Shown here piece after piece: positions 1 to 64,000 of a stretch of 64,000 bases of DNA (its first letter is position 1; each line of letters starts with the position of its first letter). Made by a program: the position numbers and the translations under genes. The stretch is from Argopecten irradians (lineage: Eukaryota > Mollusca > Bivalvia > Pectinida > Pectinidae), in NCBI RefSeq assembly GCF_041381155.1, contig NC_091144.1:12843544-12907543 (forward strand), written 5' to 3'. The notes under the pieces were generated by a model, which ran no database searches, was not told where the DNA came from, and was given only the letters and a program-made list of their open reading frames with translations.

Positions 1-750
1 TGGTTATGTGAAAGAACTAGCGTGAGTGAATTGTCCCTTTAAACATTTGATCGACTAGATTTAGGACCTCACATTTTCTCTTCTTTCTACCTTGACACCG
101 CCTCACTCTTGGCCTAGAACGCTCGTCCTTCCGAGGAAGGCTCTGTACTTCGGATAGGACAGACCATAGTCTACAAAAGCTGTAAAGGCGACTAAATTTA
201 GCACCGCATATTTTCTCATCTTCCTAACTGACCTTATTCTTCGAAAATCTAACTGGATAGTTGTCACTACATTGTACCTCACATTTGCTCGTCTCTGCGT
301 GTAAGGCTTTGTCACCTGGCCGGGACACACCATAGTCTACGAAAATTGCCGTTTCTGACTTTCTGCTCCTGCTTTTCAGCGTAAAAGGAGTGGGACACCC
401 GGTTTACCAATTGTCAGCATGATTTAGTCGGGTGGGGTTTGTGTTTGGTTGCTTCAATAAGATAATGTACATGCACTATAAAAAGAGCAAGAGAACCTCT
501 TATACAAAAAGGCACAATACAAATATACCACAGTCTACCAAAACTTACACAATTTCACAGTCTTTAAATGACCGTGGGTAGAATTATGACCTAATCAACT
601 AGCCAAGGCTAATTAATCATAGTGTAGTTTAGGGTCAGCATGGGTGCTGAGTTATATATTAATTCGATAGTATATATACTCCATTGACAATAACATGCGA
701 CAAGACATAATTAAATCTTATAATAGTATCATTGTTTTGCATTGTTACAG
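1..750. other. Tetraspanin upstream intron or 5' flank, no exon recognised
   Basis: No segment resembling the expected N-terminal cytoplasmic stretch and first half of TM1 was found, so the upstream exon is probably outside the window. A short fragment around 475-560 resembles the repeat at 4440-4545. Confidence 0.5.
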
Positions 751-942
751 CTGGCCGCTGCTGGGGCTCTAGGACTCGGGATATGGATCCAGGTATTGAA
801 GGGCAAGGTCGTGTTACACATAGTGGACTTCCTGTTTGATCCATCCATCATGATAATGTGTCTGGGCGGATCTGTTACATTTCTCGTCGCCTTCTTCGGC
901 TGTTGTGGATCACTCAGAGAGAACATCGTCCTCCTTACAATA
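751..942 (+). CDS. TSPAN33: Tetraspanin exon: end of TM1, small loop, TM2
   Basis: Acceptor TTACAG precedes 751 and donor GTAAGA follows 942; 64 codons, phase 0 at both ends. Encodes the end of TM1 (LGLGIWI), the small extracellular loop, TM2 ([19 protein letters not shown]) and the conserved GCCGSLREN turn. Confidence 0.88.
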
Positions 943-3900
943 GTAAGACAAGACGAAAGTAGAATTAGTTACCACTTTAATCATCACAATAGAAAGGCAA
1001 ACCGGAAGTAGAGTTATTCCTCACACTAGAAAGGCAAACCGAAAGTAGAATTAATCCTCACAATAGTTATGGTAAACCGAGAGTAGAACTAATCATCACT
1101 ATAGCTAAAGTAAACCGAAAGTAGAATTAATCCTCACAATATTTAAAGTAAACCGAAAGTAGAATTAATCCTTGCTCTTTTTATAAAGTGAGGAAACCCT
1201 CAAATAAAAATGCAATGTATCATGTACAGATGATAAAGCAAAATTGACTATTTTTGTAGTGGTAAAAATTACTTTTTTCTGAGATTCAATCCTTGTGTTA
1301 ACAAGACAATCTAGAGTTTACTACATTTGTTCTCAAGAAATACTTTACGTGCATATACTTATATATATATATATACATGAATAGGTGTAGTTGTCACAGC
1401 TGATGTTATGTCATTTCCCAAAGAAACGTGTATTGAATACTTAAATCATGTCAAATACAATTAACTGGTAAATGAATTAAGTAATCGATGCACTTGTTTT
1501 ACCTTAAATATAACAAAATATTTATTTTTGTTTTATTCTTATATGATATGGACATGTTATAGACAAATGAATTGAAAATAACATTATTCAATTCAACTTG
1601 ATATTTTATAAGAACCTTGTAAAAAAACCTTGGTCTTATATAGTATCTTTCTAAGATGATCAATGTGTTTAAAATAGGCGTGCGTTCTATTTGTTAAAAA
1701 CCGAACCAGTTGTGCCGATTCGAATGTGATGTACATGTATCTATATCTATATTGGAACGCGTTGTAGGTTAGGTTAGTTTATGTAAACGTAACACTTTGA
1801 TCCAAGATGGCGAATCTGGTCTAGTTTTGTTGAAAGTTTGATCTATATTCGTTGAAATTTGATTTATTATGTAATTTAATGCGTTTTTAATCGTTTTAGG
1901 TATTCCTTCTATATCCCATAATGCTCTTAAGATAGGAAATCATAAGTTTTTAAACCCGAAGCGTATCTTTCATATGGGTAACGGGTCTATCGCCATATTG
2001 GAAACGTATATATCAATTCAGTATAATTGACATGAACCGCAAAAGGAACCCATGGTAGGATATATAAAATTGTTTCGTCGCTTTTAAGACTCGAGAGAGA
2101 TATTTAATTTAGTATAATGTCGATCATAGAATACGGAAATGTGTAAAAGATGATTACAATGCCCGTTGCTAAGTAACGCAACTTCAGATTTATTTTTATG
2201 TAACAGTTTCCAAATATGCTCTATACCCAATTACCATGGTATGAAAAAAACGAAATCCAAGATTGGGCCAAAAATGCCCCTTAATGGTGCCATGTAGTCA
2301 TTTCATTTTCAAAAATGTTCTTTGTGTTTTTCCTAGTTGACGGGTCAATTACTTTCTTATTTCATCGTGTATCATTAGTGTTGTTCACGAGGCTATCTCC
2401 ATACACAGACACACTTGATTGAGAACATGCTAACGAATGAATGTACGACATTATCATTGTAGTATCATCCAATCAAAAATAAGTGAAAGGCCCAAAGGAT
2501 GAGTTCTATACAGACTGTTACTACCAAGTACAAATGTAGGTGCATGCATGTGCAAAGTCCATTGATGAAGCACAAGCACTAAATGTAAAATTAAAGTTTC
2601 GTTGATAAGGAAGAAACAGATCAAACCGAAACTATGTTTTTTTATTAAGAATTAGCTGTTTACTTCGATGTCTTACTTTTATATAGGAAGTTAAATCACA
2701 GGGCCACTCGTGTTCTTAATATGGCATCCTTCCTTTACTATAAGTATTCATTATGTGTGTCCTCTATTTCAGTATCATACGCTCGTGAGCGTCCTGTTAT
2801 TTGCGGAAGTTGCCCTCGTAGTCTTCGTCTTTGTTTTTTACTTCTCACCGGAAACCCTCGACAAACTAAACATCGTTCCGGAAGACACATTACGGGATGC
2901 TATCGTAAAATACCGAGACGATCCTGACATGCAAAATCTCATTGATGGCATTCAAGAATTGGTAAACGAACTATTGGAATGGTAGCTCAAAGAACTAATG
3001 ATATTTAATTTAGGATTTATAGAATGAAAAACTAATTTAGTTCACACTTTCTTTATTTTGATCTATGCATAAATTGTACAACGAAGATAAAATCAATTGG
3101 AAATAGGAACAAGCTAGTGTCCCAGACACTTATGTAAACCTATCACCATGTACAGTAACAGCAAATGATAACTTTGGAGCATGATAACACCATTCTTACA
3201 CAATAACTCACTCACTCGCATTCACATTTGGTAATAAATACAGAAAACATATAACATGTTTAAACTCGAATGAAATTTGTGGGTTGTAATATCTTACATA
3301 TAACTATTCAATGGAAGCAAATCTGTCCGTTTTGATTATGTAGTGCTTTACGGTTAAGGATTTCGATTTATCAGCTCTATATTCATCTCCAAAAAGAAAA
3401 CGATCCAAAGTAACACTAATCTAATGAGGTAGGTAGCGTCGTCTTATTTCATCAAATCGACCACATTCGAGTAAAAAAAGTTTGTTATCTTCGACCACAC
3501 CACATATACTTTTAGATGGTACACTATTTTTTTTGGCAAATAAATGACTATTTAGAGCACTGCACTCCAATCTTAGTCGTGTATGATATAGTTGACCCTC
3601 ACGGGTACCAAAACTGAAATAGGCAGGCGTATACTGTGAATGCTTATGATTAAGATAAGTTTTTAAGGCAGAAATAGAAGGGTTTGAGCGAATACTTAGT
3701 GGTAGACTATTCCATTGGTTTATAACAGAAGGAAGAAAGGATTTTTGATAGAATGAGGTTTTATATGATATAGGTGTAATAAATGTAAGGTCCGAGTGTC
3801 TAGTATCATATGAATGACCTTAGATACAGTTTTAGGGATCACTTTTATAGAAGTATTCAGGTGTATAATGATAGAACATCTTGTGGAAATGAATAATTTT

Positions 3901-6900
3901 ATGAACTTGTCTTCGATCCAATAAGCTGACCCATGCCGATTCGATGAACTGTTTCTCAATACTAACCAATTTTATTGCACCTGTAATTATTCTAGCTGCT
4001 TCAATATTTAAATTCCCAAGTGTGTTCTCTAGTTCATGAGATATGTTTCCCCAAATTATATCATACCCCATTATGGGCCTTATAAATGAAAAGTAAATTG
4101 TTTGTAGAGTGTTCCTATCAAGTTTAAATTTTAAAGATCGCAGAAAGTTTAGTTTTGGAGAGACTTTAGAAATTATGTAATTTACATGATCTGCCCAACT
4201 CCCATTAGCGGAAGAATAGAAACCGAGATGCTGATGAGAGTCGACACTGATATAAGGTACTTGTTCATATGAAGGATGGGGTTATTTGAACGGTTTCGTT
4301 TCCTACTTATTAAAACAAAATTTTAGACATAATTTATTATGTTTTCTACTTCCACCTCATTTTGTTTCATTGAACGTTTGTTCTTAGCACGAAGAAAGTT
4401 CTGTCTCCTGGCATAAATCTGATATCCGGCTGTTGCTTGGTGTCTTCGGGCTGCATGCTTCAGTGATATTGCACTATAAAGGGCAACAGTTTCACTATTA
4501 AAGAGGCCACAATACGAATATACCGCAGTCTCCCAAAACATGCACCTCGCACACATACACGCAACACATCGCATACATGGGAGGCCGTCCTTACTTGACC
4601 ATAGCTGTTAATAGGACGTTAATTAATCAAACAAACACACAAACAAACCTTAATTTAAGCAAAAAGGGGATGGAACGATTGGTTTGTCTGTTATCGGTAA
4701 AATGTTACTTAATCCGCTAAACCTGCCTATACTATTAGGCTTTTTTTGCCTAATATATAGACAAAATTTACTTCTTTCTTTTCTGATCTAGATGGATTGC
4801 TGTGGTGTGAGTAATACGGAATCCGGATACAGAGACTGGAACAACAACATCTACTTTAACTGCTCCGACTTAAACCCGAGCCACGAGAGATGTTCCGTAC
4901 CTTTCTCGTGTTGTATCATTAACCCAGTACGTAAGATATTCATAAATATACAACCATTTATTCTTGGAAGACTCATGGAAAGTGTAGCGGTTGTCGTCAA
5001 TATGTTATTGGCCATACGTACATGTAGGCTGTATGTCTCCAGTATTTATGCTTTTTAAAATGGCTTTTGGTTACGTTGGGGCATTACCATTTTTATCCCC
5101 CTCTTTTCCCGAAGCGGAGATATCAATTTGGGTCTTTCAGTCTGTCTGTCCGTCTGTCCGTCTGTCTGTCTGTCTCTAACGCTTGGTTTTCGTAAAATAA
5201 TTGACACAAATCTTAAGCGATTTTTTGTAACTTGGTCATATTGTTAAATGTGCAAAGGGCTCAGATGAGTTCGCTCGGCACTTTCATTGGACCCTATTTG
5301 GCGATATTATGGCCCTTTGATTAACGAAAGCACCAGTCTGTTTCCGTTCAATAACTGTCGCAAATATTACCGTATTTTCTCGAAACTTGGTAACAGGTTT
5401 AAATGTCTTAGGGCCTTGGCCAAATAGATCTGGAGTTTGAATTTGCTTATTATTTTAGATTTATTAAGATGGACCCGAATTTGACTTAAATGTTTACATG
5501 GATTTTATATTAAAAACGTATATTTTTATTCTTCAAAAACGTATTTCATAATAAGATACTACTTATCTGGCCATTGATATCGGTCCTTATTGTGATTGTA
5601 ATGATACAACAGTACTGTTGTGCAGAGAAAGGTTTAAGCATAAATGGTGGAGTCGGTCAGTATCGTTGTGCACACTTTTTTCATAGCAAATGATTTATTT
5701 TGCAGTCATCTTACCAGTTTTAATATATATTTTTTCTGTTTAGGGAGACAAGATCAATTTTTTATGTGGTAATGGTGCCCTAGAGCGGCCGGTGAGTAGT
5801 CCACTCTGTAACAAGCTGCAGTTTTCTCTCTCTAACCAAACACTGTAGGAAAAGGTGGCTTTTAGGTTGACAAGAAGACGAAACGTTCCGAATTGAAGAT
5901 TTTGGAAACATAGGTCGATCAAAGCACCTAAAAATATAACCAATTGATAAAAATCTCCTTATATAGTTTATGTAATTTTATGATGTTATCTGTCAAACCC
6001 GTTGTACTGAAATAGTCTTCGTTTATATCGGTGATTGTCACCCTTTTGGATGTGACTGCACGTAAGTGTGGTACTACACCTCAGGGAGATAGCAGTTTCA
6101 GCGAGTCATGTATGTTCTTCCAATACACACAAGAAAGGACTACACACATGCAAAATACGTGCACATGGGAATTATAAGCTTTCGAAAAATACCAAAACTA
6201 TTACTGAACCAAAGCATTTTAAAATGCTATAGTTTTAGGGAAATAATTAATTGCAATACCGTCAGTCATGAATTACTTCAGTTCCAAAAGCATACATAGC
6301 ACTAATAATTGTATTCATGTTTGATTTATTAGAAACAGTTATGTATAGTTAGAAGTCATTATTCTATTCCAGAAATGTATTTTGTTATATTTTACGTAAT
6401 GTGATAGCAGTATTTTCCATAACAGTTGGCGGAAGTAGAAGCGGTGATTCACCCCGAGGGCTGCCTATACAAACTTGGCGTATGGATACAACGGAATTCT
6501 CTGATAATAGGAGGCAGCACACTAGGAATATTTATACCTCAGGTAAACGTTTTATAATGTCGTTTAACACGTGCGTACGTGTGTGAATTTGTTTTATATA
6601 TGCAATATATTCAACAAGGACCAGAATCTAAATCCCTAACAGTGGAGGAATGCTTTACGAAAGCGGTGGAGGTATGAAATGGGTAATAAACGAATAATAA
6701 ACATAGGGTTAAGACGGCTGTTACGACCGCCTATGTAGGCTATAAATTTTGGAAAGCATATTTGGAATGACCTTTCCACTATATTCTATATAAATTATAC
6801 CTGTACTAAGTTTTGGTTTCAGATATTATTTTAAACAAAAGGATTGGACACAAGTTATTTCAACTTGTATCAAGCCCTCGTCAATAATATTACAAATATT

Positions 6901-9039
6901 CATAATCAATTTGAAGATGGCAGACTTAAAATGTTATTCGGAAACAAAATCTCTATATAATCATATAAATCAATATAAACATAGAATAAACGTAGTAGTT
7001 TGAAACATATAATGTACATTTCCTTCCACCTTTTTCTTACATACTCCATGAGAGAGAGAGAGGAAGAAAGAGAGAGAGAGAGAGATAAAAATCTTTTTGT
7101 ATGAAGAATGTATTTTTGAGTTTCATTAATAATAAATTCATTATCGTTTTATGTTAAGTTAGAATCATCGAACAACAAGGTTTGTAGGCTGAGTGGTATA
7201 TAATCGTTTAAATTTTTGTAAAGCTCTATACGTTGCCGAGCATATAAGTTACAATTAAAAAAATAATGATATGCGTCTTCACATTCAAAACCACATGCAC
7301 AGATTTGGTCGTCAGAAAGATTTACTCGAAACAGGTCATATTTTAGGATACTGGATATATTTCTTAGTCTGCAGTGCAAGATATTATTTTTCCGGTCACC
7401 AAGGAGAAACAGATAGGATGGACATGAATTATGTTTTTACGGAGAGTATCTCTAAAAGTGCCAAATCTGTTTGTCTGTCTAATATTAGTATCTAAATTGT
7501 TCCAGAGCATTATAGTTGCTAGAAAGAATGACATATTAGTTGTTTCCAGAAGGTTATTGAGTAAAGTGTAATTTTCGGAGTCTCTTAGTCTGAATCTAGA
7601 GTTTTCAGAATTGAAATGAGGGAGTAGAGAAGATACATTGTAGATAAGAGCGTGTTAGCCCATTATGTACTTTGAAAAAAAAGAAGTTAATTTGACGTCT
7701 AGACCTTCGGTCAGATAAGGTTTCCCAGCCCGTTTCAGGATAAAGGGATTGCCTACTAGTATATGAAGGTAGTCCTGTCACTATCCTACCAGCTTCTAGT
7801 TGAATTTTCTCTAATTTGTCAGCATCAGCAACACAACGCCAATCCCATAATTCACAGCAATACTCTAAAGTTGGTAGCATATATGGTGTATAGATCTTGT
7901 TCAGTGTATTACGATTTAAAATATACTTTAATTTTCTTAAGATACCAACTAGTTTTGAAGCTTGTTTAGATATATGATAAATGTGGTAGCTCCTTTTTAC
8001 AGTTTGAATCAATAAATACACCGAGGTGTTTATGTTGGTCAACGAAGTCTACACTTAATTTATTAAGGTAAATGTTAATAACATGGTATAATTCAAAATT
8101 AGAAATCAGCAGAGTTTCTGTTTTGGATGGATAAAATTTAACTTACCATTTATTCGCCCAAGTTTGGATAGAAGAAAGATCGTTATTAATTGTATTTTCG
8201 ATGACTAAAGGAGATTCATCTTAACATAGTCAATAAATAGTTTTGAAATACAATCAAGATTATCGGTTATATCGTTAATATACAAGATGAATAGCAAGGG
8301 ATCGAGGACAGAGCCTTATGGCACTCCTGCATTAGTTTTATTACAGAAAATCTGCTGTTTCATACGATATAATATTAAGAGTTTTTAAAATGTCAGTTAT
8401 GTCGTCAGTTGTGAAATGAATGCCTGAGTCCGTCATTGGGTTAGTAGTTAATACGTCTACATAAGTGTCGTCAATTGTTGTAATGGATACAAAATAATCG
8501 TTCAATAAGTTAAATTGTCTATGTCACCTGTCATCGGATTCGTAAGTGGTGGTAATGAGTTTGTCTTGTCAGATGTCTTTATTGGGTTACAAACAGTTTT
8601 CCAAATTTTGTTTGGGTTCGAATCAGTGAAAGTGTCTAATAAACCGTTAATATTAGCATAATATAGGTCTTTAGTCCGTTTCTTTAAGTTATTTACGTAA
8701 TTGCGTTGGCGTCTAAATCTGTTATAATTATTGTCGGTACGGTTTGTCTTAAATTGAACCCTGTACTCAGTTAGATATATAGCGAACTATCCAATATATC
8801 TTGCGAAGGTACATGTATAAATATAAAAGAAAAAAACCCACTAGACTTCATTGCTAGTCCTTCCTGCCTTTTAAGTAAGATATATACGCTTGGTAAGAAG
8901 TCATAAATGATAACTTGTACAAAATATAGCTCTACAGAATACTGTGTGTTTGTTTCAGGTAATTGCTATTTGTTTTGCCAAGCAGCTGAAGGACCAAATC
9001 AAAGCACAGACAGCGAAGTGGCAGTTTGACCGCACGTGA
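751..9039 (+). CDS. TSPAN33: TSPAN33-like tetraspanin (TspanC8 type), 3' six exons
   Basis: Spliced gene, exons 751-942, 2773-2961, 4792-4926, 5744-5791, 6426-6542 and 8959-9039, all joined at phase 0 with GT/AG ends. The visible 191 residues start near the end of TM1, so the N-terminus lies upstream of the window. Seen in order: the small extracellular loop, TM2 ending in [11 protein letters not shown]3, a large loop with [12 protein letters not shown], the CCG motif, VPFSCC, LCG and EGC, then TM4 and the short tail [10 protein letters not shown]. The large loop has eight cysteines, the hallmark of the TspanC8 group, whose known members bind ADAM10 and control its exit from the ER and its substrate choice. 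Sequence around [12 protein letters not shown] and the tail most resembles TSPAN33. Plasma-membrane location and ADAM10 partnership are inferred from the family. Introns contain antisense retrotransposon fragments. Confidence 0.9.
955..1175. repeat. Intronic minisatellite, about 40-base unit
   Basis: About five degenerate copies built around AAACCGAAAGTAGAATTAAT and TCCTCACAATA, starting 12 bases after the splice donor at 942. Copies differ by a few substitutions and small indels. Confidence 0.7.
2773..2961 (+). CDS. TSPAN33: Tetraspanin exon: TM3 and start of large loop
   Basis: Acceptor TATTTCAG, donor GTAAAC; 63 codons. TM3 ([20 protein letters not shown]) is followed by the first helix of the large extracellular loop with [16 protein letters not shown], the segment most like TSPAN33. 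Confidence 0.9.
3421..4265 (-). mobile_element. Non-LTR retrotransposon fragment, C-terminal reverse-transcriptase region
   Basis: The antisense strand of the third-exon intron encodes the C-terminal part of a CR1/jockey-like pol. One frame from about 4249 to 3832 reads [30 protein letters not shown] and [14 protein letters not shown]. After a frameshift near 3830 it resumes with [12 protein letters not shown] and ends with [13 protein letters not shown] and a stop at 3421. Endonuclease and catalytic RT core are missing. It is a dead 5'-truncated copy, opposite in strand to the host gene. Confidence 0.75.
4440..4650 (+). mobile_element. SINE-like 3' tail with CAAA repeats
   Basis: Contains CATACATGGGAGGCCGTCC, then TAGCTGTTAATAGGACGTTA, and a tail of AAACAAAC repeats. 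The same block is at 28497-28614, where it is flanked by a target-site duplication, so this is a mobile sequence and not part of the gene. Confidence 0.6.
4792..4926 (+). CDS. TSPAN33: Tetraspanin exon: CCG and PFSCC cysteine motifs
   Basis: Acceptor GATCTAG, donor GTACGT at 4927; 45 codons. Holds six of the eight loop cysteines: CCG, FNC, ERC and SCC. A second GTAAGA lies four bases further on but would break the frame into the next exon, so the first donor is preferred. Confidence 0.9.
5088..5450 (+). repeat. Degenerate dispersed repeat with a GTCT/GTCC tract
   Basis: Begins with TTTTTATCCCCCTC, runs into CTGTCTGTCCGTCTGTCC and then low-complexity unique sequence. The layout (a GTCC/GTCT tract near the left end) resembles the larger tandem-repeat elements at 23.3, 27.2 and 39.9 kb. 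No second terminus was identified. Confidence 0.35.
5744..5791 (+). CDS. TSPAN33: Tetraspanin small exon with LCG
   Basis: A 48-base exon, easily missed by length filters. Acceptor TGTTTAG, donor GTGAGT; 16 codons, [16 protein letters not shown], supplying the seventh loop cysteine at the position of the family's N-T-x-C-G. Confidence 0.85.
6426..6542 (+). CDS. TSPAN33: Tetraspanin exon: eighth loop cysteine and start of TM4
   Basis: Acceptor CATAACAG, donor GTAAAC; 39 codons. [16 protein letters not shown] carries the eighth loop cysteine; [15 protein letters not shown] is the first part of TM4. Confidence 0.88.
7050..7085. repeat. GA microsatellite
   Basis: GAGAGAG runs interrupted by GGAAGAAA inside the fifth tetraspanin intron of the window. 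Confidence 0.8.
7140..8790 (-). mobile_element. Non-LTR retrotransposon, 5'-truncated pol fragment
   Basis: Antisense to the tetraspanin. Reading from 8790 downward: a linker region, a recognisable RT block [12 protein letters not shown] near 8300, then [34 protein letters not shown] and [13 protein letters not shown] (8042-7605), and a C-terminal [15 protein letters not shown] zinc-knuckle-like segment ending at 7149. Several frameshifts and stops interrupt it. Family: CR1/jockey-like, judged from motif order only. It is a different copy from the one at 3.4-4.3 kb. Confidence 0.75.
8959..9039 (+). CDS. TSPAN33: Tetraspanin last coding exon: end of TM4, cytoplasmic tail, stop
   Basis: Acceptor TTTCAG; 26 codons and [20 protein letters not shown] completes TM4 and gives a short basic tail ending WQFDRT. 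Downstream AATAAA motifs lie at 9366 and 9709. Confidence 0.88.
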   Translation, partial: VIAICFAKQLKDQIKAQTAKWQFDRT

Positions 9040-9365
9040 CATAGCAGGAAGTAAAGGACAGTATCTGTTTCTATTGTCAGGACTTACATGTATCTTGCCT
9101 CTGAAGTGGGCAGGTTTGGAGCGGTCATTATAACTTTGTGTTTTCATGTATGCCAATATTTTGACTGCTTTGTATGATATTATTGATACCAGATTTACAA
9201 TGGGGTATGTATATAGTATATAAGTTCATATATAACTTTCAGCTGAACTTACTTTGTTCTATTCCACAATACTCCTAACTTCGTCTGTCATATGAAACTA
9301 GCAGCGCACTATTTTCAGTGAATAGAATATCTATATATCTGACATGAATCCACAAGAACCCAAAA

Positions 9366-9371
9366 AATAAA
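9366..9371 (+). terminator. Candidate poly(A) signal of the tetraspanin gene
   Basis: AATAAA about 330 bases after the stop codon. A second AATAAA at 9709 in an A-rich tract is the alternative. In AT-rich DNA this hexamer is weak evidence. Confidence 0.35.
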
Positions 9372-10077
9372 ATATAAGTCTTATGATTTATGTCAAACGA
9401 AGAAAGCACACAACTAAAGTGGTATGGTGTTCAGGTTAGTAAGTTTTCTGGTATTAAGTCTTTTGTGTAATTGTACATGCAAATATTATAATTAGACACG
9501 TCATATAAAGCAATGGAACACGTTATCAATATGCACTGTACATGAACAATCAACAAGCCATGTATATTTCAATACCTACAATGTAAGAAACGATAGATGT
9601 ATTCTATGATTAAAATTACTAATAGGTACAGAATGCAAGCTCTGTCATTTATCTAAATGAAAAAAAATAGTGTTTGTCCGTCCAAATTTATTTTTATGTG
9701 TTTTTGAAAATAAAAAAAAACAACAATAGAAATGGGATTTGTCTTATTTCATGAACAAAAACTGCATGAAAATTGCCAAATATTATTCCTGTACATAAAG
9801 TATGTGCCTGGTATCATCAGTTAACCGCGAAGGTCCAGCGTGACGGTTATGTAAGGCGGAATTTGACATATGATTAAAAATCTTATAATTTCGAACAGTA
9901 TCAAATCCGTTTCCATTTTATACTGATTTTGATTATCATGGTAAATTTGCAACAGAAAACACCTGTTAGCATCAGTATGGGAGCAGGTTTCTGAAGCATC
10001 GTTCGTTTGTTTGTTTGATTGATTAAATCAACTTCCTGTTATCAGCTATGGTCATGTAAGCTTATACATCCTCGATA

Positions 10078-10130
10078 TTCTAGGGGTAACTATAACTGGC
10101 ATTATATCCACCCATGGACTATATCATATT
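10078..10130 (+). repeat. Dispersed 55-base hairpin motif, copy 1
   Basis: GGGGTAACTATAACTGGCAT then ATATCCACCCATGGACTATA. Related copies lie at 33570, 40549 and 44591. The two ends (GGGGT and ACCCxTGG) can pair. Confidence 0.55.
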
Positions 10131-10328
10131 AATTCTATTTTGCTTGTTTCGAGCATTTTCATTGGCTTAAAAATTTACTTTATCAGCCCATAAAGGAAAA
10201 TATGGCGTCGCCGTTTGTAACATTGCTTCTTATTGGCTGAGATGACGGCGTAATGATTTCATAGACAAAAGAGTCCCAAAATGAATTTTGAATATTGAAG
10301 AGATCATCTTCAGTAAATTAAATTATAG

Positions 10329-10478
10329 GGATTAATTTGAATCGATTTTTATGTTATGGAGATATAACTCAAAAATCTGAACGTACTCTCATCATAAACC
10401 GCTTCGGGGTTTATTTAGAGTACACTCAGATTTTTGCGTTACATCTCCATAACATAAAAATCTATTCAAGTTAATCCT
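10329..10478. repeat. Palindromic inverted repeat, MITE-like
   Basis: Two arms of about 60 bases: one contains TTTATGTTATGGAGATATAA and CTCAAAAATCTGA, the other its near-reverse complement, around a small centre ACCGCTTCGGGGTTTAT. No clear target-site duplication, so exact ends are uncertain. Confidence 0.65.
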
Positions 10479-12167
10479 TAAGTAAAACTGGAGGGAACAC
10501 AATAAAACGGATAAATTAGTCATTTCATGTAAATCAAAAGAGCCTTATAACGGTACACTGTCATTGACTTTGTGGCTTTGAAGCTTCAAAGGATATGTTT
10601 GTAAGGCCTGTAAAAAGATTACAACACTCCTGTCAATGGCTCTCCATCACAATTTAAATAAGCGCGTCGAAGCAGCTTCGCTCTTAAGGATTGATCGAAT
10701 ATTTGAAGGCTCGAAAAAAAAATAAAAATAAAAATCTACTCTCGTATCGTAAAAATTAGTGTTAATGAACTGAAACAAGAAAGGTAACTCCCATTAAAAT
10801 ATAGGAATCACTACAGGGACCATGTCTAGTCTACAAATTAAGACAACGTATATTTTGCTTTGCTAAATCATTTTTTTTCCAAAAATATATTAGGCTTATT
10901 TTTAAGCGTGCGTGTTTTCTTACAGTTTACGCAAATGGAGATTAGAGATAAAATGAACAGGTGTTGATTGCAGAACAGTTAACTCTGCCATTGTGTGTGA
11001 GAGAAATGAAAGTTTGAAAAAAATATCCTTTAACACTGTAACCATCCATGTATGTAGGTAATTTCACTATCCATCGTGAGTTACGTCCCCTTGCAATTTA
11101 TCGATCGTAGGGTCAGCCTGCCAACGCGATTAACGTTAACGTAAGCATAATTTTAACGTTTGGGGACGCGTTCCATTGACCTATCGAATTGGCCAATTAA
11201 ATGATTATTGCTTCCAAATCTTTGATGTGAATTTCGGGGGACGAAATGCATATAGTTTGAAAAAGCTGTCGGAATTATTTTCGTGTACATAGTCATCGTT
11301 TTTTTCAAAAGTTTAGGCTAGATCAAATCCAATAGAAGCTGCCCACAGCCCGATTTTCTTTAAACTTTGCATATCGAATGTACTACCAGTGTTCCCTCTA
11401 AAATAACACTACTTATTCTTTTTAAGATTTTAAAAAAGAGCAAGGGGTCTGAAATCTTCGTGTTGATTTTCCAATTTCAACAAATTTTATTTCAAAATAT
11501 TATTTGAAAAAGAATTGAACAACAGGCATAGAATATATAAGTTCTCTCCCTTGGTAACAACTAGAACATAGCAAGATATATAAGAAAAGATACGCAGTGT
11601 TGTTTACAATATATATCAGTATCAACATATCATAATTATCAGATACAAGATTTGAATATGGAAGTTTGTAGTTACAGATATTTTTTAATCATGTTTAATC
11701 GCTAAAAACTGTATGTATATAGAAGAAAATTGCCAGGTTTTAAAAGCTTATTGGTACTGAATCCAGTATTCAATGAAAGGCGTCCATCCACCCATAGGAT
11801 ACAGACCAAAACATCTTCATACCGGCTTACTAGCCATTTGTCATTCATTAATTCAGTCATTTTATTCCGTAGGTCTTTCGGTCTACATAGGTGAATATAT
11901 CAATTGCAACGTACAGATCCATATAAGAAGAAGGATCAACAAATATTGGAATATTACATAGATTCATATAAGGAATAATAAGATTCATATTGTAATAATA
12001 ATATATTGTGAATTCAGTGAGTGACAGATGATGGGTCATCACCCATGAGTTTTGGGGCCAGTCATGGATACTGGATTCTGTTCTTAAAGTAATATAGTTA
12101 AGGTGAGTATGTCAGTTTTGCTGTATTTATGAATACACTTTGAAAGATTTTTAAAAGGTTATATAGG

Positions 12168-12516
12168 TTAAAGATGCTCCACCGCTGACAAATGGTATTT
12201 TTTCATTTTCAAAATTCAAAAACAGGAGCAGACGATTTAATGTTTTTCTTCAGTTACAAAAGTTACTTACTTCACACTATTACCACCATTGAAGTATGAG
12301 CTTCTAATTTTACTTCAAGTTAAAAATATGAAAAATAATTAATTTCATTCCGAAAAAAACCCCGTAGCGCTATATCCTGTATGGAATGAAGTAATGATTG
12401 CGCATGCGAAAAAATATTTTATGTGATTTTTTGTGTTATTTAGGCACATATAAACACCAATTTTTGTTCAAATAAGAAATATCATTCATGTTCTAACGGC
12501 GGTAGAGCATCTTTAA
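12168..12516. mobile_element. TTAA-flanked MITE, copy 1
   Basis: 349 bases. Terminal inverted repeats AGATGCTCCACCGC...GCGGTAGAGCATCT (one mismatch) sit between TTAA tetramers. Internal blocks CAGTTACAAAAGTTACTTAC and TGGAATGAAGTAATGATTGC are shared with two other copies in the window. TTAA flanks suggest mobilisation by a piggyBac-type transposase. No coding capacity. Confidence 0.8.
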
Positions 12517-12639
12517 GTTACATTTAATTGTTATATAATCATAGTGTTAGAAAATATAGGACATAATTATAAGATGATGATTGAATTATAACCATCTCCA
12601 GAAAAATCATATTTATGTTAATAACTAAATATAATTCAA

Positions 12640-14278
12640 TCATCGCCTAAACAGCACTGCATAGTAACTATTATAATTAATACATAATGCATACAAGCAT
12701 AAAATATTCAAAATATCAAACAAAACATCCATAAGATCTATATGGAGGAATGGCAACCAGTGATCAGAGGCACAGTGATTTGATTATTTACTATTGTGTA
12801 GTACAGTCAATGTATTTCTAATGTATTTTACATTACATGGAATATTAACAAAACTATTTTTATGTACTGTATTATATGCTCGGAAATCTATTTGTGGAAA
12901 CTCAATAGTACACTCAAATATATATTTGTTGGCCTGATCCTCACATTCACAACAACCTGATAGAATCCTATCTAGATTGTAGTGGTTGTGATTATCATCA
13001 AATAATTTATCTTTTAAAGTTCTGGGGGATTATCATGTTTCACACAATCAAGAAAATAATGTTGTACCGTTTCCTGAGCATTACCACAGATACAAGTTTG
13101 TGATTCGATAAGATGGTCCCTTTAAAGATCAGAATTAAGATCACTTGAAGAATTTCTAAGTTGACATAATAAAATATTATACTTCCTTTCACCTGTATTT
13201 ACAAATGTATTGTTCCTAGTTGTGTGTGTGGTAATGTCACTTACATATCTTTGAAAGAGTTGCTTAAATTGGTATAATGATGTAATATTAGTTAAGTCAA
13301 ACCTTGCTGCAAGTTCATTATAATCTGTAATTATAGACGGTAAAAAACTTTTTGCATATGCAGTTAACCTGCATACAGGTATTGTAAAGATTCATTCATT
13401 TCTTAGAAAATATGGATTTACGTTATTTAAAAAGGGTTCAATCAATTCTGTTGTAAGTGGGAGCAACTCCTATAATAATTTTACACAAGAGAATTAGTCT
13501 ATGTTTTCCATCTTGCAGCAAGGGTGTCCCAACCAAGTTCAGTTTATAGTGCGAGGTTCCCTTTCGCAGTCCTGTTATAACTCTAGCTGCATCTAATTGA
13601 ATTGAGTCAATTAATACTACCTCATGTTGATTACAGTTATCAAAATTATTAAAGTAAGGGGTCTTATATAAGCATTATATAGTGATGAGTGTTTTGCGAC
13701 TCATTTTATATTTAACAGACTTAAAGATGCTCCACCGCTGACAAATGGTATTTTTTCACTATCAAAAACAAGAGCAGACGATTTCGTATTTTTCTTCAGT
13801 TACAAAAGTTACTTACTTTACACCATTACCACCATTGAAAAGTTTGAACTTCTAATTCTACCTCAAGTTAAAATATGAAAAATAATTAATTGCATCCCGA
13901 AAAAATTCCGTGTCACTATATCCTATATGGAATGAAGTACTGATTGCGCATGCACAAAAGGCGATATGAAGTATTTTATATTATTTGGTGTGTTAATTAG
14001 ATATGTATATACACGATTAAACCCCAATTATTGTTCAATTGATGAATTTCATTAATGCTCTGTCGGCGGTGGAGCATCTTTAAGTAAGAGAATACGCTTA
14101 CTAGCTTTATTATAGATGAAATGTATATGATGAGGCCACTTACCATCTTCAGAGAAGAAAACACCAAGATGTTTATGATTAGATACATTTTTAGTTTGAA
14201 AAACAATATCAGGAATGATATTTCTTTTCCGATAAAGAATATGTTTTTGAAGGATTAAACTTTATTTCCTATTTCCCA
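12640..14278 (-). mobile_element. Non-LTR retrotransposon fragment split by a nested MITE
   Basis: Antisense pol-like sequence: SNHKHLGVFFSEDGKWPHH near 14170, then NKASKRILLLK up to 14084. The frame is interrupted by the MITE at 13721-14083 and resumes with SVKYKMSRKTL. Further along are LDAARVITGLRKG near 13575 and the zinc-knuckle-like ILSGCCECEDQANKYIFEC near 12940. Many stops, so it is dead. The lower boundary is approximate; the upper end runs into the minisatellite at 14276. Confidence 0.7.
13721..14083. mobile_element. TTAA-flanked MITE, copy 2, nested in a retrotransposon
   Basis: 363 bases with the same terminal inverted repeats and internal blocks as the copies at 12168 and 52149. 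Removing it with one TTAA restores an uninterrupted pol frame across the junction (LLLK-SVKYK), which fixes the insertion boundaries and the TTAA target duplication. Confidence 0.85.
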
Positions 14279-14331
14279 TGTACCCTGTACCCTGTACCCT
14301 GTACCCTCTTCTCTGTAACCCCTACCCCCTA
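14276..14331. repeat. Minisatellite, CCCTGTA unit
   Basis: ACCCTGTACCCTGTACCCTG followed by decayed copies. It is the reverse complement of the GGGTACAG array at 14584-14839 and lies at the outer edge of the palindrome. Confidence 0.8.
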
Positions 14332-14342
14332 CATGAATTGGT

Positions 14343-14557
14343 ATTACAGCTTACGCATGCGTGGGTTATGACACCTTAGATGTTCGAGTGAATTACAAGA
14401 TATCATTAAGGAATCGTTTCAAGGAGCCTCTTATTACTTGATATATGCATTTTTTGTTTTTATATCAAGTAATAAAAGACTCCTTGAAACGATTCCTTTA
14501 TCTATTGTAATTCACTCGAACATCTAAGGCGTCATAACCCGCGCATGCGCAAGCGGA
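14343..14557. repeat. Large palindrome, about 95-base arms
   Basis: Left arm contains GGGTTATGACACCTTAGATG and AAGGAATCGTTTCAAGGAG; the right arm is its near-reverse complement, around a T-rich loop near 14449-14465. A third copy of one arm lies at 14888-15000 in direct orientation to the right arm. Confidence 0.85.
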
Positions 14558-14583
14558 TAGGCCATAATAGCAACTCATGTCGT

Positions 14584-14839
14584 GGGTAGGGGGTACAGGG
14601 TAGAAGGTACAGGGTAGAGGTTACAGGGTACAGGGACCAGGGTACAGGGTACAGGGTATGGGGTACGGGTTACAGTGTACAGGGTACGGGGTACAGGGTA
14701 CCGGGTACAGGGTACGGGGTACGGGGTACAGTGTAGAGGTACAGGGTACGGGGTACAGGGTACCGGGTACAGGGTACAAGGTACGGGATACAGGATATGG
14801 GGTACAGAGTACAGGGTACGGAGTACAGGGTACGCAAGT
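14584..14839. repeat. Minisatellite, GGGTACAG/GGGTACGG unit
   Basis: About 30 variants of a 7-8 base unit. Its apparent frames encode only GTGYRV-type repeats and are not treated as genes. Confidence 0.9.
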
Positions 14840-14887
14840 ATGACGCGGAAAAAATTACCGACTGTTATTGTTTTGAAAGTATTTGAA

Positions 14888-15060
14888 AATTTGCCTTTAT
14901 ATCAAGTAATAAAAGGCTCATTGAAACGATTCCTTCTCTATTGTAATTCACTCGAACATCTAAGGCGTCATAACCCGCGCATGCGCAAGCGGATAGGCCA
15001 TAATAGCAACTCATGTAGTGGGTAGGGGGTACAGGGTAGAAGGTACAGGGTAGAGGGTAC
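14888..15060. repeat. Half copy of the palindrome plus minisatellite
   Basis: Repeats ATCAAGTAATAAAAGGCTC through CCGCGCATGCGCAAGCGGAT and GGGTAGGGGGTACAGGGTAG, nearly identical to 14466-14615. This makes a left-half / right-half / right-half arrangement. Confidence 0.8.
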
Positions 15061-15191
15061 TAGAATCAGTTACATAAATTTTAGTTGGTTTCTGAAATAC
15101 TCGAAACTGAAGAGGCTGTTGAGTGTTTGACATTCAGTACAATTTATTTTCAAAAACCTGTTGTTAACAATGCCCCCACCCCCTCCCTCTA

Positions 15192-15307
15192 TTCTACATT
15201 TTATGTAAGTGAACAGTAACTTCTACATTTTATGTAAGTGAACAGTAACTTCTACATTTTATGTCAGTGAACAGTAACTTCTACATTTTATGTAAGTGAA
15301 CAGTAAC
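15192..15307. repeat. 29-base tandem repeat, four copies
   Basis: Unit contains TTCTACATTTTATGTAAGTG and AACAGTAAC; four near-identical copies, one with a single A-to-C change. Confidence 0.9.
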
Positions 15308-15309
15308 TT

Positions 15310-16155
15310 AAAAGGCAATGTACAATTAAGCAATAAACTGTTACCAGATTGGACATACAGTTGATAGGAAGCCCATCCGGAAGGAAGATAAATAGAATGG
15401 CGCCTGTTGGCATGCATCGCATGAAAAGTTAGAAATATTCTAAAAATATTTAATTATGTTAAAATGATATAGCAAAACTTCTCTTCTTAAAGAAAAATAA
15501 CACCTGTAACATGTTTTTGGTAAGAATAACGAAAACATGAGATTTTATCAATCTCGGTTCACTTCCCGCCCCGTTAAAACACGTGTTAACCCCTGATTTC
15601 CGATGTATTACCTACGAAGAGTTGACTTAGTTTTTTGTCGAATATGAACAGGTGTTGGATTAAGAAAATATTTTTTGTTGCTGTTTTGAAGAATATATCT
15701 AAATATATTAGAATACATAGAAAACTTGTCATAAATACAATTTCTATTTTTTTATTGGGGTGTTCGAGGACTGGTCCCTTCTTACGTAATTTCCGCCATT
15801 TTGACAGTGATCTTTGACTCGCTGTCGTAAACAAACTAACATGTGAACTTAATTTTAATTTTGTTGAAAATATTCGTCATAAGTCTGTCCTAAGTTACAA
15901 TAATACAAACATCAACCATTGCTTACGATCTTAATTTGAACAGCCAACCCTATTTTTTTGTTCGAGCACTGGTCAGGGGAGTCTAGATAGTTTGACAAGG
16001 AATTGTCTACCCTAAGAGGAGATTCACGACAATCTAACACTCGACAAGCATCGGGTAAGAAAACACTGGATCTCCTCCTCAGGAAGGCATTTCTCTGCCA
16101 ATGCTCAAGGTATGAAAGGGAAAGATCATATTAATTATTTCCCACGATAATGCTG
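15310..16155. other. FEM1-like gene 3' flank, no other gene recognised
   Basis: Mostly unique AT-rich sequence. On the - strand ATGGCGGAAATTAC followed by GTAAGA near 15790 looks like a promoter-proximal start but has no downstream exon support. A reverse-strand AATAAA lies at 15751-15756. Confidence 0.4.
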
Positions 16156-16818
16156 TCATCTGTGCAGTTCCACGAAAGCTTCCAGTAGCGAAGGGAGATA
16201 ACCGCGGTACGACATACCTGTGTCAACTATAACCCTAGCTGTCATACACTTCAAAGTGATATACTTGAGTGGACACAATAGGTCTTGCTTCAACAGGAAT
16301 TCCAATGGAACATCTTTGCCAGAGTTCCGAGCATCAATGTGCGCGCCATTTTCTATCAACGACCACGCCAATTCCTTCCATTGACCTGCTCGCCTTGGAC
16401 TGTTTCTTTGTTTCCGCCATGATGCTATACAGTGGTGGAGTGGTGTGTTCCTCTCCTTGTCTGTGCTATTCACATACGCTCCTGTTGTTATTAAACATCG
16501 AATGAGACCAATAGATGGAACATCATTGTCAGTATCATTTGGATCTATCATCAAAGCTAAATGCAGAAGCTGCTCTCCCTCCTCGCTAGCTGTGTTAAGC
16601 ATTACTGCTCGCTTCACATGGTCGATGAAATTATCACACTCTACATCCTGGTCTATCGAAACGAAGAATAAATTCATTAAACCAATGGTGTACACAAGTA
16701 GGGACCTGAATGTGCGATATGTGTTCTCTTCGAGAGGACGGATTTTCAGAACATCAGTGAATTCCTGTAGTAGCTCCACAACCATGCCAAAGATATCCAC
16801 AATGTCACTGCTTTGTAC
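16156..16818 (-). CDS. FEM1C: FEM1-like exon: C-terminal ankyrin repeats and VHL-box-like end
   Basis: Acceptor ACATTACAG next to 16818; 220 codons and TGA at 16156. Contains IGLIRCLITTGAYVNSTD, a second repeat, and the C-terminal LKCMTARVIV segment that in FEM1 proteins contacts elongin C and CUL2. Confidence 0.88.
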   Translation of the reverse strand, partial: VQSSDIVDIFGMVVELLQEFTDVLKIRPLEENTYRTFRSLLVYTIGLMNLFFVSIDQDVECDNFIDHVKRAVMLNTASEEGEQLLHLALMIDPNDTDNDVPSIGLIRCLITTGAYVNSTDKERNTPLHHCIASWRKQRNSPRRAGQWKELAWSLIENGAHIDARNSGKDVPLEFLLKQDLLCPLKYITLKCMTARVIVDTGMSYRGYLPSLLEAFVELHR

Positions 16819-18318
16819 CTGTAATGTAAATAATACACTTCATTGTTTTTGTCTAAATTATCAAAGTCCGTATTAACCTTGTGAGTTTAAAAGAAAAAAT
16901 ATTACTTCATATACATACATCTGACACTTCAGTGTCAGTTACTGATCATAGGTCATTCTTTTTTCCAAAGATACTTCTCTGTTAAAAGGACGTGAAACAA
17001 AAGAAATCTCATGATTTACCGATTTGCATTTCTCGTAATATTGCAAATAATAAGAACCAAAAGTAAACTAAGTTGTTACCTTCTCACTGCTTTCATCTGA
17101 TGACGACTGTTCAGAAATCGCTTTGAACAAGTCGACAAACATTCGCAAGTCTGATACCAAGTCCTCGTCAGACGTAGGTACCGCATGTCTTCGTAAAAGA
17201 AAGGCATATTTCCAGAGATCGATCGCACGCCGGTAATGTTTGTAATCGGCGTACACAGCTCCACGGTAACGTATTCCATAAATTGTCTGTTCGTTGCGAG
17301 TGCCTAGGATTCTTTCACGCGTTAGCAGGGCATGCATGTAAATTGTGTCCTTGTCTGCACCTACCAAAGTTCTACACTGCTCAGGTGTTGCACATTCTCT
17401 GTGAAATTGGTAAGCCTGTTTTGTTTCGTTTGCAAGGATTTTTCTTAGTGGTGCCTCTGGATTAGCAAATCTTAACTCCATCGCCATTTCCCACAAATCT
17501 ATTCCTTCCGAAATATTGTTGTATTCGTCGATAATAGTTGCGCCCAGTAACTCATACCCATTCACAAGTCGAGAAATCTTCATCGCAGTATTGTCCCTGA
17601 TGTAATTGAATATCGTCCGATTTCCTTGAATTGCTGCGAGATAGAGGATGTGAACTTCTGAGGTAATTGTCACGAAATGAGATGCACCAGCAGTAAGAAA
17701 TAACTCCACCAGATCCAGCCGCCCCAACTCGATAGCATGATACATAGCGGAGTATCCACTGATGGTTGTAGCATTGACAGCTATGCCATGACTAATCAAA
17801 AACTGACACAACTCAAGTGAACCTTTGGTTGCATTGATAAGACATGTACCACCGTAAACATTCCGCTTGTGAATATCTGCACCATTTTCCACTAGATATT
17901 TCACAATGTCTAAATTACCGCAGTAACAAGCGCATCGTACTGCTGTCGAGTTGGTGGAAGTAGTGGAGTTCACATCAGCTCCATAGCTTACGAGGAGTTT
18001 CACAAGAGATAAATGTTCTTCACTGACGGCCACCCATAATGGAGTCACCCATTCTTTGAAGTTTTCCTTACATATTTGGTAAAATCCGCGAAGTTCAATG
18101 TCGGGATTACATTCCATCAACATGTACTTCACAATATCTTCTCGGTCTTTGTAACAAGCGAGAAAAAATGGTGCACAATCCCCTTGGACATGGTTTACAA
18201 TTTGTCTTCGCTCCTTATGGCCAGTGTTGTTCAAATATGTTTTTAATGCTTCAAAGTTGCTTGAATAGATAAACGATTTTATTTCTTTACTTGCAATGTC
18301 CAACTGCTTTCCTTCCAT
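16156..18318 (-). CDS. FEM1C: FEM1A/C-like ankyrin-repeat substrate receptor
   Basis: Two coding exons, 18318-17080 and 16818-16156, joined at phase 0 (EK|VQSSDIVD) across a 261-base intron; 633 residues against roughly 620-670 for vertebrate FEM1 proteins. Residues about 45-270 form ankyrin repeats (PLWVAVSEEHLSLVKLLVSY, LDIVKYLVENGADI). The FEM1-specific middle follows with YELLGATIIDEY, RERILGTRNEQT and IRYRGAVYADYKHYRRAIDL. Two more ankyrin repeats (QLLHLALMI, NTPLHHCI) precede a C-terminal VHL-box-like end, LKCMTARVIVD...LLEAFVELHR. FEM1 proteins are receptors of CUL2-RING ubiquitin ligases that read C-terminal degrons; that role is inferred. Sequence near the end is closer to FEM1A/C than FEM1B. 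The ankyrin part is divergent, so this may be a lineage-specific paralogue. Met at 18318 is the first clean in-frame start; an upstream exon could add about 20 residues. Confidence 0.88.
17080..18318 (-). CDS. FEM1C: FEM1-like exon: N-terminal ankyrin repeats and middle region
   Basis: 413 codons from Met (MEGKQLDIASKEI) to the donor GTAACA after EK. An acceptor CTTGCAG lies at 18363-18369, so the exon itself reaches 18362, and the 44 bases above the Met are either 5' UTR or additional coding sequence. Confidence 0.85.
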
Positions 18319-19224
18319 GTTGTTGACACCACTATTTTGGGCAGTACTGTGTAAAATGTCATCTGCAAGTAAGAAAAAACAATGAGTTAAAGAAAAATAG
18401 CATGCGTTCACCATAGATCGAAATAATGTTCACAGTCACCAAATAATACATTGACAATACACGAGAACGATTCGAAGAATACAATCATAACTAAAAAACA
18501 TAAATTTGATGATGAAATGTGGATAACTTCTGATGGCCGGCCACGCTTGGGTGTATATCATTCTGAGAACCGAGAAAATATAATGATACTTTTGTATGTC
18601 CTCATTTATAAACACTATTCCGTTGATGGTTTATCGTACGGTAGAGTATTTGACTTAAACCCGACTGTAACACTAGGCTTGCATGTGTAGTTTGCGTATC
18701 CCCATTCTGATATTATAAAGCGCGCACACAAACTGTCTTTTTAATCAGTGCAAACTATAAATTGCTCATTTTTAGGAATGTTAAATAGCAGATTCCGTCA
18801 GTATGATGTTGGTTACTTGAGTGTAAATGATAAAGACAGCTCAAGGTTTTACTACCTTATAAGCAAATGCCAACTCATTTATATGAAATGAGGGACGTAA
18901 GGTGCGATAACAGAGTTATCGTTCCTTCGAAACGAATGTTAACCATGACATCTTTTAGCTACATGTATCAACCAGGTTATAACCGCCATTTGGGTAATAA
19001 AGAAATTTACACAAAGTTTTTAACGATATTTTACAGTTAAGTAAATCCAGACGTGATCTATCGACTGAGATAGTGGCTGACTCTGCGAAAATTCATTTGA
19101 GGGAGAAATTTTTGGTCAAGCAGGCAAAAATCGACATTTTCACCGCTAGTTTCTGTTAAATTCGTCCATTTTACAATGCCAGTATTTAAATTAAATATCT
19201 GAATCAGTATTTATTGCAGGGTCA

Positions 19225-19457
19225 TTTAAGAAAATGATAGAGGAAAGTCTGAGTACCCGTAGAAAAACCACTGACATGACTTGCAGTCAGTATCTTGAAT
19301 CTATCCCACATGGGATTCAAAATATGACCTGCAGTCAGTATCTCGAATCTATCCCACATGGGATTCAAACTGATAGCCCAAAGACCTGTACATGTACATG
19401 TAGAGGGCTTATGGTAAATATGTTGAGACATCTTAACCACTCGGCAACCACAGCCCC
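19225..19457 (-). mobile_element. tRNA-derived SINE with an internal 48-base duplication
   Basis: On the - strand the head GGTTGCCGAGTGGTTAAGAT is an A-box-like tRNA segment, followed by a B-box-like GTTTGAATCCC, then GTCAGTGGTTTTTCTACGGG. The 48 bases containing TTGAATCCCATGTGGGATAG are repeated in tandem (19278-19373), so the B box region is present twice. The body matches the SINE at 32535. Confidence 0.75.
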
Positions 19458-19492
19458 AACCAAGCTTGTAACTCCATCTTTTTCACCTTCGA

Positions 19493-19594
19493 AATAACCA
19501 TCAACTTCGCTAGCCAAGGGTATTAGGCCGATTCTCTTTCTACTACGAAGATAATCGGACTTAATACCCTCGGCTAGCGAAGTTGAATAACCAT
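19493..19594. mobile_element. 84-base palindromic MITE with 9-base target duplication
   Basis: Element 19502-19585 has arms CAACTTCGCTAGCC...GGCTAGCGAAGTTG that extend to about 33 bases. It is flanked on both sides by AATAACCAT (19493-19501 and 19586-19594). The 9-base duplication fits a Mutator-like origin. Confidence 0.8.
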
Positions 19595-20575
19595 ATGCGT
19601 ACTAATAAGTGACCAATACTGATAAATGGACCGAAAACAAAATTAATCATAACTTTAAATTAAAGTGATTTTGAAGTCATTTTGCTGGGACAAATATTAT
19701 GAAATCATTGTGTGTTTGTCTAAAATTGCAGGAAGAAAACAAGATTTTCACCTGGGATGGGAAAGGGGAGGTAATTGGCTTATTTGCTCACTTTCATGCA
19801 TGCAGCTAAAATTCATTTCAAAACCACAAGGTTCAAACTAATATCAGATTTTTATAAATAATTTTGACCAAAGTTTATTTGTTAACTGTTCTCAAACATT
19901 ATCATTGGGTTTTTTTTTGCCTAATATAATCATTAAAAATGAAAACATATCATTTTAATAGAAATAAAATAGTTTGCACCCTTAAATTTATCATTATATG
20001 AGCTTTATAAGGACATATGATTTTTCTTGAAAAAAACCTACCCAACAGTAATTTGTCTTTTAGATGACAACTTTACCAGTCATGAATGTTTTTGAAATTT
20101 TGAATATAGTTTTCTAACATTATGTGCTAATATGTTGTTAAATATTTTTGGTGTACAAGAACTGGAAATGGGTGTACCATTTTGGTGAAAATTCGATATT
20201 GCTATAAATAGACCTCCAAATTTGTAATAGTGTACATAAATATTTTGTACCCTATATGCAGACATCACATATGTGTGATACAGATCAGGCATTAGAATCA
20301 CACGGATCACAGAAGATTTTTTTTCAGTTTGCATCACATTTCACATTACATATATACACTAGAAGGAATATACGTACCCGGACTGCTATACCTAATTTCT
20401 TAAGATGACAACATTATCTGTCAAAAAAACTTTTGAGCTACTATATTGCAGCTACATATACACATGTACATGTGAAGTGGAACGTTGTGTGTTGATTAAT
20501 ATTTTCACAATCACTATATCATATAGCCACTAAGTGTTATGGAAATTTTTGTCAAAAATTCATTACAGATTTATT

Positions 20576-20582
<7 letters not shown>

Positions 20583-20606
<24 letters not shown>
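20583..20606. repeat. TA microsatellite
   Basis: Uninterrupted TA repeats beside the possible pogo-like terminus. Confidence 0.85.
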
Positions 20607-21061
20607 TACAGTGGAACTCGGTTAATATGAACTCAAAGGGACCAAGATAAAAATTTGAGTTTTCCGATTGTTCGAATTAAAAAGTTCTCAATTCTATTGA
20701 CAATCTTTGCTAAGTACATGTATATATAGATCTACTTGTTCTGTGTCGTAAAACGATGTAAGCAAGGAAGATGTCAAAATCGTTGGCGTATGTTTGATTA
20801 ATTTATATTCATAATGGGTTTTTTTTCTCTGAAACCTTGCTAGCTACAGCACATACAAACATTGCACATTAGTTTAGAAAAAAGGGGGCTGTCATGGCTA
20901 TTATTCTTGGCAACACTGTTGTTTATATTTTGCAGTTCGACAAATTTGACTCCATGGAAAGAAATGTTTTCTCTCAGCTTCGCTCTCGAGAAAATTTTAA
21001 ATACTTCTTTCCAGGGAGACAATTCTAGATGTACTGTATTCCACGTTACATAGGGCTATAA

Positions 21062-21300
21062 TTGTATATGGCTGGTGAATGGTTGAGATGTCCACACAGA
21101 ATACCACAAGCCCTGGTTTCAATCGCGAGTTTGATTCCCAGTAATTTGTTCGGTATTGACTGCTGATCAATGGTTTTTCTCTGAGTACTCCGGTTTGCCT
21201 TGAGTATCTAATTATATAAACCTGGCACATCCAAATATGTAAAATGGAAGATTTGCAGTAACTGGACAGATGCAACCACTGAATAAAAAACCCAACAAAG
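21062..21300 (+). mobile_element. tRNA-derived SINE, degenerate
   Basis: GGCTGGTGAATGGTTGAGAT (A box), GCGAGTTTGATTCCC (B box), then GGTTTTTCTCTGAGTACTCC and AAACCTGGCACATCC, in the same order as the copy at 32535. Confidence 0.7.
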
Positions 21301-21911
21301 ACAAGAGACTTGGAAATTCTACATGTTATGTCACAGTAACGGAAGTTAAATGAAAGTTTAACTAAAAGTGAATTACATTTTTACATATCGGACCATATAC
21401 CGATATGTATGTGACACACATTGTGTACAACTCAACCCCAACCCCCAAATAAAAAAACACCAATTCCATTATCTATTTAACATTAAACAAGCTGCTGAAG
21501 AAATTTGATTTTACTTTGAGAGAATTTCTTCCATAAACATGATTTTTAAAAGTCTTTTTTAATTTAGATACATGTACACAATGTATAATGAAAAATTTCT
21601 AGTTCATCAATATTTAACATAAAATTTACAGATAAAGAAAATGAAAAGCATCAAAAATGTAATAATTTTCTTATTCTAGAACCTGTTCTAGCTATCATAA
21701 AATTATTGCACAAAGTAATTAAGCCATATAGCATTAGACCAAATTTTGAAACATATATATACATGTACAATGTATTTACATTAATATCTGTCTGTATACC
21801 TATATACAGTGTAATTATATAAAGCAACAAGTAGATCACAGCTATATATACAAACAGACATTGTAGTTGCACATAAAATTTGACTAAGAATGTCTCATTT
21901 AGCTATATTCT

Positions 21912-23424
21912 AACAAGAGGCCCATGGGCCTTAACGGTCATCTGACTATTTGCACAATACAACATTATTTAAGTCATTTAAAGATTTTAGCCATTTCGAC
22001 ACCTGTAACCTTGAATGAAAATCAAGGTCATTTCTTTTAAAACAAATATGGTAGCCCTTCATCCTAGCATGTCACAGGCCCAATAACAGGTCTCTAGGCC
22101 TCTTTGTTATTAAAAAAAAAATATTTTAAGATTTTAGCCTATTTGACCCTGTGACCTTGGATGAAGGTCAAGGTCATTCATTTGAACAAATTTAGTAGCT
22201 CTTCTTCCCAGCATGTCACAGGCCCAATATCAGGTCTCTAGGCCTCCTAGTTATTCTCAAGAAGTCGTTTAAGGATTTTAACCTATTTGACCCCTGTGAC
22301 CTAAAATGACAGTCGAGGCCATTAATTTGAACAAACTTGGTAGCCCTTCATCCAAGCATGCAGCAGGCCCAATATGAGAATCCTAGACCTTTCGGTTCTT
22401 GAGAAGAAATTGTTTAAAGATTTAAGCCTATTTGACCCCTGTGACCTTGAATGAAGGTCAAGGTTATTCATTTGAACAAACTTGGTAGCCCTTCATCCAA
22501 GCAGGTGGCAGGCATAATATGAGAACCCCAAGCCTATCGGTTCTTGAAAAGAAGTCATTTAAAGATTTTAGCCTATTTAGCCTATTTGACCCCTGTGACC
22601 TTGAATGAAAGCCAAACACATTCATTTGAACAGATTTGGTAGCCCTCTATCCCAGCCTGCTACATGTCTAATACCAGTACCCTAGGCCTTCTAGTCCTTG
22701 AGAAGAAGTCGTTTAAAGATTTAAGCTTTTTTGACCCCTGTGACCTTGAATGAAGATCAAGGTCATTCATTTGAACAAACTTGATAGCCCTTTATCCCAG
22801 CATGTCAGGGGCCCAATATCATGTCTTTAGGCCTCTTAGTTATTCTCAAGAAGATATTTAAATGATTTTAGCCTTTTTGACCCCTGTGATCTTAAATGAG
22901 GGTCAAGGTCATTCATTTGAACAAACTTTGTAGGCCTTCATCCCAGCATGCTACAGGTCCAATATCAGTACCCTGGGTCATCTGGTTCTTGAGAAGAAGT
23001 CGTTTAAAATTTTTAGCCTATTTGAACCCTGTGACCTTGAATGAAGGTCAAGGTCATCTATTTGAATAAAATTTATAGCCCTTCATCCCAGCATATCAGG
23101 GGCCCAATATCAGGTCTCTAGGCCTCTTAGTTATTCACAAGAAGTCGTTTAAGGATTTTAACCTATTTGACCCCTGTGACCTTAAATGACAGTCAAGGTC
23201 ATTAATTTGAATAAACTTGGTAGCCCTTCATCCCAGCATACTGCAGGCCAAATACCAGTACCCTGGGCCTTTCGGTTATTGAGAGGAAGTCGTTTGAGTG
23301 AAAAGTTTACGCACGGTGGACGGTGCACGGTCGACGACGGACGGTGCACGGTGGACGGCGCACGATGACGGACGGTGCATGATGACAATAGGTCATCCTA
23401 ACCCTTCGGGTCAGATGGCCTAAA
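21912..23424 (-). mobile_element. Tandem-repeat mobile element, family A
   Basis: About 1.5 kb with nine copies of a unit of about 146 bases built on GACCCCTGTGACCTTGAATG and TTGAACAAACTTGGTAGCCC. Read on the - strand it starts with a hairpin (CTGACCCGAAGGGTTAG) and GTCCGTC-type repeats, and ends GGCCCATGGGCCTCTTGTT. A second full copy lies at 38521-39991, also with nine units. No protein coding. The terminal hairpins and internal tandem repeats suggest a non-autonomous rolling-circle (Helentron-like) element; that is inference. Confidence 0.75.
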
Positions 23425-24692
23425 TATGAATATAATTTTTTGCAAAGTTAAATGCTGGTTTGTGCTGAAAATATCCTGCAATTATGGAGTTATCTCCCCT
23501 ACTAACAAATTTTAAAGAAAATTATACAAACAGATACATGGACCGTATACATGTATATTCCTTCACTAATCAGATTGAATATTTTACAAGAATTCTATGT
23601 AATTTGTTACACATATAAGATATAATTCATGTGTATGAAACTCTTTGAAATCTGTAAATTTGATAATGATATGATTTCATCATAAAGCATTTTAATGTTT
23701 TACTGAAGCTGTACTGAACTTAAAAGACAAACATTCTTCAAAAACCAGTACTGTAAACGCATTTCTAAAGTTAAGGAAAAAATGGTAGGGTTCATTGGGA
23801 TTGAATAAAGGGAGGTAATATGTAGGGCTGTCATGGGTACTAAATTTCTGTTGATCAACGGAAATAATGCAACTTGCAAGGTTTATGTTGAGCTGAAATT
23901 TCTTGTTTTATTCCAAAAACTAACTCATGCAATAATAACTTATTGGGTGTCATACAATCCATATGGCATGAATTCTGCTTATTTAACTTTATTCATTAAT
24001 CAATTGCCCGCTATTCATGAAAACCTATAGCAATAGCGTTATTTTGTGATTTAAAATTTCCCTTTAAAAACACGACTATTTAGCTTTTCTTGTTCTCTAA
24101 AAAGTATGTGTATGTAAAAGATTGGGTGTTCGGTCAGGCGGATATTATCTATTAATATTATCAATTTCTTATTTACACAACAGATTCTTTTCGATGAAAT
24201 GTGGGTAAAAGAGACTTTCATATAATTATTTATGAAAATGTATTTTCAAGTGAAAAATTCAAAACTTGTGATGTCACAAATGCATGATATTTCCACTTCT
24301 TTGATATCATGTCATTATTCATACTGTATGTCAGAATCAGTTTATATATTGAAAACAACAGTGTAACTTGTAGGATTTGTGCTGATATCAGTGATGTCAT
24401 TGTAGTAGTGTTATTACATCATAGATACTGTCCATACATATACTGTGTCATCTGATAACTACATGAATGTGATATGCTAGGATGAAGGGCTACTAAGTTT
24501 GTTAAGATGAACGACCTTGACCTTTATTAATTGCCACATGATTCAAATAGGCTGAAATCTTATCAAGGACCTAGAGGCCTAGACAACTGATTTTTATATT
24601 GGCGTCATACATGGAAATTCTTATTGGTTCAATTACATGTATGCACTATTACAAGTATATAATAAACTATACAAAGTATAGCAGGTCCTTTT
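23425..24692. other. No gene seen; one decayed family A unit
   Basis: AT-rich unique sequence. About 24478-24590 matches one inverted unit of family A (GATGAAGGGCTACTAAGTTT, CTTGACCTTTATTAATTGCC). Confidence 0.5.
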
Positions 24693-25478
24693 TGTGTCGC
24701 CTGCAAAAGAAGTGCGACATATACATATCACTATATCAGCGTTGGTGGCGGCGGTGGAAAACGGTTTCCATGCGATAACGTGTTAAGCATTTATTGTCTG
24801 ATTTCAACCAAACTTTATATATTGCTTAATATCAATGAGATTTTTGATTGGTTTGATACGTACTTGTCAAAATCTGTTCATATGTACAAGAGTTCTGAGA
24901 TAAATCCATGGTTTTCCTGGATAACTTTAGTATTTATTGTCTGATTTCAACTAAATTTGGTATATGTTTTGCTTTATAATAATTAGATCTCGAATGGGTT
25001 TGATTCTCGTCAAAATCCGTCAATATTTGCCAGAGTTACGGAACTTTAAAATTGTCAAAACAGATAAATCCATGGCTTCTGCTCGATAAATATTAGTATT
25101 AATTGTTTGATTTCAACCAAATTTGATTTATGGCTTTATATCAATGAGATCCTGGATTGGTTTGATACTGGTCAAAATCTGTTAATATTAACATGAGTTA
25201 CGGGACTTTTATAATTGTTAAAACAGACAATTTCTTGGTTTCCAAGCGATGACTTTAATAATTATTATCTGATTCTAACCAAATGTTGTATATATTGCTT
25301 GATATCAATGAGATCTAGGATTGGTTTGATACTGGTTAAAATCTGCCAATATTTGTAAGATTTACGGGACTTGATAATTCACTTAATTATTAACATTATT
25401 TCAACTGTAAATAACTATTTTTTGTGATGTTTAATGTGCTGTGCAGGCGACACATCCACTTCCCTGGAAGTCTTGTTT
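24693..25478 (+). mobile_element. Tandem-repeat mobile element, family B
   Basis: Left end GTGTCGCCTGCAAAAGAAGT; right end TGCAGGCGACACATCCACTT then a hairpin CTTCCCTGGAAG and CTTGTT. In between are about four units of about 130-150 bases around TTTCAACCAAA, ATCAATGAGAT and TTGGTTTGATACTGGT. Same overall plan as families A and C: matching subterminal segments, internal tandem units, a 3' hairpin followed by CTTGTT. Confidence 0.7.
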
Positions 25479-26640
25479 TAATCCGATCTACTTCAATTTA
25501 CTTTAAATGTGATATGATTTATAACATAATGAAATACATGTAGCTCCAAGTGGTATCTCCCTTTAGCAAGTCTCTTCATTTTGTCTCCCCCTAGTAATAT
25601 AACCCTGCGAATGAGTTAACCCCACTGTGTTGTGAACATATTATGTACTTGAGACTACTTACTGTATATTTACAACAAATGTGACCAACTGAGTGTGTTA
25701 GCTAACAGTTCATATTGCTATCCCTCAATACCTAATTTAGGAGTTTCTTTTGTTTAGTTTACTATCCTTTCAAGCATGTCAACATACTGGTAATGCCAAT
25801 GATAATAAAGAAAGTATATATGATACATGTATAATGCTTTTTAATTTTACCTTTACTATATATTGATCCGACACCAAAACAACAACAAGTTTATGGTTAC
25901 ATTTTATGTAATGTACATGTGATATGCAGGTAACTCCTTAGTTTGGATAACCTGATCGTGCTATAAAATCAATTGATATCTTATTATACACGATTCTAAT
26001 ACTGATGTATTGCCTTAAAATATTATTAAAGTATTTTAACTTTCATACATAATTAAAATTAATTTGATTTTCCTTTTGATACAATAGACTCCCATAGGCG
26101 TTGCAGATTCTGTACATATCTGTGACTGGGGCCTAAAGCTATGCATGTATCTACGATGTATATTATAGGCCTATTATAATTACTAGCACTGGTACTGGTA
26201 CATGTAGGTGCGTATACAATGTACATGTAGGTCTACATGACTAATCCAATAATATTAGATCTCGATATTGAGAAACTTCTGATGTGTAATACCGACACGA
26301 CGTAAAGACCAAAAGTGTCTCGTCGTGCTACACCTCAAACATTGTTGGAGTAGTATACTAGGCTTAGTACATGACATGTAATTAACGTTACACCACAGGG
26401 CCATGTATAGTTTCTATATGAAAAAATAGACAGAAATACATATATTTTATATGTGGTTACACGTACAAATGTATTAAACAGGTTGGGGACCATCCCGTAT
26501 ATGAGTAATAGTCCTGTATTTGAGGGATAAATTTGTTACTCAAATGCAGGATTATGTGAAATCGATTAGGTGGATTAGTAAGTCAAGTTCTTACAAAAAA
26601 AAAAGACAGTAAAATATATGCATTGCATAGCTTAGAAACT
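25479..26640. other. No gene recognised
   Basis: AT-rich sequence between the family B element and the promoter-like segment. No coding, RNA or repeat structure was recognised. Confidence 0.5.
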
Positions 26641-26643
26641 AAC

Positions 26644-26740
26644 CTTTTGGACGTAGCATCCATATGCATAGTAACACCAAACCGAAAGTAAATACTAAAG
26701 CTGTAACCCGGAACTTCCGGAGCTAATTATAATAAGGGAG
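26644..26740 (-). other. Possible 5' exon of the FEM1-like gene
   Basis: On the - strand a segment ends with ACGTCCAAAAG and the donor GTTAGT (exon end 26644). An ATG at 26659 would give MLRPK at phase 1, which joins in frame to the exon at 18362 and would add 20 residues before the preferred Met. Two upstream out-of-frame ATGs weaken this. The intron would be about 8.3 kb. Upper limit not defined. Confidence 0.3.
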
Positions 26741-26924
26741 ATCACTCTGATGACATTACAATGAATATAAAGTCATGGCACCTGAAAAGGCAATCGCGAC
26801 ATCTCGGAGTAATTTCCGTGAACCTTCGGAAATATATCACCTCGAGTGCATGCATGGAGGGGCACGTGGTATGTTCACGTGATATGTACGTCATATTCCA
26901 AAATGGCTGCGCCCATGAATTGGC
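26700..26924. promoter_or_regulatory. Promoter-like segment, possibly bidirectional
   Basis: Richer in GC than its surroundings. Contains a block of about 46 bases at 26803-26848 (CTCGGAGTAATTTCCGTG, CTTCGGAAATATATCACCTC) that is repeated twice in opposite orientation at 34320-34438, and AAAATGGCTGCG at 26901, a good YY1-like start motif. It lies between a - strand donor at 26644 and the + strand frame starting at 26925. Confidence 0.45.
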
Positions 26925-27079
26925 ATGAAATCAACACGAAGGAAAGCACTACGTTTTTGTTTGATGTGTTCTAGCACAACAATGCGTCCGTATAATGTAC
27001 TGAACCAGAAATACAAATCTGAAGATGTTTGTGATAAACTAGAGATGGGACATGCAGTTCCTAAGACCACGCGAAACAG
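26925..27079 (+). CDS. Small gene, first coding exon
   Basis: 51 codons plus two bases, from the ATG after the in-frame TGA at 26916 to donor CAG|GTGAAT. Includes YKSEDVCDKLEMGHAVPKTT. Confidence 0.42.
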
Positions 27080-30000
27080 GTGAATATATGCGATTCTTGT
27101 TTGAATTAAAAACTGAAGAATGAAGTATAATTAGGCCTATTTTGTTAAGAGTTCTGTTTTAAATATGCAGTTCGTGTACACTATATAGTATATACATATA
27201 TATGTTTATGCTATTATTAGTTAATAGTGCTTGTAGCTCACCTGGTCCGAAGGACCAAGGTGAGCTTATGCCATACCGTGGCGTCCCGTCCGCGTCCGTC
27301 GTCCGTCGTCCGTCCGTCCGTCCGTCCGTCAACAATCGACTTCTTCTCCATAACCGCTGGTCGGATTTCAACAAAATTTGGCTGGTAGTATCCTTATGGG
27401 CTACTAACTGAAAATTGTACAAATGATGGGGCTGACCCCCCAGGGGCCTGAGGGGCGGGGCCAAAAGGGGTCAATTTGGCTATTTCCATATAAACGACTT
27501 CTTCTCTGAAACCAAGCATGGGATAGCACCCATAATGCAATGGTAGCATCCTTATAGGATGGGGATTCAAAATTGTACAAATGATGGGGCTGACCCCCCG
27601 GGGGCCTGAGGGGCGGGGTCAAATGGGGTCCATTTTGCTATTTCCATATAAACGACTTCTTCTCTGAAACCAAGCATAGGATAGCACCCATAATGCAATG
27701 GTAGCATCCTTATAGGGTGGGGATTCAAAATTGTACAAATGATGGGGCTGACCCCCCGGGGGCCTGAGGGGCGGGGTCAAATGGGGTCCATTTGGCTATT
27801 TCCATATAAACGACTTCTTCTCTGAAACCAAGCATGGGATAGCACCCATAATGCAATGGTAGCATCCTTATAGGGTGGGGATTCAAAATTGTACAAATGA
27901 TGGGGCTGACCCCCCGGGGGCCTGAGGGGCGGGGTCAAATGGGGTCCATTTGGCTATTTCCATATAAACGACTTCTTCTCTGAAACCAAGCATGGGATAG
28001 CACCCATAATGCAATGGTAGCATCCTTATAGGGTGGGGATTCAAAATTGTACAAATGATGGGGCTGACCCCCCGGGGGCCTGAGGGGCGGGGTCAAAAGG
28101 GGTCAATTTGGCTATTTCCATATAAACGACTTCTTCTCTGAAACTAAGCATGAGATAGCACTCATAATGCAATGGTAGTATCTTTATAGGTTGGGGATTC
28201 AAAATTGTACAAATGATGTGGCTGACCCCCGGGGGGCCTGAGGGGCGGGGTCAAAAGGGTTCAATTTGGCTATTTCCATATAAACGACTTCTTCTCTGAA
28301 ACCAAGCATGGGATAGCACCCATAATGCAATGGTAGCATCCTTATAGGATGGGGATTCAAAATTGTACAAATGATGGGGCTGACCCCCAGGGGGCCTGAG
28401 GGGCGGGGTCAAAAGGGGCCAATTTGGCTATTTCCATATAAACGACTTCTTCTCTGAAACTAAGCACGTTATAGCACCCATAATACAATGGTAGTACAGT
28501 CTCCCAGTACACTCACCCCGCACAACATACACGCAACACACCGCATACATGGGAGGCCGTCCTTACATGACCTTAGCTGTTAATAGGACGTTAATAAATC
28601 AAACAAACAAACAAACAATGGTAGTATCCTTATAGTGTGGGAATTCAAAATTGTGCAAATGATAGGGCTGACCCCCCGGGGGCCTGAGGGGCGGGGTCAA
28701 AAGTGGTCTATTTCCATATAAATAACTTTTTCTCTGCAACTTAACATGGGATTACGCTCATAATGCAATGGTTACATCCTTATAGGGTTTGAATTCAAAA
28801 TTTTGCAAATGATGGGGCTGACCCCACGGGGGCCTGAAGGGTGGGGTCAAAAGGGGTCAATTTAGCTATTTCCATATAAACGACTTCTTCTCTGCAACTA
28901 AGAATGGAAGAGCACTTATAATGCAATGGTAGCATCCTTATAGGGTTGGGATTTGAAATTGTACAAATGATAGGGCTGACCCCCGGGGCCTTAGACGGCA
29001 ATAGATGCGAGGTCAAAAGGTCAATTAGGCTACTATTTTCATATAAATTACTTTGTCTCTGAACCTATATATTGGATAGCATATTTGTATGGTATCAATA
29101 GCATCATTGTATGGTTGTGATTCAAAATTAAACTTTGGGAGTCAATTTTGCTTATTTTTCTAATTGTCTGAGTCTTGTGATAATTACTAACAAAAAACCA
29201 GGTGAGCGATACAGGCCCTCTGGGCCTCTTGTTATATTATGCTTGTAATTTATCTATGTACATGTATCAATGTAAGTGATTGAAAAGACATACGAATTAA
29301 TATTGCATGTTGATGTTTGGGGTTTTTTTCAGAAGGAGAGAATTGATTTCACAATCACAAAGACGGCATAGAAATGAGATCGTATATTCCTTGGGTGATC
29401 CGGTGATCCATATGCACTTAACAGAGGAATAACAGTATGGCACACAGAAAGTACCAGTAGATCTACCACTTCAAAATGATTATGTAAATTCTAAATACAT
29501 GGTATATCTGTATTGCATTAATGCACAAGATAAAAATATCTTCTTGTTTTGATAAATATATTATGTAAATGAATTATAAGCGAATGAAGTAGAGCCATGA
29601 CAGAGATACAATTATGCTGTATAGTATATATAGTTATATGATATTGTATGTGAATATCTTCATTTTATTCAATTATAATACTGCATCATGTATTCCTAAT
29701 AGTAAGATACATGCAACACAATACCTGAACAAAACATATATGCACAGGGGTTTGTCATTCTGCCAAAAATATATACATGTATATATATGTACTGCATTGT
29801 ATGTATTATTGCGTGCATGTATGGAACATTTATAAGTTCACATTATTTTTTATTCAATCTTCAAGTCTAATAATGTTTTTATATCTGGATCATCACAAAA
29901 TGTAACTTACCTATAGCCTAGGTACAATTATGTTTCAAATACTGTTGATGGTATTTGTGTTTTGCAGGCCTATAAAGATTGACATATGTAAAGGCCATTA

Positions 30001-30103
30001 CTTATCACTTCAAAATATGGGATGTCAAAGATGCACCATGTATGCAGTCATCAAAACTAAGAGGAGACATTACCTTATCCAGCGAAACATGAATACAGCA
30101 TAA
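26925..30103 (+). CDS. Unrecognised small protein gene, 2-3 exons
   Basis: First exon 26925-27079 opens at ATG 26925 (MKSTRRKALRFCLMC) with later in-frame ATGs at 26964 and 26982 (MRPYNVLNQKYKSEDVCDKL). It ends at phase 2 with donor GTGAAT after AAC-AG. Two downstream acceptors both continue in phase: 29333-29432 (RRRELISQSQRRHRNEIVYS, stop; 84 residues in total) and 29968-30103 (RPIKIDICKGHYL, MGCQRCTMYAVI, stop; 96 residues in total). The N-terminus is basic and could be a mitochondrial presequence. No family is recognised. An upstream ATG at 26903 in better context opens a 23-codon uORF overlapping the start. Coding status rests on splice sites, phase and promoter context only. Confidence 0.42.
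27234..29233 (+). mobile_element. Tandem-repeat mobile element, family C
   Basis: Left end is a hairpin, CTCACCTGGTCC GAA GGACCAAGGTGAG, followed by GTCCGTCC repeats. Then about ten units of 158 bases (GGGGCTGACCCCCCGGGGGC, TTTCCATATAAACGACTTCT), and a right end GGCCCTCTGGGCCTCTTGTT. The units near 27.6-28.1 kb are almost identical, a sign of recent amplification or homogenisation. It occupies nearly all of the small gene's first intron and carries an inserted SINE. Confidence 0.8.
28485..28626 (+). mobile_element. SINE insertion with 12-base target duplication
   Basis: Element 28497-28614 with tail AAACAAACAAACAAA, flanked by ACAATGGTAGTA at 28485-28496 and 28615-28626. Inserted in a family C unit. 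Body shared with 4490-4650. Confidence 0.85.
29333..29432 (+). CDS. Small gene, alternative last exon a
   Basis: Acceptor TTTTTTTCAG; 32 further codons and TAA at 29430, basic then acidic (RRRELISQ ... VIHMHLTEE). Confidence 0.38.
29968..30103 (+). CDS. Small gene, alternative last exon b
   Basis: Acceptor TTTTGCAG; 44 further codons and TAA at 30101, with a CxxC pair in MGCQRCTMYAV and a basic KTKRRHYLIQRN. Confidence 0.38.
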
Positions 30104-31135
30104 TGGAGGAGATTCTGAATGTACATGAATGCCTATATAGATGTGCATGTATATATTGTCTCTTGAAAAGGTGTCAGCAAATCTTCATTTTTTTCCATTA
30201 CATATTATTTTCTTAACAAGCATTTGATATGATCCGAGCCTCTGAGGAAAGTTAAGTGATTAAAATGTCTGGTTTAGATTTTAATGACTAAGTCAGAATT
30301 ATTTTGAATTGTCATAATAAGATCACTTGCTTGATGAAGAACAGCTAAAGTTTTCCCCAAGTTTGTCTATTTTGTAGATATTTGCTTACATTAATATTAC
30401 AAATACATACTACTTAATATGAAAAAAAGCATGACAATTCTGTGTGTCGAAGAAGTGTAAGGTGCAATGCAACAGTAAAATATACAGCTTGAAATATTTA
30501 TGCTTTTACTGATCAATAGTTTACCAGTATTTGATTTTCTCGTTCCAGGAAAAGTTATCAAAAGATACCACTGAATACCATGAGAGCAGTTTGTTTTGGA
30601 TGTGACCGCACATAGCATAAGATAAATGGAAAAGACACAAGTTTAAGGCTATCTGGAATCCCTTGTCATCGCAACAACCTTTTAATACACCTGTGTGTCC
30701 AATTCGAAAAAGTGGCCCTACCAATCTTGGATATTGTAGAATAACTCACTAACCAGTTCATCAGACTTTTTAGTAACCTAATTGACTTTGAGATTTCACT
30801 ATTGAATAGAACATCAATTGCCAAATTGATAAGTAAATAAATAGAAAAAGTATTAAAATCAAAGATTCTGATTTCTTTAAAGGTAATTTAGCATACAGGG
30901 TACAACCTGCTTAATAATATATGGAAAATCAAAAATATTTACTTTTCTTGTCCAAGTGTTTTCATTTGATAATATGTACAGTATGTATAGTTTCCCTTCA
31001 AGCCAAGTACTGGTATACATGTAAGAAAGACATTAAAATTATGTATTTAGTAATAAATAGCTGTGGTATTATGTGATTTAAAAACCCAGTACTCCTGATT
31101 ATTCTTTAGAGAAAAAAACCCAACAAACTACAAGA

Positions 31136-31335
31136 CATTCTATTGGAGTTGCAGTGCATGTGAATGGGTGCATGGTTAAAATGTGACAAAATACAACAAG
31201 ACACTCAATGTCACAGAGTTTGAATCCCATTTGTGGCAGTTTTCCTGTATTAATGCTGTTTTTTTTTAGTTTTTCTCTAGGTACTCCAGATTTCTTCGAT
31301 CCTTGGTATTAAACATGCTAATCAAACCACACCAA
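31136..31335 (+). mobile_element. tRNA-derived SINE, decayed
   Basis: A-box-like GGTGCATGGTTAAAATGTG, B-box-like GAGTTTGAATCCC, and TTTTTCTCTAGGTACTCCAG in the expected order. Confidence 0.6.
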
Positions 31336-31791
31336 GCAACAAAGTATCTCAGAATTCATTATTAAAATCAAAATAGTTCTTTTATTCCAAATGACTTCCT
31401 ACTTTTCTTGCATCAAGATACCTCACCAGAGAATGGAGTACAAATTGTAGCTAACACATGTGTATGTACATTCTGTACACGGATATCATTCCAATATGAT
31501 TTGAAACAATAAAACAGTTTAGCATCAGCATTTCTTTCAATATTTGATATAAAGATGTTGATTATTGTAAATTCTGCCTTAGCACAATTTCTGTATAAAG
31601 ACCACCTGCTTATAATTTTTAAACCACTTTTAAGTGTTTAAAATGGATGTTTATAACACAATTTGGTCTGTGTATAAAGTGTAAAGATCTATATTATAGA
31701 TAAGTTTGACTATAGTTATCAAATGCACACAAAAACACAGCACATCAGATGTGTCCTCTAGTAAATAGATTACTTTTACATTTAAAAATTT

Positions 31792-31985
31792 TGAGGCAGA
31801 GTGGTCAAGGTGTTCCAACAGTACCACTACTCCTTCACCTCTGGGTTTCAAGTTTGAACCCTAATAGGAAAGCTACCAAAGTACTGATCATCGGTTTATT
31901 GATCTTCTCTGGATAATTCAGCTTCCTCCAACTAAACATGGTACAAGGTAATCTCACCAAGGTACAATTTAATAGGCAGTTAAGA
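31792..31985 (+). mobile_element. tRNA-derived SINE, decayed
   Basis: GCAGAGTGGTCAAGGTGTTC, then TTTCAAGTTTGAACCC, then a shortened body with CTTCCTCCAACTAAACATGG. Confidence 0.6.
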
Positions 31986-32534
31986 TCTTTGCAAATACTC
32001 ACATAGGGTAAGAGAAAAAGAATCGTTCACTCTTTTGGTGAGAGGAGATCTCGCCCCTCGGGATAAGATTTTTATACTTTTTGTTTGACAACTTAAGAAT
32101 TTTACTCCTTGGTTTGTTATTCTGTCTACTGTCTCAGCCCAAAGGGGTTTTATGATTTTATTACTTTTTAATATATATTGGTTCTTTGGTAGTATGCGTT
32201 AACGTTGGAAAAATAATACTGTATTATAAGTCCTAGGCCAATCAAATATAACCTAAAGATCCTTGGAGGGTCTGAAAAGAGTGTCCTCTACCAGATGTGA
32301 GGGAAACTTCTATAGGTAGGGTCTTTAAGTCCAAAATCATATCTAATCATCTTATGAGGTTTTGAAATATTAAGTTTGGGGAGTCTAATTGATACATACC
32401 AGTCGTCAGTGTTCGCTTATTTATACATACCTTTTAATATTGGAAAATACAGAAAAACATGGTTATAATTAACATCTGGAGAACAACAAAACAACCTTGT
32501 TATACAAATATACTTTCAGAAGTTTGTTATATGC

Positions 32535-32755
32535 ACACGGCGGTGGCCGACTGGTTAAGATGTCTCTGACTTAATACCACAAGCCCTTCACTACTGGGTC
32601 ACGAGTTCGAATCCAGGTAATGCCAGGTACAGGCCGCTGGTCAGTGGCTTTTCTCCGGGTACTCCTACTTTTCTCCACCAACAAACCTGGCACGTCCTAA
32701 CATGACCCTGACTGTTAATAGGAGGTTGAACAAATGAAACCCAAACCTATTTTAT
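32535..32755 (+). mobile_element. tRNA-derived SINE, best-preserved copy
   Basis: Head GGCGGTGGCCGACTGGTTAA and CACGAGTTCGAATCC (A and B boxes), then CTTTTCTCCGGGTACTCC, AACCTGGCACGTCC and TGTTAATAGGAGGTTGAAC. Serves as the reference for the other copies in the window. Confidence 0.8.
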
Positions 32756-33254
32756 GTAAACACACATTGCAGATATTGTATTGGAATATTGACAGGGACA
32801 GAAAATTACTGTGTGCTATTGAACTTAATTGTAAGAGTGTTCGTTATGAAATGTTTTACTGTATATACACTAGTTATTGTTATTTGGACTTGTAGGCCTA
32901 AACTTAAACATACATGTAACCACATGTGGAGTGTTGTAAATTAATTGTTTTTGGAACACTAAATTGATAGGGAGGAGCTGGGAATGTGACTGGGTGTTAT
33001 GTTTTAAATGACACCTGTAACTATATAAGGTATAATTTAAGCCATAGTTATAAGTTATGATCAACCACAACATGTGGTCATATATAATCCTTAAATGAAT
33101 AAGTGGCATCTTCCAGTTATAGGAAATAAAACAAGTGTGGAAAGGGTACTTGCATGTCCACAAATAGATTCATATTCATATATGAATGGGCAGAAGAATT
33201 CAATCCATTTTCTGATTTTAAACCCATTTATCTTTATTTCTTCAGTTCACAAAT

Positions 33255-33465
33255 TCAGATATCTGAATTAACAATATATATACTCTTAAATATCTTCATA
33301 TAAAATACAGATATCTATATTTATTGCTATAAGTATATATTATACAAATATCTGTATTATATTACAGATATCTGTAAAATACAGAATTGTTACATTTCTA
33401 AATTCAAAGACATTTATTTAAAATAAATTGAAGATATCTGTAATTGAAATAAAGATATCCGTATT
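33255..33465. repeat. Cluster of CAGATATCTG palindromes
   Basis: Seven GATATC- or AATATC-centred near-palindromes (TTCAGATATCTGAATT, ATACAGATATCTATAT, TTACAGATATCTGTAA and others) spaced 20-70 bases apart in very AT-rich DNA. Confidence 0.6.
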
Positions 33466-33569
33466 CAATGGGTAAAAATATGCCATAGTACCTGACAATA
33501 AGAGTTATTTGATTAAAAGAATTGATGGTGGTCTGCAAAGGATCCTTTTCATGTAGTGCATTCATGCTG

Positions 33570-33628
33570 ATAGCTACTCGAGGGTTTACTATAGCTGACA
33601 TTATATCCACCTCTGGACTATCTCATAG
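33570..33628 (+). repeat. Dispersed 55-base hairpin motif, copy 2
   Basis: GAGGGTTTACTATAGCTGAC, ATTATATCCACCTCTGGACT, ATCTCATAG. Confidence 0.6.
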
Positions 33629-34195
33629 TTATAGCTGTTGAAGTTGAACGTTACTACAAACTAGTAAACTTATATCCATAGTATCCTAATAAATTTGGTA
33701 TCCATCTACATGTATATAGGCCCTATGTTTCCTCTGTGTTCTATGTCTCTACATAAAAATATTGACTGATTGGAGTTCAGTCTGCAATTATCTGTAGCCA
33801 AAGAAAGATAAAATGAATTTCACAGGTGACATGACAAAATTATAAAACATAAAAAAAAAGTTTGTATGGTCATTTTAATGTCAACAATTTCAAATCGATG
33901 AATAGTTAATCACATACGCGTATTAAATCAATTTCACACAGACATCTTCCCATGCTATGAATAACAATGACGGCGGCTGCAAAGTCTCCTAACTTTACAA
34001 CGAATACTAGGCCTAACTCAGAAAAATACAAATGAATGACAATGCATCCAAAATAACTTGAAATCTAACAATAACGAGTATCGCACCAATCCTGCTCTGG
34101 TAGATTTTCTATTTCAGCATGCTGGCAACTGATCATTAAAGAAACTGACAGGAATTTCGCCCCTGTTTCAGTTTGCGTTTCCTTATCAAACTTAC

Positions 34196-34233
34196 TGAGC
34201 TGTGCTTTCGCCACTGTAAACATTGGCAGCCAT
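34196..34233 (-). CDS. Possible first coding exon of an unidentified gene
   Basis: ATG at 34233 in a YY1-like context (AAATATGGCTGCC) opens MAANVYSGESTA and runs to the donor GTAAGT (exon end 34196, phase 2). It lies 87 bases downstream, on the - strand, of the duplicated promoter-like block. No downstream exon was recognised, so the gene is unproven. Confidence 0.25.
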
Positions 34234-34319
34234 ATTTCTCTATTCGGAACCTATAGATATATAAAGTCCGAGGGTTTTCGAACTATGTCGTGATTCACGG
34301 CATGGCGGCTTCGGCACAC

Positions 34320-34438
34320 ACTCCCGAGGTGTTATATTTCCGAAGATTACCGGAAATTTCTCCGAGGGGATCCGATTGACTCCCGAGGTGTTATATTTCC
34401 GAAGATTACCGGAAATTTCTCCGAGGGGATCCGATTGC
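34320..34438 (-). promoter_or_regulatory. Tandem duplicate of a promoter-like block
   Basis: Two nearly perfect 59-60 base copies. On the - strand each reads CAATCGGATCCCCTCGGAG, AAATTTCCGGTAATCTTCGG, AAATATAACACCTCGGGAGT. A diverged copy is at 26790-26848 on the + strand. Both sites are followed by ATGGCTGC within 90 bases. Confidence 0.5.
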
Positions 34439-34600
34439 TGAAAAGGTTACGTTTGGTTACCATGACAACTGTATCAGAATGTCCCTCCAGCAACAAATAA
34501 TGTTTTTGTCATTAAATTACCTTTTCAGTAAATAATGGGATAAATTTATCTTACTCAAAATGGATTGTTATAGGTACCTAATAACGTTTTATGTTGTAGA

Positions 34601-34882
34601 TCTACAGTTGGTAGTAGACTAAAGGTTACACCCTTGTGCACACGGAATGCACTACGTTTAGACTACAGGTAGACACGGAGTGCACGAGGTTTAGACTACA
34701 GGTAGACACGGAGTGCACGAGGTTTAGAATACAGGTAGACACGGAGTGCACAAGATTTAGACTACAGGTAGACACGGAGTGCACAAGATTTAGACTACAG
34801 GTAGACACGGAGTGCACTACGTGTGAACACGGTGTCCACTACAGGTGGACATCGTGTCCAGGTACATTGAGACCTAGACAGA
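34601..34882 (+). repeat. Left minisatellite arm, 33-base unit
   Basis: About six copies of an 11-codon-length unit; frames on both strands stay open only because 33 is a multiple of three. Confidence 0.85.
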
Positions 34883-35983
34883 CAAGGTGATGTGTTACAG
34901 TTAGGGATCAGGGAAGAATAAGTTCTTCAATTTGAAATAATACATAATTTTTAAGTGTTTATCTTTTTTAATTACAACATCTACAATTTAATGTACAGTA
35001 TATATAACTATATAATACAATATTTTTTAGTATACATGAATAAAACCTTTTCACTGCAAAAGTAATAAAGATTGATTTATATTAGTGTTATTTCGGACTG
35101 AAGAAGGCCCTATAGTGGCTGAATATAAAGTAAATGTTTTATGGGTAAATTGCATTAAATATATATCTATCATTTACATCAAGCATTTTCACAAGTCAAA
35201 AACAACTCTGAATTGCAGCAAAAACCAGTCCTAATGTGCTTTTGAGACACTTTTTCTTTTATGATAAGCTATCAGTAATACGATCATATACCGGGTAATA
35301 CAATATGAACATAGCTTTTAAACATGAAGATTTGGTGCCTATCAATCAGTTGTCTAGCGATACCCTTGTAGATGATCGTCTTTCATTAAAATATATACAC
35401 TTTTATAATATTTTTCTTGCTATTTTAAGTTCTAAAAGTATTGTACGTAAAAATAGCTTAATTACATATTCTTTATTAAAAACTGAACGTCTTTAAAAGA
35501 TCAGGCAGAATTAAATCCACTTCAAACAAATGACGTCCTCCACTAATTGGTGGCTAGTCTACCTACAAGTACCCTATTCAGCTTGTTTTGATTCTTAATT
35601 ACCGGTACACACAATAAGTTTATGATCCCAACCCCGCAAGTTATCTTGATCGTATATTGCGTCATGGTCCAATAATTATAACTTGTCAAACATACAGGTA
35701 AGCCACAGTATCCAGCTATACAGGTGCCTCAGGTGACCATCGATAGATGGCCAGAGGGCAGAATCTTTACCTTCTGTGTTTGCACGGCTTTATGAGAATG
35801 GGGGCAGTATCTTTATATAAGATGTGATTTTAGAATTGTTTCTATAGAAGTTTGTTAAGACAAACAAATATACTCTACCGTTTAAAATCATATAGGTTCA
35901 TGAGTTTGAAACACATAAGTACCATTCTTATTAGATACATGTACATGCTTGTTGTAGAGCCTGGGTAAACATGGACACCGGTT

Positions 35984-35985
<2 letters not shown>

Positions 35986-36015
<30 letters not shown>
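35986..36015 (+). repeat. Poly-G tract of 30
   Basis: Thirty consecutive G, preceded by CCGGTTCC. Able to form G-quadruplexes; the length could also reflect sequencing error. Confidence 0.9.
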
Positions 36016-36018
<3 letters not shown>

Positions 36019-37904
36019 GGGGTGTAGATTGGGATGAGGGATGAAGGAAAAACTAGCTGGCAAAACATATAGTAAGTGATGCTGAATACACCTCAATTAT
36101 TGTCATGACAGGCAGCCGTGAAGTGGAGCTGACGGTAGCTGTACAATGCGTAAATCATGCATGTCTGTCACAACCTTGAATTTACCAATAATACATGTAT
36201 ATATTATAATCAAAATTAATGTAGATTAGGTACTTATTCAACATTGTAATATGGTATTTTATATACATAGTCATGATAATCAGGTTTCTGATATATGTAA
36301 AAAGCCAGTGTAAAAAAATTAAATTAATGAAAAGATATTGGATGAAATATGATATTCCAATAATCTTGAAATAAATGTTTTAGTTAACTATACACTTGGT
36401 ATTAGATTATTTTTAATTATAATATATAAAGCTTCATTAACAAATAAATTCAAATGCACTACCAGTGATAGCATTGTTGTATAACTGTATGTATTTGTGT
36501 GATGAGTACAATGTATGTATGTAGAGAGGCTGCCACCTAAGTACAGTATGCTATAAATGGACCTCCTGGGGTTGGGATAAGGTGCTACATGTATACAGGT
36601 GTTGTTAGTCTGTGATACACTTGACTGAACATATAGAAGGGTGCCCAAAGAAGGCCCCAGGCCCCTGGCCCCACTCTGACCAATGTTAGGTAATTTGTAT
36701 TATCATACCAGGGTGGTTGATGGAACAGTATGAAGTCCAAGTGACCATGGCAACTGCAGTCCTAGCCTAGGGGTCTACCTTTCGAGCAGGCAAATTTAAG
36801 TGTACAATATACTATATGTATGGATCATACATTAATATATATATTGTTATCATATAACTCACGCGGTTTGTAAAAGAAGGTCAGAAAAGGATATTGTCAA
36901 ATTATCAAGGTTTCTAGAATTAAAATAATTATGACAAATTCATAATCTAATCAACAACTATGAATCTACAGTTTAAATGGGTAGAAGTTGGATCTATTTT
37001 GATTCTGTCTGTTTGATTTGTTATCAGACATGTGACCTACATTTTAGCGATCGGTCCTTTGAACAGTTGATGCTCACGAGCAGCCACATGCCCGATAATA
37101 AATTTTTGCTTTCTTAAGCCAGTGCTTACAGGTTCCTCAATCGGTTGAGTGTAATAAAGTGTAATTTCTAATGCCGATTTTTAACGTCTATGGACGATTT
37201 CTCATTTTTCCAATGCTTTGCAACGCGCCAGGTTCCATGTAGCAAATGTATACGTATTATACAAACTATTTCGCGCACCTTGCCGTTTAGAAAACTATAT
37301 TCCATACATACATAGTTAAACATTTTATGAAGACTTTAATTTGTTTATGTTTATATGTCCTTGCTTTTATTATGTCCATCAATATATTCTTTTTAATCAA
37401 AATAATTTGCCGATCAAATATCTCTTTGGCGACGATTTGCTTATACTAAAAATCTTACTCCACGCAAGGTCTCATATACGTCCTTGCTTTATGCGTACGA
37501 AAAAGAATTTCATCTTTAGACTACTTATCACTAGCTAAGAAAAATAGTTTTTACTGGGAACTATCCATTGATGAGACATAACCAGTATGTGGTTTACCGT
37601 ACGCAGTTAATTTGCAACGCAGTTAATTTGCTTTTATAAATTCTATAATTAACGTCCTTATTTATAAATTAAATTGTATGATAATATATATTGATACATT
37701 TTACTTTATATGTATCTATTCAAATAAACATTACACTACGAATGATTTCCAGTAATTAACGGCAATTTTTATGTTGCAATAAATATTATGTTTCTGATCG
37801 CAATAATTATTTCTATCTGTCAAAGTCCATATAGACTGCAGAATCAATACATATTTCCTCATATTTCTGTGGCACATCATCTAGTCTGTCTGTGGTCTGG
37901 ATGT

Positions 37905-38134
37905 AGTGGATATTTTACCTGGACACGATGTCCACCTGTAGTGGACACCGTGTTCACACGTAGTGCACTCCGTGTCTACCTGTAGTCTAAATCTTGTGCA
38001 CTCCGTGTCTACCTGTAGTCTAAACCTCGTGCACTCCGTGTCTACCTGTAGTCTAAACCTCGTGCACTCCGTGTCCACTCGTAGTTCACACCGTGTGCAC
38101 AATGTGTAACCTTTAGTCTACTACCAACTGTAGA
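37905..38134 (-). repeat. Right minisatellite arm, inverted copy
   Basis: CGTGTCTACCTGTAGTCTAA units ending with CTTTAGTCTACTACCAACTG TAGA, the reverse complement of the left terminus. Confidence 0.85.
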
Positions 38135-38149
38135 AATAATTTGAATTTA

Positions 38150-40460
38150 AGGCACCAAGTTCATTAGTCCGCTAGTTCTGACTGGTCATCTGTTTAAGGT
38201 CAGCTACCTACTGCTCTTAAAAAGCCGGGTATTGTAGTACAAATCTGGCGACAGCGATTATGGGACTTCTGTAGGTTTTGACAGTTATATAAAAGAAAAC
38301 ATTTGGCACTCACTTTAATACATGGCACATCCTAACTCATCACATTAATGATGCTATATCCTTAGTTATGTTCTAGACGTAGTGGAGCGGCTAAGGTCGA
38401 TTATTCGGCAAAATCGATCAAAGTTTGAACAAGGATTTATAAGTGAGATCATATACGTCCTTGGTTTGAAGAAAGCATTAAACTTTGCATACGGCTTCTT
38501 CAGGACATAAAGTTTCAGGAAACAAGAGGCCAATGGGCCTTAACGGTCATCTGACTATTAGCACAACACAATGTAGTCGTTTAAAGATTTTAGCATATTT
38601 GACCTCTGTGACCTTGAATCAAGGTCATATATTTGAACAAACTTGGTAGCCCATCATCCCAGCATGTCACAGGCCCAATTTCAGGTCTCTAGGCCTCCTA
38701 GTTATTCTCAAGAAGTCGTTCAGAGATTTTGACCTTTTTGACCCCTGTGACCTTGAATGAAGGTCAAAGTCATTCATTTGAACAACTTGGTAGCCCTTCA
38801 TCCCAGCGTGCTGCCGGCCCAATATGAGTATCCTGGGCCTTTGGTTCTTGAGAAGAAGTTGTTTCAAGATTTAAGCCTCTTTGACCTCTGTGACCTCGAA
38901 TTAAGATCAAGGTCATTCATTTTATCAAACTTGGTAGCCCTTCATCCAAGCATACTGCAAGCTCAATACGAGTATCCTGTGCCTTTTGGTTCTTGAGAAG
39001 AAGTTGTTTAAAGATTTAAGCCTCTTTGACCTCTGTGACCTCGAATTAAGGTAAAGGTCATTCATTTGAACAAACTTGGTAGCCCTTCATCCCAGCATGC
39101 TTCATGCCCAAATATGAGTATCCTGGGCCTTTTGGTTCTTGAGAAGAAGTCGATTAAAGATTTCAGCCTTTTTGACCCCTGTGAACTTGAATGAAGGTCA
39201 AGGTCATTCATTTGAACAAACTTGATAGCCCATCATTCTAGCATGTTACAGGCCCAATATCAGGTCTCTAGGCCTCTTAGTTATTCACAAGTAGTTGTTT
39301 AAAGAATTTTTTAGCCTATTTGACCCTATGACCTTAAATGGAGGTCAAGGTCATTTATTTGAACAAAGTTGGTAGCACTTCATCCCAGCATGCTGCAGGC
39401 CCAATATGAATATCATGGGCCTTTCTGTTCTTAAAAAGAAGTCGTTTAAAGATTTAAGCCTATATGACCCGTGTGACCTTGAATGAAGATCAAGGTCATT
39501 AATTTGAACAAACTTGATAGCCCTCCATCCCAGCATACTACATGCCTACTATCAGTACCCTGGTCCTACTGGTTTTTGAGAAGAAGTTGTTTAAAGATTT
39601 TAGCCTTTTTGACCCCTGTGACCTTGAATGAAGATCAAGGTCATTCATTTGAACAAGCTTGATAGCCCTTATCCAAACATGCTAAGGGCCAAATATCTGG
39701 TCTCTAGGCCTCTTAGTTATTCACAAGAAGTCGATTAAAGGATTTTTAGCCTATTTGACCCCTGTGACCTTGAATGGAGGTCATTGTCATTCATTTGAAC
39801 AAACTTGGTAGCTCTTTGTCCCAGCATGCTACAGGCCAAATATCAGTACCCTGGGCCTATCCGTTATTAAGAAGAAGTTGTTTGAATGAAAAGTTTACGC
39901 ACTGCGGACGGCGGACGGCGGACGGCGCACGACGACGGACGGTGCATGATGACAATAGGTCATTCTGACCCTTCGGGTCAGATGACCTAAAAATGGACCC
40001 AAAAATCATGGCCGCTAGTTTCATGCTTTCTTCAAACTTTGAACGATTTTCATGCATAGCCGCTTCACTACTTGGGTAGCCTGAACGTTAATTTTAACAC
40101 CTAATCAGACAGCTAGGATCGATTTCCGATGCAATTCGGCGATTCTGATTGGCTGTTAAAATTAACTTTTGGTCTTCAAAGATGGCTACCGAAACACTGA
40201 TTCTTGGACGTCTCGAACATAACTAGGGACATACATAAGATGTAGCATCGTTTATGTGATTCGTTGGGATGTGACATGTATTTAAGTGAGTGCTAAAACG
40301 TTTTCTTTTAACTGTAAAGACATATTTGACCCAAACCAAGATGTAGATTTCCCATAATTGCTGTCGCCAGATTTGTACTACAATCACCGGCGTTTCAAGA
40401 GCAGTAGGTAGCTGCATGACCATAAACAGGCGATCAGTCAGAATTTTGAGTCTGAGATTA
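38150..40460. repeat. Inverted duplication around a family A element
   Basis: 38150-38510 (CAGCTACCTACTGCTCTTAA, AGTACAAATCTGGCGACAGC, CAAAGTTTGAACAAGG) recurs in reverse at 39997-40455 with moderate divergence. The two arms flank the family A element almost exactly. Confidence 0.65.
38521..39991 (-). mobile_element. Tandem-repeat mobile element, family A, second copy
   Basis: Nine units of about 146 bases, same ends and orientation as 21912-23424: GGCCTCTTGTT end at 38521 and TGACCCTTCGGGTCAGATGA hairpin at the other, with GGCGGACGGCGGACGG near 39905. Confidence 0.75.
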
Positions 40461-40548
40461 TTGTCAGTTTTAGCCGACTACAAGTTCATGACAGTTTCTT
40501 AGAAATAATTTTGTTCAACCATTGCTCACATAATTACATTCTAGATAT

Positions 40549-40602
40549 TCCAGGGGTTTCGATTACAAACGACCTCTACATCCCTGGACTATCTCATAGT
40601 GA
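40549..40602 (+). repeat. Dispersed 55-base hairpin motif, copy 3
   Basis: CCAGGGGTTTCGATTACAAA, CATCCCTGGACTATCTCATA. Confidence 0.6.
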
Positions 40603-41636
40603 AATTGAAGGCAGCTCAGAGGGAAAATTCTGAACCATTCACAGCCCAGCTAAAAATACCTTTGAAAGACTACAGAGAGAGCGACGCCCAACTTCGAAGC
40701 CACACATATATACAGTCAACTACAGTGTACCGTTAGACAGCTGTTTTTATGTGCATCAAAGAACTACATTACCTGCATGTTCTGTCCACTTGCAGTTACT
40801 CCTGTTACACTTGTATACTAAATAGCCTACTATCCGTGTCTGATGTCAATCCTGTTGTAAGGCGGAACACTGTTGACTGTGGATTTACATTTATTGTATT
40901 GTCTCTCTAAAAAAATATATGAAAAACATTGCTGAACCCTAAACAGCTTAATAAAAATACACAGACTTCAGTACTAGGCCTAAAATATGTCTTCCTGGCG
41001 TCACTGGTGTTATGTACTATACATGTCCCTGCTGTCACATAATGGAAAATTGTCTTTTTAATATACATGTAACCACCTATATATACCACTTCCTTACAAG
41101 GTTGTGAAATTAGAAATACAAGAAGGCTAAATATTTTAAATTGTCAATTAATTTGCCAGAACTACGGATGTAAAGAGAGATTGGCAACTCCAGCCATTTT
41201 TACGATCGGCAGATGTAAAATGTACACTGTAATTCTGCATACACAGTGGCGTAGGAAGATGAAACGTAATGGGATTGGGGGGCGGCAAAGGTCCTCAATA
41301 TTTCTTAAAAAATATTTTCGTACGTGAGCCTAATATTACACCTTCGGTAAATAAACCTCCATATCACACTGCCAACGGGGTCAAAAATGCATAATATTAC
41401 ACTTATCATCAACTTCTAAACAGCTTAAATATAACAAATTTATGTTAATTTTCATTACGCGGGTCGTATTATGTTTCTCGCCGTCGTCCTAAATACTGTT
41501 AACTTAGATTACGCAGTGAATTTTGCATTTGTTTAGTGTTGTGACCCCATTTTCTGCCATCAATATCAATTTTATTATGTTACACTTGTTTTTAAGATTT
41601 TTTCTTCGGAAAGGTAGTGGGCGTTTGAAGTTATGT

Positions 41637-42085
41637 GTGCCGTATTTGTCATACTCACAAACCAAGATTAGCTTTTAATATGTTATTCATCACCAAAAGT
41701 TACAAACAATTTGAAAATTACAGTTCTTTCAATGCATTGGTTTTATTTTCAAGTACATATAAGCGCAGAAAATGATTTTTAGCAGTACTGCCAAAAATCA
41801 TTATATGTACACACTGTACGTGTAGGCCTACATCTATAGTGAAGCGAAATGAATACCTACGGTCAGACCATGAAGCCAAATTGTACAGTGTACTTACTAC
41901 TTGTAAAGTGATTTTTGCATGAAAGTTTCCATCTAAACATACATAAAGGCATGAATACATATGTAACAACAATTTTAAAGTACACAATTTCTGTGTTGTA
42001 ACTAATATTTGTAAGGCATCTGAAGCCATTTGAATGATTTTCACGCCTTAATTCACCAAACCTTATTGTTTTCAATAATTAATGA
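41637..42085 (+). repeat. Dispersed repeat of about 430 bases, copy 1
   Basis: Shares AGCTTTTAATATGT, TTCATCACCAAA, AAGTACATATAAG, GCATCTGAAGCCATT and TTTTCAATAATTAATGAAG in the same order and spacing with 55780-56120. Confidence 0.65.
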
Positions 42086-42874
42086 AGATAATTAACATGC
42101 TACATTTTTCTCCCAGTTACGACACATATAACTTTTAAGGTACATGTATATTTGCTGCATGCTCTGATATCCTTTGTTGCCATATATTTTGTTGCTTTTG
42201 TCTTTATCTTTTATGTATATGTATCTTTGTATGTATATTTGTAATAATACATTACTTATGTCGAAATGCGATCTCTTCGAAGCTTATGTTCATTGGTTAA
42301 CATATTCGACGATAGTACAGTTTCTTGCATCCTGTATCTTAATTAACTAAAACTTACCTTATGCTATTAAAATGGACGTTTTTTTCTATGATTGTCGACT
42401 TGAACATGAATCTGTTAAACTTTTAAATCAAAACTATAGCGAAATTCTTTCATTTTTACTAGAAGGGTTAAACGTTATAACAATAAACCATATGCGGAGT
42501 AAATATTGCAAAATTAGTAGAAACCATGAAAACAATGTCCTAATGTGTACATTTAATTACATGTAAATGTCTACAGATACATTTGTATGTGTATGGAATA
42601 CACGTTTAGTATGAATATAACTTACAAGTATTTTTGTGTTAGTTATTTGATTTATAAATATGTAATGTGTTAGTCATTTGATTTATATATATGTAATATG
42701 TATGTTTGTGTGTTATTTCCTGTTTATATCATAAATTAATTTTCATGTATAATTGAGGAAATAAAGATCGATCGATTGGTCATTCATTTATTCTCATTCA
42801 TTCATTCATTCATTAATATACACAATCAATTTAACATTTCTTTCAAGTCAAAGAAAAAAGAAATTCGCATTTTT

Positions 42875-42880
42875 TTTATT
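42875..42880 (-). terminator. Candidate poly(A) signal of the receptor gene
   Basis: AATAAA on the - strand about 420 bases beyond the receptor stop codon, past the CRE minisatellite. Confidence 0.3.
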
Positions 42881-42989
42881 GAAATAAAGACAATATTTTT
42901 TTGTTTTGTTTGTACGATGTTTACAATATTACATGTGATCACAATTTGATAACGTTTCATAGTCCCGACCGTTTCCGCTAAAAAAATCC

Positions 42990-43375
42990 GTAGTGTCTAC
43001 ATCACGTCACTAGCGTTCGTTAAGTTTCCGTAAAAGTGACTTTATCAATGTTCCGTATTGTTGGATATCTATATGACGTCACTAGCGTTTACTGAGTTTC
43101 CGTAAAAGTGAATTTATCAATGTTCCGTATTGATGGATATCTATATGACGTCACTAGCGTTTGCTGAGTTTCCGTAAAAGTGACTTTATCAATGTTCCGT
43201 ATTGTTGGATATCTATATGACGTCACTAGCGTTTGCTGAGTTTCCGTAAAAGTGACTTTATCAATGTTCCGTATTGTTGGATATCTATATGACGTCACTA
43301 GCGTTTGCTGAGTTTCCGTAAAAGTGACTTTATCAATGTTCCGTATTGTTGGATATCTACACTAGGTCCTTGATG
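42990..43375. repeat. 72-base minisatellite with CRE palindromes
   Basis: About five units of GTTTCCGTAAAAGTGACTTT, ATCAATGTTCCGTATTGTTG, GATATCTATATGACGTCACT, AGCGTTTGCTGA. Four units hold a perfect TGACGTCA (43074, 43146, 43218, 43290). The top unit is coding sequence of the receptor's last exon, so the array extends from the end of the gene into its 3' UTR. Confidence 0.9.
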
Positions 43376-43464
43376 TTGCAGTGATACATTCTTGACATCC
43401 ATCACAAGTGTGGCTCGGCTTACAACCTGGTGACGTAAAAAGTTATTAGTTGACACTACACAGT
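43298..43464 (-). CDS. Receptor exon 19: kinase-like C-lobe end and stop
   Basis: Acceptor CATTTGTAG; 54 codons and TAG. PSVDIQQYGTLIKSLLRKLS resembles the DVWxFGxLLxE helix F segment, then stops, so the C-lobe is cut short. The last 59 bases are the first unit of the CRE minisatellite. Confidence 0.7.
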
Positions 43465-46400
43465 CTACAAATGGTAAACAGAAGGTGATTAACATATGAA
43501 ATACTTATTTTTGTAATAATAATTTAAAAAACCAACATTTGTAATAATATGATCCCTCCCACAGTTAGTGTCCACAGGGACCTGGCACGAAAATTTTTAA
43601 CCAATAGTATATACATATATATTATAGTATCAAGGATATAAACTCGGCGATCGAGAAAAACGAACCTATTTTTTTAAAACCGTGATTATTTTAATTAATG
43701 GGTTCTATACAACATTGACGGATATCTTACCTTAAAGAGAAATAATTCATCTTTTCATTGAGTGCTTGATGAACAAAATTGGCCAAGTATTGACGAAGTT
43801 ATGGCTTGATGAATCGGGAAATTTACGAAAGATATGCTACGTGTAGGTAGATATTTCCCTGTCCGGATATCCGTCAATGTTCTATACAACATTGACGGAT
43901 ATCTTACCTTAAAGAGAAATAAGTTATCTTTTCATTTTATATATCGTGACTACATTATGCAAATTATGTAGTGTTGTGTTTGTGCGAAAACTCGAGAAGC
44001 GTTCCGAAGAACAAATGAACATGGCGGTGACGGTTAAAATAAGTGAGCTACACGATGTTTAAATGGAGATTCTACAAAGTACGGGTCATGACACCTCCAA
44101 AGGAGATTGTGGATGAACACAGTTATGGGTACTGTTTACCACCACAAGCGTAGATTTTGTGATTTTGGCTTGGTTTTTGAGGTACCCATTAAAGCCGAGA
44201 CGACATTTCGACCAGACAGGGAAATGTCTACCTAGCATATCTTTCGTAAATTTCCCGATTCATCAAGCCATAACTTCGTCAATACTTGGCCAATTTTGTT
44301 CATCAAGCACTCAATGAAAAGATAAATTATTTCTCTTTAAGGTAAGATATCCGTCAATGTTGTATAGAACCCATTAATTAAAATAATCACGGTTTAAAAA
44401 AAAATAGGTTCGTTTTTCTCGACCGCCGAGTTCATACCCTTGATACTATAATATATATATATGTATACTGTTATTTTCAAAAATCGTGTCAGGTCCCTGT
44501 GTTAGTGTCCGATGTCGGAGCCGATATAGAGTTCATCAACAATAATGTATAATTCAAAGTTTGTGCAGTATCAGAACATTTCAATTAAACCAGGGGTTAC
44601 TATCACTGACGTCATATCTAACCATGGACTATCTCGTGCAAATGCAGTAAAACTAACGGCAACAGAAGACACATGCAATTTGAGTCTTTGATGTACATCA
44701 ATGGAACTGTATAACGTACACTATGGTTGACTGTGTTGCTGGAACGATGTTTTCCGAACTTTTTTTTTCTGATTTAAATTCTATTTATACCAAGATCTGG
44801 AAACATTAAGCTAATCGCACCTGAACCAATAAATACCTGTTTAGATGTTTTGATAAAGACACACTCCTTTGAGACGTTGCCGTGTATGATACCCCTTAGG
44901 TGGAGGAAGGACAGACCACGAATGATATGGTAAGCTATCTGAAACGTCTCGCCGGGAGATAGAAGGTGGTCACTGAGGTGGGACTCGAGGCAAATACCTC
45001 GCTTTCCTTCAAATAATTTGCTGAAATATATTTCCTTTAATATATTTGTCTGCTGCAAATCTGAAAAAAAGATACATAACATGGTTGATATTCTTAATAG
45101 ACAAATTGTTTATGAATAGTACTCATTGATTATGGGAGCTAACTCCTGTGATCCTATAAACATATAGTCTGTCTACGGATTGTTTATTTACATACTTTGG
45201 ATACTTCTAGAGATAACTGTATAATATTCTCCAAGGACTTATCAGAATTATTTTAGAGTTACGGAGAACTGTTTAAAGATATGTTAGAATTGCATAGAAA
45301 TCTATCCTGTTTAAACTTTATAAACGTTTTGTGTACTTCCGTATTCCTACGTAGATATGTGAACATTCCTGCTATTATCATTGTTTTGCCACCACTACCA
45401 AATTTTACTTTGGAGAGCTGTAGCTTGTAAAATTTTGTGCATTTATTAAATTGTGTTTTCAAATTAAGCTGTCGGTTGATAGGTTAGAATCAAACACATC
45501 ACATCAAGACAACACAACATAAAATAGCAGTTTGTTTAATTGATAACATGTTAGGTATAGAAATTCTGTCTTTGATTTGCTTCACCAGAATAATAGCCAG
45601 AGACGAGAGGAATAGCGATAACGATGAGTATATCATGAAAATAACGTTAGTAAATAAAAACAAAAGAACTACGTGGTGCTAATGTGCACGTGCTTACGCC
45701 ATGGAACAGATTCCAAGAAAATTATATAATATCAATTTATCTTGTCGGAAAAGTTCGATTACAATAGCTAATTATCTCCTCATTTTGATGATTAACGGCA
45801 TATATTGATTGACATGTATCTTTGAAAAGGTTGGGTTGAATCAATATCTATTTACCGTAGAATACTGGAACAGTGGTCTTGCTGGAGCTCAATAAGCTGC
45901 CACGATCAGAAGTATAACTTGTGGAACTGCGCATCGTCTGCAAATATAATTATAAACTATTTAATGGAAACAACTGGGTGTTTGGTCTGAAGCAGCTGAG
46001 AAATGATAATTCCAAAGCTTTTTATAAATATCCATTGGACAATATGATTTTAGTTCTACCAGTATTAATAATCAAAAGCTAAACCTTTGAGGCAAGTTTC
46101 TGAAATTTCACATAATTTAGACAAATTTTCGTGTTAAGATATTGTATCGAACAAATGACAAATGAGTCACCGATGTCCGTCTGATTCCATGCTGACGTTA
46201 CGTTATTTTCTTTATCATGACCCATATATAATAGTTGACGTTCTTGCATTTTATGACTAATTCATACGAATATGTAACACGAACGTTATGTTTAAAAATA
46301 CCAGATTTTAGCAAATAATAGAGCCGATACCCTTTTGACGATATCACTTAATGAAAAATACCGTAACAGTGGTTAATTAAGTTTGTAATAAAGGAGGGTC

Positions 46401-49400
46401 ATACTGAGAAACCTACTTATGGTGTTAATCAAAATTGGTAAGATTTGAAGAAAATTAAGTGAAGATAAAATTAAGAAAATTGATATTTAGTTGGTAGAAC
46501 GTTCATTTACATTGTTATAAACACAATGTGACGTTATCTGTCGGAACATATAAAATGATCAAGTAGTAACTAGACTAGATTCTTACACTAGTTGTGGTCC
46601 TCTTCCTCTTGATGTACGTATATGTATATAGGAAAGGATTGATGGCAGAATTGATGGGAAGGACTAGCACCATCACCCAGGCATACACATCTGGAGATAT
46701 AGAGCCTCCCGTCTGCGCCCACAATCCTAGAAATAGTATTTACGCTCAACTTTTAAATTGTTCACAGTTTGATAAGTGTTGCGATGTGTTTAATGTAAAT
46801 AAGAAAATGTAAAGATTTGCACTTGTTGTTGTGGTTTCCATGGCTATATTAACGGAGATTTAATAAAAACGAATAAAACAAAAGTCCACGAATATTTCCA
46901 CTTTAGTGTATGACACGCCAATGTTAAGGCAATGATGCAATTGGTTTGTGGCCAAGGTAGTGCGAACTTTCGCAATTTATTTGATCAAACTGTATGATTA
47001 TTTCCGTAAAATTATAATATCTGGTTTTATACGACGGTGTTAAGATGAAGGGATTAAGCATTCAGCACAGCAGTTTATCTTCTCCATGTTTTACGAACAA
47101 ATATTACGTTAAAGGTCCCTTCTTGCTCTTTGTTGAAATATTCGATATTTTATCAAAATCCAATTTCATTGTAGTAATCAATCTGATTGAAATACAGATC
47201 CTTATTTATAACCACTTGTAATTACATTCCATAAGTCTTATAAGGGTGACCTTTATACCACCTGGTCTTCAGATAAAAATCATTTTCTACACCTAGTTAC
47301 ATCACTTTGAAGCACTTTGATCGGCCAATTCAAAAGGTCACCCGAACGTGACCCTAATAGGATGTTGTCAGATTTTTTATCAAACGGAGTGAACGGAGTG
47401 ATGAAACATGGATATGTATTTTAAATAGTCTGCTGTAATAATCTTATATATAGAGTGAATGTGAAAACTAACCTATGACACCTATCGGAAACCAACAGCA
47501 GAAGTCTGTGGCCACGACCAGGAACAGGGATTTGGCGAGTTCCATTTCAATCCTCCGGTTCTGTGTGGCCGCTAAGCTGCCACTGCCTTTCATGGTTCTG
47601 TAGATATACACTTGTGCCATAACAATTAAAAGGAACACAAGACTATTCAGGCCGATAAAAATAGCCGCAGCATATTCGTCTCCTGGTGAACTCTCGCCTG
47701 TTAGGGGCAGCGCCAGACAGACACCGGACCTCGAATAAAACTCTCCTTTAAAGTATGCTTGGATGAATACCTGTGGTGTTATGGCTATTCCGATAGTCAA
47801 AAGCCAAACAATACTCACTACAACTCCAGCTCGTCTCCAGGTGAGTTTCCGCGTAGACAACGGAAAGACAATGGCGATAAACCTATCAATGGTTATTAGG
47901 AGGATGATAAAGGTAGACATCTCGCTGGAGATCATAGACAGGATACCCGCCGTGGCACACAGGGCGCTTTCCCTCCAAGATTTGTCGTAAGATACGTACC
48001 TCCCACTATAATGAGCGTCAACAGAGGCAATGATCAACATGTACACTCCCATCAGGAAATCGGACATACTCAAGTTTATCACGAATAAAGAATAACTCTT
48101 TTTCATGTGCTTTCTGTCAATAATTGTACGGTATATTATCACAAATGCATTCCCTAGCACAGCCGTTACTCCTATGAGCCAGAGACATATTCGAAGAATC
48201 CCGAGACCAACAAGGTTAGAACAAGATGATATGGATTCCTCCGGGGCGAAACAATTATCACTAGCTACAGAATCAGGCCGGATGCAACACATTTTATAGG
48301 AATCTGTGTATAGAAAGGCTAAATTGTCGAGACCATTGAAGAGAAACTCGTGTATTTCAAGCAAATTGTCGTGAATATCGAGAGTTTTCAAGTTTCCTAG
48401 ATTAGCGAATACATCGGTTTGAATGTCCTGGATGTAACTTGCACTAATGTTAAGATATGTCAAAGAAGTGAAGTCATTGAACGTTCCAGTGCGAATTTGC
48501 TGTAATTCTGTATGTGTCACCGTTAAACGATGTAGAGACTGCATTCCAACGAACGCCGTGATGTCTATAGTTGTAATTGGATTCTTACTGAGGTTCAATG
48601 TCAACAAGGAACGCAAATCCTTAAAAACTTCCGCCGGAACCTCCTCTATCAAGTTGGAGGAGAGGTCTAGATCCTTTAACTTCGTCAGGTGTTGTAGTAC
48701 TGACTGGCGTGGCATACTAGTTTGCAGATCCTTCAATGGTGTGTGTGCTATTTGAAGGTTGGATAACGAATTTAAACCACTGAAAAAATCTCTCTCGATC
48801 CTAAACAATGGGTTATGACTTAAAATTAGTACCTTCAGCCACATTTTCGGAAATATATTTTTGGACAGTGTTTCAATATTGTTGAAAGATAAGTCAAGAT
48901 GGCGAAGAGCAGACATGTTCTGGAAGAGTGATTGCCCACTAATGAGAAGCTCGCGGATAGAACAGTGCTTCAAAATAAGTGTTGTTACAAGCTGCAGACT
49001 GACAGGGACGTGAGGACGCAGGTCAGACATGTTGGTTGTCAGATTAATCCATCTTGCATCAGAATGGATCCGATTTAGAGGGATAATATTCGTATCACTA
49101 TCACATTGGAACGTCATCCCGCGACATTTACAGTTATCTGGACACGTAGGGTGACAGTTTAGTTCATCGTCTCCCCGACGACAGTGTCGAACACCGTCGC
49201 AGAGTTGGCTGAACGGGACACACTGCTGGGTCGAACGGCATTTGTAGTGTACATCACACGTGCCCCTGTCTGAAACAAAAAGAGAGAAATCTTTGTTACA
49301 AAACCTGATTTTGGCATTTCTGTAACCAATCTACTTTATATTATGTGACCGTGTTAACGTTTTAAGCGTTTTGATAAAGGGACATATACTGTCTTGTAAA

Positions 49401-52400
49401 TTCGACCATACGGTCAGGATTACTTCCTTGCCTCAGAGATAGAACTAGAGCTGATAAAGTATAACCGTGCGCACTTGACAACGTAATGTTCTATGTGATT
49501 CAAATATAACAAGTCAGAGTGGTATGCAATACCCATTTCTCATGCTGAGTCTTTCATATATTAGATGATCTGTAATCTGGTTTGGTTCGACATCCTTTTA
49601 ACAGCCAAGGACCTCCCGTGCATACAATGTGTTGCGGTATGTGAAAATCTGTATGTTTATTAGGAGGCCGCTGTATACTCATTTTATATATCTTTATGAT
49701 AGTGCCCTTTTATAGTGCTATATCACTGAAACATGCTGCAGACATCGAACAAGCACACCTCACCCGGTCACATGATACTGTACTGACAATTTTCTTATGA
49801 GAAATCTGGTAATGCAAGAGTGATGTTTGTAACATTATAAATGCAACAAACCGCATTCGAACTCGTCTTCCTGATTTGGACAATGACTTCTTCCATCACA
49901 TATGAATCTCTGGTGCAGGCAAAATGATCCAGGACACTTGGCATAGTTGACAGGACACTCGAACTCCTCTACAATAGTTCTAAAGTGCATCATTTCCTCA
50001 AAAATATGAAGAGGCAGAAGTACAAAATCGTAAAAATATATATAAAAAAATGTATAAAGAACAAATATTGGTTTGCTAGATACGATGAGACATGATAGAA
50101 GTATACAATATATATATGGCGAAGAAATATTTGTTTTCCTAAAGGTTTGGAAGAATGCTGCCCAAAGAACAGGTACCAGAGGAGACCCATTCGAACTTTA
50201 TCGTCATCGCTCTAGAACAATATTAAGGAAAAACTCGATTTTTTTTTTACATTTGAAGCAGTTTTCCTACACACGTACTGATAGACACATAACGCCTTTA
50301 AAGTTTACTTAGGCACATTCTAGACTTACACTATCATGACAACAGGCCAAAATTATTGTCTCTGGAAATGTCGCAAAGTAGCAGCCTTTAGATACTAGAG
50401 TCCAATGGAGAGGTGCCTGTGAGACCCTATTATAAATAACTATTTCAGGTATATAGTAATAAATGCCATATAATTTACCACAATCCTGAAGGTGAGTAAG
50501 ATCTCTACAAGCTGTCGGCTCCCCTGTCGGATCAAAGTCCATTAAACATCTATCTTTTTGGTAGTATACCATGCCGTTTTTACAGAATTTAGGATTACTA
50601 GCATACGCGGGATCAACATCTGTGGCAACTACAATAAAGAAAATATAAACATACCGTAAAACCTGTCTCAGTGACCACCTCTGCATAAAGTTAATCTATT
50701 TAACAGGTATAAAATTAAAATTCAACCTGTTTATATAAAGGCTAACCTAATGATAATTATCATAAAGACATTTTATTGTCTGCCTTGGATGATCTTTATA
50801 TATTTCATCTTTTATTGTCCCGCCTTTCTACGCCAGGGAGGTTACTGTCCTTACCTTCTGTACATATCAGCGGAGATACGGCAAGGATGATAGTCTTTTC
50901 AGACGTGACATCAGAAACAGGAAGTTCATCCTTTTTTGTAATGGCTACCCAGTTACTTCCGGCTGTGTTTGGTGTTGTCGGTATTTGTGTGTTTTGTACG
51001 GACGGGGTAAGCTTGCATCTGAAAATAAAGACGTTGTCCTTTATATACCATTTCAAACCTAACTTGAACCAACAGGGGCTGATATCACAGGAGGTATAAC
51101 GAAATAACATTCGGTTGTATTCTGGACCTTAAGTCGAATAATTAATGAAACATTTCATTGTCATTGGTGGACAGAACCGATGTAATGTTTATTATATAAT
51201 AGCCTTTCTGTTTATATTTGAATAACATTATTGTAAAAGCTTATACAGTATCAATGAGCAATTATTTTTATTTACGATCTGTATATAACAAGATTCGTTC
51301 GCCCAGTGCCGCGGTCTACGGGACTATTAGGTCGATTGCAATAACACCTAATCACTCATATTGTCAGAGTATAAACAAAGAAGCATTTTTCCCCAGGTAA
51401 TCGGCAAAAGTGACCGTTTATCTTCTAGTGTCTCGAATTATGCTCATAATAATGTTAGTTTTAATATTTGTTTTTCTAAAAAGTGTATGTTGTAATAATT
51501 AAACTTGTACCCAATGGAAAAACCAGGGAAATATACTTTGGTAGAAGTAAAGTTTAACATAGCTGTTGTAACTTACTCTGATGTTGTACAATATCCCGAA
51601 CAGCCTTCAACAGATACATTCAAAGCATTCGTGTTACCGTTCAGACCAGATATCCACTCCACCAAGACGCTATCCCTGGCTCTTCCCATGACGTTCACAC
51701 AGCCCCGGATGTACTGTACACAGGACGTTGCCTTGGTAACTAACTGGAGTTGTACTTCTGTGTTGGTGTAATCTATTTGAGTGACAACGAATGGGCGAAC
51801 GTCTATCCATACAGCTTCGGAGATAAGTGGACTTCCGGAATAGGTTGACAATGGTCTTTTTCCAAGTTCGTTTTCAAATGGCCAGGTCGTTTCCATACTG
51901 TTTGCCTTTAACGTGCAGTTCACATTGGTTGCCCCTTTAATACAGATAAATAAATACTACATAATTCAATATATACATATCGAAAACGGAATGCCAAATT
52001 ATATTTCATTAGTACGGATTCTTAAGCATTATGATATATTTTCGCACATTAATGGAATCCAAGTAGTAGATATTCATTTTCCGCTAGCAAATATCAATTT
52101 CTCCTAAAGCTTAGTCCTTTGGTAAACCTAAATGAAATAAACTTCCATTTAAAGATGCTACATCGCTGACAAATGGTATTTTTGGGACAGACGATTTAGA
52201 TCCAGTTGCAAAAGTTACTTAGTTTACACCATTACCACCATTAAAAATAATTAATTGCGTTCCGAAAAAGATCCATATGTCCTACATGGAATGAAGTAGT
52301 GGTTGCGCACGCACCAAAAACAAAGTTAATTTTTCCTATGTATTTTTGTTTTCATTAGAAACATACATACACGATTAAACATAAATAATTGTCCAAATTA

Positions 52401-55168
52401 TTAATATTATATATGCTCTGTCGGCGGTGGAGCATCTTTAACTAATGTTAAATGGACTGACTAATTAAGATTAATATCATACCGTACTGAACAAGTCCCA
52501 GACTGACGGCGACAGCAGTGATATTTGATGCATCATTATGTAACAAACTCCCACAGGAGTACACACGCGTAAGGCACTGCATTGTCTGGGTGGATTCATC
52601 ATTCCCGGAAACGCAATCCAATGTTCTGTCACAAAGTCGAGCCGACGGAAAAATCACGTCAGGGGTTGAACATTTATAGCTGTAAGCTGTCGGAATGTAG
52701 GGATTTTCTGGAAGAAAAATGCCAATTCCATCAAAAGTATAATTGCATATCTTTTTCATAAGTGGCAGTGAATGATAGATATACATTTTACAAAAGGGAT
52801 CAAAATGGAGTAAATTGGAAGGAATATCCATACCCTCGTATAAAATTAGTTTTTTTCATACCTACATTTTGATACATTTTGAAAAACAATCCAGAAAACT
52901 GGAAATAGCGCCACATTGACATAAGAATCGATTATCTAAAATTCTTCAATAAAACCAGATTTCTATTTTCTATTATCGTTCTATTGTCTTGAACGGTGTC
53001 AATTTTGTCGACGTAGTAACAAAGCGTCATCTTATTTCATCTTCATTTCATATTTTGACGAGGAGACAAGAAAAATGCAATCATACGTAATAGCGATATT
53101 CCAACCGTTTGTGTATGGCTGACAATAGAAGACAGAAAATAAACTAAAACTTAAAGCACAATATTCTGATATGAATTCAGATTTTGATGTCAAATATAGA
53201 TAACGATATCAAATGAATATACACTTGATTGTCATTTATAAAATTTAAGCGACGTCTGCGCTACTTTTGTTTTATTCGCTTAAATAAAAAGACTAATAAC
53301 CGGACTTTCATCATACTGTGCTTTAACCATCTGTTTTAAGATATCTTGGAAATTTCTTTTTCAAAATATATTGATTTGATCCAACGTAAATTTTGTATGA
53401 TTAACTTTCTGTCTTGGTATATCGCAAAGCTTTAGAAAGTCCTCACAATGTCCTGCCGAGCTAACAAATGAATATCACACTTTATGTTCTCATTATTTGT
53501 ATATATAGAACCTTTAGGCGAGTAACTTATCCAATTTTTCAACTTTTCTAACGCGGTAATGGAGCTATTTGTCTTATTACATGTAAATGAAAGCGAAATG
53601 AAATGGAAATGAAAGCGAATCATTTAGGTCTCTCTATAAGTTAAAATGGGTACTTAACATAATGGAAGCGTAAATGTTTGGATCATATTTATTTCTCATC
53701 AACTACAGGTATCATTCAGTAATAATGTTTAATATGCATTATTGTTGTCTAAAAGTAGGTTTCAGTTTTTTTTAAATAAGTCTAGTTGACCTCGACTGCA
53801 GTTTCATCACTTAATAAAACACGAACCCTCGCATGAAATGATTTAATATCTCAGCGATTGGAATACATGTACTTAGTATTGAAATATTGGCATATTTTCA
53901 AGCTACGCGTTTTTAAATCTCTGATATCTATTCTTTTATCTTTTCCCATACTTTATGTACCACTATTTGAAGTTAATGACCGCATACGCAAATACGGCAT
54001 CAATTCAGTGTTTGTCATTACCAAGCAGGGATATTATCATCGATAGAAAGTAAACATTGCGAAATTAGTTCACTGTTTACCTAAGAAATTTCATTACAAT
54101 AAAATTGATAATAAAAAACTAATTTTACTGCATCTTAATTTCATTATGTGCACAATAGTTTTAACAAAGGGACCGCGATGATCAAGTACATTCGATGTCC
54201 CAATATATTGCCACGTGCCTTATGGGTTACGAGTAGAAATCCTGTGTGGGACAGTTGCCTAGCACTGACCGCACATCCGTGTTGTTCTCAAGGTACTCCA
54301 TTTTTTCTTCACCAGCAGATATGGCACGCCCATAGATGAAAGGCTATTAATTGGACATTAAACTTATAAACCACGGTTGAAAGTTATCAAGAAGTTTTCT
54401 ATTTATAATGCGAATGAATATGAAGTATGTGTACGGACCTTTACATAGAATATCTGCCTCATCACTACCATCCGCACACTCTGTCTCCCCGTCACAAACA
54501 TCATATGACGCAATACATTGTAGGTTATTACACTGCCACTGGCTTCTTCCTTCACATGGAGGGTAGTCTGGTCAAACATAAACCTTTCTGTGTAATTGTG
54601 CCCATTTGTCAATATTCACAAACACATTTCATGTTTCTTTCGAATTCGTATGAGTTAAGAACTTTGTTAAAAAACCAAATCTGTCAATAAACGTGCCGTA
54701 GAAGTAATTAGCTATTAATTATTATTAAAATATTTGGTATTTATATCGACTTTTAAACATTCTAACGAGATCAGTTTTTTAAAATATTTTTCTTTGATTT
54801 ACTTCATGAAGCTTCTGCTAACGAAGCGCTTATAGCTAATACTATACAAGGACAATTGAAAAAATAAATTAAAAAAAAATATATTGTTTAAAACACAGAC
54901 CGTGTGATTCCACAAAGAGGAGATGCTATCTATTTACGAAGCTTCTGTACAAATGACCTATCTGGAAGAATTTTTAAAATTCCTTAGTTATTTATATTCA
55001 GAAATGTTTTGTGTTTCAATATAATATTCCAGTTTTAATCACATGAACCTTAATTCAAGGGAAATCTTAACCCGGATTCGCATCGACTTTTAATAGCCAG
55101 TACATAGATGGAACTTACGACGCTGTCTTTTCCAGAACGCTTTGTTCGTATCACTCACGTTACAATGT

Positions 55169-55203
<35 letters not shown>

Positions 55204-58200
55204 ATTTATATATATATATATGTATGTCCTGTCGTATTTGTAATGGGATATAGACATAATGATACATCGATATTAATAAGATATCTAGAAAATCATTTAC
55301 TGCAATTGTTCTCGTCCGACCCATCCGAACAATCCCAGTAGAAGTCGCACACAGTGGACGCCGACACACAGCCTCCACAGTTACACTGGAAACTCGTGCC
55401 GGAACACGCTTCTCCTGTGAAAAAACCATACCAAACACCATATTAAAACTTTGACAGGTAATATATTTACCTCTATCTCTATTTATCTCTAATTTCTCGT
55501 ATTATCCTTCAAAAAGTCAGCAATTGTATAGTAATTGTTCAATAATAGCATACTGAAGTTAGTCCTTTGTTAGATATACTGATAACCAGAAAAAAAGAAA
55601 GGGAAAAATGATTAAATAATAAAAATATTTAAAGGCAACATCTGTGTCAAAATGTGTCACAGCAAACTCGTTTTGTATGGCTTTAGGCATATGCAATTTA
55701 TAATTGGCTATGTTATCGGCCAACTTTATAAAATACACAGTTCATATCATCATCCTAAAGTTACATGTGCCGTAGTTTTCTTTACAAACGATCTAAGATA
55801 AGCTTTTAATATATAATTCATCACCAAATGTTACCAACATTGTGGGAATTACAGTACTTATAATGTATTGCTTTTGTAATTTAACAAGTACATATAAGAG
55901 CTGAAGATGTCATTTCACACTTCTACAGTGTTATTGGTAATCGTGAAGTAATTTCTACAGGAATATTTCCATTTGTACATACATAGGGCATAAGAAAACA
56001 ACAATTTTACAGTACTTAACTTTTGTGTTGTAAATAACGTTTATAAAGCATCTGAAGCCATTGGAATTATTTTAACGGCTTAATTAATCAACCTTTATGG
56101 TTTTCAATAGATTAATGAAGACCAAATAATATTTTCGCTTAGTTACGGCACATTTAACTTAAATTTAGTTAAGGATTGATCTTCATATACTTTTACTATT
56201 CCATTTAACCATTACGATATTGACAGAGACAATGACAACTGACCACAGTCCTCTTCGTCAGACTGGTCCCAACAATCACTGGCCGTATCGCACACAAACT
56301 CGCTAGATATGTACTCCCCGGACACCAAACATCGGAATAGGTCCTTGTCTCCTGTGTAACTGGTGCGGCCTGGGGCGATTCTTATGCCTGTTGTCAAAAA
56401 ATACTGAATTATCTGTTTTCAATACAGAAACATGAAAAGCAAAGATTTTGAATAGAAAAAAAGAAACAAACAACATTTAAAATGACAAAATGAGGTAAAC
56501 GCTATATCGTGGTATGTTAAGACAATCCTCAAGATACATTTTATTTCAAATTTCTCATATGTAAAGTGTCATTAAAGATATTCTATCTGTGGTAATTTGT
56601 TCAGACCGTATGTTTCTGTTACATCGGTAAAGTGTCATTTAAGATATTCTATCTGTGGTAATTTGTTCAGACCGTATGTTTCTGTTACATCGGTAAAGTG
56701 TCATTAAAGATATTCTATCTGCGTTAATTTGTTAAGACCGCATATTTCTGTTTCATCGGTAGAGTGTCATAAAAGATATTCTATCTGTGGTAATTTGTTA
56801 AAACAACATGTTTCTGCTACATCGGTAAAGTGTCATTAAAGATATTCTATCTGTGGTAATTTGTTACGACCATATTTTTCTTTTACATTTGTTAATATTA
56901 CATGACCTATACTCATTTTAAATGTTATGTTTTGTGTAGATTCTCGTGCGTTTGATACTTTGTCGCGTTAAATTACCACTATCCCTCCTGGGTAACGAGT
57001 TACGTAAGTGCTAAGTACTGAGCGATTATCCATAGTTTGTTTGTAGGAACTCCGACTTCCTACAGCTTATCGCATCTTTTGATGACACTTTGCGTTATTA
57101 GCACAAAAATAAACAATAAAACAATTTGATACATTGTAGCTACAACACACCTGTGATATGTTGCTGTTCCCGCCATTCACACGCCACCTCCTGTGTTCTA
57201 ACCCATTGCCATACCCGCCCTACGTCCATATGGAATTTTATTCCGAGAACCATAGGGACATCCTCCTCCAAACACCTTTTGCACTCTGAAGCTGATAGTC
57301 GACCACCAAACCTCAAAACAGAATCAAAGACTGAATATGATAAATGTATTGTTTTAATTTTGTTATTTGTGTTCAATGTGTTTAGATTTAAGTGTTTCCT
57401 GTATGCCGAAATAGCTTGCAAAATAAAGGTAGAAATTCGAATTACGAAAAAGCCATATCAATGTATGTATGCAGCATCAAACGAGGATTATTTCACTGTT
57501 GATATAGGGCCGTGCATGTATGAAAAGCCTTTTGAGGATTTTAAAAAAAGAAATAAAATAGAAGGAAAAAAATAAAAAAAAAAATACTTCAAAGTTGATG
57601 ATGACCTTTCACAGAATAGTAATTATTTGCTTGGTAATCCACTCACATTTACTAAAACTGCCTGAATAAAAATAACAGTGACTTATATGGAACAATTATC
57701 AGTGTTGTTTGGGCCACTGAACACAATTATACTGCTCATTATCACTAGATTGATACCATTGTGCAAACGTCAAGGATGAACCATCCACCCAAGCGAGGTC
57801 TTTCCACAGCATGGTATTTGCAGATAAGGTCAAACCTGTTAAATAAAACCGAGGATGATATCATGTAATGATATAAAAATCTGTCAATCTCTATTTTCAT
57901 CAAAAGAGACTCATTTTGCTGAGTCATCCTCAAGTTTTATTAATGTAATTTGATCAAATCATTTAAAAATATTATTCATAATTTTGTTTTATTCGTATCT
58001 AAAGTGTTGTTATGACATTTCGAAGAGAAAAGTTCGAGTTGCTGCTATATTTTCGGTTGAATTAATATTTAGTTCATTTGTTCGCAGAGAGAGGGAACAA
58101 ACTAATTCTGAACACACACTGTTAGTCTGGTACACTGTGTACACAATGGAAGTAATGGAGAGAACGGTCATCACTTCAATAAGTACAGATAAGGATTATC

Positions 58201-61200
58201 GGTGTATCATGCTTTTACCCACAATATGTCTGTTAGCTTCCCAAATGCATACAAGCCCTTACCTAGTTTTATTTCGAGTTCCGTGGCTTTGTGAACATGA
58301 AAAGCTATATCGTATATCCACTTATCTTTCTGGGACGTGTGGATAACGGCCAATGATCCATTTTTGTTGGCACACTCGTCCTCGTGCAGAAACTCGATAC
58401 AGCCAAACCTGATGATTGTACATTACATTTGTAAAAATTAAACTCGATAAAGCCAAACCTGATGGTTGTCCATTACATTTGTGAAATCAAACTCGATACA
58501 GCCAAACCTGATAATTGTAAATTACATTTGTAAAAATTAAACTCGATACAGCCTAACCTGATGGTTGTCCATTACATTTGTAAAAATAAAATCGATACTG
58601 TCAAACATGATGGAAGTAGATTACATTTGTAAAAATAAAATCGATGCAGTCAAACATGATGGATGTAGATTACATTTGTAAAAATAAAATCGATACCGTC
58701 AAACATGATGAAGTTAGATGACGTTTTTAAATACCAAACTCGAAACAGTCAAACCTGATGATTGTACTCAGTCAAACATGATCTAAATAAAGTCAAACAT
58801 GATGAATGTTCATTACATTTGTAAGAATAAAACTCGATACAGGCAAACCAGATGATTGTACATTGCATTTGTAAAACTAAACTGTATACAGTCACCTGAC
58901 GAATGTACATTTGATTCGTAAAATTAAAATCGATACAGGCAACCTATTTAAAAAAAATGTGTTATAAAACCAGGATACAGGCAAACTTCATAGTGCCATG
59001 TTAATACATTATTAACTCAATTTCATTGCATATCAAATTGATGGCTTAACATAAACCAAAAATCGTACAGAATTACGGACCAGAAATGTTAGTTAATCCG
59101 AGAGGAGGCAATTACTAAAGGAGAAACCTAACATCATTTATGCAATGATATTTTTAGTAATATCTGATAACTTCCTCGTTATACCATTACTGTCCTCTGT
59201 GTAACTAGATGATATATTAGTCATCTTTTTATATATAAATGAGAAAATTGAGACAGTTTTATTCTACATCATTCATGAATCATGCAATTAGACCTATTGA
59301 GACATAAGGTGATGTTTCAGTGACGAATTCAAATGTCAACTTTAATACGACTACTAATAAACCAATATAATTTAATGCTTAGTAATGACATTTACGTGAT
59401 CATCTGGACTTTATTCTTATATCCACTCATTACATAAAGATTTTTCGCCGTCGACGGAGCTTAAAATTCATTAATCATTTGGACAATAATTGGTGTTTAC
59501 TTGTGTGGACGTATGTCTGATTAACACGAAAAAATAACATAAAATGAATTGTTTTATGTTTGGTGCATTCGCAATAGGTACTTCATTCCATCTCAAAGTA
59601 TTATAAAAAAAACTCAAACTTTTGTTTCTGGAGACAAATACATCTGCTCTTGTTTGTGATAGAGACAATATAAAATGACAAAAATTAATGAGACATACAT
59701 ACTTTTCTGACTGAACCCCATTGTCTCCGCAGGTATCTGTAACATATATTTGAAGAAAAAGATGTTAGACTAATCCAATGATATCAAAATACGTATCAGG
59801 TTTGTTTTGAAATTATTTCAACTTATTTTTATTTTTATTTTTGACAAATCAATTTTGATTCCTTTAACTTATGACTTATTTGTATAACTGAAAGACTGAT
59901 TTCAAACATTTGAACACATCATGCAGCAAAACATGCATCTGTTGTTAACAACACCACCAACAGCGGGTTACCTTGAAATACATAGGCTGCGTAATGAGAT
60001 ATTGAGGCAATATGATTGCTTTTAAGAACACAAATCAGTATCAATTATGAGTTTCGTCAACCAAGATGTGCTCATTAAGAAAACGGACAGTCGAGGAATG
60101 CATCACAATTTTAACCTAACATTGAATAAGCAATTATCGGACCATTACCTGTGTGGTTTTCAATGCGGATATATATAATACGGCTAGTGATTTCAGTGTA
60201 ACTCGATTGTACAAGTGGCCATGAACGCAGATAACAAAATTAAAATAAAATTTTAATTTTCATCAGACTTTGCATAAAACTACAGCCATTGTAATTAACA
60301 TTCGATCAATGGCTGAATGTTCGGTTTTCATTTTTTTGTTATGCAAAGTGTCATAATCTTATGTAATTTAAAAAAAAAGTTTTATACATTAGCTTATTTC
60401 GTGTTGAATTGCAAGCTATGGGCGATCTAATTCTTCAGTTGTGTGTCATGTTACCATGTCGAGATCTAAAATGGAAATATCTTCTAAATCGCTATCACAA
60501 ACATTATAACTTTAGCATACCGATTTATCTTTCATTGCTGTAGGTGGTTTTTGTTAATAATTATACGCAACAACAATACCTACGCGAGCAGATAACTCAA
60601 AAATAAAAAGAACATATACTGCACTTTTAAAGGGACAATTACTCAGGCTAATTCTTTTACATAACCAAGAAGCAAAATTGGCATAAATGTATTGTTCTAC
60701 ATTTTATGGTGGTAAGATATTGACAAATTCCAAGATAATGTGTGTTTCATTTGTACGCAACAATCAATATATAAATATAAACTTCATTTATTTTACATCG
60801 ACTGCGAAACAAGTTATACAACTTATGTAAATCACTCACGATGGCCCGGATGTAAGCGCGCGAGGGGTCTTAGTGTGGGAGGAAACCGGAGTGCCCGGAG
60901 AAAACCCACGTGATCGGGCAGGTGACCCCTGACCTTTTCACGTCCGTGCCGGGGATCGAACCCTGGCCGGCTAGGTGAAAGGCGAGTGGTTTAACCACTA
61001 CACCACCCGATCACCCAATAATAACAATAATAACAACAATCAATATCTACGCGGAAGGGCAGATAACTCATGTAAAATAAAAAGAACAAATACTGTACTT
61101 GTTAAATAATACTTACCGTACTTGAAGTCGACAAAAGTGGTAATGTTGATTGTTTTGTTGACATCTACACAACTATACCAGCCCCGATCCCCCGGCAGAG

Positions 61201-61446
61201 TAGATGTGATCTCGAGAACACTGGTCAAGAGACCATCGGTGATTGTCTCCGACACTGTGTATCTGTCTCTGAACCGATTGTAGAAAGCCAAAGTTAGGCT
61301 CAAATCGTAGGCATATTCCCAGACAAAATAGGTTCTGGCGTGGCGAAAATACCAGGTGACATTTGCACCCTGTGGCGCTCGGCAAATCAAAGTTATATTT
61401 TGGAACTCTTTAAAGGTTTTAGTACTTGTTTCTAGAATATAAGACA
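43298..61446 (-). CDS. GRL101-like receptor: Ig, C-type lectin, LDLa, LRR, 7TM, kinase-like tail
   Basis: Nineteen exons from 61446 down to 43298 keep one open frame through every junction: 1,595 codons and stop, with the 5' end missing. Order: Ig-like domain; C-type lectin domain (WVDGSSLTFAQW); two canonical LDLa modules with CSDGSDE or CADGSDE, a slightly altered one (CWDQSDEE), then a weaker one; an unassigned cysteine-containing region; a degenerate and two further LDLa modules; about ten LRRs; a relaxin-receptor-like hinge; a rhodopsin-type 7TM with TIDRF and NPFLY; a Ser/Thr-rich linker; a kinase-like domain. LDLa-LRR-7TM is the plan of Lymnaea GRL101 and relaxin receptors, so this is a plasma-membrane, probably G-protein-coupled receptor. 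Ligand unknown. The kinase-like end lacks HRD, and canonical DFG is not visible. A split into two genes between the lectin and LDLa parts is possible but phases argue against it. Confidence 0.78.
43565..44509. mobile_element. 929-base DNA element with 290-base inverted repeats and 8-base duplication
   Basis: Element 43573-44501 begins CACAGGGACCTG and ends CAGGTCCCTGTG; TTAGTGTC flanks both sides (43565-43572, 44502-44509). Arms of about 290 bases share TCATCAAGCCATAACTTCGT and TATCCGTCAATGT. The 8-base duplication fits the hAT superfamily. The centre has ATGGCGGTGACGG but no transposase. It lies in the receptor's last intron. Confidence 0.8.
44591..44637 (+). repeat. Dispersed 55-base hairpin motif, copy 4
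   Basis: CCAGGGGTTACTATCACTGA, CGTCATATCTAACCATGGAC, TATCTCG. Confidence 0.65.
44821..45060 (-). CDS. Receptor exon 18: kinase-like helix E to catalytic-loop region
   Basis: Acceptor TTTTTCAG; 79 codons. FQIAYHIIRGLSFLHLRGII then HGNVSKECVFI align with helix E and the HRDLKxxN loop of protein kinases, but D, K and N are replaced. Donor CAG|GTGCGA at 44820 is preferred because it alone gives a plausible phase 1 join that keeps VFIGS; an earlier GTATTT does not fit. Confidence 0.75.
45856..45937 (-). CDS. Receptor exon 17: Ser/Thr-rich cytoplasmic linker
   Basis: Acceptor ATTTGCAG, donor GTAAAT; 27 codons, TMRSSTSYTSDRGSLLSSSK, potential phosphorylation or arrestin-binding segment. Confidence 0.78.
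46587..46726 (-). CDS. Receptor exon 16: TM7
   Basis: Acceptor ATTTCTAG, donor GTAAGA; DVYAWVMVLVLPINSAINPF, with NPFLY for NPxxY, then a basic IKRKR start of the cytoplasmic tail. Confidence 0.88.
47473..49269 (-). CDS. Receptor exon 15: LDLa, LRRs, hinge, TM1-TM6
   Basis: 598 codons without an intron. LDLa YKCRSTQQCVPFSQLCDGVR (about 49240-49170), LRR N-cap CPDNCKCRG, about ten LRRs from 48997 to 48308 (LRHLDLSFNNIETL, LKDLDLSSNLIEEVPAEVF), hinge with KMCCI and SISSC, then TM1 ILRICLWLIGVTAVLGNAF, TM2 with NLSMSDFLMG, TM3 ending LLITIDRFIAIVFPL, TM4, TM5 and TM6 (KSLFLVVATDFCCWFPIG). DRF replaces DRY. Donor GTTAGT. Confidence 0.93.
49852..49966 (-). CDS. Receptor exon 14: LDLa module
   Basis: FEC-PVNYAKCPGSFCLHQRFI, CDGRSHCPNQEDEFEC. 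Donor GTTTGT. Two acceptors two bases apart (TTGTAG and TTGTAGAG) each keep frame if exon 13 ends at A or AGT; the second pairs with the stronger donor. Confidence 0.8.
50330..50628 (-). CDS. Receptor exon 13: degenerate LDLa-like region
   Basis: Acceptor ATTGTAG, donor GTAAGT; 99 codons. CKNGMVYYQKDRCLMDFD and CRDLTHLQDC resemble the first half of an LDLa module but the SDE cluster is missing; CCHDS closes it. Confidence 0.72.
50855..51018 (-). CDS. Receptor exon 12: unassigned extracellular region
   Basis: Acceptor TTTTCAG, donor GTAAGG; 54 codons, C-KLTPSVQNTQIPTTPNT, SNWVAITKKDELP, ending PLICTE. Probably one fold with exon 11. Confidence 0.72.
51577..51934 (-). CDS. Receptor exon 11: unassigned extracellular region
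   Basis: Acceptor TATTAAAG, donor GTAAGT; 118 whole codons. Five cysteines, sequons NVN-C-T and NVS, YSGSPLISEAVWIDVRPFVV. No domain recognised; length and strand-like pattern suggest a beta-sandwich. Confidence 0.72.
52149..52441. mobile_element. TTAA-flanked MITE, copy 3
   Basis: 293 bases in the receptor intron between exons 10 and 11. Ends AGATGCTACATCGCTGACAA and GTCGGCGGTGGAGCATCT between TTAA tetramers; shares TACACCATTACCACCATT and TGGAATGAAGTAGTGGTTGC with the other two copies. Confidence 0.8.
52483..52707 (-). CDS. Receptor exon 10: weak LDLa module and linker
   Basis: Acceptor TCTTCCAG, donor GTATGA; 74 codons. YKCSTPDVIFPSARLCDRTL, DCVSGNDES is LDLa-like; it continues with CGSLLHNDASNITAVAVSLG of unknown fold. 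Confidence 0.78.
54176..54385 (+). mobile_element. tRNA-derived SINE, strongly decayed
   Basis: GGGTTACGAGTAGAAATCC, TTCTCAAGGTACTCC, CAGATATGGCACGCCC and TTAATTGGACATTAAAC keep the order of the SINE at 32535. In a receptor intron. Confidence 0.5.
54439..54567 (-). CDS. Receptor exon 9: LDLa module
   Basis: Acceptor TTGACCAG, donor GTCCGT; 42 codons. WQCNNLQCIASYDVCDGETE, CADGSDE, a canonical module. Confidence 0.85.
55168..55222. repeat. TA microsatellite
   Basis: Long TA runs with TTTA interruptions in a receptor intron. Confidence 0.85.
55301..55414 (-). CDS. Receptor exon 8: LDLa module
   Basis: Acceptor TTTCACAG, donor GTAAAT; 37 codons. FQCNCGGCVSASTVCDFYWD, CSDGSDENNC, a canonical module. 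Confidence 0.85.
55780..56120 (+). repeat. Dispersed repeat, copy 2
   Basis: Same ordered blocks as 41637-42085 in the same orientation, with several indels. Confidence 0.65.
56244..56387 (-). CDS. Receptor exon 7: LDLa module
   Basis: Acceptor GACAACAG, donor GTCAGT; 47 codons. FRCLVSGEYISSEFVCDTAS, DCWDQSDEEDC: the acidic cluster of the Ca2+ site is present. Confidence 0.82.
56560..56885. repeat. 65-base tandem repeat, five copies
   Basis: Unit: GTAAAGTGTCATTAAAGATA, TTCTATCTGTGGTAATTTGT, CAGACCGTATGTTTCTGTTA, CATCG. In the intron between receptor exons 6 and 7. Confidence 0.9.
57151..57330 (-). CDS. Receptor exon 6: end of lectin domain and linker
   Basis: Acceptor ATATTCAG, donor GTGTGT; 59 codons in the only open frame. 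GGRLSASECKRCLEE fits the C-terminal cysteines of a C-type lectin fold; VWQWVRTQEVACEWREQQH follows as linker. Confidence 0.68.
57647..57661 (-). CDS. Receptor exon 5: putative 15-base microexon
   Basis: Acceptor TTTATTCAG and strong donor GTGAGT around 15 bases. Using it gives YNCSFSKFDSV, restoring the expected lectin cysteine. The preceding intron would be only 63 bases, so the exon is uncertain. Confidence 0.35.
57725..57835 (-). CDS. Receptor exon 4: core of C-type lectin domain
   Basis: Acceptor TTTAACAG. Encodes LWKDLAWVDGSSLTFAQWYQ, the W-x-D-G-S signature. The donor (GTGTTC at 57724) is weak and was chosen by phase. Classical Ca2+-binding EPN/QPD and WND triplets are not evident. Confidence 0.68.
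58263..58408 (-). CDS. Receptor exon 3: N-terminal half of C-type lectin domain
   Basis: Acceptor CATCAG, donor GTAAGG; 48 codons with FGCIEFLHEDECANKNGSLA, VIHTSQKDKWIYDIA, matching the C...A...L-A-x-I start of the fold. Its acceptor and first 19 coding bases are copied in the minisatellite upstream. Confidence 0.78.
58389..58930. repeat. 49-base minisatellite copied from a splice acceptor junction
   Basis: About 12 copies of AAACTCGATACAGCCAAACC, TGATGATTGTACATTACATT, TGTAAAAAT. The first copy is the junction itself: its right part is the acceptor and its left part is the first coding bases of receptor exon 3. Copies decay with distance. Confidence 0.88.
58931..60837. other. Receptor intron sequence, nothing else recognised
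   Basis: Apart from the 34-base exon, AT-rich sequence without recognisable repeats or RNA genes. Confidence 0.5.
59703..59736 (-). CDS. Receptor exon 2: 34-base small exon
   Basis: Acceptor TGTTACAG, donor GTATGT. Encodes TCGDNGVQSE and completes phase 1 to phase 2, the only combination that joins the Ig exon to the lectin exon in frame. Confidence 0.62.
60838..61018 (-). mobile_element. tRNA-derived SINE of a second family
   Basis: On the - strand: GGTGGTGTAGTGGTTAAACC (A box), CCAGGGTTCGATCCCCGGCA (B box), then GGGTTTTCTCCGGGCACTCC and GGTTTCCTCCCACACTAAGA, a body shared by many metazoan SINEs. Better preserved than the first family, so probably younger. Confidence 0.8.
61117..61446 (-). 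CDS. Receptor exon 1 seen: Ig-like domain
   Basis: Acceptor CTTTTACAG, donor GTAAGT; 109 codons. Ig pattern: NITLICRAPQGANVTWYF (B-strand Cys and C-strand Trp) and GDRGWYSCVDV (F-strand YxC). NVT and NIT sequons mark it as extracellular. Preceded by no clear signal peptide, so at least one exon is missing upstream. Confidence 0.78.
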
Positions 61447-64000
61447 CTGTAAAAGAGGTGAAACGACAAATAAGAGCATGGTATACGGATAATACCGCAC
61501 GTATCATACGAGACAAAAATTTAAAAGTGCAAAATAATGTTTGAGAAAATTTTCTTGTCACGGTTATTTTGAACGAACTTAAGGATATGTTTTGTTAAGA
61601 TTTCAGTCTCGTTGAAATTTCATTTCAATATTGAGCAATGAGTATGTGTGCTTTAAAAAAAGTCTTAATTTGTAGCAAGATGTCATATGTCAAAACATTA
61701 GACTTCTATTGATTGTGGATTTTTATAAACAAATTTTAAGACATGACTAATTCGGCGGCCATTTTGAAATAGAGCATTTCTTACAATGTGTAGAGGATTG
61801 AAATTTCACATTTCGCACTTCCACATTTTCACTTAAATCACCGGTGTGACGACATGTTTTGCTATATCAAAGTCATTTTTGTTGTAAATCTTTTTACGAT
61901 TCACTGTGATGAAAATATTAAGCATTAGTACGAAAGTATAAGTTATTGGTCTTTTATTTTTACATTTTAAAGAGATAAAAGTAAATTTATTTTAGCAAAA
62001 AAATGCTGAAAAATAACAAATTTTGTAACGGGACAAAAAATCAAACACACTGACCCAGTATTTTTATGCTGGTTATAGAAACAGCAACTTTTATTTTCTG
62101 TTGAATTGCAAAATTGCAGAAAATGTGTTATTTCGGACTGAAGAAGACCCTATAGTGGCTGAATATATATTCCATAGAAATGATTTTGATTTTACTTTGA
62201 ATTTATTTTGGCCTTTTATTTCGGATTATTAATATACTAGCTTTATACAGTTTTTCCACATTATGAGCAGAAAATGTTAGTCATCAGAATTTTTTTCTGT
62301 GAGGCATCAAATCGGAAAAACAAGGTATTTTTATTTTCAAAATTTAGGGGTTGAACAACAAATAAAGCTATGCTGAGCAGAAAGAATGGGTTGACTGTGT
62401 GACATTTATATCTTATCAAAGGACACATTGGTTTTGTCAATTTTGCTAATATTCATATTTATGAGACAAGTAATTTGTTAATTATTGCTTTAATTTTTCA
62501 TGTGTATGGTCAAAACAGTGAAATGCCGGTAAAATCGCAATTTACAGCAACTAGCTATCTTCACAATAGCTGAAAATCAAGCACATCACCATATTATTTT
62601 AATTCCATTTTCAACCTTGGTATGAACGCCTATTTCAAAAAATCTAAACTGTATAAGAAAAACAAGTTAGTCTTCAGTTAAAATTTATTGTTCACCACAG
62701 CAGATCCTTAAGCATGTGTATTTGATGTTTTAAATTAGTAACATACGCTTACAATATAACAGGTAAAGTTTAGCAATGCCTTTCGTTCGGTTTCACATAG
62801 TCAAGCAATGCATTGTCTACGGGAAATTTAGGGTATGGGGATATATCAGTCCTAAAATGTTTGATACAAGTAGACTCCGTGCTGGGATAAGTACTTGTCA
62901 AGACAGACGTTCCTGATGCTAAGGACGCTTCATCTTTTGGACCATTTGAAGTTATTCTTTTATAATACGTTATTTCCGAAAGAATCTATCAGTATCTACA
63001 TATATGCCTTGCATTTACATTTAGGATAAAAAGGTGAAATCTAGTAAACCTTGAAATCTGTATCGATGTCATCTCAGAACAAGTGTTCTTAAACGAAATG
63101 GAAACAATATATTAGAAAATGATTAAAACTAGCTAAATGATGCGTACCTGTATTAGATGGCTTATCAATTTGTACATAGATGATGTTGATGTTAGAGCGG
63201 ACAAACATCAAAGGGATTACTATGATCAAACATCTACCCTAGCCTTTACATCAAACAATCGTCACCATGTGACCCGAACACATTAATCTACACGCCTGAC
63301 GTATTTCGCGTTAATGGCCACTCCCAATTCTGGTTTTATATCAGACAGTGATAGCCAATAGCATTCTATTGCATTCAATACAAGATCACTGATATAGGTC
63401 ACTCAGGAATTAAAATGATTTGATACCGTTGATGAAAAGACCTATGCTCCAAGAGCAACGATATTGAATGGTATTTATTTATTTCAGGTTTCGATATATA
63501 CATTTTATAAGATATATATGATCCTAAGTAAGTGTTTATTTCATATGAGCTTTTAGGAAACGAGCCTTAAAAGATTTTTTTTATTTACATTTAAATTAGA
63601 ACTCCGAGACGTTATTAAATAATATAAGAAAACAGAAACATATTTTCATAGTTTATATATCTGTATCTTAGCCCAGTCCACGGTGATTTAAATAATAATA
63701 GAACATTGGTAATGCGCATCTGTAACTTATTTTCGGGAAACTCTCAAATGAAAAGAAAGGATATGTATATTGTACAGGTTTTATCTTCACACGATTGAAA
63801 AACGTGTATTTGTACCTAATTGATATTATGTAGTTGGTTTATATCGTGTCAAAATATGTCAGTGTAATACAATGGTTCAAATACAATTCTGTTTGGAAAG
63901 ATAGTGAATATGTGACAACCATTACACATACCAGGAACTGCTGAAGAAAGAGAATGTTTATGGAAAGAGAATGAGATCGAAGGAAAACAAGCCTTTTCAA
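61447..64000. other. Receptor upstream region, one weak candidate exon
   Basis: AT-rich. 63208-63148 (- strand) opens MFVRSNINIIYVQIDKPSNT and ends with donor GTACGC at phase 1, joining in frame to the Ig exon, but it has no signal-peptide core. 62117-62160 repeats a motif seen at 35083-35126. Nothing else recognised. Confidence 0.35.

Follow-up and report, generated by a model that had tools for sequence, protein, structure and literature searches.

We identify in the bay scallop Argopecten irradians a gene that, with a probability we put at roughly 0.6, encodes in one protein a GRL101-type G-protein-coupled receptor (GPCR) with an immunoglobulin (Ig) domain, a degenerate C-type-lectin-like domain (CTLD), LDLa repeats and leucine-rich repeats (LRRs) outside the cell and, inside it, a truncated pseudokinase acting as a docking or regulatory surface. 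The half-pseudokinase tail is the new point; the receptor class (GRL101) and CTLD-bearing members of it are already known.

Gene model and receptor class

In the window (the whole 64,000-nucleotide stretch of DNA that was analysed), exon modelling from genomic DNA yielded a single minus-strand gene, 61446..43298, with 18 exons, all bounded by GT-AG, in one continuous frame whose splice phases join at every junction. The model amounts to 4,523 bases and 1,507 full codons, with the stop (43298-43300) counted, starts at 61446 with two bases of a split codon that open exon 1 after a CAG acceptor, and gives a product identical to residues 21-1527 of the predicted protein 'GRL101-like [Argopecten irradians]' (P0001), in which residue 357 corresponds to a codon split by an intron. 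An earlier note on this DNA had the same start, stop, strand and frame, but its counts of 19 exons, 4,790 bases and 1,596 codons did not hold, its length exceeding ours by 267 bases (89 codons) between the same two ends. A longer exon 12 and a candidate N-lobe exon at 45407-45270, which reads like a glycine-rich loop, were both rejected, being absent from P0001 and from the orthologues P0002 (Pecten maximus) and P0003. The 5' end of the gene lies outside the window and the model is incomplete there; a candidate for the missing first exon is a frame that begins beyond the window at window-equivalent 66601 (L009) and has Thr/Pro-rich repeats and a signal-like start. The features are as follows.

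Exon 1: 61117..61446, minus strand, Ig domain with the C..W..DxGxYxC pattern
Exon 2: 59703..59736, minus strand, start of the CTLD, DTCGDNGVQSEK
Exon 3: 58263..58408, minus strand, first half of the CTLD, from alignment with relatives
Exon 4: 57757..57835, minus strand, CTLD, WVDGSSLTFAQW stretch, from alignment with relatives and Lectin_C at E 0.0093 (surrounding frame, below cut-off)
Exon 5: 57151..57311, minus strand, last part of the CTLD, lacking the QPD and WHD of relatives
Exon 6: 56244..56387, minus strand, LDLa repeat 1
Exon 7: 55301..55414, minus strand, LDLa repeat 2
Exon 8: 54439..54567, minus strand, LDLa repeat 3
Exon 9: 52483..52707, minus strand, degenerate LDLa-like piece (Ldl_recept_a E 0.15, weak) and start of a Cys-rich module
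Exon 10: 51577..51934, minus strand, Cys-rich module, possibly fibrinogen-like
Exon 11: 50855..51018, minus strand, continuation of the Cys-rich module
Exon 12: 50479..50628, minus strand, end of the Cys-rich module, with a D[LV][TS]HLxxC stretch common to relatives
Exon 13: 49852..49968, minus strand, LDLa repeat
Exon 14: 47473..49269, minus strand, last LDLa, LRRs, Cys-rich hinge and TM1-TM6
Exon 15: 46587..46726, minus strand, TM7 with NPFLY
Exon 16: 45856..45937, minus strand, Ser/Thr-rich cytoplasmic linker
Exon 17: 44837..45060, minus strand, first part of the truncated pseudokinase C-lobe (Pkinase E 1.8e-4 on the exon frame, below cut-off), which we read as helices D and E, catalytic loop IHGNVSKEC and beta 7
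Exon 18: 43298..43426, minus strand, last part of the truncated pseudokinase C-lobe, which we read as beta 8 and helix F with DIQQYG, and stop TAG
Tandem array: 42996..43359, minus strand, 5.1 copies of a 72-bp unit that copies the end of exon 18 (L034, L035)

Whole-protein Pfam searches with P0001 returned 7tm_1 (E 4.5e-32), LRR_8 (3.6e-31) and five Ldl_recept_a stretches (1.4e-28), and the open frame of exon 14 gave LRR_8 at 1.7e-41, 7tm_1 at 1.3e-28 and Ldl_recept_a at 1.1e-4. Several LDLa repeats, an LRR ectodomain and a class A seven-transmembrane (7TM) domain are features of GRL101 and type C2 LGRs, many database matches bear the GRL101 name, and we read the gene as a GRL101-type (type C2) leucine-rich-repeat GPCR with added modules. 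The scallop receptor shares its LDLa repeats, its LRRs, the hinge and the class A 7TM with Lymnaea stagnalis GRL101 and with type C2 LGRs in general, and adds Ig and CTLD in front and the half-pseudokinase tail behind; among the pulmonate sequences, P0066 (Lymnaea, labelled partial) stops 14 residues past NPxxY and P0074 (Biomphalaria) 26 residues past it. The relaxin receptors RXFP1/2 (type C1 LGRs) are also among the closest known systems; RXFP1 carries a single LDLa and is not known to have a CTLD, an Ig or a kinase-like tail. For the Cys-rich module of exons 9-12, no Pfam family was found, and its profile (A5) matched only two ANGPTL4 chains in PDB, at a non-significant best E of 0.44.

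The order proposed in the earlier note (Ig, CTLD, LDLa, LRR, 7TM, kinase-like tail) is borne out by the exon model, the match to P0001 and profiles. The domain searches suggested there were strong for 7tm_1, LRR_8 and Ldl_recept_a, with Ig_3 and Pkinase under their cut-offs and Lectin_C unlisted for the whole protein.

The Ig and C-type-lectin-like front end

Because single-protein Pfam scores are under cut-offs or absent (Ig_3 in P0001, E 0.0019 and 19.1 bits against a cut-off of 30; Lectin_C in whole P0001, not listed at E <= 0.1), the Ig, CTLD and tail assignments are based on profiles and on alignments with relatives. A profile of five scallop Ig modules matched Contactin-2 best in PDB (E 7.5e-10), and the Ig-fold residues C, W, D, G, Y and C (B-strand Cys, C-strand Trp, F-strand DxGxYxC) are invariant across five relatives. 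The CTLD is supported by alignment with relatives that bear a clear Lectin_C match, and its profile (A8), to whose score the clear rows P0042 and P0038 contributed, reached 2.9e-30 against PDB. QPD/EPN and WND-type motifs form the calcium sugar site of C-type lectins. In the alignment, the QPD and WHD of relatives are absent at the corresponding places of the scallop CTLD, which is on this comparison degenerate; thus, the glycan binding that had been suggested for this receptor is not supported, and we reject canonical sugar binding by the CTLD.

The same domain order, which the earlier note proposed to seek in bivalve proteins, is present in the predicted Pecten maximus protein P0002, whose front end is 68% identical to the scallop query over 69% of the query, and a chance join is therefore unlikely. 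An alternative interpretation is that gene prediction fused two adjacent genes, one for a secreted or membrane Ig-CTLD protein and one for a GRL101-like receptor, given that the gene is known here solely from DNA and from computed gene models of relatives, that the CTLD exons are small, that the front-end search matched P0001 and P0002 only and that the P0002 model lacks the last CTLD exon. We consider this very improbable because the order is predicted in two genera, the phases join throughout the 18 exons and CTLD-like pieces precede LDLa repeats in the predicted paralogues P0011, P0012, P0025 and P0006 (the first three with Ig-like modules as well, and P0025 with its own signal-like start), as CTLDs do in abalone P0037, Solemya P0038 and hemichordate P0053.

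CTLD-bearing GRL101s have been published in Biomphalaria (PMC12297450). The SudRes2 GRL101-like receptors of Biomphalaria sudanica, like the one described here, join a C-type lectin-like domain to LDL, LRR and GPCR parts within a single protein, whereas the CTLD of the scallop receptor is degenerate; in the excerpted text of that paper, neither an Ig nor a kinase-like tail is mentioned and the word kinase is absent from the main text (PMC12297450). According to the same excerpts, CTLD-bearing GRL101-like receptors map to a schistosome-resistance region of snails (PMC12297450), and the tail described here adds a cytoplasmic feature to GRL101-like receptors.

Sequence and structure of the kinase-like tail

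The tail resembles, over ~117 residues, the helix D to helix F stretch of a kinase C-lobe. It begins a short linker after TM7, lacks the N-lobe of an active kinase (Gly loop, beta 3 Lys), for which there is no room in the scallop gene or in relatives' tails, has little or no activation segment, and carries, in IHGNVSKEC, HGN in place of the HRD that holds the catalytic Asp. Of the intracellular kinase-like domain claimed previously, kinase homology stands, but as a truncated, non-catalytic part of the C-lobe without an N-lobe; C-lobe homology combined with lost catalytic residues marks it as a pseudokinase, though an incomplete one.

Sequence shows both that the tail is homologous to kinases and that it has lost catalytic residues; the homology emerges from three profiles searched against PDB. 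The profile of 22 tails matched 1,255 distinct sequences at E <= 1 (best, VRK3, 5.1e-10) and a nine-tail profile matched 818 (best, PAK-2, 1.6e-7), the best 60 in each case being all kinases or kinase fusions; the nine-tail set overlaps the larger one and includes none from the P0001 or P0021 groups. The third profile, of exon 17 from nine loci of the scallop genome, matched 33 sequences at E <= 0.001; every one is a kinase, and the top five are 7t6f ('Tyrosine-protein kinase', presumably JAK1), TYK2, KSR1 twice and VRK3. A control profile of 10 of the 45 non-matching long tails gave two weak non-kinase matches. Pseudokinases rank among the best matches of the tail profiles, and for the 22-tail and exon 17 profiles they come first. 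VRK3, JAK/TYK2 JH2 and KSR are pseudokinases with full two-lobed domains; they have helix E in common with the scallop tail, and VRK3 and TYK2 an HGN-type loop also (in the HMMER alignments, hgn of the profile pairs with HGN in VRK3 and with HGN and HRN in TYK2), whereas in the scallop tail the N-lobe is missing, as is the activation segment, wholly or for the most part.

In the structure model of P0003, the tail opens with a helix, a short helix and a long helix, continues with a loop containing HG and a pair of strands, and closes with a helix, an order that fits the kinase C-lobe; the mean pLDDT of blocks 961-1063 is about 80, with low confidence for the first tail helix. Whole-model structural comparison (VIA-align), which barely probed the tail, gave LRR and 7TM chains only among the best 50 rows.

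That the tail is not kinase-derived, and that a helical cytoplasmic sequence resembles helix E and a catalytic loop by chance, would agree with low or absent single Pfam scores (Pkinase in P0001, 15.0 bits against 31.7; a kinase cut-off passed by one of the 16 whole proteins scanned, P0021, with 25.0 bits against 23.1; no kinase family at E <= 0.1 in whole-protein scans of tail-bearing P0037, P0043 and P0047), with a matched core of ~45-85 profile positions, and with a search of the whole protein database by the P0002 tail alone, a method that needs shared exact words, in which the 59 candidates included only the scallop orthologues P0001-P0003 and no kinase. We nevertheless hold it to be most improbable, because kinases are retrieved by all three tail profiles, one of them built purely from scallop DNA, but not by the control, because 15 of the 22 tails match PK_Tyr_Ser-Thr singly at E <= 0.1 and because the modelled secondary-structure order fits a C-lobe. 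A plasmid search with the tail gave no match, as expected.

Possible role and distribution of the tail

Under the reading of a GRL101-type receptor with a pseudokinase-derived docking surface, the modular ectodomain would bind a ligand that is a protein or a peptide, its LRRs and LDLa repeats would relay the signal to the 7TM, by analogy with relaxin receptors, and the 7TM would activate G proteins. The half-pseudokinase would not phosphorylate, but may form a folded docking or regulatory surface beside the G-protein site, candidate partners being a kinase, a G-protein regulator or a partner receptor.

GPCR-TK and GPCR-TKL/K fusions occur in choanoflagellates, sponges, oomycetes and amoebozoans, none functionally characterised to those authors' knowledge, according to excerpts of the report (PMC12716839). 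As excerpted, the C-terminus of these proteins carries, behind the 7TM, a kinase-family domain (PMC12716839). The scallop receptor has the same arrangement, but its 7TM is of class A LGR type (7tm_1), and in place of a kinase domain it has a truncated, non-catalytic part of one. Among the matches listed from open-licence PMC literature, we found no description of GRL101 or other LGR receptors with a kinase-like tail, nor of Ig, CTLD, relaxin-receptor-like body and kinase-like tail together in bilaterians; one LGR survey, in its excerpted text, set aside the cytoplasmic tail as poorly conserved (PMC4079206). A conserved pseudokinase half on bilaterian class A receptors would offer a tractable way to probe the role of a kinase-family module on a GPCR, with scallop or abalone receptors in cell culture as a candidate experimental system; it also shows how little of a kinase evolution can retain.

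Homologous tails were found in 34 of the 79 tested (length at least 60 aa), from bivalves, abalones, a hemichordate, a crinoid and a sea urchin, and sequence comparison shows conservation across several lineages. The scallop genome has tails at nine loci, with open two-exon tails at eight besides the 18-exon gene, all eight split at about the same place as exon 17/18; tail-query matches at C9 (true-kinase-like, HKDLKSKN..DFG) and C3 (another HGN pseudokinase-like sequence) were not counted as receptor tails. The tail might instead be a vestige of an ancestral GPCR-kinase fusion that now works only as C-terminal tails usually do, in trafficking or arrestin binding, and forms no folded docking surface, as the lack of an N-lobe in all 34 tails and of a catalytic HRD in those aligned, the very divergent veneroid tails and the absence of the tail from many relatives (so that it is dispensable in some lineages) could suggest. 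We regard this as unlikely because many distant rows, if not all, retain the LH pair, an HG-type loop and the D(I/M)xxxG stretch, because open copies persist at nine loci and because the P0003 tail model is mostly confident.

In a tree that took in this search's matches alone, the presence or absence of the tail needs nine changes, and one origin is therefore not shown. The tail was probably present in the common bilaterian ancestor of these receptors and then lost repeatedly. The broader proposal is that a class A LGR became fused to a truncated pseudokinase in a bilaterian ancestor and that molluscs, hemichordates and echinoderms have retained the stand-alone half C-lobe on GPCRs for signalling or scaffolding. 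In our view it has an even chance of being right; if true, it would be a new signalling architecture, one that general surveys miss because single-protein kinase scores are mostly under curated cut-offs. Tail identity is 69% to P. maximus and 66% to Mizuhopecten (LRR, 69% and 62%; linker, 65% and 57%), and 42% and 41% to the paralogues P0005 and P0006, for which the linker falls to 20% and 22%.

Gene model and extracellular modules

61446..43298, minus strand: receptor gene with Ig, C-type-lectin-like domain (CTLD), LDLa, LRR, 7TM and kinase-like tail
66601 downward (window-equivalent position, outside the window): candidate first exon, in the stretch L009

The gene sits on contig NC_091144.1 of the 846-Mb genome. 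Exact splice sites give 18 exons, all GT-AG, with 4,523 bases and 1,507 full codons, counting the stop. The earlier note has 19 exons with 4,790 bases, or 1,596 codons; its gene ends agree with our model and its interior differs. The product is identical from residue 21 onward to P0001, a predicted ‘GRL101-like [Argopecten irradians]’, once Val is supplied for the split first codon. The start Met of P0001 lies 61 bases upstream of exon 1 as first read, within an apparent intron, while in P0002, the Pecten maximus relative, a signal-like start and then a Thr/Ser-rich stretch lead into the same Val-Ser-Tyr, and the L009 frame is comparable, with a hydrophobic signal-like start and Thr/Pro repeats (PMDPPPTGTTT tandem repeats); we therefore infer that the split first codon was read correctly and that the start of P0001 is wrong. 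Exons 1, 6-9 and 12-14 have phase 1 at both start and end, as expected for shuffled extracellular modules.

Pfam searches of P0001 bear out the receptor core of the proposed domain order (7tm_1, E = 4.5e-32; LRR_8, 3.6e-31; five LDLa stretches, 1.4e-28). Ig_3 (E = 0.0019) and Pkinase (E = 0.017) miss the curated thresholds, and Lectin_C does not appear at E<=0.1. Used as a profile, five scallop Ig modules matched Ig-superfamily chains (7.5e-10). The CTLD is distributed across exons 2-5; Lectin_C reaches E = 0.0093 on the frame of exon 4 alone, and the whole domain aligns with relatives that have a clear Lectin_C match. In those relatives QPD (as QPN in the hemichordate) and WHD are both present; because the two stretches are absent from the CTLD of the gene, ordinary calcium-dependent sugar binding is not supported. 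Exons 9-12 encode a Cys-rich module that is common to relatives and matched no assigned family.

That these modules belong to one gene gains support from P0002, a single predicted protein with Ig, the initial part of the CTLD, LDLa, LRR, 7TM and tail. Ig-like and CTLD-like modules also precede LDLa in the predicted paralogues P0011, P0012 and P0025, as does a CTLD in abalone, Solemya and hemichordate relatives, all relatives compared for domain order being computed gene models. Pfam lists no Ig in P0011, P0012 or the relative P0017 at E<=1, and V-set at E = 0.058 in P0025. A front-end search matched P0001 and P0002 only (E<=0.001), so in this analysis an Ig-CTLD pair of such close similarity is known from two scallop genera.

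Kinase homology of the cytoplasmic tail

The tail comprises 117 residues and is preceded by TM7 and a linker. A profile built from 22 tails matched 1,255 PDB sequences at E<=1 (best VRK3, 5.1e-10), all kinases or kinase fusions among the 60 matches listed, and a profile of nine tails that belong to neither the P0001 nor the P0021 group matched 818 (best 1.6e-7), kinases throughout among the 60 listed; ten long non-family tails used as a control gave two weak matches, neither a kinase. The exon 17 profile, read from the DNA of nine loci in this genome, matched 33 PDB sequences at E<=0.001, every one of them a kinase, headed by 7t6f (which we take to be JAK1), TYK2, KSR1 and VRK3. HMMER aligns the HGN of the tail to the HGN of VRK3, and to HGN and HRN of TYK2. 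Two results weigh against kinase homology: the P0002 tail alone found P0001-P0003 and nothing else in a large protein database, and the tail-bearing P0037, P0043 and P0047 have no Pfam kinase match at E<=0.1.

An AlphaFold2 model of the scallop orthologue P0003 (31 rows; mean pLDDT 77.8, pTM 0.49; block pLDDT 57-89 from residue 961 on) places in the tail, in order, a low-confidence helix, a short helix, a long helix, the HG-motif loop, two strands and a last helix. Set against textbook kinase anatomy, these elements may be read as helices D and E, catalytic loop, beta 7, beta 8 and helix F of a kinase C-lobe without the activation segment. Because the tail lacks the N-lobe and the HRD Asp, catalysis by it can be excluded for practical purposes.

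GRL101 is classed with the type C2 LGRs (PMC11863921 and PMC4079206), and GRL101s bearing a CTLD are described in PMC12297450. No report of a kinase-like tail on LGRs was found in the open-licence PMC literature searched. The receptor belongs to a known kind and the variant is new; what deserves further attention is the pseudokinase half carried by class A GPCRs of bilaterians.

Distribution and age of the tail

Tails were taken as the sequence past the last NPxxY-like motif in the 120 of 249 matches listed, of which 79 had tails of at least 60 aa. An iterated profile seeded with ten scallop tails recovered 33 of these in the first round and 34 later, at E<=0.01 within this small set. The 34 rows come from Argopecten, Pecten, Mizuhopecten, Ylistrum, Mercenaria, Ruditapes, Tegillarca, Solemya, Haliotis, Ptychodera, Antedon and Lytechinus, the last being weakest and apparently joining in the second round only; three rows (P0030, P0038, P0039) have cut or aberrant ends. 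None of the 34 has room for an N-lobe, and the beta 8 to helix F stretch is short in most, although Tegillarca P0081 has about 20 residues more there. The tail is 69% identical to that of P. maximus, near the values for LRR (69%) and Ig (63%) and lower than that for 7TM (85%); its identity to the tails of paralogues P0005 and P0006 is 42% and 41%, with 20% and 22% in the linker.

The genome holds nine tail loci (the gene itself, four on contig C8, two on C13 and one each on C2 and C16), each with a pair of open exons whose boundary falls at a similar position; a TM7 exon lies within the flank covered at three of seven P0021-type loci. The tail query also matches a true-kinase-like exon (L028, contig C9) and another HGN pseudokinase-like exon (L031, contig C3), neither with any apparent relation to the receptors. 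In a 119-row tree of the 7TM, built by a quick method with midpoint root, the tail needs 9 changes versus about 30 in shuffles. Because deuterostome and mollusc rows both carry it, an ancestral tail with later losses is the simplest reading, but a single origin is putative.

Repeats and neighbouring frames

3421-4281 and 7605-8048, minus strand: frames resembling, by eye, retrotransposon reverse-transcriptase remnants; no Pfam match at E<=0.01
17068-18429 and 16156-16839, minus strand: ankyrin-repeat gene (Ank_2, E = 9.9e-27 on the 17068-18429 piece)
42996-43359: 72-bp tandem array, 5.1 copies
56561-56888: five copies of a 66-bp tandem unit, within the intron that separates the final CTLD exon from the first LDLa exon
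58390-58942: tandem array of about 49/99 bp, in the intron ahead of exon 3

Because the 72-bp unit copies the end of the final coding exon, a genome search returns the last 20 tail residues in additional copies. The unit of about 49/99 bp is similar to the exon 3 acceptor and the start of that exon, and its array extends into the first bases of the exon.
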